From the NCBI GenBank assembly GCA_948567375.1, contig OX419761.1, positions 36,246,243 to 36,310,242 on the forward strand: a stretch of DNA of 64,000 nt. The letters run 5' to 3'. The translations under genes were made by a program, and so were the position numbers. Positions 1 through 64,000 of this stretch are shown in pieces. Every line of letters begins with the position of its first letter. Positions within the stretch are counted from its first letter, which is position 1. This stretch comes from Lunularia cruciata. Lineage: Eukaryota; Streptophyta; Marchantiopsida; Lunulariales; Lunulariaceae. A model generated the notes under the pieces. That model saw nothing but the letters and a program-made list of their open reading frames with translations. It searched no databases and was not told the DNA's origin.

Positions 1-572
1 ATGGGGAGGATCCCGTTCCTCCTGGGGCTGCATACCATCCCGTTTTTGACAATGATATGGACGAAGGTCCGGACATTAAGAAATCTCCCGATTTCGATAT
101 CGTCATTGCCAACATCTTGCTAAACCCGTTGGTGGATCTTGCCCCCCGAATTGCGAATTATGCTAGACCTGGAGCTTATGTCGGCCTATCTGGAATCCTT
201 GTTGAGCAGGTACTACGTCATCCACTCTCCAGTTTATTACGCGGTTATGCAAAATGGCGAGCTAATGGAGGATGTACGCGGAAAGAAGTTATCCCTATAG
301 TCCTCGTGCTTTCTCTGATAACTTCATGTATTACTTCATCTATTTGAGGTTCTATTTTGGACGGATGAACAACTTATGTTGTTTTTTGACAGCTTTCAAA
401 TTGGCTGGTTGGTGCCCGCCAGTTCTATATCATGTGTGGGGACTAACATATTTGAAGTTATGTCTTACAGGTAGAGCAAGTCCGTCACACCTACGCTTGC
501 TATCTGGACAACATGCAGGTGACTCACGACTGTGGTTGGGCTTGTGTCAGTGGTGTGAGAAAGCTTTCTTAA
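1..572 (+). CDS. Ribosomal protein L11 methyltransferase (PrmA-like), 3' end: last two exons
   Basis: Partial gene; the 5' part lies outside the window. Exon A runs from the window edge to 209 (frame starts at base 3) and encodes the late class-I SAM-methyltransferase core, including DIVIANILLNPLVDLAPRI and a downstream SGILVEQ. NIL/NPL followed by LAPRI and LSGIL is the PrmA signature for binding the substrate amine. The donor is CAG|GTACTA at 210 and the acceptor TTACAG at 465-470. The last exon is 471-572, ending in TAA, with GWACVSGVRK matching the usual C-terminus (WACVSG..K). Splicing gives VEQVEQV, the spacing I expect for this family. Family role: SAM-dependent methylation of ribosomal protein L11, in plants probably in an organelle. 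The targeting region is not visible, so location is inference. Confidence 0.8.
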
Positions 573-3500
573 TAAGAGGGGAGCAAATCCTGATCAGCAA
601 TTTCTCGAAGACTAGGGTTGGAGCCCTTGATAGAATTCGAACTAGGGGTCGATCATTTGGAAGCCAAGATCATATAGAAGTCAAGCTCTTTCGTACCCTA
701 CGCCTTGCTGGCATTTTCTGCGAAAGCTTTAGTTAGAAAATTTGCGCTGGGGGATCTAAGTTTAGGAGTTACAAGCAATCTCGTAGGACAGGCCCTTCTG
801 GCCCTTCATTTTGACGCTTCGCTTAATTCATGTGTAGACATTCGGGCCGTGGAACCTAGTTTTAGAGGCTGGACAGGATTTTTGTAGAAAGAATTCATTG
901 TAATTAGATTGTAGGATAATGTAAAGCACATTTCTTATCAACTTTGTCGTCTCCCCGTTTTTCGCTATTTAACAATTCAGATACCTCCTTTCTTGTGAGA
1001 TGTTAAGCTCTTCGCTGCTGGCACCGAACATTCTCTATCCAGAACCTGGCTGTCATCATCGCACTGGTGGTGGTATGGGTATGATAAGAAGGGACTTGAT
1101 GACTCCCCACTGCCACGTTATCAGTCCCTTGCAACCTGTTGAAGATAGTGGCGCGTGGAACGCGGTATAAGTGAAAGGTGGTACTGTATATCGTGTAGCC
1201 CAGTTATTTTCAGTTGTCGGGTGATATGATGTAAAAGATGTGGTCTTGCCTACCTGTGCCTCTGCTTTTTGGAGCTTTGAACGGGTTTCGTCATTGTTTC
1301 CGAGTCCAGTTATACCAATAAAGTTACGACGGCCTGAACGAGGTCTGGGAGTGCAAGTACAGAGTAAAACAATCGGGGCGTACCTACTCCGATTGGGGAA
1401 TTTTGGTGCGAGAAGATTTACTCTCTTCTGCCATAGAGTATATACTTTACTGCATCTCTCTGGATTTTGAGGGTCCGTGCTCAAAATATAACCTAGAGAT
1501 GAATAGTCATTATATTTGTAATTAGAAGAATTTCTCTTAAATTCACATGAAATCTTTGTTGGTAACGTCCTCTTGAGGTGGAACAATCTACAGCATGAAA
1601 TATGAGTCACATTTATGTAAATTTTATAATCTAAATTTAATGCTAATACGGACGAAAGTATCAGTGCATTTGTTGGGGACTATTCCGGTCCTCTTTCTTT
1701 TGGGAACATAAATCCCAAACAAATAGTAAAGCATGAAGCACAACAAACGAAGAAACAACGAGCGATGCCACTCAATAGGAGCAAAAAACGTCGAAGAGCA
1801 ACAATATGGCATCAACCACATCGATGTTTCAACAGTGTTATGAATGCAAACTATTCATAATCGTGAGAATGCCAGACGAACTACTCTTCAATAATATGTT
1901 TGACTTCATGTTTCTTCGAGGTCAGCAGAGGTACGCTATGGGTAAGTCCGAACTGCAAGGTGGAACTGAGTTTTTATTTAAAGGAAACTGGAGACCTCAC
2001 TGTTTATATCTGATGTGGCAGGATATAACACATATTATGATATCAAGGATGTGACCTCACAGTTTGCATAAAACACTGTGCTTCTCGTTAGATAATATAA
2101 TTTAGTAGCTCCAAAAATAGTACTTCTCACTCAGATCGATTAATCAATGAGTCAGATCCGAGCAAAAGTCGTTCCATAACTTTTGCTTCCAGACCTAATC
2201 AGCAAGATCCAATTATTCAGCGCTCAGAGAAGAGTAGACTGGAACTAAGAAGTATCTCGTGAACCTTGGAGGCAATCTAGTGCTGACCGTCCTAGGATGG
2301 CTTAAACGTATGAATTTACCACGGAGGCATGCAGAGTGCAAACTAGAGGTTTAAGCCATAAATTCGAGTAGACCTTCACTCGGGATCAAGTGGATTCATC
2401 TCAACTTATATCTAACTTAACGAGCAAAAGTGGAAATGGAGGAAAGTGCGAGAAGGGAAATGCAATTATGCTGGGATGTAGAGCTGGGTTCAAACTGCAA
2501 GTTTGGGTTCAGGACTCACATGTTGTACGCGACAATTGCATTGCCTCAGGAGAACACTACGTTGTGCCACTAGAGCACGGCATCTTACTGCTGATGCTGA
2601 ATTTAGAGGCAACTTCAGGCCTCAGCGCGCCCACATTTCCCTAACTTTCTGCAATAGTCACTCACAGGTTCTGCCTTCAACCAACATGCTTCTTTCATTA
2701 CAGTAATCCACGGATCAGAAAAGCTTAAAAGTGAAACCATCTTCCGGCCTTTACGCCCTGGTGAAAATCGTTTCACCTCAATCATGTTGGATAACGTGCA
2801 ATGTCAGGCTTACCAGTCTATGATCTCATCAAGTATGGGCTTGTCTATGGGCTTGTCGAATCTCATTTCATCACAAGTATCAAGAAGAACTTTTAGGAGC
2901 AAGTGCCACGAAGTCAATTTATCGGAGGAAAGCAGAGCTATAGTGGACCCCATGCAGTAAGGTCTTTTAAGGGGAAAGCACCGTGTCCAGGAACAAATGA
3001 ATTCACGGTCCAAGAACTTTAGATTGTCTACGATATCCTGTTGTGATCAAGCAGTTTTGGATAGCTCCGTCTGACTCACATCACCTAAGGTCCTCGTATA
3101 TGTGGGGATAACTAAGCGGCTACACACTGATCACATCCCCAAACTGGCAAATGCACTAGTAACCTTTAAAGTTGAGTCATTTGACTTGTGCATTACGTAC
3201 AGACTTGGTAGATTCAAGAAAATGTTGTGTCGGCAGGCAGATCGTTAGTGTAAATGAACTGAGCTGGAACCCTTGTTAGAGCAAATGGTGCATAAGCAAA
3301 ATTGATTGGGTTCATAGATCTCTCCGCCGTATCCTGCTCGGTAGATCAAGGGTATCTGAAAAGACAATCATCGACAAAGTAGTCATGAGAAAGGCATCCA
3401 CGTACAACTTTCCTCGAAGAACCAGCAGTGTCTTTTGGCCTCCGTACAAATGTCATTGCTGAAACATCAGTGTTTCTAGGCCTCCGCTGAAGTCCATGAT

Positions 3501-4533
3501 CAGCTCTTTTGAACGTCACGTCTCACGTTTGATTATATAACTACAACTGAACATGTTGGATGTCAATGAGAAATCAAGTGGACTGACATCCATATTGTGT
3601 TCTGTCACCGTAGGCCGAAGTTGGAGCGCTTCCCGTCTTCACGAAGACACGCATTCGTACTCGTGTAGGTCGTCACGACTAAGGGGATCTGCATGCTGTG
3701 TTCTTTGCTGTTTCCAGATCCACTATCTGCTGATGTGCTGCGGGCGATCTTTCTCGTGGTAAGAATGATACGCCTCAGTAGCTTAGACCTTTTTCCCAGA
3801 TATTTCAGATGAAAGTAAGCTTGCCAACGATCGCCACAGTCGTTGAGTCACTCTTGATGACCCGGTAAAGAAATTTAGCAACTCCGTTCCCAGGAGAAGT
3901 AATTCTTCAGTGATTAGAACGATCGTGAACGGTTTTAAAATCAGCGTCTTTGTTGTCGCAGGACTGCTACGAGGCTTTAGATTTGGGTGTAGACCTGGTT
4001 GAAATCAATCTGTGAAGGAGGAAAGGTATGTGTCTGCCCCAATTCTTGGTGTAAAATATAAATTACGGCCGGAACGGTTTACGAGCGTTTGTGAAAGGGA
4101 TCCACAACCTTCTCTGAACTACAATTATGTATTGCGATCAAGTAAAGGATTTGGATGATTACTTCACTTTCTCTTCAAATTGGGTGTACTTCGATTTTAT
4201 TGGATGAAGTTCCTGATTTCTATGATATCCAATTCCGATATGTAGAATAATGTTAGAGTACTCACACGATTGTCTCTAGGTCAAATTTTCTCGTGATTTT
4301 TTGATCGGGATTCTGATGCATCTCTGCACTCAGATAATTTCCGTCATTGTATTGAGTTTCTCTCGGCGTACTTTCTCTGAGCACACGTAGATTTTGAGGT
4401 TCGGCACTTTCTTGACCAGGTGACAGGTGGTAATAAATACCATCAGCTTCTACATTTCCTTGTCGATCTCAATGATTTTCTGCTCTTGGTGAAATAGGAC
4501 GAGACTTGAACTTCTAATCTCGAAGCCTTGAAA
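573..4533. other. Intergenic, no recognisable gene
   Basis: About 4 kb following the PrmA-like stop. The first few hundred bases are probably its 3' UTR. Open frames on both strands are short (under 190 codons), overlap one another and show no family motif I recognise. The last 0.5 kb probably holds the promoter and 5' UTR of the fucosidase gene. I see no repeat, tRNA or transposon end here. Short unrecognised exons or non-coding RNAs cannot be excluded. Confidence 0.5.
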
Positions 4534-6021
4534 ATGAGAGTGATGGACTCAAGGAACAGAGGGAATTTGCAAGAAGGTCCATTTGAACCTACTTGGGATT
4601 CCCTCAAAAGGTACGAGATTCCGCAATGGTACCAAAAAGACAAGTTCGGCATTTTCATCCACTGGGGTGTCTACTCAGTCCCAGCATTTGGCAGTGAGTG
4701 GTACCCTCGCAACATGTACATTCAAAACCGCCACGAATTTCAGCATCATATTGACACGTACGGTCCTCACACCAAATTCGGCTACAAGGACTTCATCCCT
4801 CAGCTGACGGCATCGAATTTTGACCCGAGCGATTGGGCCGATCTCTTCCATGACGCAGGGGCTCGCTTCGTAGTTCCTGTGGCTGAGCATCATGACGGTT
4901 TCGCCATGTACGATTCTTCAATTTCCTCATGGTCTGCATCAAAGATGGGACCAAAACGAGACATCATCGGAGATCTCTCCTCTGCAGTCAGAGACCGAGG
5001 TCTAGTCTTCGGGGTTTCCTGCCACCGTGCTGAACACTGGTGGTTCTTCAACGGCGGTAAGGAATTCCCATCAGATGTGCAAGACCCACAATTCGCCTCA
5101 CTCTACGGCCCAGCCATGCCGGACACCCAACAGCCAGACGAAACCTTCTTGGAGGATTGGCTCGCCAGGTGCTGCGATCTCGTAGACAAGTACAAACCCC
5201 AGATCTTCTACTTTGACTGGTGGATCGAGCAACCTGCCTTCATACCATACCTCCAGCGCTTCGCAGCTTACTACTACAACAGAGCTGCAGAATGGGGCTT
5301 AGGCGTTGCCATCAACTACAAATTCAATGCATATCCAGAAGGCTGCGCTGTTCTAGATCTGGAGCGCAGTCATCTACATGAAATTCGGCCATTGTTCTGG
5401 CAGACCGACACGTCTGTGTCAAGAAACTCATGGGGTTACATCAAAGATCAAAACTACAAGACTTGCGAGGATATCATTCGTGATCTCGTCGATGTCGTGA
5501 GTAAGAACGGGGCGCTCCTGCTGAATATCGGACCGAAGCCAGACGGAACGATTCCGGCGGAGGAGCAAGCTTTATTGCGGCAGGTCGGCTCATGGCTGAA
5601 GATTAACGGCAGTGCGATTTACAACACGCAGCCGTGGATGGTGTTCGGGGAAGGGCCGACGAACGATTCTGGAGGTTCCGATCAGTCGCATACTCCTTAT
5701 ACATGTGAGGATATCCGGTTCACCGTCGGGAGTGGAGCACTTTACGCGACGGCGATGGTGTGGCCCAGTAACGGCAACCTGACGGTCTGTTCGTTGGGAA
5801 CGAACCTGAGATTGTATAACGGGAAGGTGGAGACGGTGACCCTGGTTGGCCATGAAGGAACATTGGACTGGAAACGTGACGGCGCAGGATTGCATGTGAC
5901 GTTACCACCTCCTTCCGACGGAAGCTTCACGTGTACGGTGAAGATAGAAGGCGACGTCGCGCTAGGTCAGGGTAGTGCTGCGAACAATGACCAGGGCACT
6001 TCTTTGCAATCTATGTTGTAA
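4534..6021 (+). CDS. Alpha-L-fucosidase, glycoside hydrolase family 29, intronless, bacterial type
   Basis: A 495-codon uninterrupted frame from ATG 4534. A second ATG at 4543 has a better context (G at -3 and +4) and would give 492 residues. GH29 enzymes remove terminal alpha-L-fucose by a retaining mechanism. Visible hallmarks: FGIFIHWGVYSVPAFGSEWY near the N-terminus, AEHHDGFAMY around residue 119, FGVSCHRAEHWW, the nucleophile-bearing FYFDWWIEQP with Asp near residue 228, PLFWQTDTSVSRNSWGY, and LLLNIGPKPDGTIP before the C-terminal beta-sandwich domain. Length suits the family. No signal peptide or membrane segment is visible, unlike typical secreted plant FUC1, and the wording is much closer to bacterial GH29 proteins as I know them. 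No introns interrupt it although the neighbouring PrmA-like and reductase genes have them. Function is confident; transfer from bacteria is inference. Confidence 0.93.
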   Translation: MRVMDSRNRGNLQEGPFEPTWDSLKRYEIPQWYQKDKFGIFIHWGVYSVPAFGSEWYPRNMYIQNRHEFQHHIDTYGPHTKFGYKDFIPQLTASNFDPSDWADLFHDAGARFVVPVAEHHDGFAMYDSSISSWSASKMGPKRDIIGDLSSAVRDRGLVFGVSCHRAEHWWFFNGGKEFPSDVQDPQFASLYGPAMPDTQQPDETFLEDWLARCCDLVDKYKPQIFYFDWWIEQPAFIPYLQRFAAYYYNRAAEWGLGVAINYKFNAYPEGCAVLDLERSHLHEIRPLFWQTDTSVSRNSWGYIKDQNYKTCEDIIRDLVDVVSKNGALLLNIGPKPDGTIPAEEQALLRQVGSWLKINGSAIYNTQPWMVFGEGPTNDSGGSDQSHTPYTCEDIRFTVGSGALYATAMVWPSNGNLTVCSLGTNLRLYNGKVETVTLVGHEGTLDWKRDGAGLHVTLPPPSDGSFTCTVKIEGDVALGQGSAANNDQGTSLQSML

Positions 6022-6465
6022 GATGCATAAATGACTTCGTGGGGAAACTGTCTTATACGAAGTTTACTATAGGGTATTATCAAGGAACCATACTTTCGTA
6101 ACCACGGTAGGAACTTTTACAGTAGGACACTCTCAATACTTGTCTATAGTTTCAATCAGCTCTGATCCGGATTGCCAAGACAATTCAATTTCTCAGTTCT
6201 TGTAGTTTTTCTGTTTAAAGACTTTCGCTTGTGGACGTTATAAGCAGCTGTTCACATGATCAACCAGATGTTCGTGGTGGTGATCAACTTTCTGGAACGG
6301 GAGAACTAATGAGTTGAACCTTGACAATCAGATGTTCCGTAAGCCAGTCACAATAAGTGAGTGCCCTCCATATCCAATGGGCAACACGTATAAGGTAAAT
6401 AGACGATGTATATCGACCTTACGAGATTGAAGAATTCTACCTATCCATGTTGAGATAGTGCTTTT

Positions 6466-6590
6466 CCCTCCTCCCATATCTTTTAAACAAGAACTCAAAC
6501 TTTGTCGCTTGGAAGGTAGTAAGAAAGTGCATTTTCCTCCCATATCTTTTAAACAAGAACTCAAACTTCGTCGCTTGGAAGGTAAGAAAA
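6466..6590. repeat. 66-bp tandem duplication
   Basis: Two near-identical units, each containing CATATCTTTTAAACAAGAAC and then GTCGCTTGGAAGGTA, start 66 bases apart (CATATC at 6475 and 6541). They differ by one C/T change and small end differences, so the duplication looks recent. Confidence 0.9.
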
Positions 6591-6593
6591 AGT

Positions 6594-6690
6594 TAAAAAA
6601 GGAGACCGCGTAGGAAAAACGAAGGATGGGAAGACCCGATCAAGCCGTAAAAAGAGAGACAAAAAAGGTAACATGGGGCTAAGCACCATG
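6594..6690 (+). repeat. Dispersed repeat, inverted copy at 19636-19735
   Basis: About 95 bases reading from the A-run through GCGTAGGAAAAACGAAGGAT to GGTAACATGGGGCTAAGC. The reverse complement recurs at 19636-19735 with roughly 85-90 percent identity by eye. Likely the end of an unnamed transposon family; no terminal structure is evident. Confidence 0.75.
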
Positions 6691-6780
6691 TTACCAGTAA
6701 GGTAAGAACCAGTAATTAGATTCCTTGGGAATTCCTCACGGGCCAGTCACATACCAGGTACAAAATATTTCAAAACCATG

Positions 6781-6852
6781 AGGCCCCGCCGAGATTTGAA
6801 CTCGGGCTACTGGATTCAGAGTCCAATGTCCTAACCACTAGACTACGGGGCC
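6781..6852 (-). tRNA. tRNA-Gln (anticodon CUG)
   Basis: On the minus strand a 72-nt cloverleaf folds: acceptor GGCCCCG (6852-6846) pairs with CGGGGCC (6788-6782), discriminator T at 6781. The D-arm contains AGTCTAGTGGTTAGGACA with the internal A-box. The anticodon stem TTGGA/TCCAG encloses loop CTCTGAA, giving anticodon CTG. The T-arm holds the B-box GAGTTCAAATCTC. No intron. Nuclear plant tRNA-Gln genes have this form. It decodes CAG. Confidence 0.95.
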
Positions 6853-8076
6853 GCTTACATCTGAGACCAAAGTCTTACAATATATAATGTATATTAAACG
6901 TGTTTGCAGTTCGTACTATGCAATCGAGGTGATTGTAAAGTTGCGTCAATCCGGGCTTTCGACACCTCAGCTTTCATCCATCAGGAGAGAGATGGAACTA
7001 ATAGCAAACACGTTGCGGATAAAGCCCTTACGGTTGAGTCAACTTTATAAGGAACAGTTAACAGCCTCAAACGCGATTCGCGTTTGAGAGATTTCTTTCC
7101 TTTCTGGCCAAGAGCATGGCCTTTTTCCTCCTGAAAACGGAGCTTGATTTCAAATTACACGTTTATGTATTGGTTAATTTGCCTTGTTTACTTTACTATG
7201 ACGAGATTTACTATCAAACTCAAATACTTGATACAGCAAATGGTTTTGATGAGTGATCTCAACATGGTTTATGTATTTAGGAATCACCAGTATCATCTTG
7301 TAAATATGGGTGGCTGAACAGGTAGTTTGAATAGAGACTTTGAATTTAAGGATTTGATATATGCGATACATGGCATTCGAAAACAACAGAAATTAAAGCG
7401 CAGCCTGCACATAGAATCAAAGAAGTTAAGAGTAACTAAATGTCGTTTTGGAAGAAAGTAAGTTTGTGGAGAACGTAATAAGAAACTTGATCTGGAAGAG
7501 AACAAGAATATGCTTATTTTACATATCAAGTTGCGTCAGGTCCTTCTTATCACTCCTAGAATTGAGGTCTTCTGAAGAATTTTGTATTCAAGCACGTAGA
7601 TGAGAAACAGAAACATCGATAAAGATAATCTGTCGGACCTCGTCTCTATTTACAAATTATCCTACCCAGAAGCATAGCTTAATGACTCTTCCTCGACTGG
7701 AGTTCATTCCCACTCAGGAACCTCTGTTACCATCTCATATTCTGATTAAGTCATCCATGGAGGTCCTCCTCTGCAGAGACTTTTCCCTTCTCGACGGGCC
7801 GAACAGCTATCTTACTTCCTCTACAAATTGGATTCGTACTTAACTTCGAAGTTGGACACTTTGCCTTGATAAGTCAGCTTTTGGCAACAGTAGAAGCCGC
7901 TCCAAGGTGGTAATCGAGAGGGAAACACGATAGGAAGTGTTGCTCGTGGCTTGAAAGCGGATCCCGCAAGATTTTATCTAGGAACTGGCAGACCTTTGAT
8001 TTACCAGTCCCCTCAGATCTGAATACCCGTCCTCCAGACAAAGTTGCTCCAATGCTGTGGTGTCAGTTACAGATCT
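6853..8076. other. Intergenic, AT-rich, no gene recognised
   Basis: Lies between the tRNA and the 3' end of the reductase gene. The last part is presumably the reductase 3' UTR. No coding motif, transposon end or repeat seen. Confidence 0.5.
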
Positions 8077-10842
8077 TCAGAGAGTACTTTCCAGGCTGTG
8101 ATTTCCAGGCTCGAGCAACTTCAGCTCTACAAGGGTTTCAACTGTTTCTCTTACTGATTGCTCAAAGTCCGTGAACTTCACTCCTAATTTTTGAGCTTTC
8201 TCTGTATTGAACTTGTATTCTTCAGTTTTTGGAGATGAACCGCAAACACACCTAAACACAATGCAAAATTTCCAGTTGGTACCTTGAGGAGAAGGGTAAG
8301 GTTTGAGCTCTCTCTGTATTGAACTTGTATTCTTCAGCTTTTGAGGATGAACCCCAAACACAATGTAGAACTTTCAGTTAGTACCTTGAGAGAAGGGTAA
8401 TTATGCTCAAATGAGTGTAGATGCTGCTGACTGAAAGAGTCAACGACACCTCGTCTCTATTCTGTTATTTAAAGAGATAATAAACTGTCTCCCTTTTCAG
8501 GTTGGCATTGAGTGAAGAAAATTGCTCTAAATGCAGGATAGGTTGTCCGTTTTGATACTGAGAGAAGCATGTTGCAGACTATCCTCAAATGCTGAAGTAT
8601 TTGAACGGAGATTCAAAAAGTCCCTAGATCAAACGAAATATTACAACAGACACGCCAGAACTAGACCAATCAGTGGCAATGGATCAACTTACTTTGTCGG
8701 AACTGGATAGTCCGGCCGAAGCTCTTTGAGGAGATGAGATAGCTTTTCGTAATGAGCTACCCTTTCAACTAGGATATAGCGGCCTTCTGCTGTCGGCACC
8801 TCGAAAGCAAGTACGTGAGCCAACGCAACGTCCTTAACATTCACCCAGGGTTGGGCAATATTTGGGTACTCTTCCAATGTGCCTGCGAAAATCCACTCAT
8901 TAGGCAGTTATATGAGACTTGTCAGCAAGTCTTATATGCTGAGAAGTTGACTGACAGTGATGAGAATCTAGCTACAGATTGTTGATCCTGTGTGGAGTAC
9001 TTCGACGGTGAAGCTCTGGCAATAGTGTAAGGTTGACATTTTGTAAGTTATTTTCCATACTTCCGTCATAACATTGATAAATTGGAACTGTCCCCTGGCA
9101 GCAACTCATGAAATCAAATTGAACATAAACCTAGAAGGTATTTTCCGGTCGGATATCATAGAATCTCTACAGGGAAGTGCTCTGTGCTCGACACACACTT
9201 CAGAGGAACACGTTTCTTCCATTACCCATCTTATGCCGAATTTAAAGCAAATCAGTGTTAGGATTCGTCAATTTTACCATTTAGCATATCATATATCAGC
9301 CCACTGCTTGTGTTTAGACTTTTCTGCAACATTGGCCCTAGCACCATGGATGGATTAATCACCACCAGGTCAAACTTTTGCTGATGAGCTTTCATAAAAT
9401 CCCATGCAGCTTGTTCCGCCAATAATTTTGAGAGAGGGTACCATTTCTGTGTCAATTTCAGCACCAGGTTATGTTTTACGATGTCAGTATGCAATCAATG
9501 ACAGTCATGTGTCAGTCTGGAAGCTCTCGCAATCTAGGCGAAATCGTTTGGCTTAAAACTTTTCAAGGCATACCAAGGCTGCAAGGAAACTTTTGGTCAC
9601 AGGGCCCTACTAAGACACGATATTCTGTTCCATCATAAGTTGTGACTTGGGAAGAGGTTAGTTAATATTACCCGTGTGTCTCTGCAGTATTCTGGATCAC
9701 TGAACCAAGTCTCGTCTACAATAGCTTGACTATCGAGACTTCTGTTGTTCACGACGGAAGCTGTTGACGATGTGAGGACGACACGCTTCACACTTTTACA
9801 TCTGGAGACTGTTCTGAGAACGTTGAGCGTTCCTTGCAGAGCAGGAGCTATCAATTGAGCCTAATAACATATAATTGATAAATAACCATTAGTAGTTGGC
9901 ACATTTGCTACGCTCCTCTGTCAACCATTGTTCTTGAGTCAAATTCAAATTTCATAATATAGTCGAACGTATGTCGGATTATACAGGCAACTTTGTTTGA
10001 TAAGAAGAAAAATCAGCATCAGAACTCAAACTTTTGATTCTTCTTTTTATTGTTCGCTACTGCAACCTAGACAACGGTACATGATCTACAGATCCGAGTG
10101 TTCATGTTTTACCTCTGGATCTGTGACACCCTCATAAAAGAAAGGTGAAGCAGTGTGGAAGACACCATCCGCACCATCAATTACTTCTTCAAAAGCACCT
10201 TCCTCCAGGAGTTCTGCTTTGTGAAGAGAAAGCCTTTCCTTTGCCCCTTCTAGCTCTAGCAGATGGCCAACTTTGGCAAGATTCTCTGCGTCCCGAAAGC
10301 AGGAAATATTACTGGCTGTTGTACTTTCAGTGACGAAGATGAAACTTGAAACTTATCACTCTTTGACCAAGACTGAGTTGATCAAGTACCAAGGCTGTCC
10401 ACTCCGTCGAGCTTATAGACCTACCATCTCCTCAAAAACTTGCTTTTTCGCTTATGCGTGTTCCGCGGCTCAACTGCAGCTCCCTTCTGGTAGATTTATA
10501 ACAGCTAGAGCTTCTGGACTCTATCCAGCCACTGGTGATTATGTCCTCGTTTTAAATAAAATGAAAGGCACATGAGTTAAACCAAGAACTGATGATTCCC
10601 CTTAAATTGTGACCGTACAGAAATCCTCTTTTGAAATCCTGAGTCCTAAAACACTAAACTGAGAAATTGGGATCTCTCTATTGAACAGGCACTTGGATTG
10701 TGACCAACGATGAAAATGACGATAACCAACCTGGGCTGCGAACGGTCCCTCTTACGGTATATCCCCGATCTAGCAGACTTTTCACTAGCCAAGAGGCAAC
10801 AAATCCATTCGCTCCTGTCACAACCACAGTCTTCCCTGCCAT
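8077..10842 (-). CDS. NAD(P)H-dependent reductase, CCR-like / phenylacetaldehyde reductase type (extended SDR), six exons
   Basis: Exons on the minus strand: 10842-10731, 10285-10113, 9860-9672, 9446-9278, 8882-8693, 8251-8077. All junctions are GT-AG and the exons sum to 1008 nt, i.e. 335 residues plus TGA with no frame break. The start is the first in-frame ATG, directly before the Rossmann motif [17 protein letters not shown]. Then VRGTVRSP (NADPH-type arginines), LEGAKERL, the [10 protein letters not shown] loop, catalytic Ser in LTSSTASV and the YxxxK pair in [39 protein letters not shown] and the C-terminal [20 protein letters not shown] follow family order. The CCR signature NWYCYGK is replaced by KWYPLSK, so this is a CCR-like or aromatic-aldehyde reductase rather than a bona fide lignin cinnamoyl-CoA reductase. 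Family members reduce aldehydes or CoA esters in the cytosol; the exact substrate is unknown. Confidence 0.9.
8190..8400 (-). repeat. Tandem duplication of the last intron/exon boundary of the reductase gene
   Basis: Copy 1 (8190-8301) spans the 3' end of intron 5 and the start of exon 6. Copy 2 (8302-8400) repeats it upstream in the intron. Both carry TGTATTGAACTTGTATTCTT and GAAGGGTAA. In gene orientation copy 2 re-encodes [12 protein letters not shown] residues in one frame and supplies a second acceptor-like region. Exon 6 is taken from copy 1 because only it keeps the frame to the stop. Confidence 0.85.
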
Positions 10843-11178
10843 TGGTATATGATACTGTCGTGACACCAACCAGCGCTTTTTCAAATTCTCTGTCTGGACG
10901 TTTTCGATACTTCTGGCGTTTGTTCAATTCTGAGCTTCGAGACAAACTGCAACGTGAAGAAACAGTCGAAGCCAAAATTCAGTTCAGAGAATTGGTCCTC
11001 ACTTCTCTGTTAGAAAGATGTGAGTATAGATCTGCTGTATCGTGGGCGGATATATGCAAGGTGGTATACGGAACTTATTCGGTAGGCCTCGTGAAGGTGG
11101 CGTTTTGTTGGACCCTAACGAAATGGGGTGAGTCAAAGCGTCGAATCAGGTGAAGGTGCGGTGGTTAAACCTCGCCTG

Positions 11179-11214
11179 TGTGACGTTAAGCCTCGCCCCA
11201 CGCTTAACGTCACA
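11179..11214. promoter_or_regulatory. Perfect 13-bp inverted repeat with TGACGT cores upstream of the reductase gene
   Basis: Arms TGTGACGTTAAGC (11179-11191) and GCTTAACGTCACA (11202-11214) flank a 10-nt loop. Each arm contains TGACGT, the core bound by plant TGA-class bZIP factors. It lies about 340 bp upstream of the reductase ATG. A regulatory role is inference. Confidence 0.5.
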
Positions 11215-13113
11215 AGGTATTCCACAGATACGCGATTCTATTCCATTGTGACCACAGTAATTAGCAGCTGTATCAACCGTGGATATCACACCCTCGAATG
11301 GCACCTGATTCAGATTCAGGCAGAGGATGCTATGAATCATTGAGCCTTGATACCCTTTCTGGTTCAAGGTAATGCAGGTTCAGGAACTTCCATTTACTCA
11401 TTTTACGGAGCTACTCATGTTGTCTAGCTCTTCCAGAGACGTTCTTTACATGGATGATCATGGGCTGGTCCTGTCTGTTTGACTATTCGGGCTCCTTACA
11501 TGTGCAAATCCGCCTTCTTTTGTCGTAACTGCACAAACAGGGCTTGATTATGATTACGTTAATAGAAGGTTATTGCTCCGAGGAAATCTCAGCAAATTAT
11601 CCAGATGGTAAAGAAGGCTTCAGGTCTTTTGACATTTTGAACAGCTCTATTGTAATACTCTTATAGTGATGCAGGGATCAGGAATTGGATACATTGACGC
11701 TAACATCCAAATATTTCATCGACATCGGTGCCTATGTTTCTGCTTATGCGAGTCACAGACTTCCCAGCTTGTGAACAACGAGGGTGTTTTTGTGAGCATC
11801 TGTCTGTTGTTGTTCTCCTGGAATCAAGCCTTCGTAAAGGCAGTCTATTGCCCTGCCTTGGAGTTTCCAGAGGATGACAGCGACACTTGACAGTTGGACT
11901 CTCTTTGGATTGAATTCCGCACTCAAGTCTACTGTTTCATTCTTTCCCGTCGGAGAGTGAAGAGAAGCTCCGAAGAGGAACTGAATAGTATTTAACACTC
12001 GAAAGAAAGACACGATGAACCCCCGCTCATGAGTGACTTATTACTGAAGCAGTAGAATTCCTTCAAGTTTCTATAGGAAAGTCACATGCGTTGAGATATG
12101 CCGACATCCGTACGTCATCACAGTGATGGTAGTTGATCTTCAGTTAAGTCTACTGTAGTTCCTTTGGCTCTTACTATTGCCATGGTCACACAGTTATGGG
12201 GATTGTGTGAGCATTGGCCAAGTAAGGGATTCGGAAGTCTGCCTAAGTGGAGTGAACAACTATTACTACGCATCCCTAAGGGGCAATCACGGCATTCAAG
12301 ACAGATCAACTAGGGTGTTCTGCGGAAGTCCGCGCTCTTGTAATACCAAGATAGAGAGTCTTCGCTACAGAAAGTGGAGAAGAAGCTTTGAAGCCAATAC
12401 CAGAAGCAAGGGTGCGGACCAGTATCGTGGATCCTCGAGATATACGTTTCATCATCACCGGCAACTGTCTGGTTAGAGATCCATCTCTTTGATTTTAATT
12501 CTTTTTCCATTCCGGTTTGAAGATCTAGACTACAACTGCGAAGTATGTGACCTTTTTGGTAGAGTAAAAATCTCACTGACTACGACTAGGTATGGAATCC
12601 TACTACTCCCCCAGTATTAATCGACCTCGACGATCAGACAAGCACTGCAACCGATGGATTCGTTAATCGTGGGAATAAACGGTCGCGGGCGGGCCCTAGT
12701 ACGCTTCTCTCGCAGCCCATAGACTGGCTATTTGTTTATGTATGTCTCATGAGTACATTCTGAGTACATTCTGATTCCTCTACACTTTTTCCTCTATCAC
12801 GATACCTTCATTCCCGAATTGTATACTTGTCGATAATCTATCGACCATTATCGTTTATATTTTACGTTCCTTATCAACTAGTGTCACCTGTCGGATCCGC
12901 TAACCAGCTACACTGATCAGACCTTCCCGTGACTCCCTTGCGACATTAATATCTAATGTTGGCAGGAGATCCCTGCTGGTGATCTTCTCCCTGTCCTTGT
13001 TCACGTAAATATGAAATATGATTTCATTTTTAGTAATACTCGTCATCTCATTTCGTATGGGAGTGCCGACCATTTGGTAGGTTTAGGTCCTGTGATGTAG
13101 ATGATAGTTAGAT

Positions 13114-13143
13114 AGGGGACATGATTGCATAATCATGTCCCCT
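13114..13143. repeat. Perfect 13-bp hairpin
   Basis: AGGGGACATGATT and AATCATGTCCCCT enclose a GCAT loop. This could be the centre of a small foldback element or a chance stem; no flanking duplication is visible. Confidence 0.6.
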
Positions 13144-13537
13144 TATAGAGAACTTATTCACAAAGTATCCTAAACAGGCTGTTAGTATCATTTCACAGTT
13201 CAGCGACTGTATCCATATCTTAGAGAGAAATGAAAATTTGAATAGCAAAATTGTTCTTAACAGCGAGAGTTTCAAAGAATTCCACCACAGGATAATAATA
13301 CAATCTAAAAACTACAAATCTGTAACCAAAATCCTGGCCTGATTAGATCAGATGACTGGATGAAGACCTTTACCAAAAATTTCATCCAGTCCCATCCAGT
13401 CTACTGGAGGATGCAGTGCTTGAAATCATAATACCTGACCTACATTTCTAGACTTCCCCTGTTATGAAGTGCTTAGCCTACGTCAAAGGTCGACATGACA
13501 AATAGCTGAAGAAATATCCAGCTGCATGCAGAAATTG

Positions 13538-16140
13538 TTATTCAGTATCAACAGGATCTACAGATTCAAAGCAGCAGTAAAAGCGAAAGCTAGACATATC
13601 CACAACAACACACCCAGTCCCAGTCGGCCGCACAGGTCGAAAATATCGTTTCACAAGTACAATTGAGTTTCGGAGCAAGCACTTTAACAGGCTCTTACGT
13701 GCAAGAAACGAATTGTAATCGAGAACATGAAATGTACAAGGCAAGACGAGAATTTCCTCAGCTGGGACCACGGGGTGTATAATGTCCCTGACGCATGACT
13801 ATATCTTTAGATCTCTTCTCTCTACAAACGTACATCAGGCAAGCGTCTCAACCTACACCCCTCACTACAGTCGTTGAAACCCTTTCATTACGTTCGACAA
13901 GAAGATAAGAAGCAGTGCTTACTTGAATTGAATCTTGATCTCATCATTCAACAACTTGTGAAGTGCGGCCCCATCTGGAATCTAAGGGTATGAAGTCCAC
14001 AATCACATCTGAATGGACATCGGGGCGTTTTACTGGCTGCCTCTATTCCAAGCGGGATGTACGAGGGCGTGAAGTCAAAGATCTTCGAAAGGACCGTTAA
14101 AAAATATATATAAAGGCATGACCATTTAAATTGCAGTGTCTGCATTTAGGCGCTTCAAATGGGAACGAGAAACATCTGTGGGGATAATCCTTGAGGGCAA
14201 TGCGTGAGGCGGGTGACGGATCCTCGACTACCTTGAGCTCCATACAGTCGAAGGTTAGCGTGAATGATTGCGAGTCGGCGATAGTAACCCAAAGAGCTTC
14301 TCAGAACGCTGTATTTGTGTATGAGTTCAATCTGGTTCTTCAGCTGTTTCTGGCTTCACTTCGACCCCAAGCAGATGGATGCCCTGTTTATAATATTTTC
14401 TGCAGGGTTCAGAAATGTCGATTTATCATCCATTTTGACTAAAGTTTACTTTGTCTCTTCCACATATAGTTTGGCAATGGTCCCTATCGAGGTGATTCCC
14501 GCTGCAGAACGGTTACAGCTTCCTCCGATGTTAGCTTCACAGGGGAGCAGTACTCCTACACACAAGGACAACTTGAGTATGAGACTTATCACGACTTGTA
14601 TAGCTCAGAAACCAGTACTGTACCTGTAGACGTCGACATGGACGGGTCGATCCGACAGCGGGTAAACAACCAGACGAAACTTCGAGCAATGCCGACAACA
14701 CATAACTCGAATTTCCAGCTCACAGTCCATGTATGCCGAGGAACTGAATTGGCAAGTTCCAGCAAAGACTGCGAAAGTAAAGGATGTAACCTTGAGTTCA
14801 AACATGATGAGACTCCGTGAGATAGTGCAATTTATGTGCAGATTAAACAAGAACACAAAATATTTATGAGTAGTAGTCGTGTACCGGTATATAGTTTACT
14901 GTGCAAAGAGTCTTTGATGATAAAACTCTGTTCCAACATATCATAATGGGCCAACTCTGTTCATCTGGATGGTCATCATATGGCTCATAAGCTTGTGACG
15001 ATCGATGGTAACGCTATGGATCAAATTTTTGAAGTTTAGTGCTTACAGGTACAATGTTCATAGTAACAGAAGATATACTTACAGGCCTCGGACTGTTTAG
15101 AATCCTGTGGATTAGATCAGATCCTCTGGATCTGTTCAAAGAATGCGGTCTCTTGGAACAACTAGACGAGGACTCACGATAAGCTTTACAAGGTTTTGAA
15201 GTGGGACTGGCTCTTACCACTACTGATCTTCTTTCTAGAGTATGCTTTCCTGTAAGATTCTGGGTGGGACTCGCCACACACAATGCACATGGTTTAGCTG
15301 GCGCAGTTTGGTCGAGGAGGTCGAATATCTCCATTCCATGGGCGAACGACATATGCATGAAACGAAGATAAATGATACAGAACACGTGTTGCAAATGCCA
15401 GAAAATTTGATTTGAAGGTAAGCCCGGACAACTGAAGCCTTTCAATAGAAGTTAGCATGGAACCGAAGTCATTTGATAATTTGATTAATTTAGGTATGGA
15501 TCTGACTTGGCGCAAAATCGATGAGGATGTTCTTCAACTTTTCCGGCATCTCACAGGTAGCTAATTTGTCCAAATTGAGTTGATCATCTGAATAGTGAAA
15601 AAGAACTCTATGAGATGTATAAACAGGTCAAGGCCAGTTCGCCTTTCTGGCCATGAGCTCAGCTCACGAAAAACTTGAATCTATTGCAGAAGCAATCTGC
15701 TGTTCATGAAATCGAACGCATAATCTGCCAGGACAAACGCAGGATGTTTGTAGTTTCAACAAGGCATATTCTGAATTTCACAATAAGAACAAAACTTGAT
15801 TCGTCGATGAAGATTAATATATCGTCTACCTAGTGACCCCTGCATTCTCGTACAGAATACCACTGTAAACATTGTCATCTAAAGCCAGCTCATTGTCAGT
15901 TAGAATCCTCTTAATCCTCTTAATTTGGAATGCTTTGACTGGTCTTTGTCTTTTTGCAGTCAAGAGATGATGGTCTACAGGGACCGGTTTCCCGAGATAC
16001 AATTTCCTTTCCCGCAGATAGGAGGGAAGATCCTGATGATCTTGTCTGTCTTCTGCTGCAGACCCTATAGATGCTGCAATGCTGACATAGAACATATTAG
16101 GCCACGAATAGTGCATCTTGGAAATTAGACCAACATTCAA
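13538..16140 (-). other. Possible exons of an unidentified minus-strand gene
   Basis: Several minus-strand stretches look more protein-like than the rest. At 16140-15826 there is a basic segment with VKAFQIKRIKRILTDNELAL. At about 15340-15010 there is a segment with HRILNSPRPVSISS. A short stretch near 13983-13922 reads IPDGAALHKLLNDEIKIQFK and ends at a GTAAG-like donor. At 13771-13538 there is VPAEEILVLPCTFHVLDYN running to RFYCCFESVDPVD. I could not join them into one frame with confident splice sites and do not recognise the family. They may be one gene, two, or chance open frames. Confidence 0.2.
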
Positions 16141-16743
16141 GACAATGACAGTAGTTCAGCAACAAGTGAATGGTATATGAGGAGACAATTGTGTTAGCAT
16201 TCCAAGTTAGCTACTGCATGTGGTCTGCTGGGGGGTTGGGGATCGCTAGAGAAATCCTTTGCCATTTCAAGCAAGCCGTGCGCAGCAAATTTATTCGTTA
16301 CGGTAGAATTGGGCTAGATTTTTCATATGTAGATGCTTCCTCGTGTATGACCCAACTATCACTCATTCCCGTTACATCAAGGAGTACCAGTGCTTTATTA
16401 CCAAAGCCTGGTATACTAGCTTAAACCAGCAAAACAACTGGAGTTGCAAGGTAGATGAGAAAGTAAGGAGACAAACTAATTTTTACTGAGGGTTGCGTTC
16501 AACAGCAATGCAGCTAGGAAATTATTTGATGCTAGCACAGCAAGGCAAAGTCAATGAGGAGATTCAGGTTTAGGGAAAAGACCGGATTAAGATGTGCTGT
16601 TAACCAGTTTGAATTGCGGTGAAGTGGAGGAGTTGATGACATTGTTCAGTGTCGTTCAAAGTCAATTCTGGCAAAAGCAGGTGGGAGCGACGTGGTGCTA
16701 GTTGGATACTTGAAGCACGTTGGGACTTATCTTACTGTTAGTT

Positions 16744-18408
16744 ATGGAGTTTTCGGAAGTCCTCATCAGATGCTTCATCTGGGCACTTGCGGTTTCTCAA
16801 TGGGGTCTGCTTACAGGAGCTCGAGGCCAGGAAGTTGATGGTACTGGATCATGGAGGGTCGTACTCGAGAATGCTGGACTTGCCTCGATGCACAGTGCTG
16901 TAACCCGCTACAACACCGTCATCTTCGTGGACCGAACTAACATCGGCCCTTCTCAAATCTCAGTTAATAAATGCCGGGACAACCCGAGAGATCAGAACCT
17001 CACCTATGACTGCACAGCTCACTCTGTAGTATTTGATCCAAGTTCCAACACTGTCCGCCCGGTATCCATCTTCACCGATACACAATGCTCTACTGGCGCA
17101 TTTTTGGCTGACGGAACCCTAATTCAAGCTGGAGGAGACAATGAAGGCCAGAAGGAAATTCGAATTTTCAAACCCTGTTTGGCTAATAAGGACTGCGACT
17201 GGGTGTAATCCAACGAGACGCGCCTGTGGAACAATCGGTGGTATGCGACAAGTCAGCTCCTTCCTGACAATAGAATCATTGTTATCGGTGGGAGAGGTTC
17301 TTTCTCATATGAGTTCATTCCCCGCAGGCCTAATGAAGGTGCTTTCTACATGCCATTTCTGAAGCAGACGACAAATTCGGAAGAAGATAATCTCTATCCT
17401 TACGTCCATTTGTTGCAGGATGGGAATTTATTCATCTTTGCGAATCGGGATTCCATTCTCTTCGACTACACCAACAATTCTGTGGTGAGGACCTATCCAA
17501 CCATACCGGGCGAGCCAAGGAATTATCCTTCAGGTGGATCATCGGTCATGTTGCCGTTGAGTCCAGAGGACAACTACACTAAGGTGGAGGTCCTTGTGTG
17601 TGGTGGCGCAAGGTTAGGATCTTATTACAATCAGGCTAAACAGTGGGGCTGCTCACGGAGTTGCGGTCGAATGACGGTCACAGATGATAATCCTACATGG
17701 GCTATGGAAAGCATGCCCATCAGGAGGTGTATGGGAGATATGATTTTGCTACCTACAGCGGATGTTCTAATAATCAATGGTGCTCAAAATGGTTCTCAAG
17801 GATGGGAAGGTTCCTCTAAGCCAGCTCTCAACCCCGTGGCGTACTTCCCTAACAAGATCAGCGGGGATAGATTCACCACATATGCACCAACTACGATTCC
17901 TAGAGTGTATCATGCAACAGCCAATCTAATCCCAGATGGTCGAATTCTTCTCGCTGGAAGCAATCCGCATGGTTTCTACGTCTACAATGAAACTGAGTTC
18001 CCCACTGAGTTAAGAGTTGAAACCTTCTCTCCTCCGTATCTCCAATGGCAGTATAGTTCTCTGCAGCCGAGATTTGTTTCTTATCCTTCGACGGTGAGAT
18101 ATGGTCAGACATTTGATATCACCCTCTCGGTGACAACTACCGTTAACCACAAAATCGATATCAATATGCTATCATGCCCTTTTGTTTCACACAGCTATGC
18201 TCAGGGTCAGAGACTCATCAAGCTTGCAGTGACTGATCTGATAGCCCTCGAAATTACAACCCCGATTGCGTCCATTACCCTATCCCAACAGTATACTGTT
18301 ACGGTGACAGCTCCCCCATCGCCAACCATCGCTCCTTCTTCCTACTATATGATGTTTGCCAACAACAATGGAATTCCTACGCGTGGTGTGTGGGTCCAAG
18401 TAGTTTAG
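16744..18408 (+). pseudogene. Glyoxal oxidase-like copper radical oxidase (GLOX) with one in-frame stop
   Basis: The frame runs from ATG 16744 to TAG 18408 (554 codons), broken only by TAA at 17206-17208. The first 28 residues form a plausible signal peptide ending near GARG, so the product would be secreted to the wall. Order: glyoxal-oxidase N-terminal beta-propeller, then the DUF1929 immunoglobulin-like domain. All expected copper and radical ligands are present: Cys in DTQCSTGAFL, Tyr in GSFSYEFIP, Tyr-His in PRVYHATANL and His in VSHSYAQGQR. The stop falls between the Cys and the first Tyr, in CDWV*SNETRLWNNRWYATS. Most relatives have an acidic or other sense residue there, so a single GAA to TAA change is likely. 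The family oxidises small aldehydes to acids and makes hydrogen peroxide. Either a very young pseudogene or an error in the assembled base. Confidence 0.88.
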
Positions 18409-19635
18409 AATAATTAGATAGATCTCACATGTGCTGGCGATCACATTGAAAGCCAGCGACACATATTTTTTCACCAAAATCATGGTGCTATAAAAGTGGG
18501 CTTGTGTGGCCTACATATCAAGTCCAGATTTAAAAATAAGGACGGACTTAATTCATCTCAAATATGACAATTTCCAGACATCCATTAGTTACATTAGGCA
18601 CTACATCATCCGAGAGGCATGAATCAGGCTGATGACAGGATCAAGAATCAAGGAGCCCCTTGATCCTGAAGTTTCCGACATTTGAGTTGCTTAACCATCG
18701 GACGCATCTGAGGTGCACACCGTAGATTAGATAGGAGGCATGTTGAAACTTCACGCTTTCTACCTTGAGGTAATATTAGTATCACATACAAATGCGAAAT
18801 GACAGTGACACTTATGGAAGGCACCGCTCACAAACTATTGACTTCAGCATCAGTCCTGAAGCGAATGAATGATGTACAGATGATGATCATCGCAATTGTC
18901 TCCATGCAAGTTCCAGTCAATTTACACAAGTAATATCTAATTTCGCTACATTCTAAATGGCGTCGGAATTGCAGACTTGAATTTTTCATTTTCTGTAGCC
19001 AGTCTGCTCACTGAATGGTTCACTGGAATATTTGCTTGACATCATGCCACGTTTGAACTTCCTGTTGCTACGAACATATGTCCTAGCATCCAGTGCCCCT
19101 CACTCATAATCAGTTTCGACTTGTTCTTTGAGCTGATCAATCAGTCAAGAGAATTTTAAATAGATGTCATTGTTTTCTGCACCCCATGAAGTGGATAGTT
19201 TAACTATTCAGGGGGATCAACAGGAGTCAGAAAGGAACTGATCAGGAGCTCTTGCTCAAGAAAGAAGTCCTCATCAAGAGTTCAGTAACTCTGATGCCAC
19301 TTTGGGAGGTCACGCACGCAGCGAGGTCACCTCTTTGTTCCTCTAGCCTTGGAGTTATATGGAGCGATGGACACGACATTTGACACATTTGTCAGGGAGT
19401 GCGCGAGAGCTTATCATGTTAGGCGGTAGGGGGTACCACTCTTACTCTCATACTTTGTAGCTTACTTTAGACAGCGTGTATCCATTGCTCTACAGAGGGC
19501 AGTGGCTGGTGCAATCCATAGGAGAGCAATCACATTAGGTGATGTTTCTTCGGATGCTCCAGTTGTGTGTAGACCGTACGACTTGCATAGCTCGGATATC
19601 TTAGGTGCGGTAGGGCAGATTTCTCATATAGACTC

Positions 19636-19735
19636 TATTGGGGCTTAGCCCCATGTTACCTTTTTTGTCTCTCCCTTGTATGGCTTGATGGGGTCTTCCT
19701 ATCCTTCATTTTTCCTACGCAGTCACCTTTTTACA
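19636..19735 (-). repeat. Second copy of the dispersed repeat seen at 6594-6690
   Basis: Reads GGGGCTTAGCCCCATGTTAC at its left end and continues through CTTTTTTGTCTCTCCC to TTTTTCCTACGCAG. It is the reverse complement of the first copy with scattered changes. Confidence 0.75.
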
Positions 19736-19749
19736 TAGTATCAGATGTA

Positions 19750-20040
19750 TAGTGTAAAGGAGGAGGATTTGACACATTCCTTGTTCAAAGAATCCGGATA
19801 TGCTATACATGTATGTATCAAAGAATGTCCAAGCCTTAGTGACCAAGAGTCTTAAAGCATTTAGTCTACAACAATTAAACTTATTTAATAGTGACATATG
19901 TCACTCAAAACTGTATTAACAGTGTAGTGCGACTAGTAAAAGTTTTACAGAGTAAAGAAGGAAGATTTGACACATTCCTTGTTCATGCAATCCGGACTCT
20001 GCTCTACATAAGTGTATCAAAGAATAACCGAGCACTTATG
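19750..20040 (+). repeat. Imperfect tandem repeat, period about 200 bp
   Basis: GATTTGACACATTCCTTGTT followed by a shared ATCCGGA...GTATCAAAGAAT block occurs at about 19767 and 19965. The units are diverged and interrupted. Confidence 0.7.
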
Positions 20041-20243
20041 TACATCGATTGGGTTATGATCTAGAATAAGGAAATTAAATTGTGAAGGTCAATTGTTTCA
20101 ATGAATCAATCTGTTTAGCTTTTGGTTGATGAATCAATGTGCTATTTGAAGAGAGGAGAGTATGCTGATTTGGAGTTGTGACAATTTAGATGATTTGAGA
20201 GACAAAAAATTGATCAAATCCGTGCGATAGAGAAATAGAGGGA

Positions 20244-20657
20244 TGTCATGCCATTTGTAGTTTCACACCTAGATTGCTCGGACTTTGGAGTAGTAGTGTT
20301 GGTAGTCAAGAATAATTTGGTAGTTATTCATAGACTACTTGTTGACGGTCAAATTTTGTGTTCAGTGTATTGACTACATGGTGGAGCCCATTATCACTTA
20401 GTACCGTTCGTACCATCACTAGGACCGTTAGGGTTGGAGACCAGGGAGATACTTTTGAAGTGCAACTCTAGAGAACTCACTTCTTTGATGTTGAGCCTTC
20501 GAATTCTTGGTTATGGTGGATAGAGGTTGGCGGATTCTATTAACTAGAGTGGGTGTGGTTGACTTAATCAATGCTTAATTGTTGGAAAATTATGGAGTGC
20601 CAAATCAAGTACTGAACTGATTGAGTGTGATTTGAATTGTGTAAACAATTGATTACA
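20244..20657 (+). repeat. LTR sequence of methyltransferase element copy 1
   Basis: Begins TGTCATGCCATTTGTAG and runs through GACCGTTAGGGTT and CTCACTTCTTTGATGTTGAG to TTGATTACA. Homologous to 50808-50365 (reverse strand), 40827-40379 (reverse strand) and 54419-54817. Confidence 0.8.
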
Positions 20658-21892
20658 TTAGAGAAGTGAGGTCAGAGGGAAATTGTGTACAAGAACTGAG
20701 AGTGTTGGTGGTATCTCCAAGACTTGCTGATCGTTGGTAGCTCAATCGGAGTTCAGATTTTCCCTAATGTGTAGAAGCTCGTTTGATTGATATAGATTTG
20801 GCATTGAGGCAGATGGTGTGCGGAAATGTTGGCCAAATTTCAAGCAAAGGGAAGCAATTTTCAAGTGGTAGTTGTGATTTTGAGCTCAAGAGGTGAAAGC
20901 AAGACCAATTTGGTGAGAGTCGAGCTCAAAAAGTGAAATTGAAGGTGGAGTTGGGAACCCATCTCCGTGAATTACAAATTTGGAGAATCCCATCCGTCCA
21001 ATTTGGCTCAAATGAAGATTTAGTGGAGGATTTGGCAGTCAACCAACTTTAGGGATTTATGTCAGATTTTTGATAGAATTTATGTCAGATTTGGAGTTTG
21101 ATGGAGTTCAAAGTATTTGATGGAATTTACTTCAGATTTGGAGGATTTTTACCAAATTTGGAAAGGGTTTGAAGCTTTGTGCTATGAGAGGCTACGAAGG
21201 CCTAGAAAGCCAGCTTGTTTGCATGAGGCTAGCTAGTTTAGAGTAGATTTTGGTCATTGTTTGGCAAAATCTTCTCACCCTACTAGATTGTGTGCAATAG
21301 AGTTTGACCTCTAGATCTTTGGTTCCTAGACTGGTGCCCTAGCCAATTGGTCTACCCTCACTTGTTGTCCTTGTGACTGATCTACTATTATCTATACACT
21401 TGTAGCTTTGGCTAGGAGAGACAATTTGATCCCATTCTTGATGATCTTGATAGCTTAGGAAGTAAATAATTCATATTATATCAAATACAAAATGGTGGTA
21501 GAGTCAATCTAGTGCGGATTTATGAGATGGAGAGTTTTTATTTAGATTTCTTATGATTGGACCCCCTCCATTCTCTACTTCTTGTTGTGCATCATGTTTG
21601 TATGAGCCGCCTTGACTTTAGAGCATTGGTGCTTTGGTGTGCTCTTGGTAGTAAGGCTGGAGTGATGACCAATCAAACTACATATGTTTCTCTTTGGTGA
21701 GGTAAGAAGTGATGACATGTAGATAATGAGAGTGCATATTGTGATGGTAGGTTTCAGGTTGCACTTTCCACTGGTGTAGTTGTCATAGTTAGAGCTGCAT
21801 TAATGGGTGACGGTTGGTGGTGTTGGCACTTGGTGGTGAGTTACTTATGGTGGTTTTGATTACGGGTTGTAATTTCTAATTCCTTTGTCACG

Positions 21893-24100
21893 ATGGAGTT
21901 CTTTAGGGATTTTGGAGGAGATAGTGCTACAATACACAATGGGTTCACAATGATGCTCAATATCAACTTGTATCTCAAGTCCCAATGAGGGAGGAGATTG
22001 ACTCTAAGTTGGAGTTTGATATAGGGGCTGATTTAGTTGAGAGTGCACTTGGTGTGTACGCACCGTTGTTGTGAGACATGGACAAGATTTATGGGCCTCC
22101 AAAGGTCCCAAGTGTTACTCTGGTATAGTGTGAACCATTGAGTTGGATGATTTTATCCAAGAGTTTGATAGTTGGTGTGATCTATAATACCTATCTATGC
22201 ATGTATGTGTTATTGTGATATTTAGTTTGATATTATAAATACTTGAGAGATATTATTTATATAGAGATAAATATGGTTCTACATTAGTCATGATTAGCTA
22301 AATTTAGTCATAGCTAAAATAGAGGCCTTACTTTAGAGGAAGTAGAAAAGATGAACACCACTATTTTGGATTCTAGTGTACTGACTTGGTATTATTCCTA
22401 AGTGTTTGGCTTTGAGGAAAGAGTTGAGAACTCTTGGACCCACATACCCTTTCTTTTGGATTCTTCTATAGTCCAAAGATAGCCCATGTGAAGGAATCCT
22501 TGACTTAGTGGTTGGGTCAAGATAAGACCATATGCTTAGGAAAATATTCCCATGAGCATGGATATTCCTTTAGCTTTTTGATTTTATTTGACTTTTAGAC
22601 TAGTAACTTGAGTTACTCCAATAATTAGTAACTTTGGTACATAACTATTTCACAAGTATATAAACAAGGTGTGAGGAGGTACTCATCATCCTTTCATTTG
22701 CAACTATTTCTCTCTCATCGAGTTCTCTAGTGAGCAATCTTGAATCTTGGAGTTTTTGCCTGGGAAGAGTATGATGGAGTTGGGGTTCTTTGCCATCTTA
22801 GTCCATAATGCACTACCATAATAGCCATTAGAAGGTCATTCTGAGTGAGAGACCAACCGGCTCACATATCTACAATAGATACAGAACCCAACTTTGCTCA
22901 CACCCTTCATGGCATGGAAGGGTTTTTTCAACACTTGGAGGGAACGCTAATGGACAACTACCATGAGTTTAGGAGAGCTCATTTGGAGGAGATTAAGCTA
23001 TAGAGATAGTATTGGTCTCCAAACTATGTCTCCATCACTTCAGGTTCAATTTCCAAGGGTAGATCAATTGTACCCACAAGTTCTAGCTCTCATAGCATTG
23101 GTGGATCTCTTGGAGATGGTACTACTAAGAGTGGTACTACTATAAGAGGTGGTTTGGTATAAGGGTTTTAACCCCATGGTGGAGTTCTTCCAATGTTTGA
23201 GGCAGAACTACCAAGGAGTCTGGACTGACAAGCTAAGGAGCTTGTAGGAGTTCCAATGGAAGGTTGGAGAGAGCCTATGCAAGGCATACACTCACATGAG
23301 ATGGTTGATCAGTTTTATTCAAGGAGCTATTGAGGTTGAGGTAGTTCAATTTTGGTATGGGATACTAAACAAGGAGTTGCAACATAGAGTCAGTGATGCT
23401 ACATTGTTACAAGCTACTTTGACTACTTTGACAATGGTCTTTGGTTTGGTTGAGCGTATTGAGCTCAACATGGTGGAAGAGAGAGTGGTGACATCTAGAT
23501 TTGGTAGGGAGACCTCATCTACAACTTTTACTTCTTCTAGAATGCAATAGAATGCACCACTCCATGTTGGTTATTGAGGCCAAGGTAGATAGCCCACAGA
23601 GTGAGTGGAGGGCCTAGTGTAGCTAGACCCTTACTTTCATTTTTAGATCAATAGTAGCCAATGAATGGTGATGTTGCTTGTTGGACTTATGGTGGACCTC
23701 ACCACAAGAGAGAGTGCACTTAAGGCAGTGGACCTAATACCTCTGGTGCATCACAACTAGCATAAAGATAGTGTAAGCATTGCCATACATTTGGTCACAC
23801 CAATGACCAATGCTTTGACCTACACCAAAGTGGTAGAATTGCTATGACAAGTGGTAGAGAAGCTCCAAATCATAGAGGACAAGGTGGTAGAGGTGGTAGT
23901 AGAGGATCTACACATAGTAGGGGTGCATTATCTACCCTTACTTTTGATACAACCATGGCTACTTGGATTGAGCAATTGGAGCAAAGATTGGCTAGCATGG
24001 CAATAACTAAGAGGAGATCAAATTTGGGTGCCAAGGCTTCCACCTCATATGTGGGTGATAGAGACATCTTAGACTTCATGTGTGGAACAACATAGGTGGA
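21893..24100 (+). pseudogene. gag of methyltransferase element, copy 1
   Basis: Starts at ATG 21893 (MEFFRDFGGDSAT), the start that copy 2 has lost to ACG. A solo LTR (22183-22866) interrupts it after LDDFIQEFDSWCD. It resumes with HEFRRAHLEEIKL, the capsid-like LRSL-EFQWK region and two CCHC knuckles, one altered (CWTYGGPHHKREC) and one good (CKHCHTFGHTNDQC). Several stops, including a TAG after LEEIKL that is also present in copy 2. Confidence 0.75.
22183..22866 (+). repeat. Solo LTR (family C, 684 bp) inside gag
   Basis: Begins TATAATACC and ends GGCTCACA. Gag resumes directly after it at a short imperfect duplication (GATC/TATC). The same LTR family (690 bp, 48350-49039, reverse strand) sits at a different gag position in the sister copy, so the two insertions are independent. 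Confidence 0.8.
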
Positions 24101-24559
24101 TGCATCTATTGTAGTGACTTGGAATGAAGTACATGCTCCACAGCCTAGAGGAGCATCAATGGAGTTGGACCCACAAAGAGGAGAGGCTGGTAGACAAGTC
24201 AGACTTCCCTAGTCTTTTACACTCTTTGAGGCATTGTAGATGACGTCCTTGGCTCCTAGATGTCCTAGTGCAGGTGTGGTAGGTGGTGATGGGGTGCATG
24301 ATGGACTACCTACTAGTCAACCACTTACTACACACACACACACTAAGTCTAGCATGATCTTGGAGGCGGCTTAATTCATCATGAGGTTTCCATTATTTTT
24401 AGCTAGTGACATGTTTACATTGGGGTTGACCCAACCCCAATATTCAGGTTGGCTACTATGCTTTGTGAGAGTAGGGATGATGTGGTCCCTATTACTAGAG
24501 CAGAGGTGGTTGATGGTGGAGCTGACTTGGTTGAGGGGCATGGGATCTGCTCAATGACC

Positions 24560-25060
24560 AATGATTTATAGCAAGCAGTAGTGGCTAGATTGGAGGAGTT
24601 ACCAACTAGACCGGCCTTTGAGCAAGTCTGGTTTACACCTAGGGTTGTCCTATTGGATAACCACATGGGGAATTTTTTTAGTGGGAACTTTAGGAAAGGT
24701 CTATACACCATAGAGGATCTTATTAGACTTTGGTACACAACCCTTTATGTTGGGGAAGGCTGCAATTGTCAATCTAGAGTTGTGGAAGATAGATGTGGAG
24801 AGGTGTCCATTTTAGATCCAAACATCTCTAGAGATGGTTCTACACAATACATCACATATGAAGAGCTTGTTGTTTAGATTCAGCCTGGTCATCCAACTAA
24901 TAGCTTTGTGGTGAGAGCTCAGGCCATTGCAACCATAGATGAGTCATATGATGTGTTAGTTGGAAGAGAAGTGTTATACCATGGGTTTTAATATTAACTT
25001 TTAGGAAGAGATAGCCTCCTATAGACCAGGTTGGCAATCAGGTGAGGGACAAGTATGTTG
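24560..25060 (+). pseudogene. Retropepsin-like protease remnant, copy 1
   Basis: Shows LDFGTQP at about 24725, where retropepsins have D-S/T-G, then YITYEELVV and a SYDVLVG-like segment with a following YRPGWQSG. Same domain as at 45900-46260. Broken by stops. Confidence 0.65.
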
Positions 25061-25424
25061 CCTACCAATATGGTTCAATAGTGGCACTCTTGGCTCACTA
25101 TAGTCCAAGACTATAACAACATTAATTTCAACTTTCAATGATATTGTTACTTGGCCTGGTGATTTATTGGAGGGGAACACCTATGTAGTGGATACTCCAT
25201 AGGAGATCACTTGAATTTGAAGTACAAGTGAGATTGTTCCATCCACCTTAGATGTTCCTTTGTGGAGTTTAGAGGAGGCATTGTAGCAACATGCGGATCA
25301 ATTAGTGCAACAAGCTTGGAGTGGAGCCTTTGTATCACCATGAGACCAGTGTGAGGACGAGCCTCCAGAGACAATTACTTTGATAGCTGATTACCTTGAC
25401 ATTGCTTGGTAGTATCTAGTAGAG

Positions 25425-26390
25425 GGAGTATATCTATTGAAGTTGTTTGATGGGATTAACACTAGACTAGCTGCGGTACTATAGGCGGGTATATGAGTAT
25501 AGAGGTACTTGTATATGGAGAGAGATGAGACTACGACGTGAGTCTTTCTACATCATATGGCACGCTTGGCCTATCGGCATCCTAAGTTATTACCAATGTT
25601 AGCAGTCAAGCATTACCAAAAGACCTACCAATAGATATTTCCTTATTGGGGGTGTAGGATTTGGAAAGACATGGTCCCATCTCTCTGGTGATTTTTGGAT
25701 GGCCATGTTAAGGACATACATGGACTGGACAAGGTTTGGGTCTTTAGAATCTCCATTTTGGTGTGTGTTTTGGGAGATATTACATATATTACAACATCTT
25801 CAGGTTCATCAAACCATTTCTCTAGCTTACATTTTGGAGAACATTCCTTTGATGGGTGATTCTTGCACCCAGGTGGTGGTAAGTACACATTAGGTCCATT
25901 CTTGGATGGGACTTGCCGTGTTGTTAGATGTAGCCAAAGTGGGATCACATGCTCATCATCTTTGTCTTTGGTGGACAAACCTCTTACCCAAAGAGGTTCT
26001 ATAATACACTTATGATGGGATTTAATGACTAGACTACATCATTGTTGATGACATCTTGGATGTTGGGTGTCAATCTCAAATGGTGGTAGTGGCCGATAGG
26101 TCACCTATGGTAGTGGTAAACCTAGTTGGACAACCTAGAGCCGCTTTTCCCACACTTATGAGTTTCCTAGGCTCCCATGCTTTTTGAGAGGGAGGTCTTT
26201 GACTTGTTTGGGACTCATAGTTATAGTAGTTGGTGGACCAATGCCGACAAGAGAGAAGGGGCGACAATTTTTTGCACTAGTATTACCATTGTTCCAATAG
26301 TGTCAAAGACATCTATGCATTAGGTGTTAGGTCAGGCTATGGACTTGGATTTTGAGCCTTGGCTTAGCAAAGCAGCATAGGATGTGCTTG
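25425..26390 (+). pseudogene. C5-cytosine DNA methyltransferase remnant, copy 1
   Basis: Order matches copy 2: motif I as LKLFDGINTRLAAVL near 25440 (FDG resembles canonical FxG), then HPKLLPMLAVK, LERHGPISLVIFGWPC with the catalytic Pro-Cys near 25701-25706, YILENIPLMGDSC (motif VI ENI), HHLCLWWTNLL, and near 26270-26350 an LGQAMDLD-type end (motif X region). No frameshift where copy 2 has one (about 45265). Stops in GLGL* and after the WWTNLLP block are at the same sites as in copy 2. Not functional as it stands. Confidence 0.78.
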
Positions 26391-27739
26391 ATAGGCATCA
26401 CCACTCGAACACTTGTGAGCTTTGTGCCTATCAAGACGATTCAAGCATATGTTGGGGGCAATGGACCGAGTAGATGAGGTATTCTTGGGACACAACCAAT
26501 GGCTACTAGGGAGAGTGGTCTACTTGGATTACACCCTTGGTCTACTTGGGATGCAACTAGAGAATGTATGGAGCTTGCAGCCAGATTAGAGAGAGTTTTT
26601 CATACTGAGGTTGTGAGCTCTAGTGGTTGGGAGCATGACACTACTACTCCTAAGGGCCCAATGTAGCAGCTAGTCAATACGTCTTCCACTCTTATGATAG
26701 TTAAAGAGGATACTTGGGAGCCAAATCTTGGACCCAAGCTTATAGGAGAGGAAAGACGGAGGGTTTGGAGGTTCTTGAGGAGCTACATGAGTTGTCTTGC
26801 CTTCAATATGAAGGATTTGGGTACTCTAAAAGGACATGGTATTTAGATTGAGTTGACTAGCAATACACCAATTTTTTGATGTCCATATTGATATAGTGAT
26901 ATGGAGAGAGTATTGATTTAGAGCTGGAGTAGAGACCTTTTTGAAGCTAGTTTTGTGTAGATTTCACATGGAGAGTATGCATCAACTATAGTGATGCCAG
27001 CTATAACAATATGGAGTTTAGCAACGAAGTTAGTTAGGGCTAACAAAGTAGAAAATAAGACAAATTAGCTTAGAATATCCTAAAAGTATCTAGGAAGCTT
27101 CTTGGGAAGCTTCTCGACTAGCTTAGCTTGCACCTCAAGTAAGTAGCTTCTAGAAGGCTAGAAGCTTCCAACTAGCTTAGCTTGCAAGCCAAGTAGACGA
27201 CTTCTAGAAGGAAGCTTCTTGAGAAGCTTTTTGGTTAACTTGGCTTGCACTCCAAGAAAGTGGTTCAAGCAAACTTGTTGAGAAGTTTCTCAAGAGCCTT
27301 ATATGCTCCCTATAAATCCAGAGCCAAAGCTCATGCTAGGTATTTAGAGTTTACCCACATTCAAATGTCCAAATGTGATCTTCCATTCTACTATTTCTCT
27401 CCTTGGTCTTGGTCTTTTACTTTGATATTAGAGTAGAAATGGGATGGATGGATGGAATTTATGGACCACCAAATCCATTTCCACCAACTATTGGGATTTT
27501 TATGTCCAAGTACTACCCAAGTATCATTTCACACAATTCATCACCTCACGCTTTGGGTAGGATTTTATGCATGCAATCACCTTGTCTGAGGAACCCTTGA
27601 TACTTTTGGTTGTAATTTATGGAGAATGGTGGATGTGTTGCATCTATGTGTTAATAAATTAGATAAATTAGGAGTAGTGGGATAGAGTAGTAGCCATAGC
27701 GGCAATACTTAATGTTATCATTGCTGTGCAACAACAAGT

Positions 27740-28620
27740 TGAGCACCTTACTCAATTGTTGGATGAACAAGACCATCAATGACAAGAACACATAGAGATG
27801 GGGAAGATTGAATCCAATTTCCAAAACCCAAGGTATTTGAAGGCAAGAATTTCTTGGGCACAATGGAGAATTTTGTGTTTGATTGCAAATGTTACTTTGA
27901 AGCTACCAATCTTCAAGATGAACAAAAACAAATTCTCTTGGCTTCTAGCCAATTGGATGATGTGGCAAAACTTTGGTGGTAATTCCGAGTGGAGCAAACT
28001 GAAGGAGAAATTGTTGTACCAATCTTCACGTAGGTAGAATTCAAGAATGCAATACTTGGTCAATTTCAAGCTATAAATGCCACACAAGCCACATAAGATA
28101 GTTGGTGGAGTTGAAGCAAATTGGCTCTCTAAGGAGCTACATGACAATTCCAAATATCATCATGCAAATTCCAGATATACAAGAAAGTGAATTTTTGGAT
28201 TGATTTGTGAGGGGCTTGAAGTCACAAACCAAATTGGAGATGACCATGAAGGAGCTACAAAATGTGGAAGAAGCCATGCAATTGGCTGAGCACTTTGATT
28301 CCTTGGTTGTGACAACTTGGTCTCAACCTCAACCTACACAAAACCTATCAATACACTACATACAAGTGGAGGAACCGGCACCAATGGAGATTGATGTTGT
28401 CCATTGGAGACCACTTGGTACAATGGATAAAGAAAGATTGCTATAAAATAATGGTTGTTTTTATTGTCGCAAGTTAGACATTGTATTGTTGAATGTCCAC
28501 TTAGGAATGGATGACCTTGACAAATTGCCCAGATGTTGTCTGTGGAGCACATTGATCAAGGAAATGATGAATCCTAATAGGAGAGTTTGAGCCACCATTA
28601 AGGAACTTGATTAGTTCCAA
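27740..28620 (+). pseudogene. Chromovirus gag remnant
   Basis: Retrotransposon gag domain with a WAQWRILCLIANVTLK-like region and a decayed CCHC knuckle near 28465-28500. The same gag is at 36248-37160 and, reversed, at 34750-34388. Multiple stops. Confidence 0.7.
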
Positions 28621-28819
28621 TGGGATCAAAGGCTCAACCTATGCAAGTTTGCTTCACTTGCAAAGTATGATATTTGATCAGGGTTGTAGGATTTGGAAGT
28701 TCAGAGAATTGCATGGGTTGTAGGATTTTGGAAGGTCAGAGAATTGCATGTCCATGCAATTAGCAAAGGAATTATATATTTCTATCAAGCTAGTAATTGG
28801 AAGCAAATAAATTTAAGTG

Positions 28820-29242
28820 TGTAAAAGACCAAATCCGAGGAGAGAAATAGGAGAATGGAAACTCACATTGGGACACTTGAATGAGGGAAAACTCCAAATG
28901 CCTAGCATGAGCTTTGGCCTTGGTATTTATAGGTAGCATACAAGACCCTTGAAGCTTCTCAAGAAGCTTCCTTGAGTCGCTTTCTTGGAGTGCAAGCCAA
29001 GTTAACTAGGAAGCTTCTCAAGAAGCTTCCTTCTAGAAGCCGCCTACTTGGCGTGCAAGCTAAGCTAGTTAGAAGCTTCTAGAAGCTTCCTTCTAGAAGC
29101 TACCTGCTTAGGGCGCAAGTTAACTAGTTAGGAAGCTTCCCAAGAAGCTTCTTAGATGCTTCTAGAATATTCTAGGCCATTTTGTCTTATTATCTACTTT
29201 GTAAGCCCGACTAACTTCGTCGCTAAACTCCATATTGTTATA
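28820..29242 (-). repeat. Solo chromovirus LTR with 5-bp duplication
   Basis: 423 bp, TGTAAAAG to TTGTTATA on the plus strand (reverse orientation). Flanked by AAGTG (28815-28819) and AAGTA (29243-29247). It interrupts the protease of the surrounding chromovirus, which resumes at ATGGTAGAAAGGG. Confidence 0.9.
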
Positions 29243-29440
29243 AAGTAGATGGTAGAAAGGGTTTCTGCATTCCGTACCTCACATCTTGTTACATTGAGAA
29301 TTGGAAAGGAGTATTTGGAGTGTATGAGGTTTATAGTGACACCTCTACACTATGATATCATTTTGGGTTTGCCTTGGCTTGAACGTCATAAGGTTCAATT
29401 TGATTGGAACTGATGATAAATTCAAGTACAATACCAAGGT

Positions 29441-30366
29441 AGGAATTTCTGATTTTGCTTGGGCTTATCCATGTTTCATCTTTATCCCTTGGTAGATGAT
29501 GCAAATTCTTTCTTCCACTTCAATTTTTCAAGTTCTCTGGGAAAAATTCTCTTTAGCTACTTTTTGCTCCACTTTATCACTTTGGCTATTGTTTACAAGT
29601 AAATTCCATTCAGCCAATTTTTGTTGATCCTTGGTATAGTAGCTAACTTGGTTTCCAAGGTGCATTACTAAAGTGCATCTTTATCTCCTTTGACCATGAT
29701 CATTATTGCTTATTTGGATCACTCATATGGGCACTTCTAGGAGGCAATTGATTTAAGGTTAACTCAATTCTAATTGTGTGCCTTTTAACTACTTAACTAC
29801 TTAATTTTCCCTCCAATGTTTAAATAAAAACTCATAGAGTTAAATGAAGCTAGAGCAATAACCTTGGTTGGCATTTATTGGTTAATATTAGTTGGCTTAA
29901 GCTAAACAAAAGAAGAAGATTCATGACATGTAATTAGGAAGTAGAAGAAGACCAAATTTCAAAGAAAGAGATTGGGTACTGCCTTTTGATTCCATTTGTT
30001 ACAAGAAAGCAAGGAAAGTTTTATCTTGAGTAGTTTGGTACTTATATCATATAGAAATTCTATCATAAAAATACTTATGATATTAAGGGGATTGGGAGTA
30101 GATACATTGATAGAGAAAACTATGATAAGTTGAAACCTTTCTATCAAAGGAAGTGATACTTCACCTTAAGTAATGAATGAAAACTTAGTCTAGGGGTAAA
30201 TATAACACCTTATATCATAAAGAAAGTTTTTAGTAAACATACATGATATTAAGGAGATTGGGAGTAGAGACATTGATAAAGAAAACTATTATGAGTTGAA
30301 ACCTTACTATCAAAGGAAGTGATACTTCACTTTGAGGAAAGAGTGAAAACTTAGTCTAGGGGTAAA
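29441..30366 (+). other. 3' internal end of an unidentified LTR element (family D), with tandem duplication
   Basis: AT-rich DNA with no recognisable protein. A duplication of about 169 bp (30042-30209 and 30210-30376) shares GAAAACTTAGTCTAGGGGTA. That purine-rich AGTCTAGGGGTAAA directly precedes TGTAACACC at 30367, so it is probably the polypurine tract before the 3' LTR of family D. Confidence 0.55.
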
Positions 30367-30519
30367 TGTAACACCTTAATATGCACATTAATCACTAGAA
30401 GCACTTTTGGTGGTTTTGAAGTAGTTATAATAAGCTAATTTTAGTAATAACTAAGGTATTTTACAAGTATCTCTTTCTAAGTTTTTATGGCTAGATAAGA
30501 GGAAAGATCCTATATTCTA

Positions 30520-30931
30520 TGTAGAAGACCAAACCCAAGGAGAGAAATAGGAGAATGGAAACTCACATTGGGATGCTTGAATGACGGAAAACTCCAAATG
30601 CCTAGCATGAGCTTTGGCTTTGGTATTTATGTGTAGCATACAAGGCCCTTGAGAAGCTTCTCAAGAAGCTTCCTCAAGCCGCTTTCTTAGAGTGCAAGCC
30701 AATTTAACTAGGAAGCTTCTCAAGAAGCTTCCTTCTAGAAGCCGCCTACTTGGCATGCAAGCTAACCTAGTTGGAAGCTTCTAGAAGCTACTTACTTGAG
30801 GTGCAAGCTAAGCTAGCCGGTAAGCTTCCCAAGAAGCTTCTTAGATACTTTTGGAATATTCTAGGCTAATTTGTCTTATGTGCTACTTTTTGAGCCCGAC
30901 TAACTTCGTTGCTAAACTCCATATTGTTACA
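30520..30931 (-). repeat. 3' LTR of minus-strand chromovirus
   Basis: Plus-strand TGTAGAAGACC to CCATATTGTTACA. The following ATTCCCCCGC (30932 on) is the polypurine tract read in reverse. Confidence 0.9.
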
Positions 30932-30949
30932 TATTCCCCCGCTGCTAGT

Positions 30950-31660
30950 TGGTGACGTCCTCGTTGCCAGTGAAGCTTCAAATTCCTAGATGGCCATTTG
31001 TGCATTTTGGAGGTGAGAAAGAGGTTCCCATGTGGCATCATGAAGGGGATACCCTTTCCAAAGGACCTTGTACTCTGTATGTTGGTGACGGCCTTGTTGA
31101 ATATGGCGACGCGCGAGGATACAATCAAGTTCATACTCCCCATGATCATTGATAGAGACATGAAGAGGGGGAGGTTGGACTCGAGAGGAAAAGGAAGGGG
31201 GGTTAGGAACAAAGGGTTTCAACTTGGAAACATGAAAGACAAGATGCATACGCATGTGACAAGGCAAGGCAAGTCGATAAACAACAAGAGAGACAATTTG
31301 GGTGATATCAAAGGGTCCTATCCAATTAGGGGCAAGTTTACAAACTTGGGTATCAATTGAGAGAGGGAGGTTACTAGAGGATAACATGACTTTATCACCA
31401 ACTGCAAAGGTGAGATCACGACGATGGTGGTCCGCATATTGTTTTTGGCGGTTTTGAGCAACAAGGAGGTAAGACTTGGCTTGTTGGAGAGATTGGGATA
31501 TAGTGGTCAAGAATGTGGAAGTATGAGGAACTTGAGATGGAGGGGGATCAAGAAGAGAATCTGGAACAAGCGGATCTTGGCAAAATTGAGAAAGAAAGGA
31601 GAAAATCCGGTGCTTGCCTATTTGGAATTGTTGTAGGCAAATTCTGCAACTGCAAGACAT
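30950..31660 (-). pseudogene. Integrase C-terminus plus chromodomain (minus-strand chromovirus)
   Basis: The integrase tail (DKVMLSSSNLPL, LAPNWIGPFDITQIVS) is followed by a chromodomain with YELDCILARRHIQ, TEYKVLWKGYPLHDATWEPL and the C-terminal helix AQMAIKEFEA. Chromodomains here bind methylated histone tails and steer integration. Aromatic cage positions (Tyr, two Trp) are visible. The frame from about 31660 to 30950 is open. Confidence 0.85.
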
Positions 31661-31824
31661 TCATCCCAATTGGTATGGTGGACATTCATAAAAGCATGCA
31701 ACATATCCTCCAATGTATGATTTTCATGTTTGGTTTGTCCATTAGTTTGAGGATGATAGGCCATGGAAAAAGCAAGCTTGGTGCTAAGTATCTGGAAGAG
31801 TGCTAGCCAAAACTTCTTGGTAAA

Positions 31825-33990
31825 TCAAGGATCACAATCGGAGATGAGTACACATGGCATCCCATGATGCTTGAAGACATTATTGAAGTAGATTTGTGCT
31901 AAGGTTGGAGCATCCACGGTATCACAAGTTGGTGCCAAGTGGATTTGCTTACTAAGCTTATCCACAAACACCACAATTGCGGTGTGTCCTTGTTTTGTCT
32001 TTGGCAAGGATGTGATGAGATCCAAGCTCACATGCTCCCAATGAGCAGATGGAATGGCGAGTGGTTGAAGGAATCCACTCGGCTTTTGGTTGCTGGCCTT
32101 GTTACGTTGGTAGCTCTCACACAATCGGAGAAATTCTCAAACATCTCGTGTCATGTTGGGCCACCACCATTGATGTTGGAGGGTACTCAAGGTCTTGTCC
32201 ACACCCATGTGACCCGCAATGGGTAAATCATTGGCTTCTTGAAGGCGCACAAGTCAAAGATCACCTTTAGTTGGAACATAGATCCGGTTCTCATGGAATA
32301 AAAGGCCCTCCTTGATGGAGAAGATGTTGTACTCCTTATTGCATGCCATAAGGCAACCATGTACCATTTGGAAGAAGGGATCTTGGTGTAGAGTTGACTA
32401 GAACTCATTTTGGACCTTGGAGTCAACTAACATCGTTGAAATTGCCACTGTGATGAGAGGAAGAGACTTCAAATCAGGTCATTGTGATAAAGCATCAGGG
32501 ATGACATGGAACCAACCTGGTTTGTACTCAAGTTTGATGTCATACAGTTGGAGTTGTTCCTCCCATCGATGATGTTGACTCTTCATGTGTTCCAAATGTA
32601 AGGTCTGCAACAATGGTTTGTGATCAATTTGCATGATCATTTGTTTCCCCAAGAGGTAATGCCTCCATAACTTGGTGGCATATACCATTGCAAGTTGTTC
32701 TTGATCTTGAGCAGAGTAGTTTTGTTCAGCCGTATTGAGTCGGTGAGACACAAAGGCAATGGGATGAAGTCCATCTGGGAATTCTTGTTGCAACACGACT
32801 CCAATTGCAAAGTCAAAATAGAAGCATCAAAATCAACCACACAGGGTAGTTGAGAATCATATGGTTGAAGAATGGGTCTTGAAGACACCATATGCTTTAA
32901 CTTTTGGAATGCTTTTTCATGCTTGGTGGTCCATTGGAAGCTCAAGTTCTTTCCCAAGAGGTCAGTCAATGGTGCAGCCACATGAGCATAATAATGGATG
33001 AACCGTCGGTAAAAACTGGCCAATCTATTGAATGCCCGTACTTCTGTAGCATCCTTTGGGGTAGGCCAATCAGTAATGGCCTTGATCTTCTCTTCTTCCA
33101 TCTTGATCCCCTCTGATGAGATCTTATGACCCAAGAAGGTAACCTCCTTTTGCCAAAAGGTACACTTTGACTTCTTGTAGTAAAATTTCTATTGTTGTAG
33201 TCATCTTAGGACTTCTCACACATGATTCACGTGTTCTGCCTCTATCTTACTATAAATTAAGATATCATCCAAGAACACCACCGCGGACCAATCCAATAGT
33301 CCATCCAACACCCGATGCATCTGATCCATGAAGACTGTAGGAGCATTAGTGAGTATGAAAGGTAGAACTCTCCACTCAAAATGCCCATATCTTGTACGAA
33401 AGGCAGTCTTTTGCACATCCTCTCTCTCAATGGGAATTTGCCAATAATTGCTGCAAAGATCCAACTTGGAAAAGTAGGGTGCTCTACTTAGTTGATCAAG
33501 CAAGTCATCGATCTGAAGCAAGGGATATGCATTCTTCACGGTTTGCTTATTGAGCCCATGATAATCAATACAGAAACAAAGTCCTCCATCCTTCTTTGGA
33601 ACAAATAGTACCGGTGCTCCCTAAGGAGAGGTATTATGTCGTATGAGGTCCTTCTCCAACAACTCTGTAAGTGTTATTTGAAACTTCCAACTCCTTTGGT
33701 GAGAGCCAATAGATTGGTCTACTCACTGGAGTACTCCTTAGCAATAACTCAATCTTGAAGGGCATACCTCGATCGGAGAGTTATCCCTTTGGCAGATCAT
33801 ACGGAAACACGTCCAAAAACTCCTTAACTATCCGATCAACCATTGCTTGATGAGGCTCTTGGTCCTCCATAGATTGTTCTTGTGCAATCGGCTTGATCCA
33901 CACCGTGAATACAGACTTATCTTCCTCCAAAGCTTGCTCTACGGCTGCTTTACTAACAAACTTCCCTTCTAGGGACTCATCTCTCTTCCA
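31825..33990 (-). pseudogene. Reverse transcriptase, RNase H and integrase core (minus-strand chromovirus)
   Basis: Reading downward: VWIKPIAQEQS spacer near 33890, reverse transcriptase with [12 protein letters not shown] (33250 region), palm/thumb GHKISSEGIKMEEEKIK, RNase H with QIDHKPLLQTLHLEHMK, then the integrase core SLDLITSLPKTKQGHTAIVV. A TGA in GDL*LVRLQ between RNase H and integrase (near 32255) is shared with the plus-strand copy. Several frame breaks. Confidence 0.85.
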
Positions 33991-34387
33991 AGCTTGCTCC
34001 ATGGTTGCCTTCTTGGCAAACTTCCCATCTTAGGACTCCACTTCCTTCAAGGTTTGCTCTATGGCTACCTTCTTGACAAACTTCCCATCTTGGGACTGAC
34101 TATTCTTAGGTGTCTTACTCAGAGGTGTCAGACAACCTAATCAGAAATTCCTACCTTGCTGTTGTACTTGAATTTGACGTTGGGTCCAATCGAATTGAAC
34201 CTTATGACGTTCAAGCCAAGGTAGACCCAGAATGATATCAAAGAAGTTCAAAGAATTGATCCTATAACCTCAAACATACATGATGGTGTTTTGGAATTGC
34301 GTGATATAACTTCTTACAAAGCCAATTTGTTTCAACTTTGCCAACTTATCTTGTGCAGCTCGTGTGGCATTAATAGCTTGGAACCAA

Positions 34388-34770
34388 CTAATTATTGCGC
34401 TCTTGAATTCTGCCCATGTCAATTGGTGCAACAATTTGTCGTTCCACTTGCTCCACTTGGAATCTCCACCATAGCTTTGCTACTCCATCCAATTGGCTAG
34501 AAGCCAAGAGAATCTGTTTTCGCTCATCTTGTAGATTGGTAGCTTCAAAATAACGTTCACAATCAAACAAAAAAATTCTCCACTGCACCCAAAAGATTCT
34601 TGCCTTCAAATACCTTGGGTTTAGGGAATCTGATCCAATCTTCTCCTTCTTGAATTGGTATTCTCTCCACTTGCTCTTGTCGTCAAAGATCTCGTTCATC
34701 CAACAATCGAGTAAGGTGCTCAATTTGTTGCTGCATAGCAAGGATAACATTGCGATTTGCTGCCATGGTT
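34388..34770 (-). pseudogene. gag remnant (minus-strand chromovirus)
   Basis: CERYFEATNLQDERKQILLA and SQLDGVAKLWWRFQVEQVER match the plus-strand gag. The part downstream of this, including the zinc knuckle, is largely deleted. Confidence 0.75.
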
Positions 34771-35037
34771 GCTACTCTATCACACCACTCCCAATCTATC
34801 TAATTTATTAACACATAGAAACAACACGTCCACCATTCTCCATAAGTTACAATCTGAAACACCAAGGGTTCTTCAAATATGGTGATCATATGCAGAAAAT
34901 CTTATCCAAAGTGCAAGGTGATGAATTGTGTGAAGTGATGCTTGGGTAGTATTTGGACGCAAATATCCCAATGGTTTGGTGGAAGTGGATTTGGTGGTCC
35001 ATAAATACCATCCATCCCATTCCTGCTCTGATACCAA

Positions 35038-35463
35038 TGTAAAAGACCAAACCCGAGGAGAGAAATAGGAGAATGGAAACTCACATTGGGACGCTTGAAT
35101 GACGGAAAAATCCAAATGCCTAGCATGAGCTTTGGCTTTGGTATTTATAGGTAGCATACAAGGCCCTTGAGAAGCTTCTCAAGAAGCTTCCTCAAGCCAC
35201 TTTCTTAGAGTGCAAGCCAAGTTAACTAGGAAACTTCTCAAGAAGTTTCTTTCTAGAAACCGCCTACTTGGCATGCAAGCTAAGCTAGTTAGAAGCTTCT
35301 AGAAGCTTCCTTCCAAAAGCTACTTACTTGAGGTGCAAGCTAAGCTAGCCAGGAAGCTTCCCAAGAAGCTTCTTAGATACTTTTGGAATATTCTAGGCTA
35401 ATTTATCTTCTGTGCTACTTCGTGAGCTTGACTAACTTTATCGCTAAACTCCATATTGTTACA
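35038..35463 (-). repeat. 5' LTR of minus-strand chromovirus
   Basis: Plus-strand TGTAAAAGACC to CCATATTGTTACA, next to the initiator-tRNA primer site at 35023-35037. Confidence 0.9.
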
Positions 35464-35710
35464 TTCTATGTTGGATACTCAATAAGAATATATATGAATT
35501 TTGAATTTAATTATATGAGAGGGGACATCTTTTAGAGAATTTTATATTAGAGTGGATCTATAACAATATGGAGTTTAGTGACAAAGTTGGTCGGGCTTAC
35601 AAAGTAGAGAATAAGACAAAATAGCCTAGAATATTCTAGAAGCATCTAAGAAGCTTCTTGGGAAGCTTCCCAACTAGTTAACTTGCGCCCTAAGCAGATA
35701 GCTTCTAGAA

Positions 35711-35731
35711 GGAAGCTTCTAGAAGCTTCTA
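35711..35731 (+). promoter_or_regulatory. Four-unit heat-shock element in the LTR
   Basis: A run of alternating nGAAn/nTTCn units: gGAAgcTTCtaGAAgcTTCta. This is a perfect four-unit match to the plant heat-shock-factor consensus. It lies about 140 bp upstream of the TATA box and is repeated in the 3' LTR at 51413-51433. Confidence 0.6.
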
Positions 35732-35829
35732 ACTAGCTTAGCTTGCACGCCAAGTAGGCAGCTTCTAGAAGGAAGCTTCTTGAGAAGCTTCCTAGTTAAC
35801 TTGGCTTGCACTCCAATAAAGCGGCTCAA

Positions 35830-35880
35830 GGAAACTTCTTGAAGAAGCTTCAAGGGTCTTGTATGCTACCTATAAATACC
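35830..35880 (+). promoter_or_regulatory. Proximal heat-shock element and TATA box of the LTR promoter
   Basis: GAAacTTCttGAAgaagcTTC (35831-35851) gives three contiguous units, and TATAAATACC lies 20 bp beyond. The 3' LTR has the same at 51532-51556 and 51573. Arrangement typical of a heat-responsive plant promoter; activity is inference. Confidence 0.6.
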
Positions 35881-35983
35881 AAGGCCAAAGCTCATGCTAG
35901 GCATTCATAGTTTTCCCTCATTCAAGTGTCCCAATGTGAGTTTCCATTCTCCTATTTCTCTCATCGGTTTCGGTCTTTTACAT

Positions 35984-35998
35984 TGGTATCAGAGCAGG
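35984..35998 (+). other. Primer-binding site, initiator tRNA-Met
   Basis: TGGTATCAGAGCAGG, one base after the LTR-internal T. The first 12 bases complement the 3' end of plant initiator tRNA-Met. Confidence 0.9.
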
Positions 35999-36247
35999 AA
36001 TAGGATGGATGGAATTTATGGACCACCAAATCCACTTCTGCCAAACCATTGGGACTTTCATGTCTAGATATTACCAAATCATCATTTCACACAATTCATC
36101 ACCTCACGCTTTGGGCAGGATTTCTACATATGATCACCGTGTCAGAGGAACCCTTGATACTTCTAGTCATAACTTCTGGAGAACGGTGGACGTGTTGTAT
36201 CTATGTGTTAATCAACTAGATAAATTGAGGGTAGTGGAATAGAGTAG

Positions 36248-37160
36248 TAGCAATGGCGGCAATACCAGATGTTATCCTTGCAATGCAACAACAAATCGAG
36301 CATCTTACTTGATTGTTGGATGAACAAGACCAGCAATGACAAGAATTGATAGATAGAGCCCCAATTCGAGATGGAGAAGATCACATTCAATTTCCAAAAC
36401 CCAAGGTGTTTGAAGGCAAGAATCTTCCAGGCACATTGGAGAATTTTGTGTTTGACTGTGAACGTTACTTTGAAGCCACCAATCTTCAAGATGAGCGGAA
36501 ACAAATTCTCTTGGTTTCTAGCCAGTTGGATGGCATGGCAAAACTTTGGTGGTGATTCCAAGTAGAAAGAGCTGAACGACAAATTGTTACACCAATTTTG
36601 ACATGGGCAGAATTCAAGGATGCAATACTTGGTTTATTTCAGACTATAAATGCTACCCAAGCTGCACGAGATAAATTGGGCGGAGTTGAGGCAGATTGGC
36701 TCAGTGAGAAGCTGCATCACACAATTTTAGAATATCATCATGCAAATTCTAGATATCCAAGAAGGTGAAGTTCTTGATCGATTTATGCGAGGATTGAAGT
36801 CATGAACCAGATTGGAGGTGACCATGCAAGAGCCATAGAACGTAGAAGAAGCCATGCAATTGGATGAGTGTTTTGATTCCTTAGTTGCGACAACTTGGTC
36901 TCGACCTCGACCTACACAAAACCTACCAGTACCACAAGTGGAAGAACCGGTACCAATGGAGATTGATGCTATCCAACAAAAACCACTTGGCACAACAGAT
37001 AGAGAAAGATTATAACAAAATGGAGGTTGCTTTTATTGTCGCCAAGTTGGACATTGCATTGCTGAATGCCCACTTAGGAATGGGCAACCTCGACAAGTTG
37101 CCCAGATGGAGTTTGTGGAACAGAATGATCAAGGAAACAAAGAATCCCAATAGGAGATTT
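36248..37160 (+). pseudogene. Chromovirus gag
   Basis: Starts ATGGCGGCAATACCAGATG, then a gag domain (FPKPKVFEGKNLPGTLENF, DCERYFEATNLQDERKQILL) and one CCHC knuckle CFYCRQVGHCIAEC at about 37029-37070. Broken by early TGA codons, a TGA after KLWW and frameshifts in the second half. Confidence 0.85.
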
Positions 37161-37179
37161 TGAGCCACCTATTGGGAGC

Positions 37180-37533
37180 TTGATTAGTTCCAATGGGATT
37201 GAAGGCTCGACCTATGCAAGTTTGCTTCACTTGCAAGGTACGATATCTAATCAGGGTTGTAGGATTTTGGTTGATTCTGGAAGTTTAGAGAATTGCATAT
37301 CTATGCAAGTAGCAAAGGAATTGGGTATTCCTATCAAGCCAGTGATTGGAAGTAGTTTGATGATGGCAGATGGTAGAAAAGGTTTTGCATTCTGCACCTC
37401 GCATCCTGTTACCTTCAAGATTGGGAAGGAGTATTTGGAGTGTATGAGGTTTGTAGTGGCACCTCTACACTATGATATCATTCTGGGTCTACCTTGGCTT
37501 GAACGTCATAAGGTTCAATTCGATTGGACTTGA
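37180..37533 (+). pseudogene. Chromovirus retropepsin
   Basis: Open 117-codon segment. Active-site ILVDSGSLENCIS (DSG), the flap-like segment around SLMMADGRKG, and ILGLPWLERH at the end. Aspartic protease that would process the polyprotein. Open in itself but cut off from intact gag and reverse transcriptase. Confidence 0.8.
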
Positions 37534-37899
37534 CGTCAAATTCAAGTACAACACCAAGGTAGGAATTTCCGATTAGGTTGTCTGGCACCTCTAAGTAAGA
37601 CACCTAAGAATAGTCAGTCCCAAGATGGAGAAGTTTGTTGAGAAGGTAGCCATAGAGCAAATCTGGAAGGGAGATGAGTCCCAAGAAGGGAATTTTGTTA
37701 ATGAAGCAGCCATAGAGCAAGCTTTGGAGGAAGATAAGTCTATATTCGTGGTGTGGATCAAGCCGATTGCACAAGAACAATCTGAGGAGGGCCAAGTGCC
37801 GCATCAAGCAACGGTTGATTGGATAGTTCAAGAGTTTGCAGATGTGTTTCCGGATGATCTGCCAAAGGGATTACCCTCTGATTGAGGTATGCCCTTCAA

Positions 37900-39400
37900 G
37901 ATTGAGTTATTGCCAAGGAGTACTCTAGTGAGTAGACCAATCTATCGGCTCTCACCAAAGGAGTTGGAGGAGTTGCAAACAACACTTACAAAGTTGTTGG
38001 GGAAGGATTTCATATGACATAGTACCTTGTCATGGGGAGCACCGGTACTAGTTTTTCCAAAGAAGGATGGAGGACTTTGTTTTTGTATTGATTATTGTGG
38101 GCTCAATAAGCAAAACGTGAAGAATGCATATCCCTTGCCTCGGATCGATGACATGCTTGATCAATTAAGTGGAGCACGCTACTTTTCCAAGCTAGATCTT
38201 CATAGCGGCTATTGGAAAATTCCTATTGAAGGAGAGGATGTGCAAAAGATTGCCTTTTGCACAAGGTATGGACATTTTGAGTGGAGAGTTCTACCTTTCG
38301 GACTCACTAATGCTCCAGCAGTCTTCATGGATCAGATGCATCGGGTGTTGGAGGGACTATTGGATCAGTGCGTGGTAGTGTTCTTAGATGATATCTTAAT
38401 CTATAGTAGGACAGAGGCAGAACACAGGAGTCATGTGCAAGAAGTCCTAAGACGACTACGACAATGGAAATTTTACTGCAAGAAGTCAAAGTGTGCTTTT
38501 TGGCTGAAGGAGGTTACCTTCTTGGGTCATAAGATCTCATCAGAGGGGATCAAGATGGAAGAAGAGAAGATCAAGGCCACTACTGATTGGCCTCCCCCGA
38601 AGGATGCTACCAAAGTACGAGCATTCAATAGATTGGCCAGTTTTTACCGACGGTTCATCCACAATTATGCTCACGTGGCTGCACCATTGATTGACCTCTT
38701 GGGAAAGAACTCAAGCTTCCAATGGACCACCAAGCATGAGGAAGCATTCCAGAAGTTAAAGTATATGGTGTCTTCAAGACCCATTCTTCAACCATATGAT
38801 CCTCAACTACCTTGTGTGGTTGATTTTGATGCTTCTAACTTTGCAATTAGAGCTGTGTTGCAACAAGAATTTCTAGATGGACTACATCCTATTGCCTTTG
38901 TGTCTCACCGACTAAATACAGCTAAAAGAAATTACTCTACTTGAGATCAAGAACAACTTGCAATGGTATATGCCACCAAGGTATGGAGGCATTATCTCTT
39001 GGGGAAACAAGTGATCATGCAAACTGATCACAAGCCATTGTTGCAGACCTTACACCTAGAGCACATGAAGAGTCGACATCATCAATGGGAAGAGCAACTC
39101 CAATTGTTTGACATCAAACTTGAGTACAAACCAGGTCGGTTCTATGTCATCCCTGATGCTCTATCACAACGACCTGATTTGAAGTCTCTTCCTCTCATCG
39201 CGGCAGCAATTACGACGGTGTCAATTGATCCCAAGATTCATAACGAGTTTTGGTTAGCTCTACAGCAAGATCCCTTCTTCCAAATGGTACATGGTCGGCT
39301 AACAATAGGTGACAAGGAGTACAACACCTTCTCCTTCAAGGAAGGCCTTTTATTCCATGCGGACCGGATCTATGTTCCAGCCAAAGGTGATCTTTGACTT
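37900..39400 (+). pseudogene. Chromovirus reverse transcriptase and RNase H
   Basis: Fingers [20 protein letters not shown], palm ARYFSKLDLHSGYWKIPI and [10 protein letters not shown] with the catalytic Asp pair, thumb ASFYRRFIHNYAHVAAPL, then RNase H VVDFDASNFAI and TDHKPLLQTLHLEHMKS. Stops: TGA near 38016 (DFI*HST), TGA at 38942-38944, TGA near 39397. Confidence 0.9.
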
Positions 39401-40272
39401 GTGCGCCTTCAAGAAGCCCATGATTTACCTATCGTTGGTCACATGGGTGTGGACAAGACCTTGGGTACCCTACAACGTCAATGGTGGTGGCCCAACATGA
39501 CACGGGATGTACAAGAATTTGTCCAATTGTGTGAGAGCTGCCGACGTAACAAGGCTAGCAACCAGAAGCCGGGTGGACTCCTTCAACCACTCGCCGTTCC
39601 ATTAGCTCATTGGGAGCATGTAAGCTTGGATCTCATCACATCCTTGCCAAAGACAAAACAAGGACACACCGCCATTGTGGTGTTTGTGGATAAGCTTAGT
39701 AAGAAAATCCACTTGGCACCAACCTATGATACCGTGGATGCTCCAACCTTAGTGCAAATCTACTTCGACAATGTCTTCAAGCATCATGGACTGCCACGCG
39801 TACTCATCTCCGACCGTGATCCTTGCTTTACCGGGAAGTTTTGGCAAACACTCTTTCAGATACTCGACACCAAGCTTGCTTTGTCCACAACCTATCATCC
39901 TCAAACTGATGGACAAACCAAACGTGCAAATCGTACATTGGAGGATTTGTTGCGTGCCTTTGTCAATGTCCACCATACCAATTGGGATGAATGTCTTGCC
40001 GCTGCCGAATTTGCCTACAACAATTCCAAACAGGCAAGCACCGGATTCTCTCCTTTCTTTCTCAATTTTGGCCAAGATCCACTTGTTCAAGATTCTCTTC
40101 TTGCTCCCCTTCCATCTTAGGTTCCTCATACTTCCACATTCTTGACCACTATATCCCAATCTCTCCAACAAGCCAAGTCTCACCTCCTTGTTGCTCAGAA
40201 TCGCCAAAAACAATATGCTGACCACCATCGTTGAGATCTCATCTTTGAAGTCGGTGATAAAGTCATGCTATC
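39401..40272 (+). pseudogene. Chromovirus integrase (zinc finger and catalytic core)
   Basis: HHCC finger with GHMGVDKTLGTLQRQWW and CESCRRNK. D,D-35-E core: SLDLITSLPKTKQGHTAIVV, LISDRDPCFTGKFWQ, TDGQTKRANRTLEDLL. TAG at about 40118 after LAPLPS. The frame is cut after DKVMLS by the inserted element and resumes at 50809. Confidence 0.9.
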
Positions 40273-40935
40273 TGTCGTGTGTATATACATTGCTATACAA
40301 CATACATCGCTGTCAACATCATACACTATAGAAACACAACTCACACATAAGTCATACATAGACTCTAAAGTGCCACAATAATCAGATTGCTTACCACTCT
40401 CAACTCAACTCAACTCAGATCAGTACTTGATCTCTCACTCTATAAACTGCCAACAACTGGGCACTAATTACAGTCAAGCCACACCCACTCAAGCATAGAG
40501 AATCCAGGTGACGCTTGCCGGCCTCTGTCCACCATAGCCAGGAACTCGAAGGCTCAACATCAGAGAAGTGAGCTCTCTGGAGCTCACTTTGAAACTTTAC
40601 CCCCTGGACTCGAGCTAGCACTAAAACCCTAACGGTCCCACTGATGGCACACTCGACGGTGCAAACAGTGCAAAGTGATGGTGGGCCCCATCGTGAAGTC
40701 AGTACCCCAAACACAAAATCTATCCATCGAAAAGTAGCTTCTGAGAAACTGCTAGAATAACTCTAACTACTATCACTGGAACTCTAGTGTCCGAGCATCT
40801 AGATGCGGAACTACAAATGGTGTGACAGCTGTCATGCGTATATACATCGCTACACAACATACATCGCTGTCAACATCATATACTATAGAAACACAACTCA
40901 CACATAAGTCATACATAGACTCTAAAGTGCCACAA
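40273..40935 (-). repeat. LTR sequence at the 3' end of copy 2, with a duplicated 106-bp block
   Basis: In element orientation: block U (40935-40830, TTGTGGCAC to CATGACA), dinucleotide GC, the common LTR part (40827-40379), then U again (40378-40273, TTGTGGCAC to CACGACA). A purine tract CTAGGGGGTG lies just upstream, at 40949-40937. Confidence 0.8.
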
Positions 40936-41099
40936 TCACCCCCTAGCTGGCGGTTAGGTCCCTCTAACTCCAGATAGCCATCTACTCTAAGTATATAGTA
41001 TACCCTCTAATGGGCAAAGATCAGGAGGCCGGGTGCTATGGAGCCCCATCGTTAGTTGCCTGTTTGCAATCTATACCATATAAAGAATGAACTAGCTAT

Positions 41100-42400
41100 A
41101 GGTCAAGTACATCTAGGACATAACCACTATGCCTGAGGAACCACCGTGAGGGGAGGAGTCATACATGCCATATGCCATCCTCTCGAACAACTATCACACA
41201 CTAACATAGTAGCAGCTCCACCAAGAGAGCCACATAACATACACCTCAAGCCTGCACGTACAAGTGCCAAGCTTGGGTCCATAGTACCATCAATGTTTGG
41301 AAGGTGGCATGGCGCACAATTGCGCACATGATCCTTCCAAACAACACCATCACGTCCTTCTAACACAAGGACTCCAGATGGAAAAACCTCGTGCACTCTC
41401 AAGATAGTGCGGCCTGTAGAAACATCAAGTGTCGTCGGTGCTGTCTGCTGTAGATATACATAGTCGCTTGGATGAAATTGATGGATCGAGGGTCTATAAC
41501 CTCCTCCTCGAATGGTAGCATAGCATAAAGTATCTCTATGCTGAGCAATCGCCAAGTTCTCAAAGGCCATCGGCATCACTCTCCGAAAGATCTCTGCCCA
41601 TTGAGAACATGCGCTCATCCATACATCGGGGTCATCCAAGTCCAAAACTACAGTAGCATCTCGACGAATGGCTACACGTAAATCTGGATCTTGTCCATAG
41701 AGTAGAAAGTATGGAGAGAAGGATGCTAAGGAGGCTTGCTGGCTGAACCGATAGCCCATGGCCAACCAAGGTAACTGGAGATCCCAATCTCCCAAGTGGC
41801 CTCTCTGCAAACCATACTTTTGCAATCCTCTCTTCACCGTCTGAACCACTCTCTCTGCTAAGCCATCTACCTCAGGGTGATCTCGAGATGTAGTACGATG
41901 ATTAATCAAAGCCTTGTCACACAAGACCTGAAACTCACCCAAGAACTATGTACCCTGATCAGTCAAAACCTCAACTGGTGCACCAAAATGACTAAGAACT
42001 TGATCTAGGAACGAGTAAGCTATCCCTTCACTAGACTTGTTAGGAAGTGCCACCAACTCAATCCACTTGGAGAAGTGCTCCACCATCACCAAAACATACC
42101 GATGATGTCTCACAGTCAGCGGTAAAGGTCCAGCAAAGTCCAAACTCCAACGATAACCCAATCCCATGATAGGTAATGGGTGTAACTGTGGTGTAGGAGC
42201 ATTGAATGATGCTCTAACTCGATCACAAACCACACATCTGGCAACAAACTGCTGTACCTCGGTCTGCATACCGTGCCACCAATAATGACTCTAGAGTAAG
42301 CTATACGTACGCTTTACTCCAAAATGTCCTAGCTCCTCATAAGCATGACGGACCAACTGTGGTCTCTGTGATGGAAGTGGTACTACTTGCACTCTACTAT
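41100..42400 (-). pseudogene. Integrase with C-terminal PHD finger, copy 2
   Basis: Zinc-binding HAYEELGHFGVKRT and CVVCDRVRA. Core YRWSLDFAGPLPLTVRHHRY, VEVLTDQGT, DHPEVDGLAERVVQTVKRGL (D, D, E). After the tail (VWKDHVRNCAPCHLPN) comes a C4HC3 PHD finger at 41243-41109: CMLC, CDSC, HMAC, CPRC, ending three codons later at TGA. A TAG at 41129-41127 sits inside the finger; the third copy has CAA there. The PHD takes the place the chromodomain has in chromoviruses. PHD fingers commonly read histone H3 tails; a targeting role is inference. Confidence 0.87.
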
Positions 42401-44040
42401 CCTCCCATACACGCAAAAGGTGTCTACCCTCCAATCTGAACTGTCTGGCCCGCTGAAGAACACGGTCTCTCTCCTTGGCCCCAACTGTGCCACCCACAAC
42501 ACCAGTGCAAAGATAGTCCATCACTAAGACATCATCATGAATGTCTTGCTGAACTGTACCAATATCTTCACTCTCTGGATATATGACCTCAATAACTCCT
42601 CTTGTATGCGCTGAGAGAGATACCACCAAAGCCTTAAAAAATATACATAGAAAGGCAGATGCATGCCAACCTGACACCATCTCCTCATCTGTCTCACCAT
42701 GCCAACGTGCTTCGGTCTGATCCTGCTGGCTGGGACATGGATTTCTACTCAACCCATCTGCATCACGGTTCACCACTCCAGGTCTATGAACAACCGTGAA
42801 ATCATACTCCTATAAAATCAGAGCCCATCGTGCAAGCTTCCCTGAAAGCTTGTCGGACTCCATCAACCACTTCAGCGGCTGATGATCAGTGATGAGAGTG
42901 AAGGGGTTACCAAATAGGTAACATTGGAAATGTGCTATTGCCCAAATTGCTGCCAAGCACTCTCCCTCATATGAACTATACTTCGCCTCCACTAAATTGT
43001 TGGAGCGACTAGCATAGGCCACCACAAACTCCTTCTCCTCATCATCATGCTGGGTGAGCACCGCTCCAAGCCCCAACATACTCCAATCAGTGTGAACCTG
43101 AAATGGTCGTCCCCTGATTAGTCTCCTCAAAATAGGAGCAAATGTCAACCTCTCCTTGAGCTCTACAAAAGCTCTCTCCTGCTCATCTTCCCAACACCAC
43201 TCCTGTGTAAGCTTGGTCAGCTTTGTCAAGGCCTTGGCAATGGCACTAAATCCTCTAACATAGCGGCGATAGAAGTTTGCCAACCCAAGGAATGCTTGCA
43301 CTCTGCTCACATCCATAGGCTGAGGAATACATGCAATAGCCTCCACCTTGGTCTGCTGAACACCAAGTCCTCCGGGGTAGATAGTGTGACCCAAATACTC
43401 AACCTGCTCGTGGAAGAACCTACACTTCCCAGGATGTAATTTGAGTCCATGAGATCTCAACTTCTCAAACACCTCCAACAATTGTCTCTCATGCTCCTCC
43501 ACAGTAGTGCTATAAACCAAAATGTCATCAATATAGCACCGAGCAAAATCCAATCCAGCTAGGATCCTATCCATGACCCTCTGGAACTCAGCAGGAGCGT
43601 TCTTCAACCCAAATAGTAAGAACCTCTACTGATATAACACATCCTTGCCGTGAGGATCAATAGCCCAAAATGCTGTCTTGGACTTATTTTCCTCCCTAAT
43701 CGGCAACTGATGATATCCCGCTCGAAGATCCAAAGTACTGAAGACTTTTGCATGCCCAATTGCATCAAAACTCTCCTCCGGTGTAGGCATGGCATACCAA
43801 TCAGCCTTGGTCTGTCGGTTGATAGGACGGTAATCTCCACATATCCGCCTATCTGTATAGTTGCCATGCATATCCTTCTTGGTTGGCATCACTGTCGCTG
43901 ATGCATACTCTCCATGTGAAATCTCCACCAAACCAGCCTCAAAAATGTCACTACTCCGGCTCTGAATCAATGTCCTCTCCATATCACTATATCAATAAGG
44001 ATGTCTGAAAACTGGTGTGTCGCTAGTCAGCTCAATCCGT
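42290..44040 (-). pseudogene. Reverse transcriptase and RNase H of copy 2
   Basis: Fingers/palm: GLVEISHGEYASATVMPTKK, RRICGDYRPINRQTKADWYA, FSTLDLRAGYHQLPI, then after a TAG (43626) FGLKNAPAEFQRVMD and ARCYIDDILVYS with the catalytic Asp pair near 43520. Thumb GLANFYRRYVRGFSAIAKAL. RNase H: VHTDWSMLGLGAVLTQHDDE, YSSYEGECLAAIWAI, LITDHQPLKWLM. Then HRPGVVNRDADGLSR. Confidence 0.9.
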
Positions 44041-44519
44041 ATACCAGGTCCCTTCAGAGCACCTAAATCCTTCATACTGAAGGCAAAACAACTTGTGTGA
44101 CTCCTCAAGAACCTCCAAACCCTCCGTCTTTCCTCTCTAGTAAGCTTGGGTCCAAGATCTGGCTCCCAAGTATCCTTTGTAACTGTAGTAGGAGTGGAAG
44201 ACGTACTGACTGACTACTACATTGGGCCCTTGGGAGCAATAGTGTCATGCTCCCGACCACTAGAGGTCCCAACCTCTGTGTGAAAAACTCCCTCCACTCT
44301 GGCTGCAAGCTCCACACGTCCTCTGGCTGCATCCCATGTGGACCAAGGGTGTAATCCAAGTAGCCCACGCTCACCTGGATGGACTCCAAGTAGACCACTC
44401 TCCTAGTAGCTATTGGATGTGTCCTAAGAATACCATGTCCACTCGGTCCATCGCCCCCAGCATGTGCCTGAATCGTCTCGATAGGCACAGGGCTCACAAG
44501 TGTCCGAGTGGTGATGCAT

Positions 44520-45510
44520 ATCAAGCGCATCCTACGCTGTTCTGCCAAGCCAAGGCTCACAATCCAGGTCAAATAGTTCAGGTCCATAGCCTGACCTAAC
44601 ACCTGATGCCTAGATGCCTCTGACACTGTTGGAACAGTGGTAATACCGGTGCAAAAACCCATCGCCCGCTCTCTCTCATCAGCGTTGGGTTCCACCAACT
44701 GCTGTAACTGTGAGTCCCAAACAAGTCCAGGTCCTCTCTCTCGAAAAGCATGAGAGCCTGGGAAACTCATGAGTGTGGGAAATGCAGCTCTAGGCTGTCC
44801 AACTAGGTTCACCACTGCCATAGGTGACCTATCAGCCACTACCACTGTCTGAGACTGACGCCTAACATCCAAGATATCATCAACAAGAATGTGGTCTAGT
44901 CGCTGAATCCCATCATAACTACGCTATAGAACCTCTCTGGGTAAGAGGTTCGTCCACCAAAGACAAAGATGATGAGCCCGTGATCCCACTCTTGTTGCAT
45001 CTAACAATACAGAAGGTCCCATCCAAGAATGGACCTGATGTGTACTTGCCACCACTCTAGTGCAAGAATCACCCATCAAAGGAGCATTCTCCAAAAGGTA
45101 AGCTGGAGAAACAGATTGATGAACCTGGAGATGTCGTAGTATCCGTAACATCTCCCAAAACACACCAGAACGAGGATCCTAAAGACCCAAACCGTGGCCC
45201 GCACGTGTATGTCCCTGACATGGCCATCCAGAAATCACCAAGTGAATAGGCCCATGTCTCTCTAGATCATGCGCCCCAGTAATGAAATGTCTCTTGGTAG
45301 GGCCTTCTGGTAACCTTTGACTGCTGACATCGGTAATAACTCCGGATACCGATAGGCCAAGTGCGCCACATGATGTAGAGAGACTCGCCTAGCAGTCTCA
45401 TCTCTCTCTACATAAAAGTACCTCTGTACTCGGATACCCGCCTGTAACACCGCAGCTAGTCCGGTGCTGATCCCACCAAACAACTCCAATAGGCATATCC
45501 CCTCTATTGG
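44520..45510 (-). pseudogene. C5-cytosine DNA methyltransferase domain, DNMT3-like arrangement
   Basis: Captured host-type enzyme that would transfer a methyl group from SAM to cytosine. Motif I LLELFGGISTGLAAVLQAGI (45500-45440) with VQRYFYVERDETARR, like the IATG...VDRYIASE block of DNMT3. Motif IV HLVISGWPCQGHTRAG with the catalytic Pro-Cys (45230-45213). Motif VI YLLENAPLMGDS (45100-45070). Motif VIII-like LCLWWTNLLP, comparable to FWGNLP. C-terminal ERERAMGF (44678-44655), then HQVLGQAMDLNYLTWIVSL in the position of DNMT3 RQRLLGRSWSVPVI. A one-base deletion near 45265 and TAG codons at 45181-45179 and 44926-44924 break it. It sits between protease and reverse transcriptase, so it would be made as part of the polyprotein. 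Confidence 0.85.
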
Positions 45511-45899
45511 ATACTGCCAAGCAATGAGTGTGGTATCCAGAGGTGTCAAAGCAATTGCCTCTGGAGGCTCATCTTCACACTCATCTCCTGATGGTATGAA
45601 GGCTCCACTCCAAGCCTGCTTCACCAATTGATCTGCATGCTGCTGCAATGCCTCCTCTGAATTCCACAATGGAACATCCAAGGTGGATGGAACAATCCCA
45701 CTCGTACTCCAAAGCCGAGTGATCTCTTGTGGTACTGGAGTATCCTCTGCATAGGCGTTCCCCTCCAACAAGTCACTAGGCCAAGTAACTGCACCGCTGA
45801 AAGCTAAAACTGATGCTGCCATGGTCCTGGACTGTAGTGAGCCAAGACTGCCACTACCAAAGCGTACTGGTAGGCGACATACCCGTCCCTCACCAGACT

Positions 45900-46983
45900 G
45901 CCAACCAGGTCTATAAGAGGCTGTCTCCTCCCAATAGTCAATGCTGAAACCCATGGGGTATAACACTGCTCCCCCAACTAGCACATCATATGACTCAGCT
46001 ATCGTTGCAATAGCCTGAGCTCTCACCACCAAGCTATCAGTCGGATGACCAGGCTGAACCTGGACAACAAGCTCTCCACGTGTGATGTAATGTGTCAAAC
46101 CACCACCTAGAGATGTCTAGATCTGAAATGGACACCACTCCACATCGGTCTTCAGTAACTCCAGACCGACAACTACAGCCTTCCCCAACATAAGGGGCTG
46201 CGCACCAAAGTCTAACAAGACTCTCTGTGGTGTATAGACCTTCCATGAAGGTCCCACCAAACAAAAAATCCCCCTCTGGTTATCCAATAGGACAACACCA
46301 GGTGTAAACCGTGCTCTCTCAAAGGCCGGTCTAGCTGGCAACTCCTCCAGTCTAGCCGCTGCTGCCTGCCATAAACCATTGGTCGCTGAATGGATCCCAT
46401 GCTCCTCAACCAAGTCGGCTCCACTACCAACCACCTCTACTCTAGTAGTAGCAACTACACCATCCCTACTCTCACACAACGTGGCAGCCAACCAGAATAC
46501 TGGGGCTGGGTCAACTCCCAATGTAAACATGTCACTGGTTGAAAACAAAGGATGCCGCATAATCAGCTGAGCCGCCCCCAACATCATGCTAGACTCAGTC
46601 TGTGTAGTAGCAGGTGGCTGACTAGCAGGTAGTCCATCATGTACTCCATCACCACCTACCACACCTGCACTGGGACGTCTAGGAACCATGGATGTCGTCT
46701 GCAATGCCTCAGATAGCGTGAAGGACTGGGGAAGTCTGACCTGTCTCCCAACCTCTCCTCTTTGTGGGTCCAACTCCACTGATGCTCCTCTAGGCTCTGG
46801 AGCACGTATTGCACTCCTAGTCACTGCTGCAGATGCATCCACCTGTGCTGCTCCGCACATGAAGTCCAAAGCATCTCTATCACCAACATATGAGGTGGAA
46901 GCCTCAGCACCCAAATCTGATCTCCTCTGAGCAATAGCCATACTAGCCAATCTCTGCTCCAACTGCTCAATCCGAGTAGCCAT
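45900..46983 (-). pseudogene. Gag-pol linker and retropepsin of copy 2
   Basis: Opens with MATRIEQLEQRLASMAI, a short coiled-coil-like segment, then a Pro/Ser-rich linker. The aspartic protease follows: VLLDFGAQPLMLGKAVVV (about 46230-46180), ending SYDVLVGGAVLYPMGFSIDY and YRPGWQSGEGR. The catalytic D-S/T-G reads DFG in both this copy and copy 1, as a TCT to TTT change would give. One TAG at 46117-46119. Confidence 0.78.
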
Positions 46984-47029
46984 AGCTGTGTCAGAAGTAA
47001 GAGCAGGTACTGCACCCCTACTAGGTGTA

Positions 47030-49082
47030 GGGGTGTAGTACCTGCTCTTCTACCACCACCTCTACCACCTCGTCCTCCATGAACTGGAGCTCCTCTACTA
47101 CCTACCGTAGCAGCCCTACCACTCCGTAACTCCAGGTGTAGGTCAAAACACCGGTCACTAGTGTGACCAAATTTGTGGCAATGCTCACACTGCCCCTGTG
47201 CTGGCTATGATGCACTAGAGGTATCAGGTCCACTGCCCTAAGTACACTCTCTCCTATGGTGAGGTCCACCACAAGTCCAACAAGCAACACCACCACTCAA
47301 TGGCTGCTGCTGACTCAAAAATGAGGGTAAGGGTCTAACTCTACTAGGCCCTCCACTCGCTCCATAGGATCTGGGCTGTCCACCCTGTCCTTGAAAATCA
47401 ACTAGGCATGGTGCACTCTGCTGCACTCTAGAAGAAGTCACAGCCGTGGATGAGATCTCCCTACCAAATCCAAATGTCACCACTCTCTCCTCCACCATGT
47501 TGAGCTCAATATGCTTAGCCAAACCAAAGACTACTGCCAAAGTAGGCAAAGTAGCCTGCAACAACGTAGCATCATGAACTCTACGTTGCAACTCCTTGGA
47601 CTGCCTGGGCCTCAGTAACTCCCTGAGTGAAACTGATCAGCTGCCTCATGCGAGTGTATGCCTCACGTAGGCTCTCTCCAGCCTTCCACTTGAACTCCTG
47701 CAAGCTCCTCAGCTTGTCAGTCCGCACTCCTTGGTAGTTCTGCCTCAAACATAGGAAGAACTCCACCATGGGGTTAAACCCCGGTACCACACCACCTCCT
47801 GTAGCGGTACCTCCACTTGTAGTAGCACTATCTCCAGCTAGTGCACCTTCACTAGCTCCACCAACACTACTCAAGCTAGAACTTGTAGGTACAACCGATC
47901 TACTCTTGGCCACCGAGCCTGAAGTGATGGAGAGATAATGTGGAGACCAATACTGTCTCTATAACTCGATCTCCTCCAAATGAGCTCTCCTGAACTCATG
48001 GTAGTCATCCATCGGCGGACCCTCCAAGTGCTAAAACAACCTCTTCCATGCCATGAAAGGTGTGAACAAAGTCGGGTTCCGCATCTGCTGCAGATCACAC
48101 CAACTATCAAACTCCTTGATGAAGTCATCCAACTCAATGGTACCCACTATACCAGAGTAACGCCTAGGGCTTTTGGAGGCCCCATAAATCTCGTCCATGT
48201 TCCACAACAACGGTGCGGACACACCAAGTGCACTCCCAACTGAATCAGCTCTTGTGTTGAACTCCAACTTAGAGTCAATCTCCTCCCTCATTGGAGACTT
48301 GAGATATAGGCTAATACCGAGCACCACTCCGAGTAAACCCACTCCGTATTGTGAGCCGGCCTGTCTCTCACTTAGGATGAACCTCTGATGGCTATTATGG
48401 TAGCACACCATGGACTAAGAAGGCAAGGAACCCAAACTCCATCATACTCCTCCAAGGCTAACACTCCAAGACTCAAGACATTGCTCACTAGAGAACTCAA
48501 TGAGAGAGATAGTTGCAAATGAAAGGATGATGAGTACCTCCTCACTCCTTGTTTATATACTTGTGAAATAGTTACGTACCAAAGTTACTAATTACCGTAG
48601 TAACTCAAGTTACTAGACTAAAAGTCAAGTAAAGTCAAAAAGTAGAAAGGAATATCCATTCATATGGGCATATTCCCCTAAGCATGTGGTCCTATCTTGA
48701 CCCAACCACTAAGTCAAGGATTCCTTCACATGGGCTATCCTTGGACTAAAGAAGAATCCAAAACAAAAAGGCTTGCGGGCCCAAGAGTTCTCAACTCTTT
48801 CCTCAAAGCCAAACACCTAGGAATAATACCAAGTCAACACACTAAAATCCAAAATAGTGGTGCTCATCTTTTCTACTTCCTCTAAAGTAAGGTCCCCTCT
48901 ATCTTAGCTATGACTAACTTTAGCTAACCATGACTAATATAGAACCATCCTTTATCTCTATATAAATAATATCTCTTAAGTACTTGTAATACCAAGCTAA
49001 ATATCACAATACCACACACATGCACAATTGGGTGTTATAGTACTGCAGGGCTAACTCCTCTGGAATCTCCAAAAAACTCCGT
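47030..49082 (-). pseudogene. gag of copy 2
   Basis: The start codon at 49082-49080 is ACG where copy 1 has ATG. After the solo LTR it reads YLKSPMREEIDSKLEF, ELDDFIKEFDSWCDLQQM, FMAWKRLF, then TAG at 48033-48031 (sense in copy 1). A second TAG after LEEIEL is shared with copy 1. Capsid region LRSLQEFKWKAGESLREAYT; knuckles CWTCGGPHHRREC and CEHCHKFGHTSDRC near 47270 and 47180; then an RGGRGGGR-rich basic tail. The PMREEIDSKLEF region lies before a polar linker. Nucleocapsid and capsid functions are inferred from the knuckles. Confidence 0.8.
48350..49039 (-). repeat. Solo LTR (family C, 690 bp) inside gag of copy 2
   Basis: Plus-strand TGTGAGCCGG to GGGTGTTATA, between near-identical GTAT (48346-48349) and GTAC (49040-49043). 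The open frame starting at 48411 begins inside this LTR, so its first 20 or so residues are not gag. Confidence 0.85.
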
Positions 49083-49470
49083 CGTGACAAAGTAACCACA
49101 ACAGCAAACCCGAACCACCAACTGCAACCGCAAGTCGCAACCGCAAGTACCCCACCAAGTGCCAACACCATCACGTGCCAACACCACCCACTAATGTAAC
49201 TCTAACCGAGATAACTACACTAGAGGAAAGAGCAACATGTAACCTGCCATCATAACACGCACTCTCAGGGTCTGCAAGTCATCACTTCCTGCCTCACCGG
49301 AGAGAAACAAAAGTAGTTTGACTGGTCATCACTCTAGCCTCACCATCGAGAGCACACCAGAGCACCAACGCTCAAAAGTCAGGGCACCTCACACAAACGT
49401 GGTGCACAAACAAGAAGCATGGAATCACAAGAAATCTAAACAAAAACCCTCCATCTCATAACACAACACG

Positions 49471-49488
49471 GGACTGACTCTGCCACCA
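49471..49488 (-). other. Candidate primer-binding site
   Basis: TGGTGGCAGAGTCAGTCC starts with the TGG typical of primer sites. It lies about 1.3 kb from the element start and 0.4 kb before gag, and is conserved in copy 1 at 21493-21510. I could not assign the tRNA. Confidence 0.4.
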
Positions 49489-50364
49489 TTTGGCATTTGA
49501 CATAAGAGAAGTTTGTATCTAAGTCCTAAGCTACCAGGATCACCAAGAATGGGATCAAATTGCCTCTCCTAGCCAAAGCTACACGTGTATAGATAACGGT
49601 GGCACAGTCACTAGGACAACAAGTGAGGGTGGACCAGTTGGATAGGGCACCAATCTAGGAACAAGAGATCTAGGGGTCAAACCCTATTGCACACAATCTA
49701 GCTAGAAAGGCAGATTTTGCCAACCAATGACCAAGATCTACTCTAAACTAGCTAGCCTCACGCCAGCAAGCTGGCTTGCTGGCCCTTCTGGCCCTTCTAG
49801 GCCTTCGTAGCCTCTCATAGCCCACAACCCTATGCCTCGAACAGCCAAATGAGGCCTTTCTTGTTGCCACTTCGAACCTCCTCCAAAATTGGCGAAACTT
49901 CCCCAAATCTGCGAAAGTCCTCCAAACTAGCGAAACTCCTCCAAATCTGGCCCAAAATCTGACATAAACCCTAAAGATGGCTGTCCGCCAAATCCCCCGC
50001 TAACTTTCCACTCGAGCCAAATTGACAAAACAGGTTTTTCCAAATCACAATTTCATGAGAAGAGCTTCCCAACTCCACCTTCAATTTGACTTTTTGAGCC
50101 CAACTCGCACCAAATTGGTCCTGCCTTCACCTCTTGAGCTCAAAATCACAACACTGCTTGAAAATTGCTCATTCTTTGCTCGAAATTTGGCCAGCACTTC
50201 CGCATACCGTCCGCCTAACTGCCAAATCTGCATCACTTGAACGAGCTTCTGCACACTAGGGAAACACAGAACTTGAATCGAGCTACCACGATCCACCGAG
50301 CTTGGAGATACCACCAACACTCACAGTTCCTGCACCCGATTTCCCCCTGACTTCACTTCTCTGA

Positions 50365-50808
50365 TGTAATCAAATTGCTTACCACTCTCAACTCAACTCA
50401 ACTCAGATCAAAACTTGATCTCTCACTCTATAAATTGCCAACAACTGGGCAATGATTACATTTAAGCCACACCCACTCAAGCATAGAGAATCCAGGTGAT
50501 GCTCGCTGGCCTCTGTCCACCATAGCCAGGAACTCGAAGGCTCAACATCAGAGAAGTGAGCTCTCTGGAGCTCACTTTGAAACTATTCCCCCTAGACTCA
50601 AGCTAGCACTGAAACCCTAACGGTCCCGCTGATGGCACACTTGACGGTGCAAATGGTGCAAAGTGATGGTGGGCCCCACCATGAAGTTAGTACCCCAAAT
50701 ACAAAATCTATCCGTCGGAAAGTAGTCTCTGAGTAGAATAACTCTATCTACTATCACTGGAACTCCAGTGTCCGAGCATCTAGATGCGGAACTACAAATG
50801 GTGTGACA
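50365..50808 (-). repeat. LTR sequence at the 5' end of copy 2
   Basis: In element orientation TGTCACACC to TTTGATTACA. Homologous to 40827-40379 but lacks the 106-bp block found on both sides of that copy. The 5' LTR may extend further, to about 49490, just before a primer-site-like TGGTGGCAGAGTCAGTCC. Confidence 0.75.
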
Positions 50809-51248
50809 TATCCTCTAGTAACCTCCCTCTCCCACTTGATACCCAAGTTTGTAAACTTGCTCCTAATTGGATAGGACCCTTTGATATCACCCAAATTGTC
50901 TCTCCTGTTGCTTATTGTCTTGCCTTGCCTTGTCACATGCGTATCCATCTTGGGTTTCATATTCCCAAGTTGAAACCCTTTGTTCCTAACCCCTCTTCCT
51001 TTTCCTCTCGGGTCCAACCTCCTCCTCTTCCTGTCCCTATCAATGATCATGAGGAGTACGAAGTTGATCATATCCTTGCACGTCGCTATATTCAACAAGG
51101 CCGTTGCCAACATACGGAGTACAAGGTCCTTTGGAAAGGGTATCCCCTTCATGATGCCACATGGGAACTTCTTTCTCACCTCCAGAATGCACAGATGGCC
51201 ATCAAGGAATTTGAAGCTTCACTGGCGACAAGGACGTCACCAACTAGC
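50809..51248 (+). pseudogene. Chromovirus integrase tail and chromodomain
   Basis: Resumes after the insertion with SSSNLPLPLDTQVCKLAPN, then GPFDITQIVSPVAY and a chromodomain (51050-51215) with EEYEVDHILARRYIQQG, EYKVLWKGYPLHDATW and AQMAIKEFEAS. The open frame continues into the LTR. The chromodomain is the histone-reading module of chromoviruses. Confidence 0.9.
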
Positions 51249-51260
51249 GGTGGGGGAATA
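51249..51260 (+). other. Polypurine tract
   Basis: GGTGGGGGAATA directly before the TGTAACAATATGG start of the 3' LTR; primes plus-strand synthesis in this family. Confidence 0.8.
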
Positions 51261-51684
51261 TGTAACAATATGGAGTTTAGTGACAAAGTTGGTCGGGCTT
51301 ACAAAGTAGAGAATAAGACAAAATAGCCTAGAATATTCTAGAAGCATCTAAGAAGCTTCTTGGGAAGCTTCCCAACTAGTTAACTTGCGCCCTAAGTAGG
51401 TAGCTTCTAGAAGGAAGCTTCTAGAAGCTTCTAACTAGCTTAGCTTGCACGCCAAGTAGGCAGCTTCTAGAAGGAAGCTTCTTGAGAAGCTTCCTAGTTA
51501 ACTTGGCTTGCATTCCAAGAAAGCGGCTCAAGGAAGCTTCTTGAAGAAGCTTCAAGGGTCTTGTATGCTACCTATAAATACCAAGGCCGAAGCTCATGCT
51601 AGGCATTCGTAGTTTTCACTCATTCAAGTGTCCTAATGTGAGTTTCCATTCTCCTATTTCTCTCCTCGGTTTTGGTCTTTTACA
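51261..51684 (+). repeat. 3' LTR of plus-strand chromovirus
   Basis: Same length as the 5' LTR and very similar. Heat-shock-element clusters at 51413-51433 and 51532-51556; TATA box at 51573. Confidence 0.93.
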
Positions 51685-52550
51685 AGGTCTCTTTAGGGAA
51701 TTTTATATTAGAATATATTAGATTGGAACTTCCATCTTGGACTTTGTATGGTCAAATTGACTTTATATATAGAAGGTGCTTAATTTCTTTTGATTTGACC
51801 AAGTTAGATTACCTTTGATAGTGAGGTAAGTCAAGCTAGGTAGATTTGACTTGACCTTGAGATACATTGTAAACTTTGGAGATACATTGTAAAATTTGGA
51901 AAAGATTATAGTTTCCTAGAGAATATGCTTAGAAGCTTCCAAAATGCCAAAAACCCATGTGATGACTATTGATGAAAGCCTTATTACTTAAAGTAATAAA
52001 GGAAAAGTAGTGACTTTATTGAGTTACCAAGGTACTTACCAAAAAGTTCTTGGGAGTATATATAGAGAGGCTAGGAGGTGAAGGGAATCAATTTCTTAGT
52101 GAGTTGAGAATGTGGAGTGAGTTAAGAAAATGAGGCTTTGTAAGTACTACAAATATTTTCTAAATACAAAGTGAGACTTTCTATTGAGAGTGTCATTACT
52201 AGGTTGTTGATCTTGGAGAACCTCTAGCCCTTGAAGACCTCTTTGTGAGTATGAGAGAAGGTTGTTATATATTGAGATTGGTGAAGTGTTCTATTGAAGG
52301 CCATTGGTAGAGCTTTGGCCTGAGAGGGAGAGAGAATGAGTGACTTGAGGAGAGAATCATTGATTTGAGGGGTGAATGAGAGTATTCTCTTTGAGTTGTT
52401 ATATCCCATGGTACCCAGTACCAGATTTTTCTTCCTTCTAAATATATGATGCACTTAATAGCTATTATTAGAATTATCTCTTGGGTGAGAGGCAAGTTTG
52501 ATACTATTTTTGTTTGTTGAACTACACTCATTATATGTCCATACTCCTTC

Positions 52551-53004
52551 TAAAGAGGTCTTGGCAATGGTACCAAAAATGCAAATGAAAATAACCTAGA
52601 CTTATCTCTCACCAAGAGATACCTCTTGTGACGATTTATATATGCACCGCATGCTAGAAAGGAAGAAAAAGTTAGAATTAATGATCATCAAGTTTTACAA
52701 TTCAAAGTAGATTCTCTCATTCTCTTCTCTAGTTACTTATACTTTAGTTTATGCCAAAGCTCATCCAAAATGACCTCTAAGTGAACACTTCACCAATATC
52801 AAAGTAGGAGATCTTCCTCTCACCCTTATGAGAGGGCTCTAGAGTCACTTTATAATAACATGTTATTGATATGGTGTTATGCTGTTCTTATTATATTATT
52901 ATCAAGTAGAACAATCTCACTTTCTACTTTGCAAATGTAGGTAGCAATAGAAAAGTGTCATTCTCCTCACTCACTCCATGCTCTAAGCTCACATGAGAAT
53001 GGAT
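52551..53004. other. Unassigned transposon-derived DNA
   Basis: AT-rich stretch between the family D LTR and the third methyltransferase-element fragment. No coding motif recognised. Confidence 0.4.
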
Positions 53005-53049
53005 CCCTTTCACCTCCTAATGCTCTTACACTTCTTAATGCTCCTACAC

Positions 53050-54135
53050 CGTAGTTACACCCATTACCTATCATGGGGTTGGATTACCATTGAAGTTTGG
53101 ACTTTTTTGGACCTTTACCATTAATAGTGAGACATCATTGGTATGTTTTGGTGATGGTAGAGCACTTCTCCAAGTGAATTGAGTTGGTGTCACTTTCTGA
53201 TAAATCCAGTGAAGGGACAACTTATTTGTTCTTGAATTGGGTTCTTAGTCATTTTGGTGCATCAATTGAGGTTTTGACTGATTGGGGTACAAATTTCTTG
53301 GGAGAATTTCAAGTCTTGTGTGACAAGGCTTTGATTGATCATCATACTACCTCCCAAGATCACCCTAAGGTAGATGCCTTAGTAGAGAGAGTGGTTCTGA
53401 TAGTGAAGAGAGGATTGCGGAAGTATGGTTTGCAGAGAGTCCACTTGGGAGATTGGGATCTTTAGTTACCATGGTTGGCCATGGGCTATTGGTTCAGCTG
53501 GAAAGTCTCCTTAGCATCCTTCTCTCCTTACTTTCTACTCTATGGATGAGATCTAAATTAACTACAACCATTTGTTGAGATGCTATTGTAGTGTTGGACT
53601 TGGATGATCTAGATGTATGGATGAGCATATGTTCTCAACAAGTAGAGATCTTTTGGAGAGTGATGCCAATGGTCTTTGAGAACTTAGCAATTGCTCAACA
53701 TAAGGATACCTTAAGCTATGCTACCATTCAAGGGGGAGGTTCAGACCCTCAATTTGTTGATTTCATCCAAGTGACTATGTATATCTACAACAAACAACAC
53801 AAACAATACTTGATGTTTCTATAGGCTGTACAATCTTGAGAGTGCATGAGGTTTTGCCATCTGGAGTCCTTGTGTTGGAAGGACATGATAGTGTTGTTTG
53901 GAAGGATCATGTGTGCAATTGTGCACCATGCCAACTCCCAAACATTGATGGTATTATGAACCCAAGCTTGGTACTTGTACGTGTAGGCTTGCGGTGTATG
54001 GTATGTGGCTCTTTTGATACAACTGTCACTATGTTAGTGTATGATAGCTGTTTGAGAGGATGACATAAGGCATGTATGACTCCTCCCCTCATGGTGATTC
54101 CTCAAGGACAATGGTTATGTCCTAGATGTACTTGA
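53050..54135 (+). pseudogene. Integrase and PHD finger, copy 3
   Basis: SLDFFGPLPLIVRHHWYVLV, VLTDWGTNFLGEFQVLCDKA and DHPKVDALVERVV give the D,D-35-E core. The PHD finger (53993-54132) reads CMVCGSF, then YDSC (first Cys of the second pair lost), HKAC and QWLCPRCT, ending in TGA at 54133-54135. The end of the finger is intact here, unlike copy 2. Several other stops. Confidence 0.82.
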
Positions 54136-54305
54136 CATATAGCTAGTTCATCCTTTATATGATATAGATTGCAGACATGTAACTAACGATGGAGCTGGAT
54201 AGCACCTGATCTCTTGATCTTTTGCCCACCATAAGGTATACCATGTATTTGGAGTAGATGGCTATCTGGAGTTAGAGGGACCTAATTGCCAACTAGGGGG
54301 AAAAT

Positions 54306-54817
54306 TGTGGCACTTTAGAGTCCATGTATGATTTATGTGTGAGTTGTGCTTCTATAGTGTGTGATGTTGACAAAAATTTATCCTGTGTAGTGATGTATAT
54401 ATGCATGATATCAATCACACCATTTGTAGCATCACACCTAGATTGCTTGGACTCTAGAGTAGTAGTGTTGGTAATCAAGAGTATTTCAGTAGTTATTCAT
54501 AGACTACTTGTTGACGGTCAGATTTCATGTTTGGAGTACTAATTACATGGTGGGGCCCATTGTCACTTAGCATTGTTTGCACCGTTGGATGTGCTGTCAG
54601 CGGGACCATTAGGGTTGGAGACCAAGGGGTATAATTTTGAAGTGCACCTCCAAAGAGCTCACTTCTTTGATGTTGAGCTTTGAGTTCTTGGCTATGGTGG
54701 ACAGAGGCCGATGAGTGTCACTTGGATTCTCTTAGCTAGAGTGGGTGTGGCTTGACTATAATTAGTGCATAGTTGTTGGTAAATTATTGAGTGACAGATC
54801 AAGTATTGATTTGAGCA
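54306..54817 (+). repeat. 3' LTR of copy 3
   Basis: AACTAGGGGGAAAAT (54291-54305) is a good polypurine tract, followed by TGTGGCACTTTAGAG, the 106-bp block and the common LTR part, ending TTGAGCA. This places the LTR start at TGTGGCAC. Confidence 0.8.
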
Positions 54818-56179
54818 AAACTATAGAGAAAGCTTTGGAAAAAGATAGTCCTATTTTTTGTGTGTGGATCAAGCCAATTGTGCAAGGTGAATTTGAGGAA
54901 GGCAAGCAATCTAAACAAGCAATGGTTGATCAAATAGTGCAATAGTTTTCAAATGTGTTTTTCGGTGATATTCCAAAGTGATTACCTTTTGATCAAGGTA
55001 TACCCTTCAAGATTGAGCGATTATCAAGTAGTACTCTTGTGACTAAACCAATCTGTAGGCTCTCACCAAAGGAGTTAGAAGAGTTTTAAATAACCTTGAC
55101 AAAGAGAAGTTGAAGTGTACCTTTTGGTAGAAAGAAGTTAACTTTCTGGGTCATAAGGTCTCATTGGAGAGGATCAAGATGCAAGAAGAGAAAATCAAAG
55201 CCATTACCAATTGGTCTACTCTTAAGGATACCACAAAAGTGTAGGCATTTAATGAATGGTAAGTTTTACTAACAATTCATCCATTACTATGCTCATGTTG
55301 CTGCACCATTGACTAAGCTCTTAAGGAAGACATCAAGCTCTCAATGGACCATCAAACACAAAGAAGTATTCAAGAAACTAAAGTATATGGTGTGCCATAT
55401 GATCCTCAACTACCTTGTATGGTTGATTTGATACTTCTAACTTTGTTGTTAGATCTATGTTGTTAAGAATTTTCATATGGATTACATCCCATTGCCTTTA
55501 TGTCTTGCTAATTAAACACTATAGAAGTGAATTAGTCTATTTGGGATAAAAAAAACTAGCTATCGTATATGCCACAAATGTAGACATTATCTCTTGGGGA
55601 CACAAATAGTCATGCAAACCAATCATAAACCTTTATTTTAGGCTTTAATTTTGGAGTGTATGAAGGGTTAATATCATCAATGGGAGGAACAACTACAATT
55701 TTTTGACCTCAAGCTTGAATACAAACCAAGCAAGTTATATATCATCCGTGATGCCTTATCACAATGACATGATTTGAAGACTCTTCCCAAATCTCTCACA
55801 ATAACAACAATTACAATAGTGTCAACTGACTCTAAAGTCCAAATTGATTTTAGAACCACTTTATTGCAAGATCCTTTCTTTCGGTTGTCACAAGGTTGTC
55901 ATGCAGTACAAAAAGGAATGCAACACTTCTCCTTTCAAGGAATACCTTCTATTTTGTGAGAATCTAATCTATGCTCAAACCAAGAGTGTTCTACAACTAG
56001 TGTAACTTGAGACCTAGACTTTTGCCTCCCATTCCTTACCCTAGAGTGTTGGGACTTTCAAGAGAATACGTTGCACATATTCTCTTCCCAAGATTCCTAA
56101 GAAAAGAAGACTATTGTTGTGTATGTTTCTTCTTTAGCCTCAATATGGCAGCATGCTAGCTATGGTTACATGGTTGGGG

Positions 56180-57150
56180 AGAGCTTGACACATGCCCATG
56201 AATTATCTAACACTAATCACATGGGTGTGGACAAGACCTTTGGTTCCCTACGACATCAATGGTGGTGGTTCAACATGGCACAAGAGGTTCAAGATTTTGT
56301 CCAATCTTATGAGAGCTACCAATGCAAAAAAACCAATAACCATAAGCCAAGTGGACTCTTTCAACCACTACCAATTCCATCTACCTATTGGGAACATGTA
56401 TGCCTAGACCTCATCACATTCTTGCCAAACATGGATCAAGGCTGTACAACTATCATAGTGTTTGTTGATAAGCTCAACAAGCATATTCATTTAGCTCCTA
56501 CCATGGATATAGTTTATGCTCAGACATTGGCCCAAATTTTCTTTGACACGGTCTTCAAGCACCATGAAATGCCAAGGGTTCTCATCTTTGATCAAGATCC
56601 TTACTTTACTTGTAAATTTTGCAAGCACTTTTTAAACTCCTTGGTACCAAGCTTGCATTATCAATAGCTTATCATCCTCAAATTGATGGAAAAAAACAAG
56701 CAAATTGTACTTTGGATGAGATACTACAAGCTTTCATTAACTTTCACCATATTAATTTGGATAGTTGTCTTGTAGCTGCCAAGTTTTCCTACAATAATTC
56801 CAAGCAAACAAGTATTGACTTTCCTCTCTTCTCCCTTAACTATGGGGAATGTTCACTTATTCTAGATTCACTTCTTGCTACTCTGCCATCTCAAGTGTTG
56901 CATACTTCCACCTTCTTGTCCATGTTATCTAAATTCCTCCACCAAGCTAAGTCTCATCTTCTTGTTCCTCCAAATTGGCAAAAGCAATATGTTGATAAAC
57001 ATTATCACTATCTTACCTTTCAACTAGATGATAGGGTCATGCTTTTGTTTAGTAACCTTACTTTTCAATTTACCCGAGTCCATAAACTTGCTCCCAATTG
57101 GATAGGTCTATTTGAGATTATTCAGATCATTTCTCCTATTGTCTACTGAT
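56180..57150 (+). pseudogene. Chromovirus integrase, degraded
   Basis: NHMGVDKTFGSLRHQWWW zinc-finger region, CLDLITFLPNMDQGCTTIIV, LIFDQDPYFTCKF. A frameshift near 56640 joins to AYHPQIDGKKQANCTLDEIL and ends in LAPNWIGLFEIIQIISPIV. Clearly the same family as 39401-40272 but older. Confidence 0.85.
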
Positions 57151-58156
57151 ATGCTCTCCCTAGTCATATGCGGATCCATCATGTCTTACATGTTTCAAAG
57201 TTAAAACCTTCTATTTCCAACCCATCTTTCTTTTCCAAGTGTGTCCAACCTCCTACTTCTCCCATCCTTATCAATGATAATGAGGAATGTAAATTTGATT
57301 ATATAATTGCAAATTATGATATCCAATATGGCTAGTAACAAGAATATGCTTGGAAACATAGAGAAAAAATAAAGCAAACTCAAATAAAACTATTTCTCTC
57401 TTTGGCCTTTTACACCAGTGTTATCTCATGTTCCTCATACTTCCACCTTCTTGTCCATGTTATCTGCATCCTTATATCAAGCCAAGTCTCATATTCTTGT
57501 TATCCAAAATTGGCAAAATTAATATGCTAATAGATATCTTCTTGATCTCACCTTTCAAGTAGATGATAGTGTCATGCTTTCCTTTACTAATTTCCCTCTT
57601 GATACCCAAATTCATAAACTTACTCCAAATTTGATAGATCCATCTTATATTACTCAGATTATTTCTCTTATTGCCCACAAACTTTCTCTTCCTAATCATA
57701 CAAGGATCTATATTGTCTTCCATGTTTTAAAGTAAAACCTTTTGTTTCTAGATCATCTTCCTTTCTACTCATGTACAACCCTTCTTCCACCAATCCTTAT
57801 CAATGATCATGAGGAATATGAAGTAGATTGAATTCTTGCACGGAGAAATATCCATTGTGGCCACCAATAATAAATTGAATATAAGGTCATCTAGAAATGA
57901 TAGCCCCTTCACTATGCTACATGAGAACCTCTTTTTCATCTCCAAAATGCTCAAATAGCAATACAAGAGTTTAAAACCTCCATGTCAACAAGGATGTCAC
58001 CAACTATTTGGGGGAGGGAGGGATATGTAATAACATGTAGTTAGCAAAGGAGTTAGGGAACCTCTTTCTCATCTCCAAAATGCTGAAATGGCCATACAAG
58101 AGTTTGGCAACAAGGATGGCAACAAGGATGTCACCAACTAGTGGCGGGGAATATGT

Positions 58157-58563
58157 AAATATAGAGTTAGCAAAATCTACTAATTATAGAAAAAGGAGAT
58201 ATAACTAGTATAATCAAATAATGGTAAGAATGTGATTGGAAAATTCTTGGTAAAATGTACTAAAAGCATCTAGGAAGCTTCTTGGAAAGAAGCTTCTTAG
58301 AACTTCATAAGGTTTGAGTAGCTTGGATGTCAAGTAAACAACTAGCTTAGCTTGTATCCCAAGTAGACGACTAGCTTGGCTTGCACTCCAAGACAAGCAA
58401 CTTCTAGAAGGAACCTTCCTTGGAAGCTTCTTGGGAGTCTGGTACTTAAATTTTCTTATAAATACCAAAACCCAAGCTCATGCTAGGGATCTAGAGTTTC
58501 ATTCAATCTAGATCTCTAATATGGTCTTCTATTTTCATATTTTCCACCTCAATCTTTTACACA
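58157..58563 (+). repeat. 3' LTR of degraded chromovirus
   Basis: TGTAAATATAGAGTTAGC to ATCTTTTACA, preceded by the purine tract GGCGGGGAATA. Keeps the GAAGCTTC-rich U3 and TATAAATACC (58456) in decayed form. Confidence 0.8.
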
Positions 58564-58754
58564 TAAGGAGTCTTCTTAAGTTCAAGGTTCTTCCAAATCA
58601 ACAACTATTATAGTGGCACTCTCAAGTAGAACATCTCACTCTCCTATTTCTCTACTTCTTCTCTTACACATAAAGTGTACTCTAAGTTAAGGTTCTTTAA
58701 AGATCAAAAACCATTATAGTGGCACTTGCAAGTAGAAAATATCACTCTTTACTA

Positions 58755-58757
<3 letters not shown>

Positions 58758-58812
<55 letters not shown>

Positions 58813-58818
58813 TATATA
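58758..58818. repeat. (TA)n microsatellite
   Basis: About 60 bases of almost pure alternating TA. Confidence 0.98.
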
Positions 58819-59199
58819 AAGCAAGATTTTCTACAAAACTTCATTCCACTCATGTACTCCACACTTTAAGATCACTAAGGAATGGATGAATTTTCTTTCT
58901 TAGGCACCTCCTTACATACTAACCAAAGTGAAAAAAAGTTACTAATTGGATAAAATCCATACTTTACTTAAATTACACTAGATAAAGAATCTTAGTTCAA
59001 TGGACCTTTATATGAGGTTTTTGGTCTTACATCCCTCTCCTTTGGAAACCTCAACTTTTGGTCTCAGATGCCTTTTGTTTGGCTTACATACCACTCTTTG
59101 GAAGCAATTTTTCCTAACACATTAAGATTTGCTCCTAATTAAATTATAAAAAATTTCAAAGCCTTTAAACATCAAGTTAAGTGTACCTATCCTAACCTA

Positions 59200-59540
59200 C
59201 CTCCATGATCAAAGGTCACATAACTTGGTCAAGCTAATATGATTTTGACATCTCTTATATATCAAGTCAATCCACCATATGGAGTCTAAGATAGTTATTG
59301 AACTTCAATACAATCTGATATTAAACTACTTAAAGGTTCTCACTCCAATACAATGTAATTTAGACTTTATTAAAGAAACCCAATGAGCATTCCAAAACTA
59401 AATATTGGACCTTTGCTCTTATTTAGCTATATTAGTTTTGTGAGAGATACTTTTAACTTTGTTATTATTAAACTTAGTTAGCTATAACTAACTTAAAACC
59501 ACCTAAATACCGTTACACTTTAATGTGCACTATATGGTGT
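59200..59540 (-). repeat. Family D LTR fragment, reverse copy
   Basis: The reverse complement reads CATAACACCATATAGTGCAC then GTGGTTTTAAGTTAGTTA, matching the start of the LTR at 30367. Further in it matches 51730-51840. Diverged; ends not defined. Confidence 0.6.
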
Positions 59541-61261
59541 TATGGTTCAAAGGAAATGAAGAAAGAGTTCATACTATTTAGTTGGCCGGGGAGATTTACT
59601 ATTATTGACCTTGGTTGATTCAAGAAGATTGTGTGAAATTCATAAATAATGATATAAGAGAGATTGCCATACCCTTGTACTGCTAGCTAGTGATTCCATA
59701 AGATAAGAAATCTGAACAACATGCTCCTTATTAGTTTTTTATTAATACTATATTTTCATATTCATAATATATATATGTATGTATCCAAGAAATTTCAGAA
59801 CATGATTATGTTTTGGCTATGATTTCACCATATGACCTTATTCAAAACTCACAAAAAAAGTTGTTTGTCAAGAAGAGTTTGTCAACAAGAGTTTTTGATG
59901 CATTATGTACAAATCAATTGCTCAAACTGCATGCAATTTCAAGGAAATCTTTATTTGCAATGGTATTGACAAGCTTGTGTAGACCGTGCATGGCACTAGT
60001 GCTCACCTCAAATAAACAACAATGGTATGACTATTGAGTGAAAATTATGTCAAAACAAGGACATTGTAGCATGCAAGCATCTCACATATGATATATAGTC
60101 ACTAGTATTTTACCTCTATGTTCAAGAAGTATCATTTGAATGCTTTATCAAGTTCATTATCTTTCAAATGCTAGATATAGGGGAATGAAGCTCATTACTG
60201 CTGCACCTTAAACATCTCAAATAGGAGCCTCACACAATCCAATCCAATTGTATGAATACTAAAAGGAAATTATGTCAAAACAAGGACAAGCTAAATCATA
60301 GCAGAAGGATCTTGTATTTATCTAACTCAATATATATTTTCCTCTCTATAAGTTTTCCAAATTTTTGTTTTGTTCCATATATTGTATATGTAAGTGCTCT
60401 CTTTTCTAATTATTTACTTTTTCCATATACTATATATGTAAGGGCTCCCACCAAAACTTGCTTTTCAGATTCCATTACATCACTATCTTTGGTTTTCAAA
60501 CTCAATGTAGGATCTATTTTAAATAGCAAAGTTGAAATGATCATCAGGTTTTGTGGTGTTCAGGTCTGCATTTGAATGGGAAACATATCAAAATGGGACT
60601 AGTTTGCCACTTTATATGAGAGTAAATGCCTCAAAATGAATCACCTTCTAGATGAGAATTAAAGAAATATGAAAGTAAATGCCTCAAAATGAATCACCTT
60701 CTAGATGAGGATTAAAGAAATGAGATATTATTAAGGTTTGTTTTAGAGAGAATGGAGGTGGAAAAAGATTACATGTATTTTTGCAGTCTCACTTAAATTT
60801 TTACAATGCATAGAAAGTATTCAGAAAGATGACATTTTATAAAATAAAGAGTCAATTACATTGCTATCCTCTTCTACTTCAGGCCAAGATTAAATGGAAG
60901 TAGCATTGCAGCTCTCGTTCTGGAAGTGTGATTCTTGCATGTAGACTCTTATTTACCGGCAATATTGTGAACTCTTTTGAAACATGGTCATATGGTGAAA
61001 TACCAATTGAAACATGGTAATATTATGCAAATTTCTCTCTCTCTATCTCTATATCTCTATCTATAAAAGCTTCCTTCCAAGTGGGTTTTGCTTGTTTCAC
61101 AAGGTTTAGCATGGCTTTATAGTCACTAAATATATAGAATTTATTGGAAAATAAGTAGCAACAAAACTTCTTTATGTTATAGATGACTATAAGGTCTTCT
61201 TTCTAATTGTGGAGTAACTTATTTTTACATCAAATACTTTTTGATTTACATAGGTACAAAG
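59541..61261. other. AT-rich DNA with short tandem repeats
   Basis: No gene recognised. A 52-bp tandem duplication lies at 60621-60724 (AAATGCCTCAAAATGAATCA twice). CCATATA-TATATGTAAG occurs twice near 60376 and 60421, and a TCTCTA-rich run lies at 61031-61068. Confidence 0.5.
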
Positions 61262-62085
61262 TTAACCCTTATTATAGTGACACCTTGTTTTAGTGACATC
61301 CTTGACATATGGATAATTTGATCAAGATAATTGTAATTTGTATTGGAGATGTGACAAAAATAGTGACATTGTGTCATTATTCATTGATAGTGATATGTGC
61401 TTGTCACTACAATGGGAGTCATTATAGAGAGGTGAAATTATATCATCAAAATTTGTATTCATCATAAAACTTTGTATTCCTTTTTGGGTCACATGATTTG
61501 GGAGCCAGCTATTTGAAGCCTTGAAGTCAACCATATACTGCTTAAGTGCCGTGGTAAGATTGTCAATATAATCATTCAAGATTTTGTGCAAAACGCTCAA
61601 ACTTTGCTTTGAAGAACCTCCCTTGTGATATTCAAATTTTATGTATCTATCTCAACTTGAATATAGATCTCAACTCAAAGTGTGACATTAATGCAACATG
61701 TCTTCCAAAGAGCCATAGTGAGCTGACCTGAAGCTCTTTTTACGCCCATTGGTGACCAATTGATCAATGTTGGCTATGATTAGATCCAAATCTTTCATGA
61801 TTTTGTTCATTGTCAGGCGAGATCCTTTGAAATGAAAGGCAACCTCACTTCTACAAACCTTGACATAGTTAACAATGCTTAATTTCTGATCAAGTGTCAT
61901 CTGCATTTGCTTGGCATCCTTGCCGTTGATTGTAAATTGTCTAGTTTAGAGTTTGTTGTGCAGTTTCACCTACACACTCAAGCAATATCCCATCACAAAA
62001 GTTCTTTCTATGCACATTTTGAGATAGTGACACCCTTGAAATAGTGACACCTAGATGCCACTTCAATACATGTCACTATAACATT
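61262..62085 (-). mobile_element. pogo/Tigger-like (Tc1/mariner superfamily) DNA transposon remnant
   Basis: Terminal inverted sequences TTATAGTGACA (61272-61282) and TGTCACTATAA (62071-62081) bracket about 0.8 kb of minus-strand transposase debris. The 5' coding end carries a CENP-B-type helix-turn-helix. The interior between the DNA-binding part and the C-terminal part is deleted. Confidence 0.55.
61322..61950 (-). pseudogene. pogo-like transposase fragments
   Basis: 61906-61688 reads MTLDQKLSIVNYVKVC, then NGRKKSFRSAHYGSLEDML. This resembles the CENP-B/Tc5 helix-turn-helix pair (xLTLxxKLxIVxY and LExxLxxW). 61600-61322 is a separate open stretch that may be the transposase C-terminus. The catalytic DDE residues are not seen. 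Confidence 0.5.
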
Positions 62086-62471
62086 GAAATGGGATGGTCT
62101 AAACCATCCTTGTGTTATATGAGGACACCACAACTTGCAAAGTTGGATGCATCATTATGGACATGAAACAATTTTATCCAATTTGGATATCATTATTGAT
62201 ATTGTCAATATATATAGATGCTTACAATAGATTGAAACCTAGTTTGCATTTCTTTGTCCATTTGAATAACTTGGATGGTTTAAGTACAATAAAAGATGCA
62301 TGTTCTATTTGGCTTGATGAACCTCCTATGAAGTCACACCAAACTTAAGAATGCTTTAAGAGACCACCACTTTGTTTGCTTGATATTGAATCTTGAAGTG
62401 TTTAGAAGGATCTATTCCTTCTTAAATATATGTCCTTGTAGAAGCTCAAATTATATATGTCCTTCTAGAAT

Positions 62472-62555
62472 CAAGTAATTGTTGCTTTTAAGATATAAGA
62501 AGACTATCTAGCATTAAGATAATATTCTTATATCTTAAGAGGTAACAATTACTTG
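62472..62555. repeat. Long near-perfect hairpin
   Basis: Arms 62472-62501 and 62525-62555 (CAAGTAATTGTTGC... against ...GGTAACAATTACTTG) pair over about 30 bases with three or four mismatches around a 23-nt loop. Size is compatible with a small foldback element or a microRNA-precursor-like stem. Confidence 0.75.
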
Positions 62556-64000
62556 GATATACACACTAAAACCATCCAAGAACAAATACATATCATTGCA
62601 TTGCTATTCTATTACATCCAATATTGAGTCATTGTAAGATAAGGATAAGGCATAGGTTATTATGTCCTTATTTGGCTTTGATAATTAACAAAAACAAGGA
62701 ATTTTCCATTTTTGTTAGAACCACAACAACAAAGGATAGCCAAGAAGGAGTATGAATTGGGTAGATGAAGCATAACTTCAAATTTTTTTGATTGAATCCT
62801 TTACGTTATTGGCAGATTAGATTCAAACAATGAGTACCTTGAACTAGTTGTACTCTGTTAAGAGGATTAATTTTCTATACATAGGAGGTGGTAAGAATTC
62901 ACTTCATATCCTTGTAATCCTAAGCAAAGGTCTTTTTACTTATGAACAAGTGTTATCAAGCAAACCTCATAATTTAGGTCTTCTAATACAACCAAAGTTT
63001 GACATTCTTGTGCTTTGTTTCAATGTTAAATTGTACTCCTTAGTTTGCTATTTTGACATGGTAGTTTAGTTAATGATATTCTCTCTCTTGGCTATTTTTG
63101 GTGGCCAAAGCTTTGAAAATTTTGGTATTTTGCACCAAGGGAGTTACCATAGAAGATACTCACTAGTTTCTTGAAATTAAATTGATTTTGTAGGATTGGT
63201 AAATTTCAACTTGCAATGACCTTTTTCATACACAATCAAATCAATTCTCTATGGCCAATTTTGGATGAATGTTGAGAAGTACTTCCTCAAGCAACAAGTG
63301 TTCCTTTCTTTCCTCCATATTCTTTGCAAAGCATTAGAAAATTGTAGTAAAATGCTACTCTTTCTTTACAAGATCAACAGTTGCCACAAGGGCCAGATCA
63401 GTATGCTTATCCAAGGACTCAGTTTCCTCTTGATTGGTTATTCCATTGGTCCAATCAATCCAGGGTAGCCAAGTTTTGCTAGCTTGAGATTCCTGATTAC
63501 ATATGATCTTTGCTTCTCAGATTACATATAATCTACTTAAATAATGCCAATTGTTTTCCTTATCATTCATGGCTAATTGAAACCATAAGCTTCTAAAATT
63601 AGAAAAAATCTTTTATGGAAGGAACTTTTTCATTGACTTTTGTCCATTCAACATACTTACCCAAAATGGAGCTGTTTGTAAGTTGTGACGGCCTGGCCAC
63701 TTCATAAGGTATTCAAGCATGAGGTTGAATCTTGATCTCACTCAGCCAATATTGATATCATTGAGATTGGTCCTATAGACAATTATCCAATTCTTAAGTA
63801 CAAGCCATATAGCAAAAAAGACTTGTTGAATATTGACTTAAGTAGTATTATAATCCATTCCTTATGTTGGAGAGACAAGTTAGTATTCCATGTTACAATG
63901 TTAAACCATTTAGATTCTAAAAAGTGTTTAGCCATGGCTTGCCTTGCTTATGCATATTTTTTCTTTCTTCTTTGTTCTTTCCTTGCTTCCTCTGGTAGTT
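62556..64000. other. AT-rich DNA, no gene recognised
   Basis: Open frames up to 73 codons on the plus strand show no family motif. Probably more transposon debris or intergenic DNA. Confidence 0.4.

Follow-up and report, generated by a model that had tools for sequence, protein, structure and literature searches.

A DNMT3-type C5-cytosine methyltransferase (MTase) inside a retroelement has been described in Klebsormidium nitens, where KnitGypsy-Dnmt3 holds an unrearranged enzyme in its Gypsy Pol frame, and in Symbiodinium, where it is part of SymbioDIRS-Dnmt3 (de Mendoza et al. 2018, PMC5890265). The two acquisitions are treated as independent in that paper. In yeast, the SymbioDIRS-Dnmt3 enzyme was reported as active on CG; the Klebsormidium enzyme, the nearest to ours to have been tested, gave no methylation, a result that its authors call inconclusive (PMC5890265). 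PAT/Ngaro-type DIRS elements are described as bounded by split direct repeats in the order A1-B1-A2-B2 (PMC4157794).

The window analysed here is a stretch of 64,000 nucleotides from the liverwort Lunularia cruciata, in which a decayed element occupies positions 40273..50808 of the minus strand. Its boundaries were set from its repeats and from the flanking sequence TATC, a 4-bp target site duplication present on the left (40269..40272) and on the right (50809..50812). The element lies within the pol frame of a chromovirus that runs on the plus strand and has its chromodomain at 50784-51326. Along the minus strand, the element encodes a gag region (47376..48222; a weak Retrotrans_gag match, 0.033) and a zinc-knuckle region (47076..47285), in which one CX2CX4HX4C motif and one near match were recognised by eye. 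These are followed by an aspartic protease with an LD-x-GA motif (45862..46266), for which Asp_protease_2 scored above cut-off in the relative P0081, and by a predicted DNMT3-type MTase (44513..45531), with motifs I-IV-VI-VIII-IX-X in order. After an in-frame UAG (44217..44219) come, still on the minus strand, reverse transcriptase (RT; 43362..43945), RNase H (42792..43196), an integrase with H2C2 zinc binding and an rve core (41847..42416), the integrase C-terminal region (41299..41846) and, at the end of the polyprotein, a C4HC3 PHD finger (41106..41258). Pfam matches in the window pieces were RVT_1, RT_RNaseH, RT_RNaseH_2, Integrase_H2C2, rve and PHD (3.5e-7), and PHD reached 45.3 bits in one less decayed family copy. 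The order RT, RNase H, rve integrase is of the Gypsy type; in both the window copy and the family copy there is no chromodomain behind the integrase, and the PHD finger stands in its place. Protein relatives of the element were found at E values down to 3.5e-91, far beyond chance. Every domain named by the first-pass annotation was present in the order it gave, and in a single element, with the MTase within the coding region and the PHD finger C-terminal after the integrase.

The element ends in split direct repeats and has no matched LTR pair. At the 5′ terminus, repeat B (50367..50808) is followed by the leader, with no adjoining A. On the 3′ side, B recurs at 40379..40827 (91.8% identity between the two), lying between an inner repeat A upstream of it (40830..40935) and a second A at the 3′ terminus (40273..40378; 95.3% to the inner A), all on the minus strand. 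Inner A is joined to 3′ B through GC (40828-40829), which gives the palindromic junction GACA-GC-TGTC. A purine-rich run directly before repeat A (40936..40950, minus strand), picked out by eye, is a candidate polypurine tract; inspection by eye recognised no tRNA-complementary primer binding site beside 5′ B. The same layout, 5′ B plus leader and 3′ A-gc-B-A, was found in eight of the nine copies with both sides seen; L024 and L028, whose 3′ ends were not located, were dropped from this comparison. The seven further regular copies rule out a private rearrangement of the window copy as the source of the odd 3′ end.

The term LTR retrotransposon, used in the first-pass annotation, therefore does not apply in its ordinary sense, the terminal repeats being of the split kind. 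A full LTR alike at both ends was lacking in eight of the nine copies, which rules out an ordinary LTR pair; the split direct repeats are those of DIRS/PAT elements, and the DDE integrase and short target duplication are those of canonical LTR elements. An ordinary LTR pair from which the 5′ A was deleted, or an assembly fault, is a very improbable source of this structure. Repeat B by itself does resemble an LTR pair, and L022, alone among the nine copies, shows B-A at each side, but its 5′ B-A unit is followed by flank identical to the 3′ flank, as a local duplication would give; we treated this copy as irregular and left its ‘cctt’ duplication out of the target-duplication evidence. Such an origin is also contradicted by the identical arrangement with 4-bp duplications in eight copies at different loci, and by the DIRS-like repeats reported for the K. 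nitens element (PMC5890265).

By its predicted fold and catalytic motifs, the MTase is of the DNMT3 type. Its best structural and profile matches were DNMT3A/B, ahead of DNMT2, the structure having been predicted from a 57-row alignment, with an 8-row model (pLDDT 41.8) set aside. Motif IV reads PCQ here versus PCN in DNMT3A/B. In DRM methyltransferases the motif order is rearranged. The unrearranged order found here, together with the PDB ranking, rules out the DRM class, which is contrasted with unrearranged DNMT3 in PMC5890265. In the window copy the MTase is frameshifted, with motif I in one frame and the PCQ motif onward in another. The profile search proposed as a check failed for its three pieces (below PF00145 detection at E 0.1) because of this decay, but succeeded for two less decayed family copies (28.9 and 28.2 bits, against a curated cut-off of 22) and for five of the six protein relatives scanned.

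Although the window pieces miss PF00145, it is exceedingly improbable that the MTase inserted separately or that its match in this decayed copy is due to chance. An MTase with its PCQ, EN and HR-x-R motifs was present in all 12 RT-selected copies, which refutes a stray origin and bears out the claim that it is integral, not an insertion missing from other members. It is in frame with ORF2, with the UAG separating them, and its position and order are repeated in other copies, in the old copy described below and in other species. Sequence comparison also suggests that the MTase is under constraint, with dN/dS <1. Among young copies, shared MTase variants included 2 N and 5 S transversions, and omega was 0.45 for all shared variants versus 0.61 for singletons; in the integrase the shared omega (0.59) exceeded that of singletons (0.46), all of these counts being small. 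Copies covering <80% of a domain were excluded from the variant counts, as were columns in which three or more letters occurred.

A second, older family copy lies on the plus strand at 20244..27001, comprising a B repeat, gag, protease, MTase (25400-26399, plus strand; 81.7%), the sequence TAG CAGCTA and the start of RT. It carries 18 stops in the MTase, 10 in gag and 4 in the protease, and codons with gaps or stops in this copy were dropped from its codon comparison. An old copy is represented at 53037..54815 (plus strand) by its integrase, PHD finger and A and B repeats, which are probably the 3′ part of the copy at 20244, split off by later insertions. In this 566-Mb genome the family is very abundant, having multiplied massively and recently, and is young, with many intact frames: among 12,374 first-look candidates, at least 150 scored matches had 97–100% identity over 111 aa. 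Another genome search gave 7,626 first-look candidates.

C-to-T decay of the copies was strong at CG (8.5%) and CHG (6.4%) and weak at CHH (1.2%), a pattern equally expected from ordinary host methylation. Heavy CG and CHG decay is what well-silenced elements should show, and would suit an MTase that works for the host or moderates the element, aiding the silencing of sister copies, curbing transposition and keeping the host fit, with no shielding of cDNA; a slow-down role is among the ideas put forward in PMC5890265. The recent amplification, however, implies that any brake applied by the MTase is weak, and we regard this role as unlikely.

The UAG between MTase and RT offers a clue to how the enzyme may be produced. 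The type I readthrough signal is given as UAG followed by CAR YYA (PMC11166343). UAG with CARYYA was found in 33 of the 34 copies with the junction, a count that overstates the evidence because young copies share the TAG partly through recent descent; L016 and L037, which have no junction, and four duplicate fetches of loci were omitted. The second copy in the window carries the signal; the first reads TAGTCA and does not. The conserved UAG with CARYYA is, by its sequence, a candidate type I readthrough signal.

We consider it likely that these copies form a Ty3/Gypsy-type green-plant family with a DNMT3-type MTase and a PHD finger, for which we infer self-methylation of cDNA and permuted integration. 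Most ribosomes would halt at the UAG, giving a Gag-protease-MTase product, so that the MTase would be packed into particles in Gag-like amounts, while rare readthrough would append RT-RNase H-integrase-PHD. Within the particle, double-stranded cDNA would be made and its cytosines then methylated by the MTase before integration. The new copy would arrive marked, and might pass as self or be shielded from foreign-DNA responses. The integrase-PHD would dock on histone H3 tails and then insert the DNA. Several of the nearest solved relatives of the PHD finger read H3K4me0, and unmodified H3K4 would be a fitting target for it too. The ends that take part in integration would be those at the GACA-GC-TGTC junction, within the long repeat, and insertion would accordingly yield a circular permutation of the DNA; this would point to a circular or tandem-repeat intermediate, DIRS/PAT-like but with a DDE integrase doing the cutting and joining.

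An MTase that targets RNA, or that has no enzymatic role and serves the particle as a structural or nucleic-acid-binding component, would be in keeping with the RNA methylation raised for a Symbiodinium LINE enzyme and with the silence of the Klebsormidium enzyme in yeast (PMC5890265). The ranking of DNMT3A/B, which are DNA enzymes, above DNMT2 and the intact motifs in all 12 RT-selected copies argue against it, and we judge it less probable still than a host-serving role. Self-methylation of cDNA is the reading that we prefer. More tentatively, it may extend to a whole green-plant lineage, from algae to liverworts and Sphagnum, with a circular or tandem-repeat intermediate, permuted DDE insertion, a DNMT3 supplied at Gag dosage ahead of a leaky UAG, and copies premethylated for PHD-selected chromatin. 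If true, this would be a third way, beside those of LTR and DIRS elements, of coupling reverse transcription with integration, in which a single retroelement lineage carries its own writer and reader.

Relatives were found in Marchantia, Calypogeia, Riccia and Sphagnum. The K. nitens protein P0193 (KFL_009030040), which combines an MTase with RT, RNase H and integrase, shows 46% identity to ORF2 over 99% and falls with the family inside one 24-row RT group (branch 100/100). The MTase tree, which holds no cellular DNMT3, is weakly supported near P0193 (45/87); P0193 is homologous in both domains, and appears to be KnitGypsy-Dnmt3 itself. In P0205, P0213 and P0229 the MTase lies between RNase H and integrase, so it may have been captured more than once or have moved within elements. 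A scan of viral_contigs gave one locus, at 32% identity. Our search of the literature, with subscription journals mostly outside its reach, found no account of a bryophyte retrotransposon that carries a DNMT. The MTase-bearing Gypsy arrangement reported in an alga is now extended to land plants, as had been proposed; the PHD finger is no land-plant extension, being present also in the Klebsormidium relative P0216 and in many metagenomic relatives. With related copies in Marchantia, a tractable model, the question of why a transposon writes its own silencing mark becomes directly testable. The permuted ends and target duplications raise the further question of how an integrase of the DDE type deals with a circular or tandem-repeat intermediate.

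Compared with KnitGypsy-Dnmt3, whose DIRS-like repeats according to a figure legend (PMC5890265) match the split repeats found here, the liverwort family differs in several respects. Its host is a land plant and not an alga, its MTase lies upstream of a UAG whereas P0193 as deposited reads through without a stop, and it ends in a PHD finger, a word absent from the main text of PMC5890265. Four-bp target duplications are also documented for the liverwort family. SymbioDIRS-Dnmt3, also a retroelement with a DNMT3-type MTase, is a DIRS element, whereas the family here has a Gypsy pol. Split direct repeats are shared with PAT/Ngaro-type DIRS elements, but those use a tyrosine recombinase; in the liverwort family the integrase is of the rve type and the target duplications measure 4 bp, and no tyrosine recombinase Pfam match was found in ORF1, ORF2 and the PHD piece of L021 or in 9 further ORFs of L021 and its flanks (frames of at least 100–130 aa). 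Chromoviruses likewise join a Ty3/Gypsy pol to a chromatin-reading domain behind the integrase, but theirs is a chromodomain and not a PHD finger, and the RTs are parted by a 100/100 branch. REM1 of Chlamydomonas is another green-plant Gypsy element of unusual structure, in which we know of no DNMT3. It differs from the liverwort family in being a chromovirus, described as having a chromodomain and an integrase that is truncated and lies in reverse frame (PMC2774666).

The element (window positions 40273-50808, minus strand) is bordered by TATC on both sides and has inserted into a plus-strand chromovirus (38018-40272 and 50809-51326), breaking its pol frame. The chromovirus integrase lies at 39398-40120 (+), and its chromodomain falls within the frame spanning 50784-51326 (+). 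A second, older copy of the family, about 18% diverged, occupies 20244-27001 (+) and 53037-54815 (+); its two parts were apparently driven about 26 kb apart by later insertions, among them the chromovirus enclosing the first copy. The window element is dead. A Pfam profile search, proposed as a check in the first-pass annotation, matched its RT, RNase H, H2C2, rve and PHD pieces, and gag weakly. Its methyltransferase (MTase) pieces were below threshold because motif I (LFGGISTG) and the later motifs (GWPCQGH, LLENAP, the WWTN motif and LGQAMDLN, together in one frame) occupy different frames in a three-frame view, yet PF00145 was over the cut-off in five of six protein relatives scanned; the sixth, Marchantia P0010, matched PHD.

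The Lunularia genome itself (566 Mb, 74 contigs) was searched. An 84-aa MTase piece gave 150 scored matches from 7,626 candidates, at 88-95% identity once the window's own match is set aside, and 111 aa from the start of the RT frame gave 150 from 12,374 candidates at 97-100%. These matches indicate that the family is abundant and recently active, with a copy count of at least 150 scored matches. According to PMC9985172, bursts of Ty3/Gypsy elements brought the L. cruciata genome to 580 Mb, roughly double the size of Marchantia's. Domain order was scored in the window element and in 20 copies reached via MTase matches, roughly nine of them chosen for long frames and the others spread down the ranking. 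The observation that gag, protease, MTase, RT, RNase H, integrase and PHD follow one another in a single element was confirmed, with the full order kept in 13 of the 21 copies (one of them, L037, with a large deletion from MTase into RT); eight were without one or more parts inside the fetched stretch. Because copies selected through the MTase bias this count, 12 places were also chosen by eye at points down the RT-start table, and for each the 500 bases lying some 0.6-1.1 kb upstream were retrieved. The MTase was present in all 12, at 92.4-99.6% identity and with the motifs PCQ, EN and SRAHRLRLWW. The second copy (20244-27001), which also turned up in a comparison of the element against the remaining window sequence, has it too. 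These three sets of copies rule out the MTase as a stray insertion absent from other family members, which the first-pass annotation had named as one of two refuting outcomes.

ORF1 (gag, protease and MTase) measured 1448 and 1431 aa stop-to-stop in the fetched copies L021 and L022. It is closed by a TAG, after which ORF2 (RT, RNase H, integrase and PHD) continues in the same frame. Among 36 distinct copies, window element included, 34 retained this junction; TAG was present in every one, and CARYYA followed it in 33 (CAGCCA 28, CAGTCA 3, CAGTTA 1, CAGCTA 1), the exception being the window element with TAGTCA. The second copy reads TAG CAGCTA. A random hexamer fits CARYYA with a frequency of 1/512 under equal base use. 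UAG adjoined by CARYYA is described as the type I readthrough signal (PMC11166343). Among the 150 RT-start matches, 16 have an open frame whose length is exactly 1037 aa, and none of the 150 falls in a frame longer than 1043 aa, so ORF1 and ORF2 are fused in none of them. Placed before the UAG, the MTase would be produced alongside Gag and not the scarce Pol. In several relatives (P0159, P0162, P0173 and P0193) a single deposited protein spans both MTase and RT, so the UAG arrangement is one of the strategies in use within the family.

Between L021 and the second copy, dN/dS was 0.39 for the MTase (bootstrap 0.26-0.56, 311 codons), with gag at 0.36 and protease at 0.31; the second copy is a pseudogene, and the 18 stops in its MTase were dropped before counting. 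Among young copies, shared variants and singletons gave 0.45 and 0.61 for the MTase, 0.34 and 0.64 for gag, and 0.23 and 0.72 for RT-RNase H, the order being reversed in integrase (0.59 and 0.46). Shared MTase transversions among young copies numbered 2 N and 5 S, too few alone. Selection has maintained the MTase with a strength close to that seen for gag and protease. In the MTase piece, C-to-T changes reached 8.5% at CG, 6.4% at CHG and 1.2% at CHH, other changes being about 0.5-1.5%. The excess at CG and CHG shows past methylation of the copies in both contexts, a decay pattern neutral as to the methylating enzyme.

Using the MTase region in one frame with stops as X, 43 proteins were matched (best E 3.5e-91); the sources, where given, were Marchantia polymorpha, Calypogeia fissa and Sphagnum. 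A profile search gave 188 proteins and added Riccia sorocarpa among the best 120; both searches scored the roughly 8,000 candidates with most words in common. With the RT-integrase frame from a sister copy as query, 1374 proteins reached E 1e-10 or lower. Among the best 120 of these, Klebsormidium nitens P0193 and Closterium P0206 and P0215 each combine MTase, RT, RNase H and integrase in a single protein, K. nitens P0216 has a PHD, and many metagenomic proteins end in one. Liverworts supply the nearest named relatives among the matches listed, for example Riccia P0155 (83% over 56% of the query). In P0205, P0213 and P0229 an MTase homologue lies between RNase H and integrase and the C-terminal PHD is retained, an arrangement suggesting either a shift in the position of the MTase or two separate captures. 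P0146, with an RT-integrase-PHD frame marked complete, comes from a EukProt transcriptome assembly, so a close relative is transcribed in some species. Another relative, P0076, is assigned to a bacterial MAG (Obscuribacterales); contaminating plant or algal DNA is the probable cause.

For 15 relatives, the MTase tree and the RT tree share three clades: liverworts (100/100 and 96/95, respectively), Closterium (100/99 and 100/100) and the proteins with the order RNase H-MTase-integrase (99/98 in each). P0159 changed position, with weak support in the MTase tree. In a 32-row RT tree, a 100/100 branch parts eight chromovirus-like rows from 24 others, of which 21 carry MTase or PHD and three have neither; a row lacking a label may be a partial protein or have its MTase in a separate upstream ORF. 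The chlorophyte pol P0240 (Tetrabaena socialis) falls inside the group of 24, so the lineage may be older than streptophytes or may have moved horizontally.

The PHD is the last domain (CPRCT-stop), of C4HC3 type, scoring 45.3 bits. Its nearest solved chains include CHD4, KMT2D, a KMT2C homologue, PHF12, DPF3, KDM5B, PHF21A and ATXR5; several of these are readers of unmodified H3K4.

The ends were examined in ten fetched copies and the window element. Eight (L021, L023, L025, L026, L027, L029, L035 and the window element) share a layout of terminal units A and B: B then directly the leader at the 5' side, and A-gc-B-A at the 3' side, two bases being lost at the inner junction of L025. All eight have TGTC...GACA ends with 4 bp duplicated on either side (acaa, aagc, cttt, gctt, aatt, tgtt, atgt, gata). 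Identity between the two B units within a copy is 96.5-98.9% for the seven regular fetched copies and 91.8% for the window element. Beside L021, a Pfam match to SH3_retrovirus (L042 278-550, +) places another retroelement next to this copy. L022 is irregular, with B-A at its 5' side and a flank identical to that of its 3' side; in L043 and L044, its two sides, the B-A unit is bordered by cctt and then the same flank, as if it were a local duplication or solo-type remnant. The 3' end was not found in L024 and L028. In a proposed model, ordinary reverse transcription would yield long repeats A-gc-B, and the integrated form would correspond to a circle with tandem repeats that has been cut open at the inner GACA-GC-TGTC palindrome.

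Judged from its repeats, this layout corresponds to the split direct repeat described for PAT/Ngaro elements (PMC4157794). Unlike those elements, the present one has an rve integrase, and no tyrosine recombinase was found in the ORFs tested. The reading in the first-pass annotation, of an element potentially able to methylate its own DNA and choose its target chromatin that extends algal MTase capture to land plants, is supported in part: the element is a land-plant variant, with a PHD, of the kind represented by KnitGypsy-Dnmt3 of Klebsormidium. In this land-plant family UAG-CARYYA is conserved after the MTase, and 4-bp duplications are documented at the split repeats. The Klebsormidium element, as described in PMC5890265, combines DIRS-like repeats with Gypsy domains, whereas the element here resides in a land plant.
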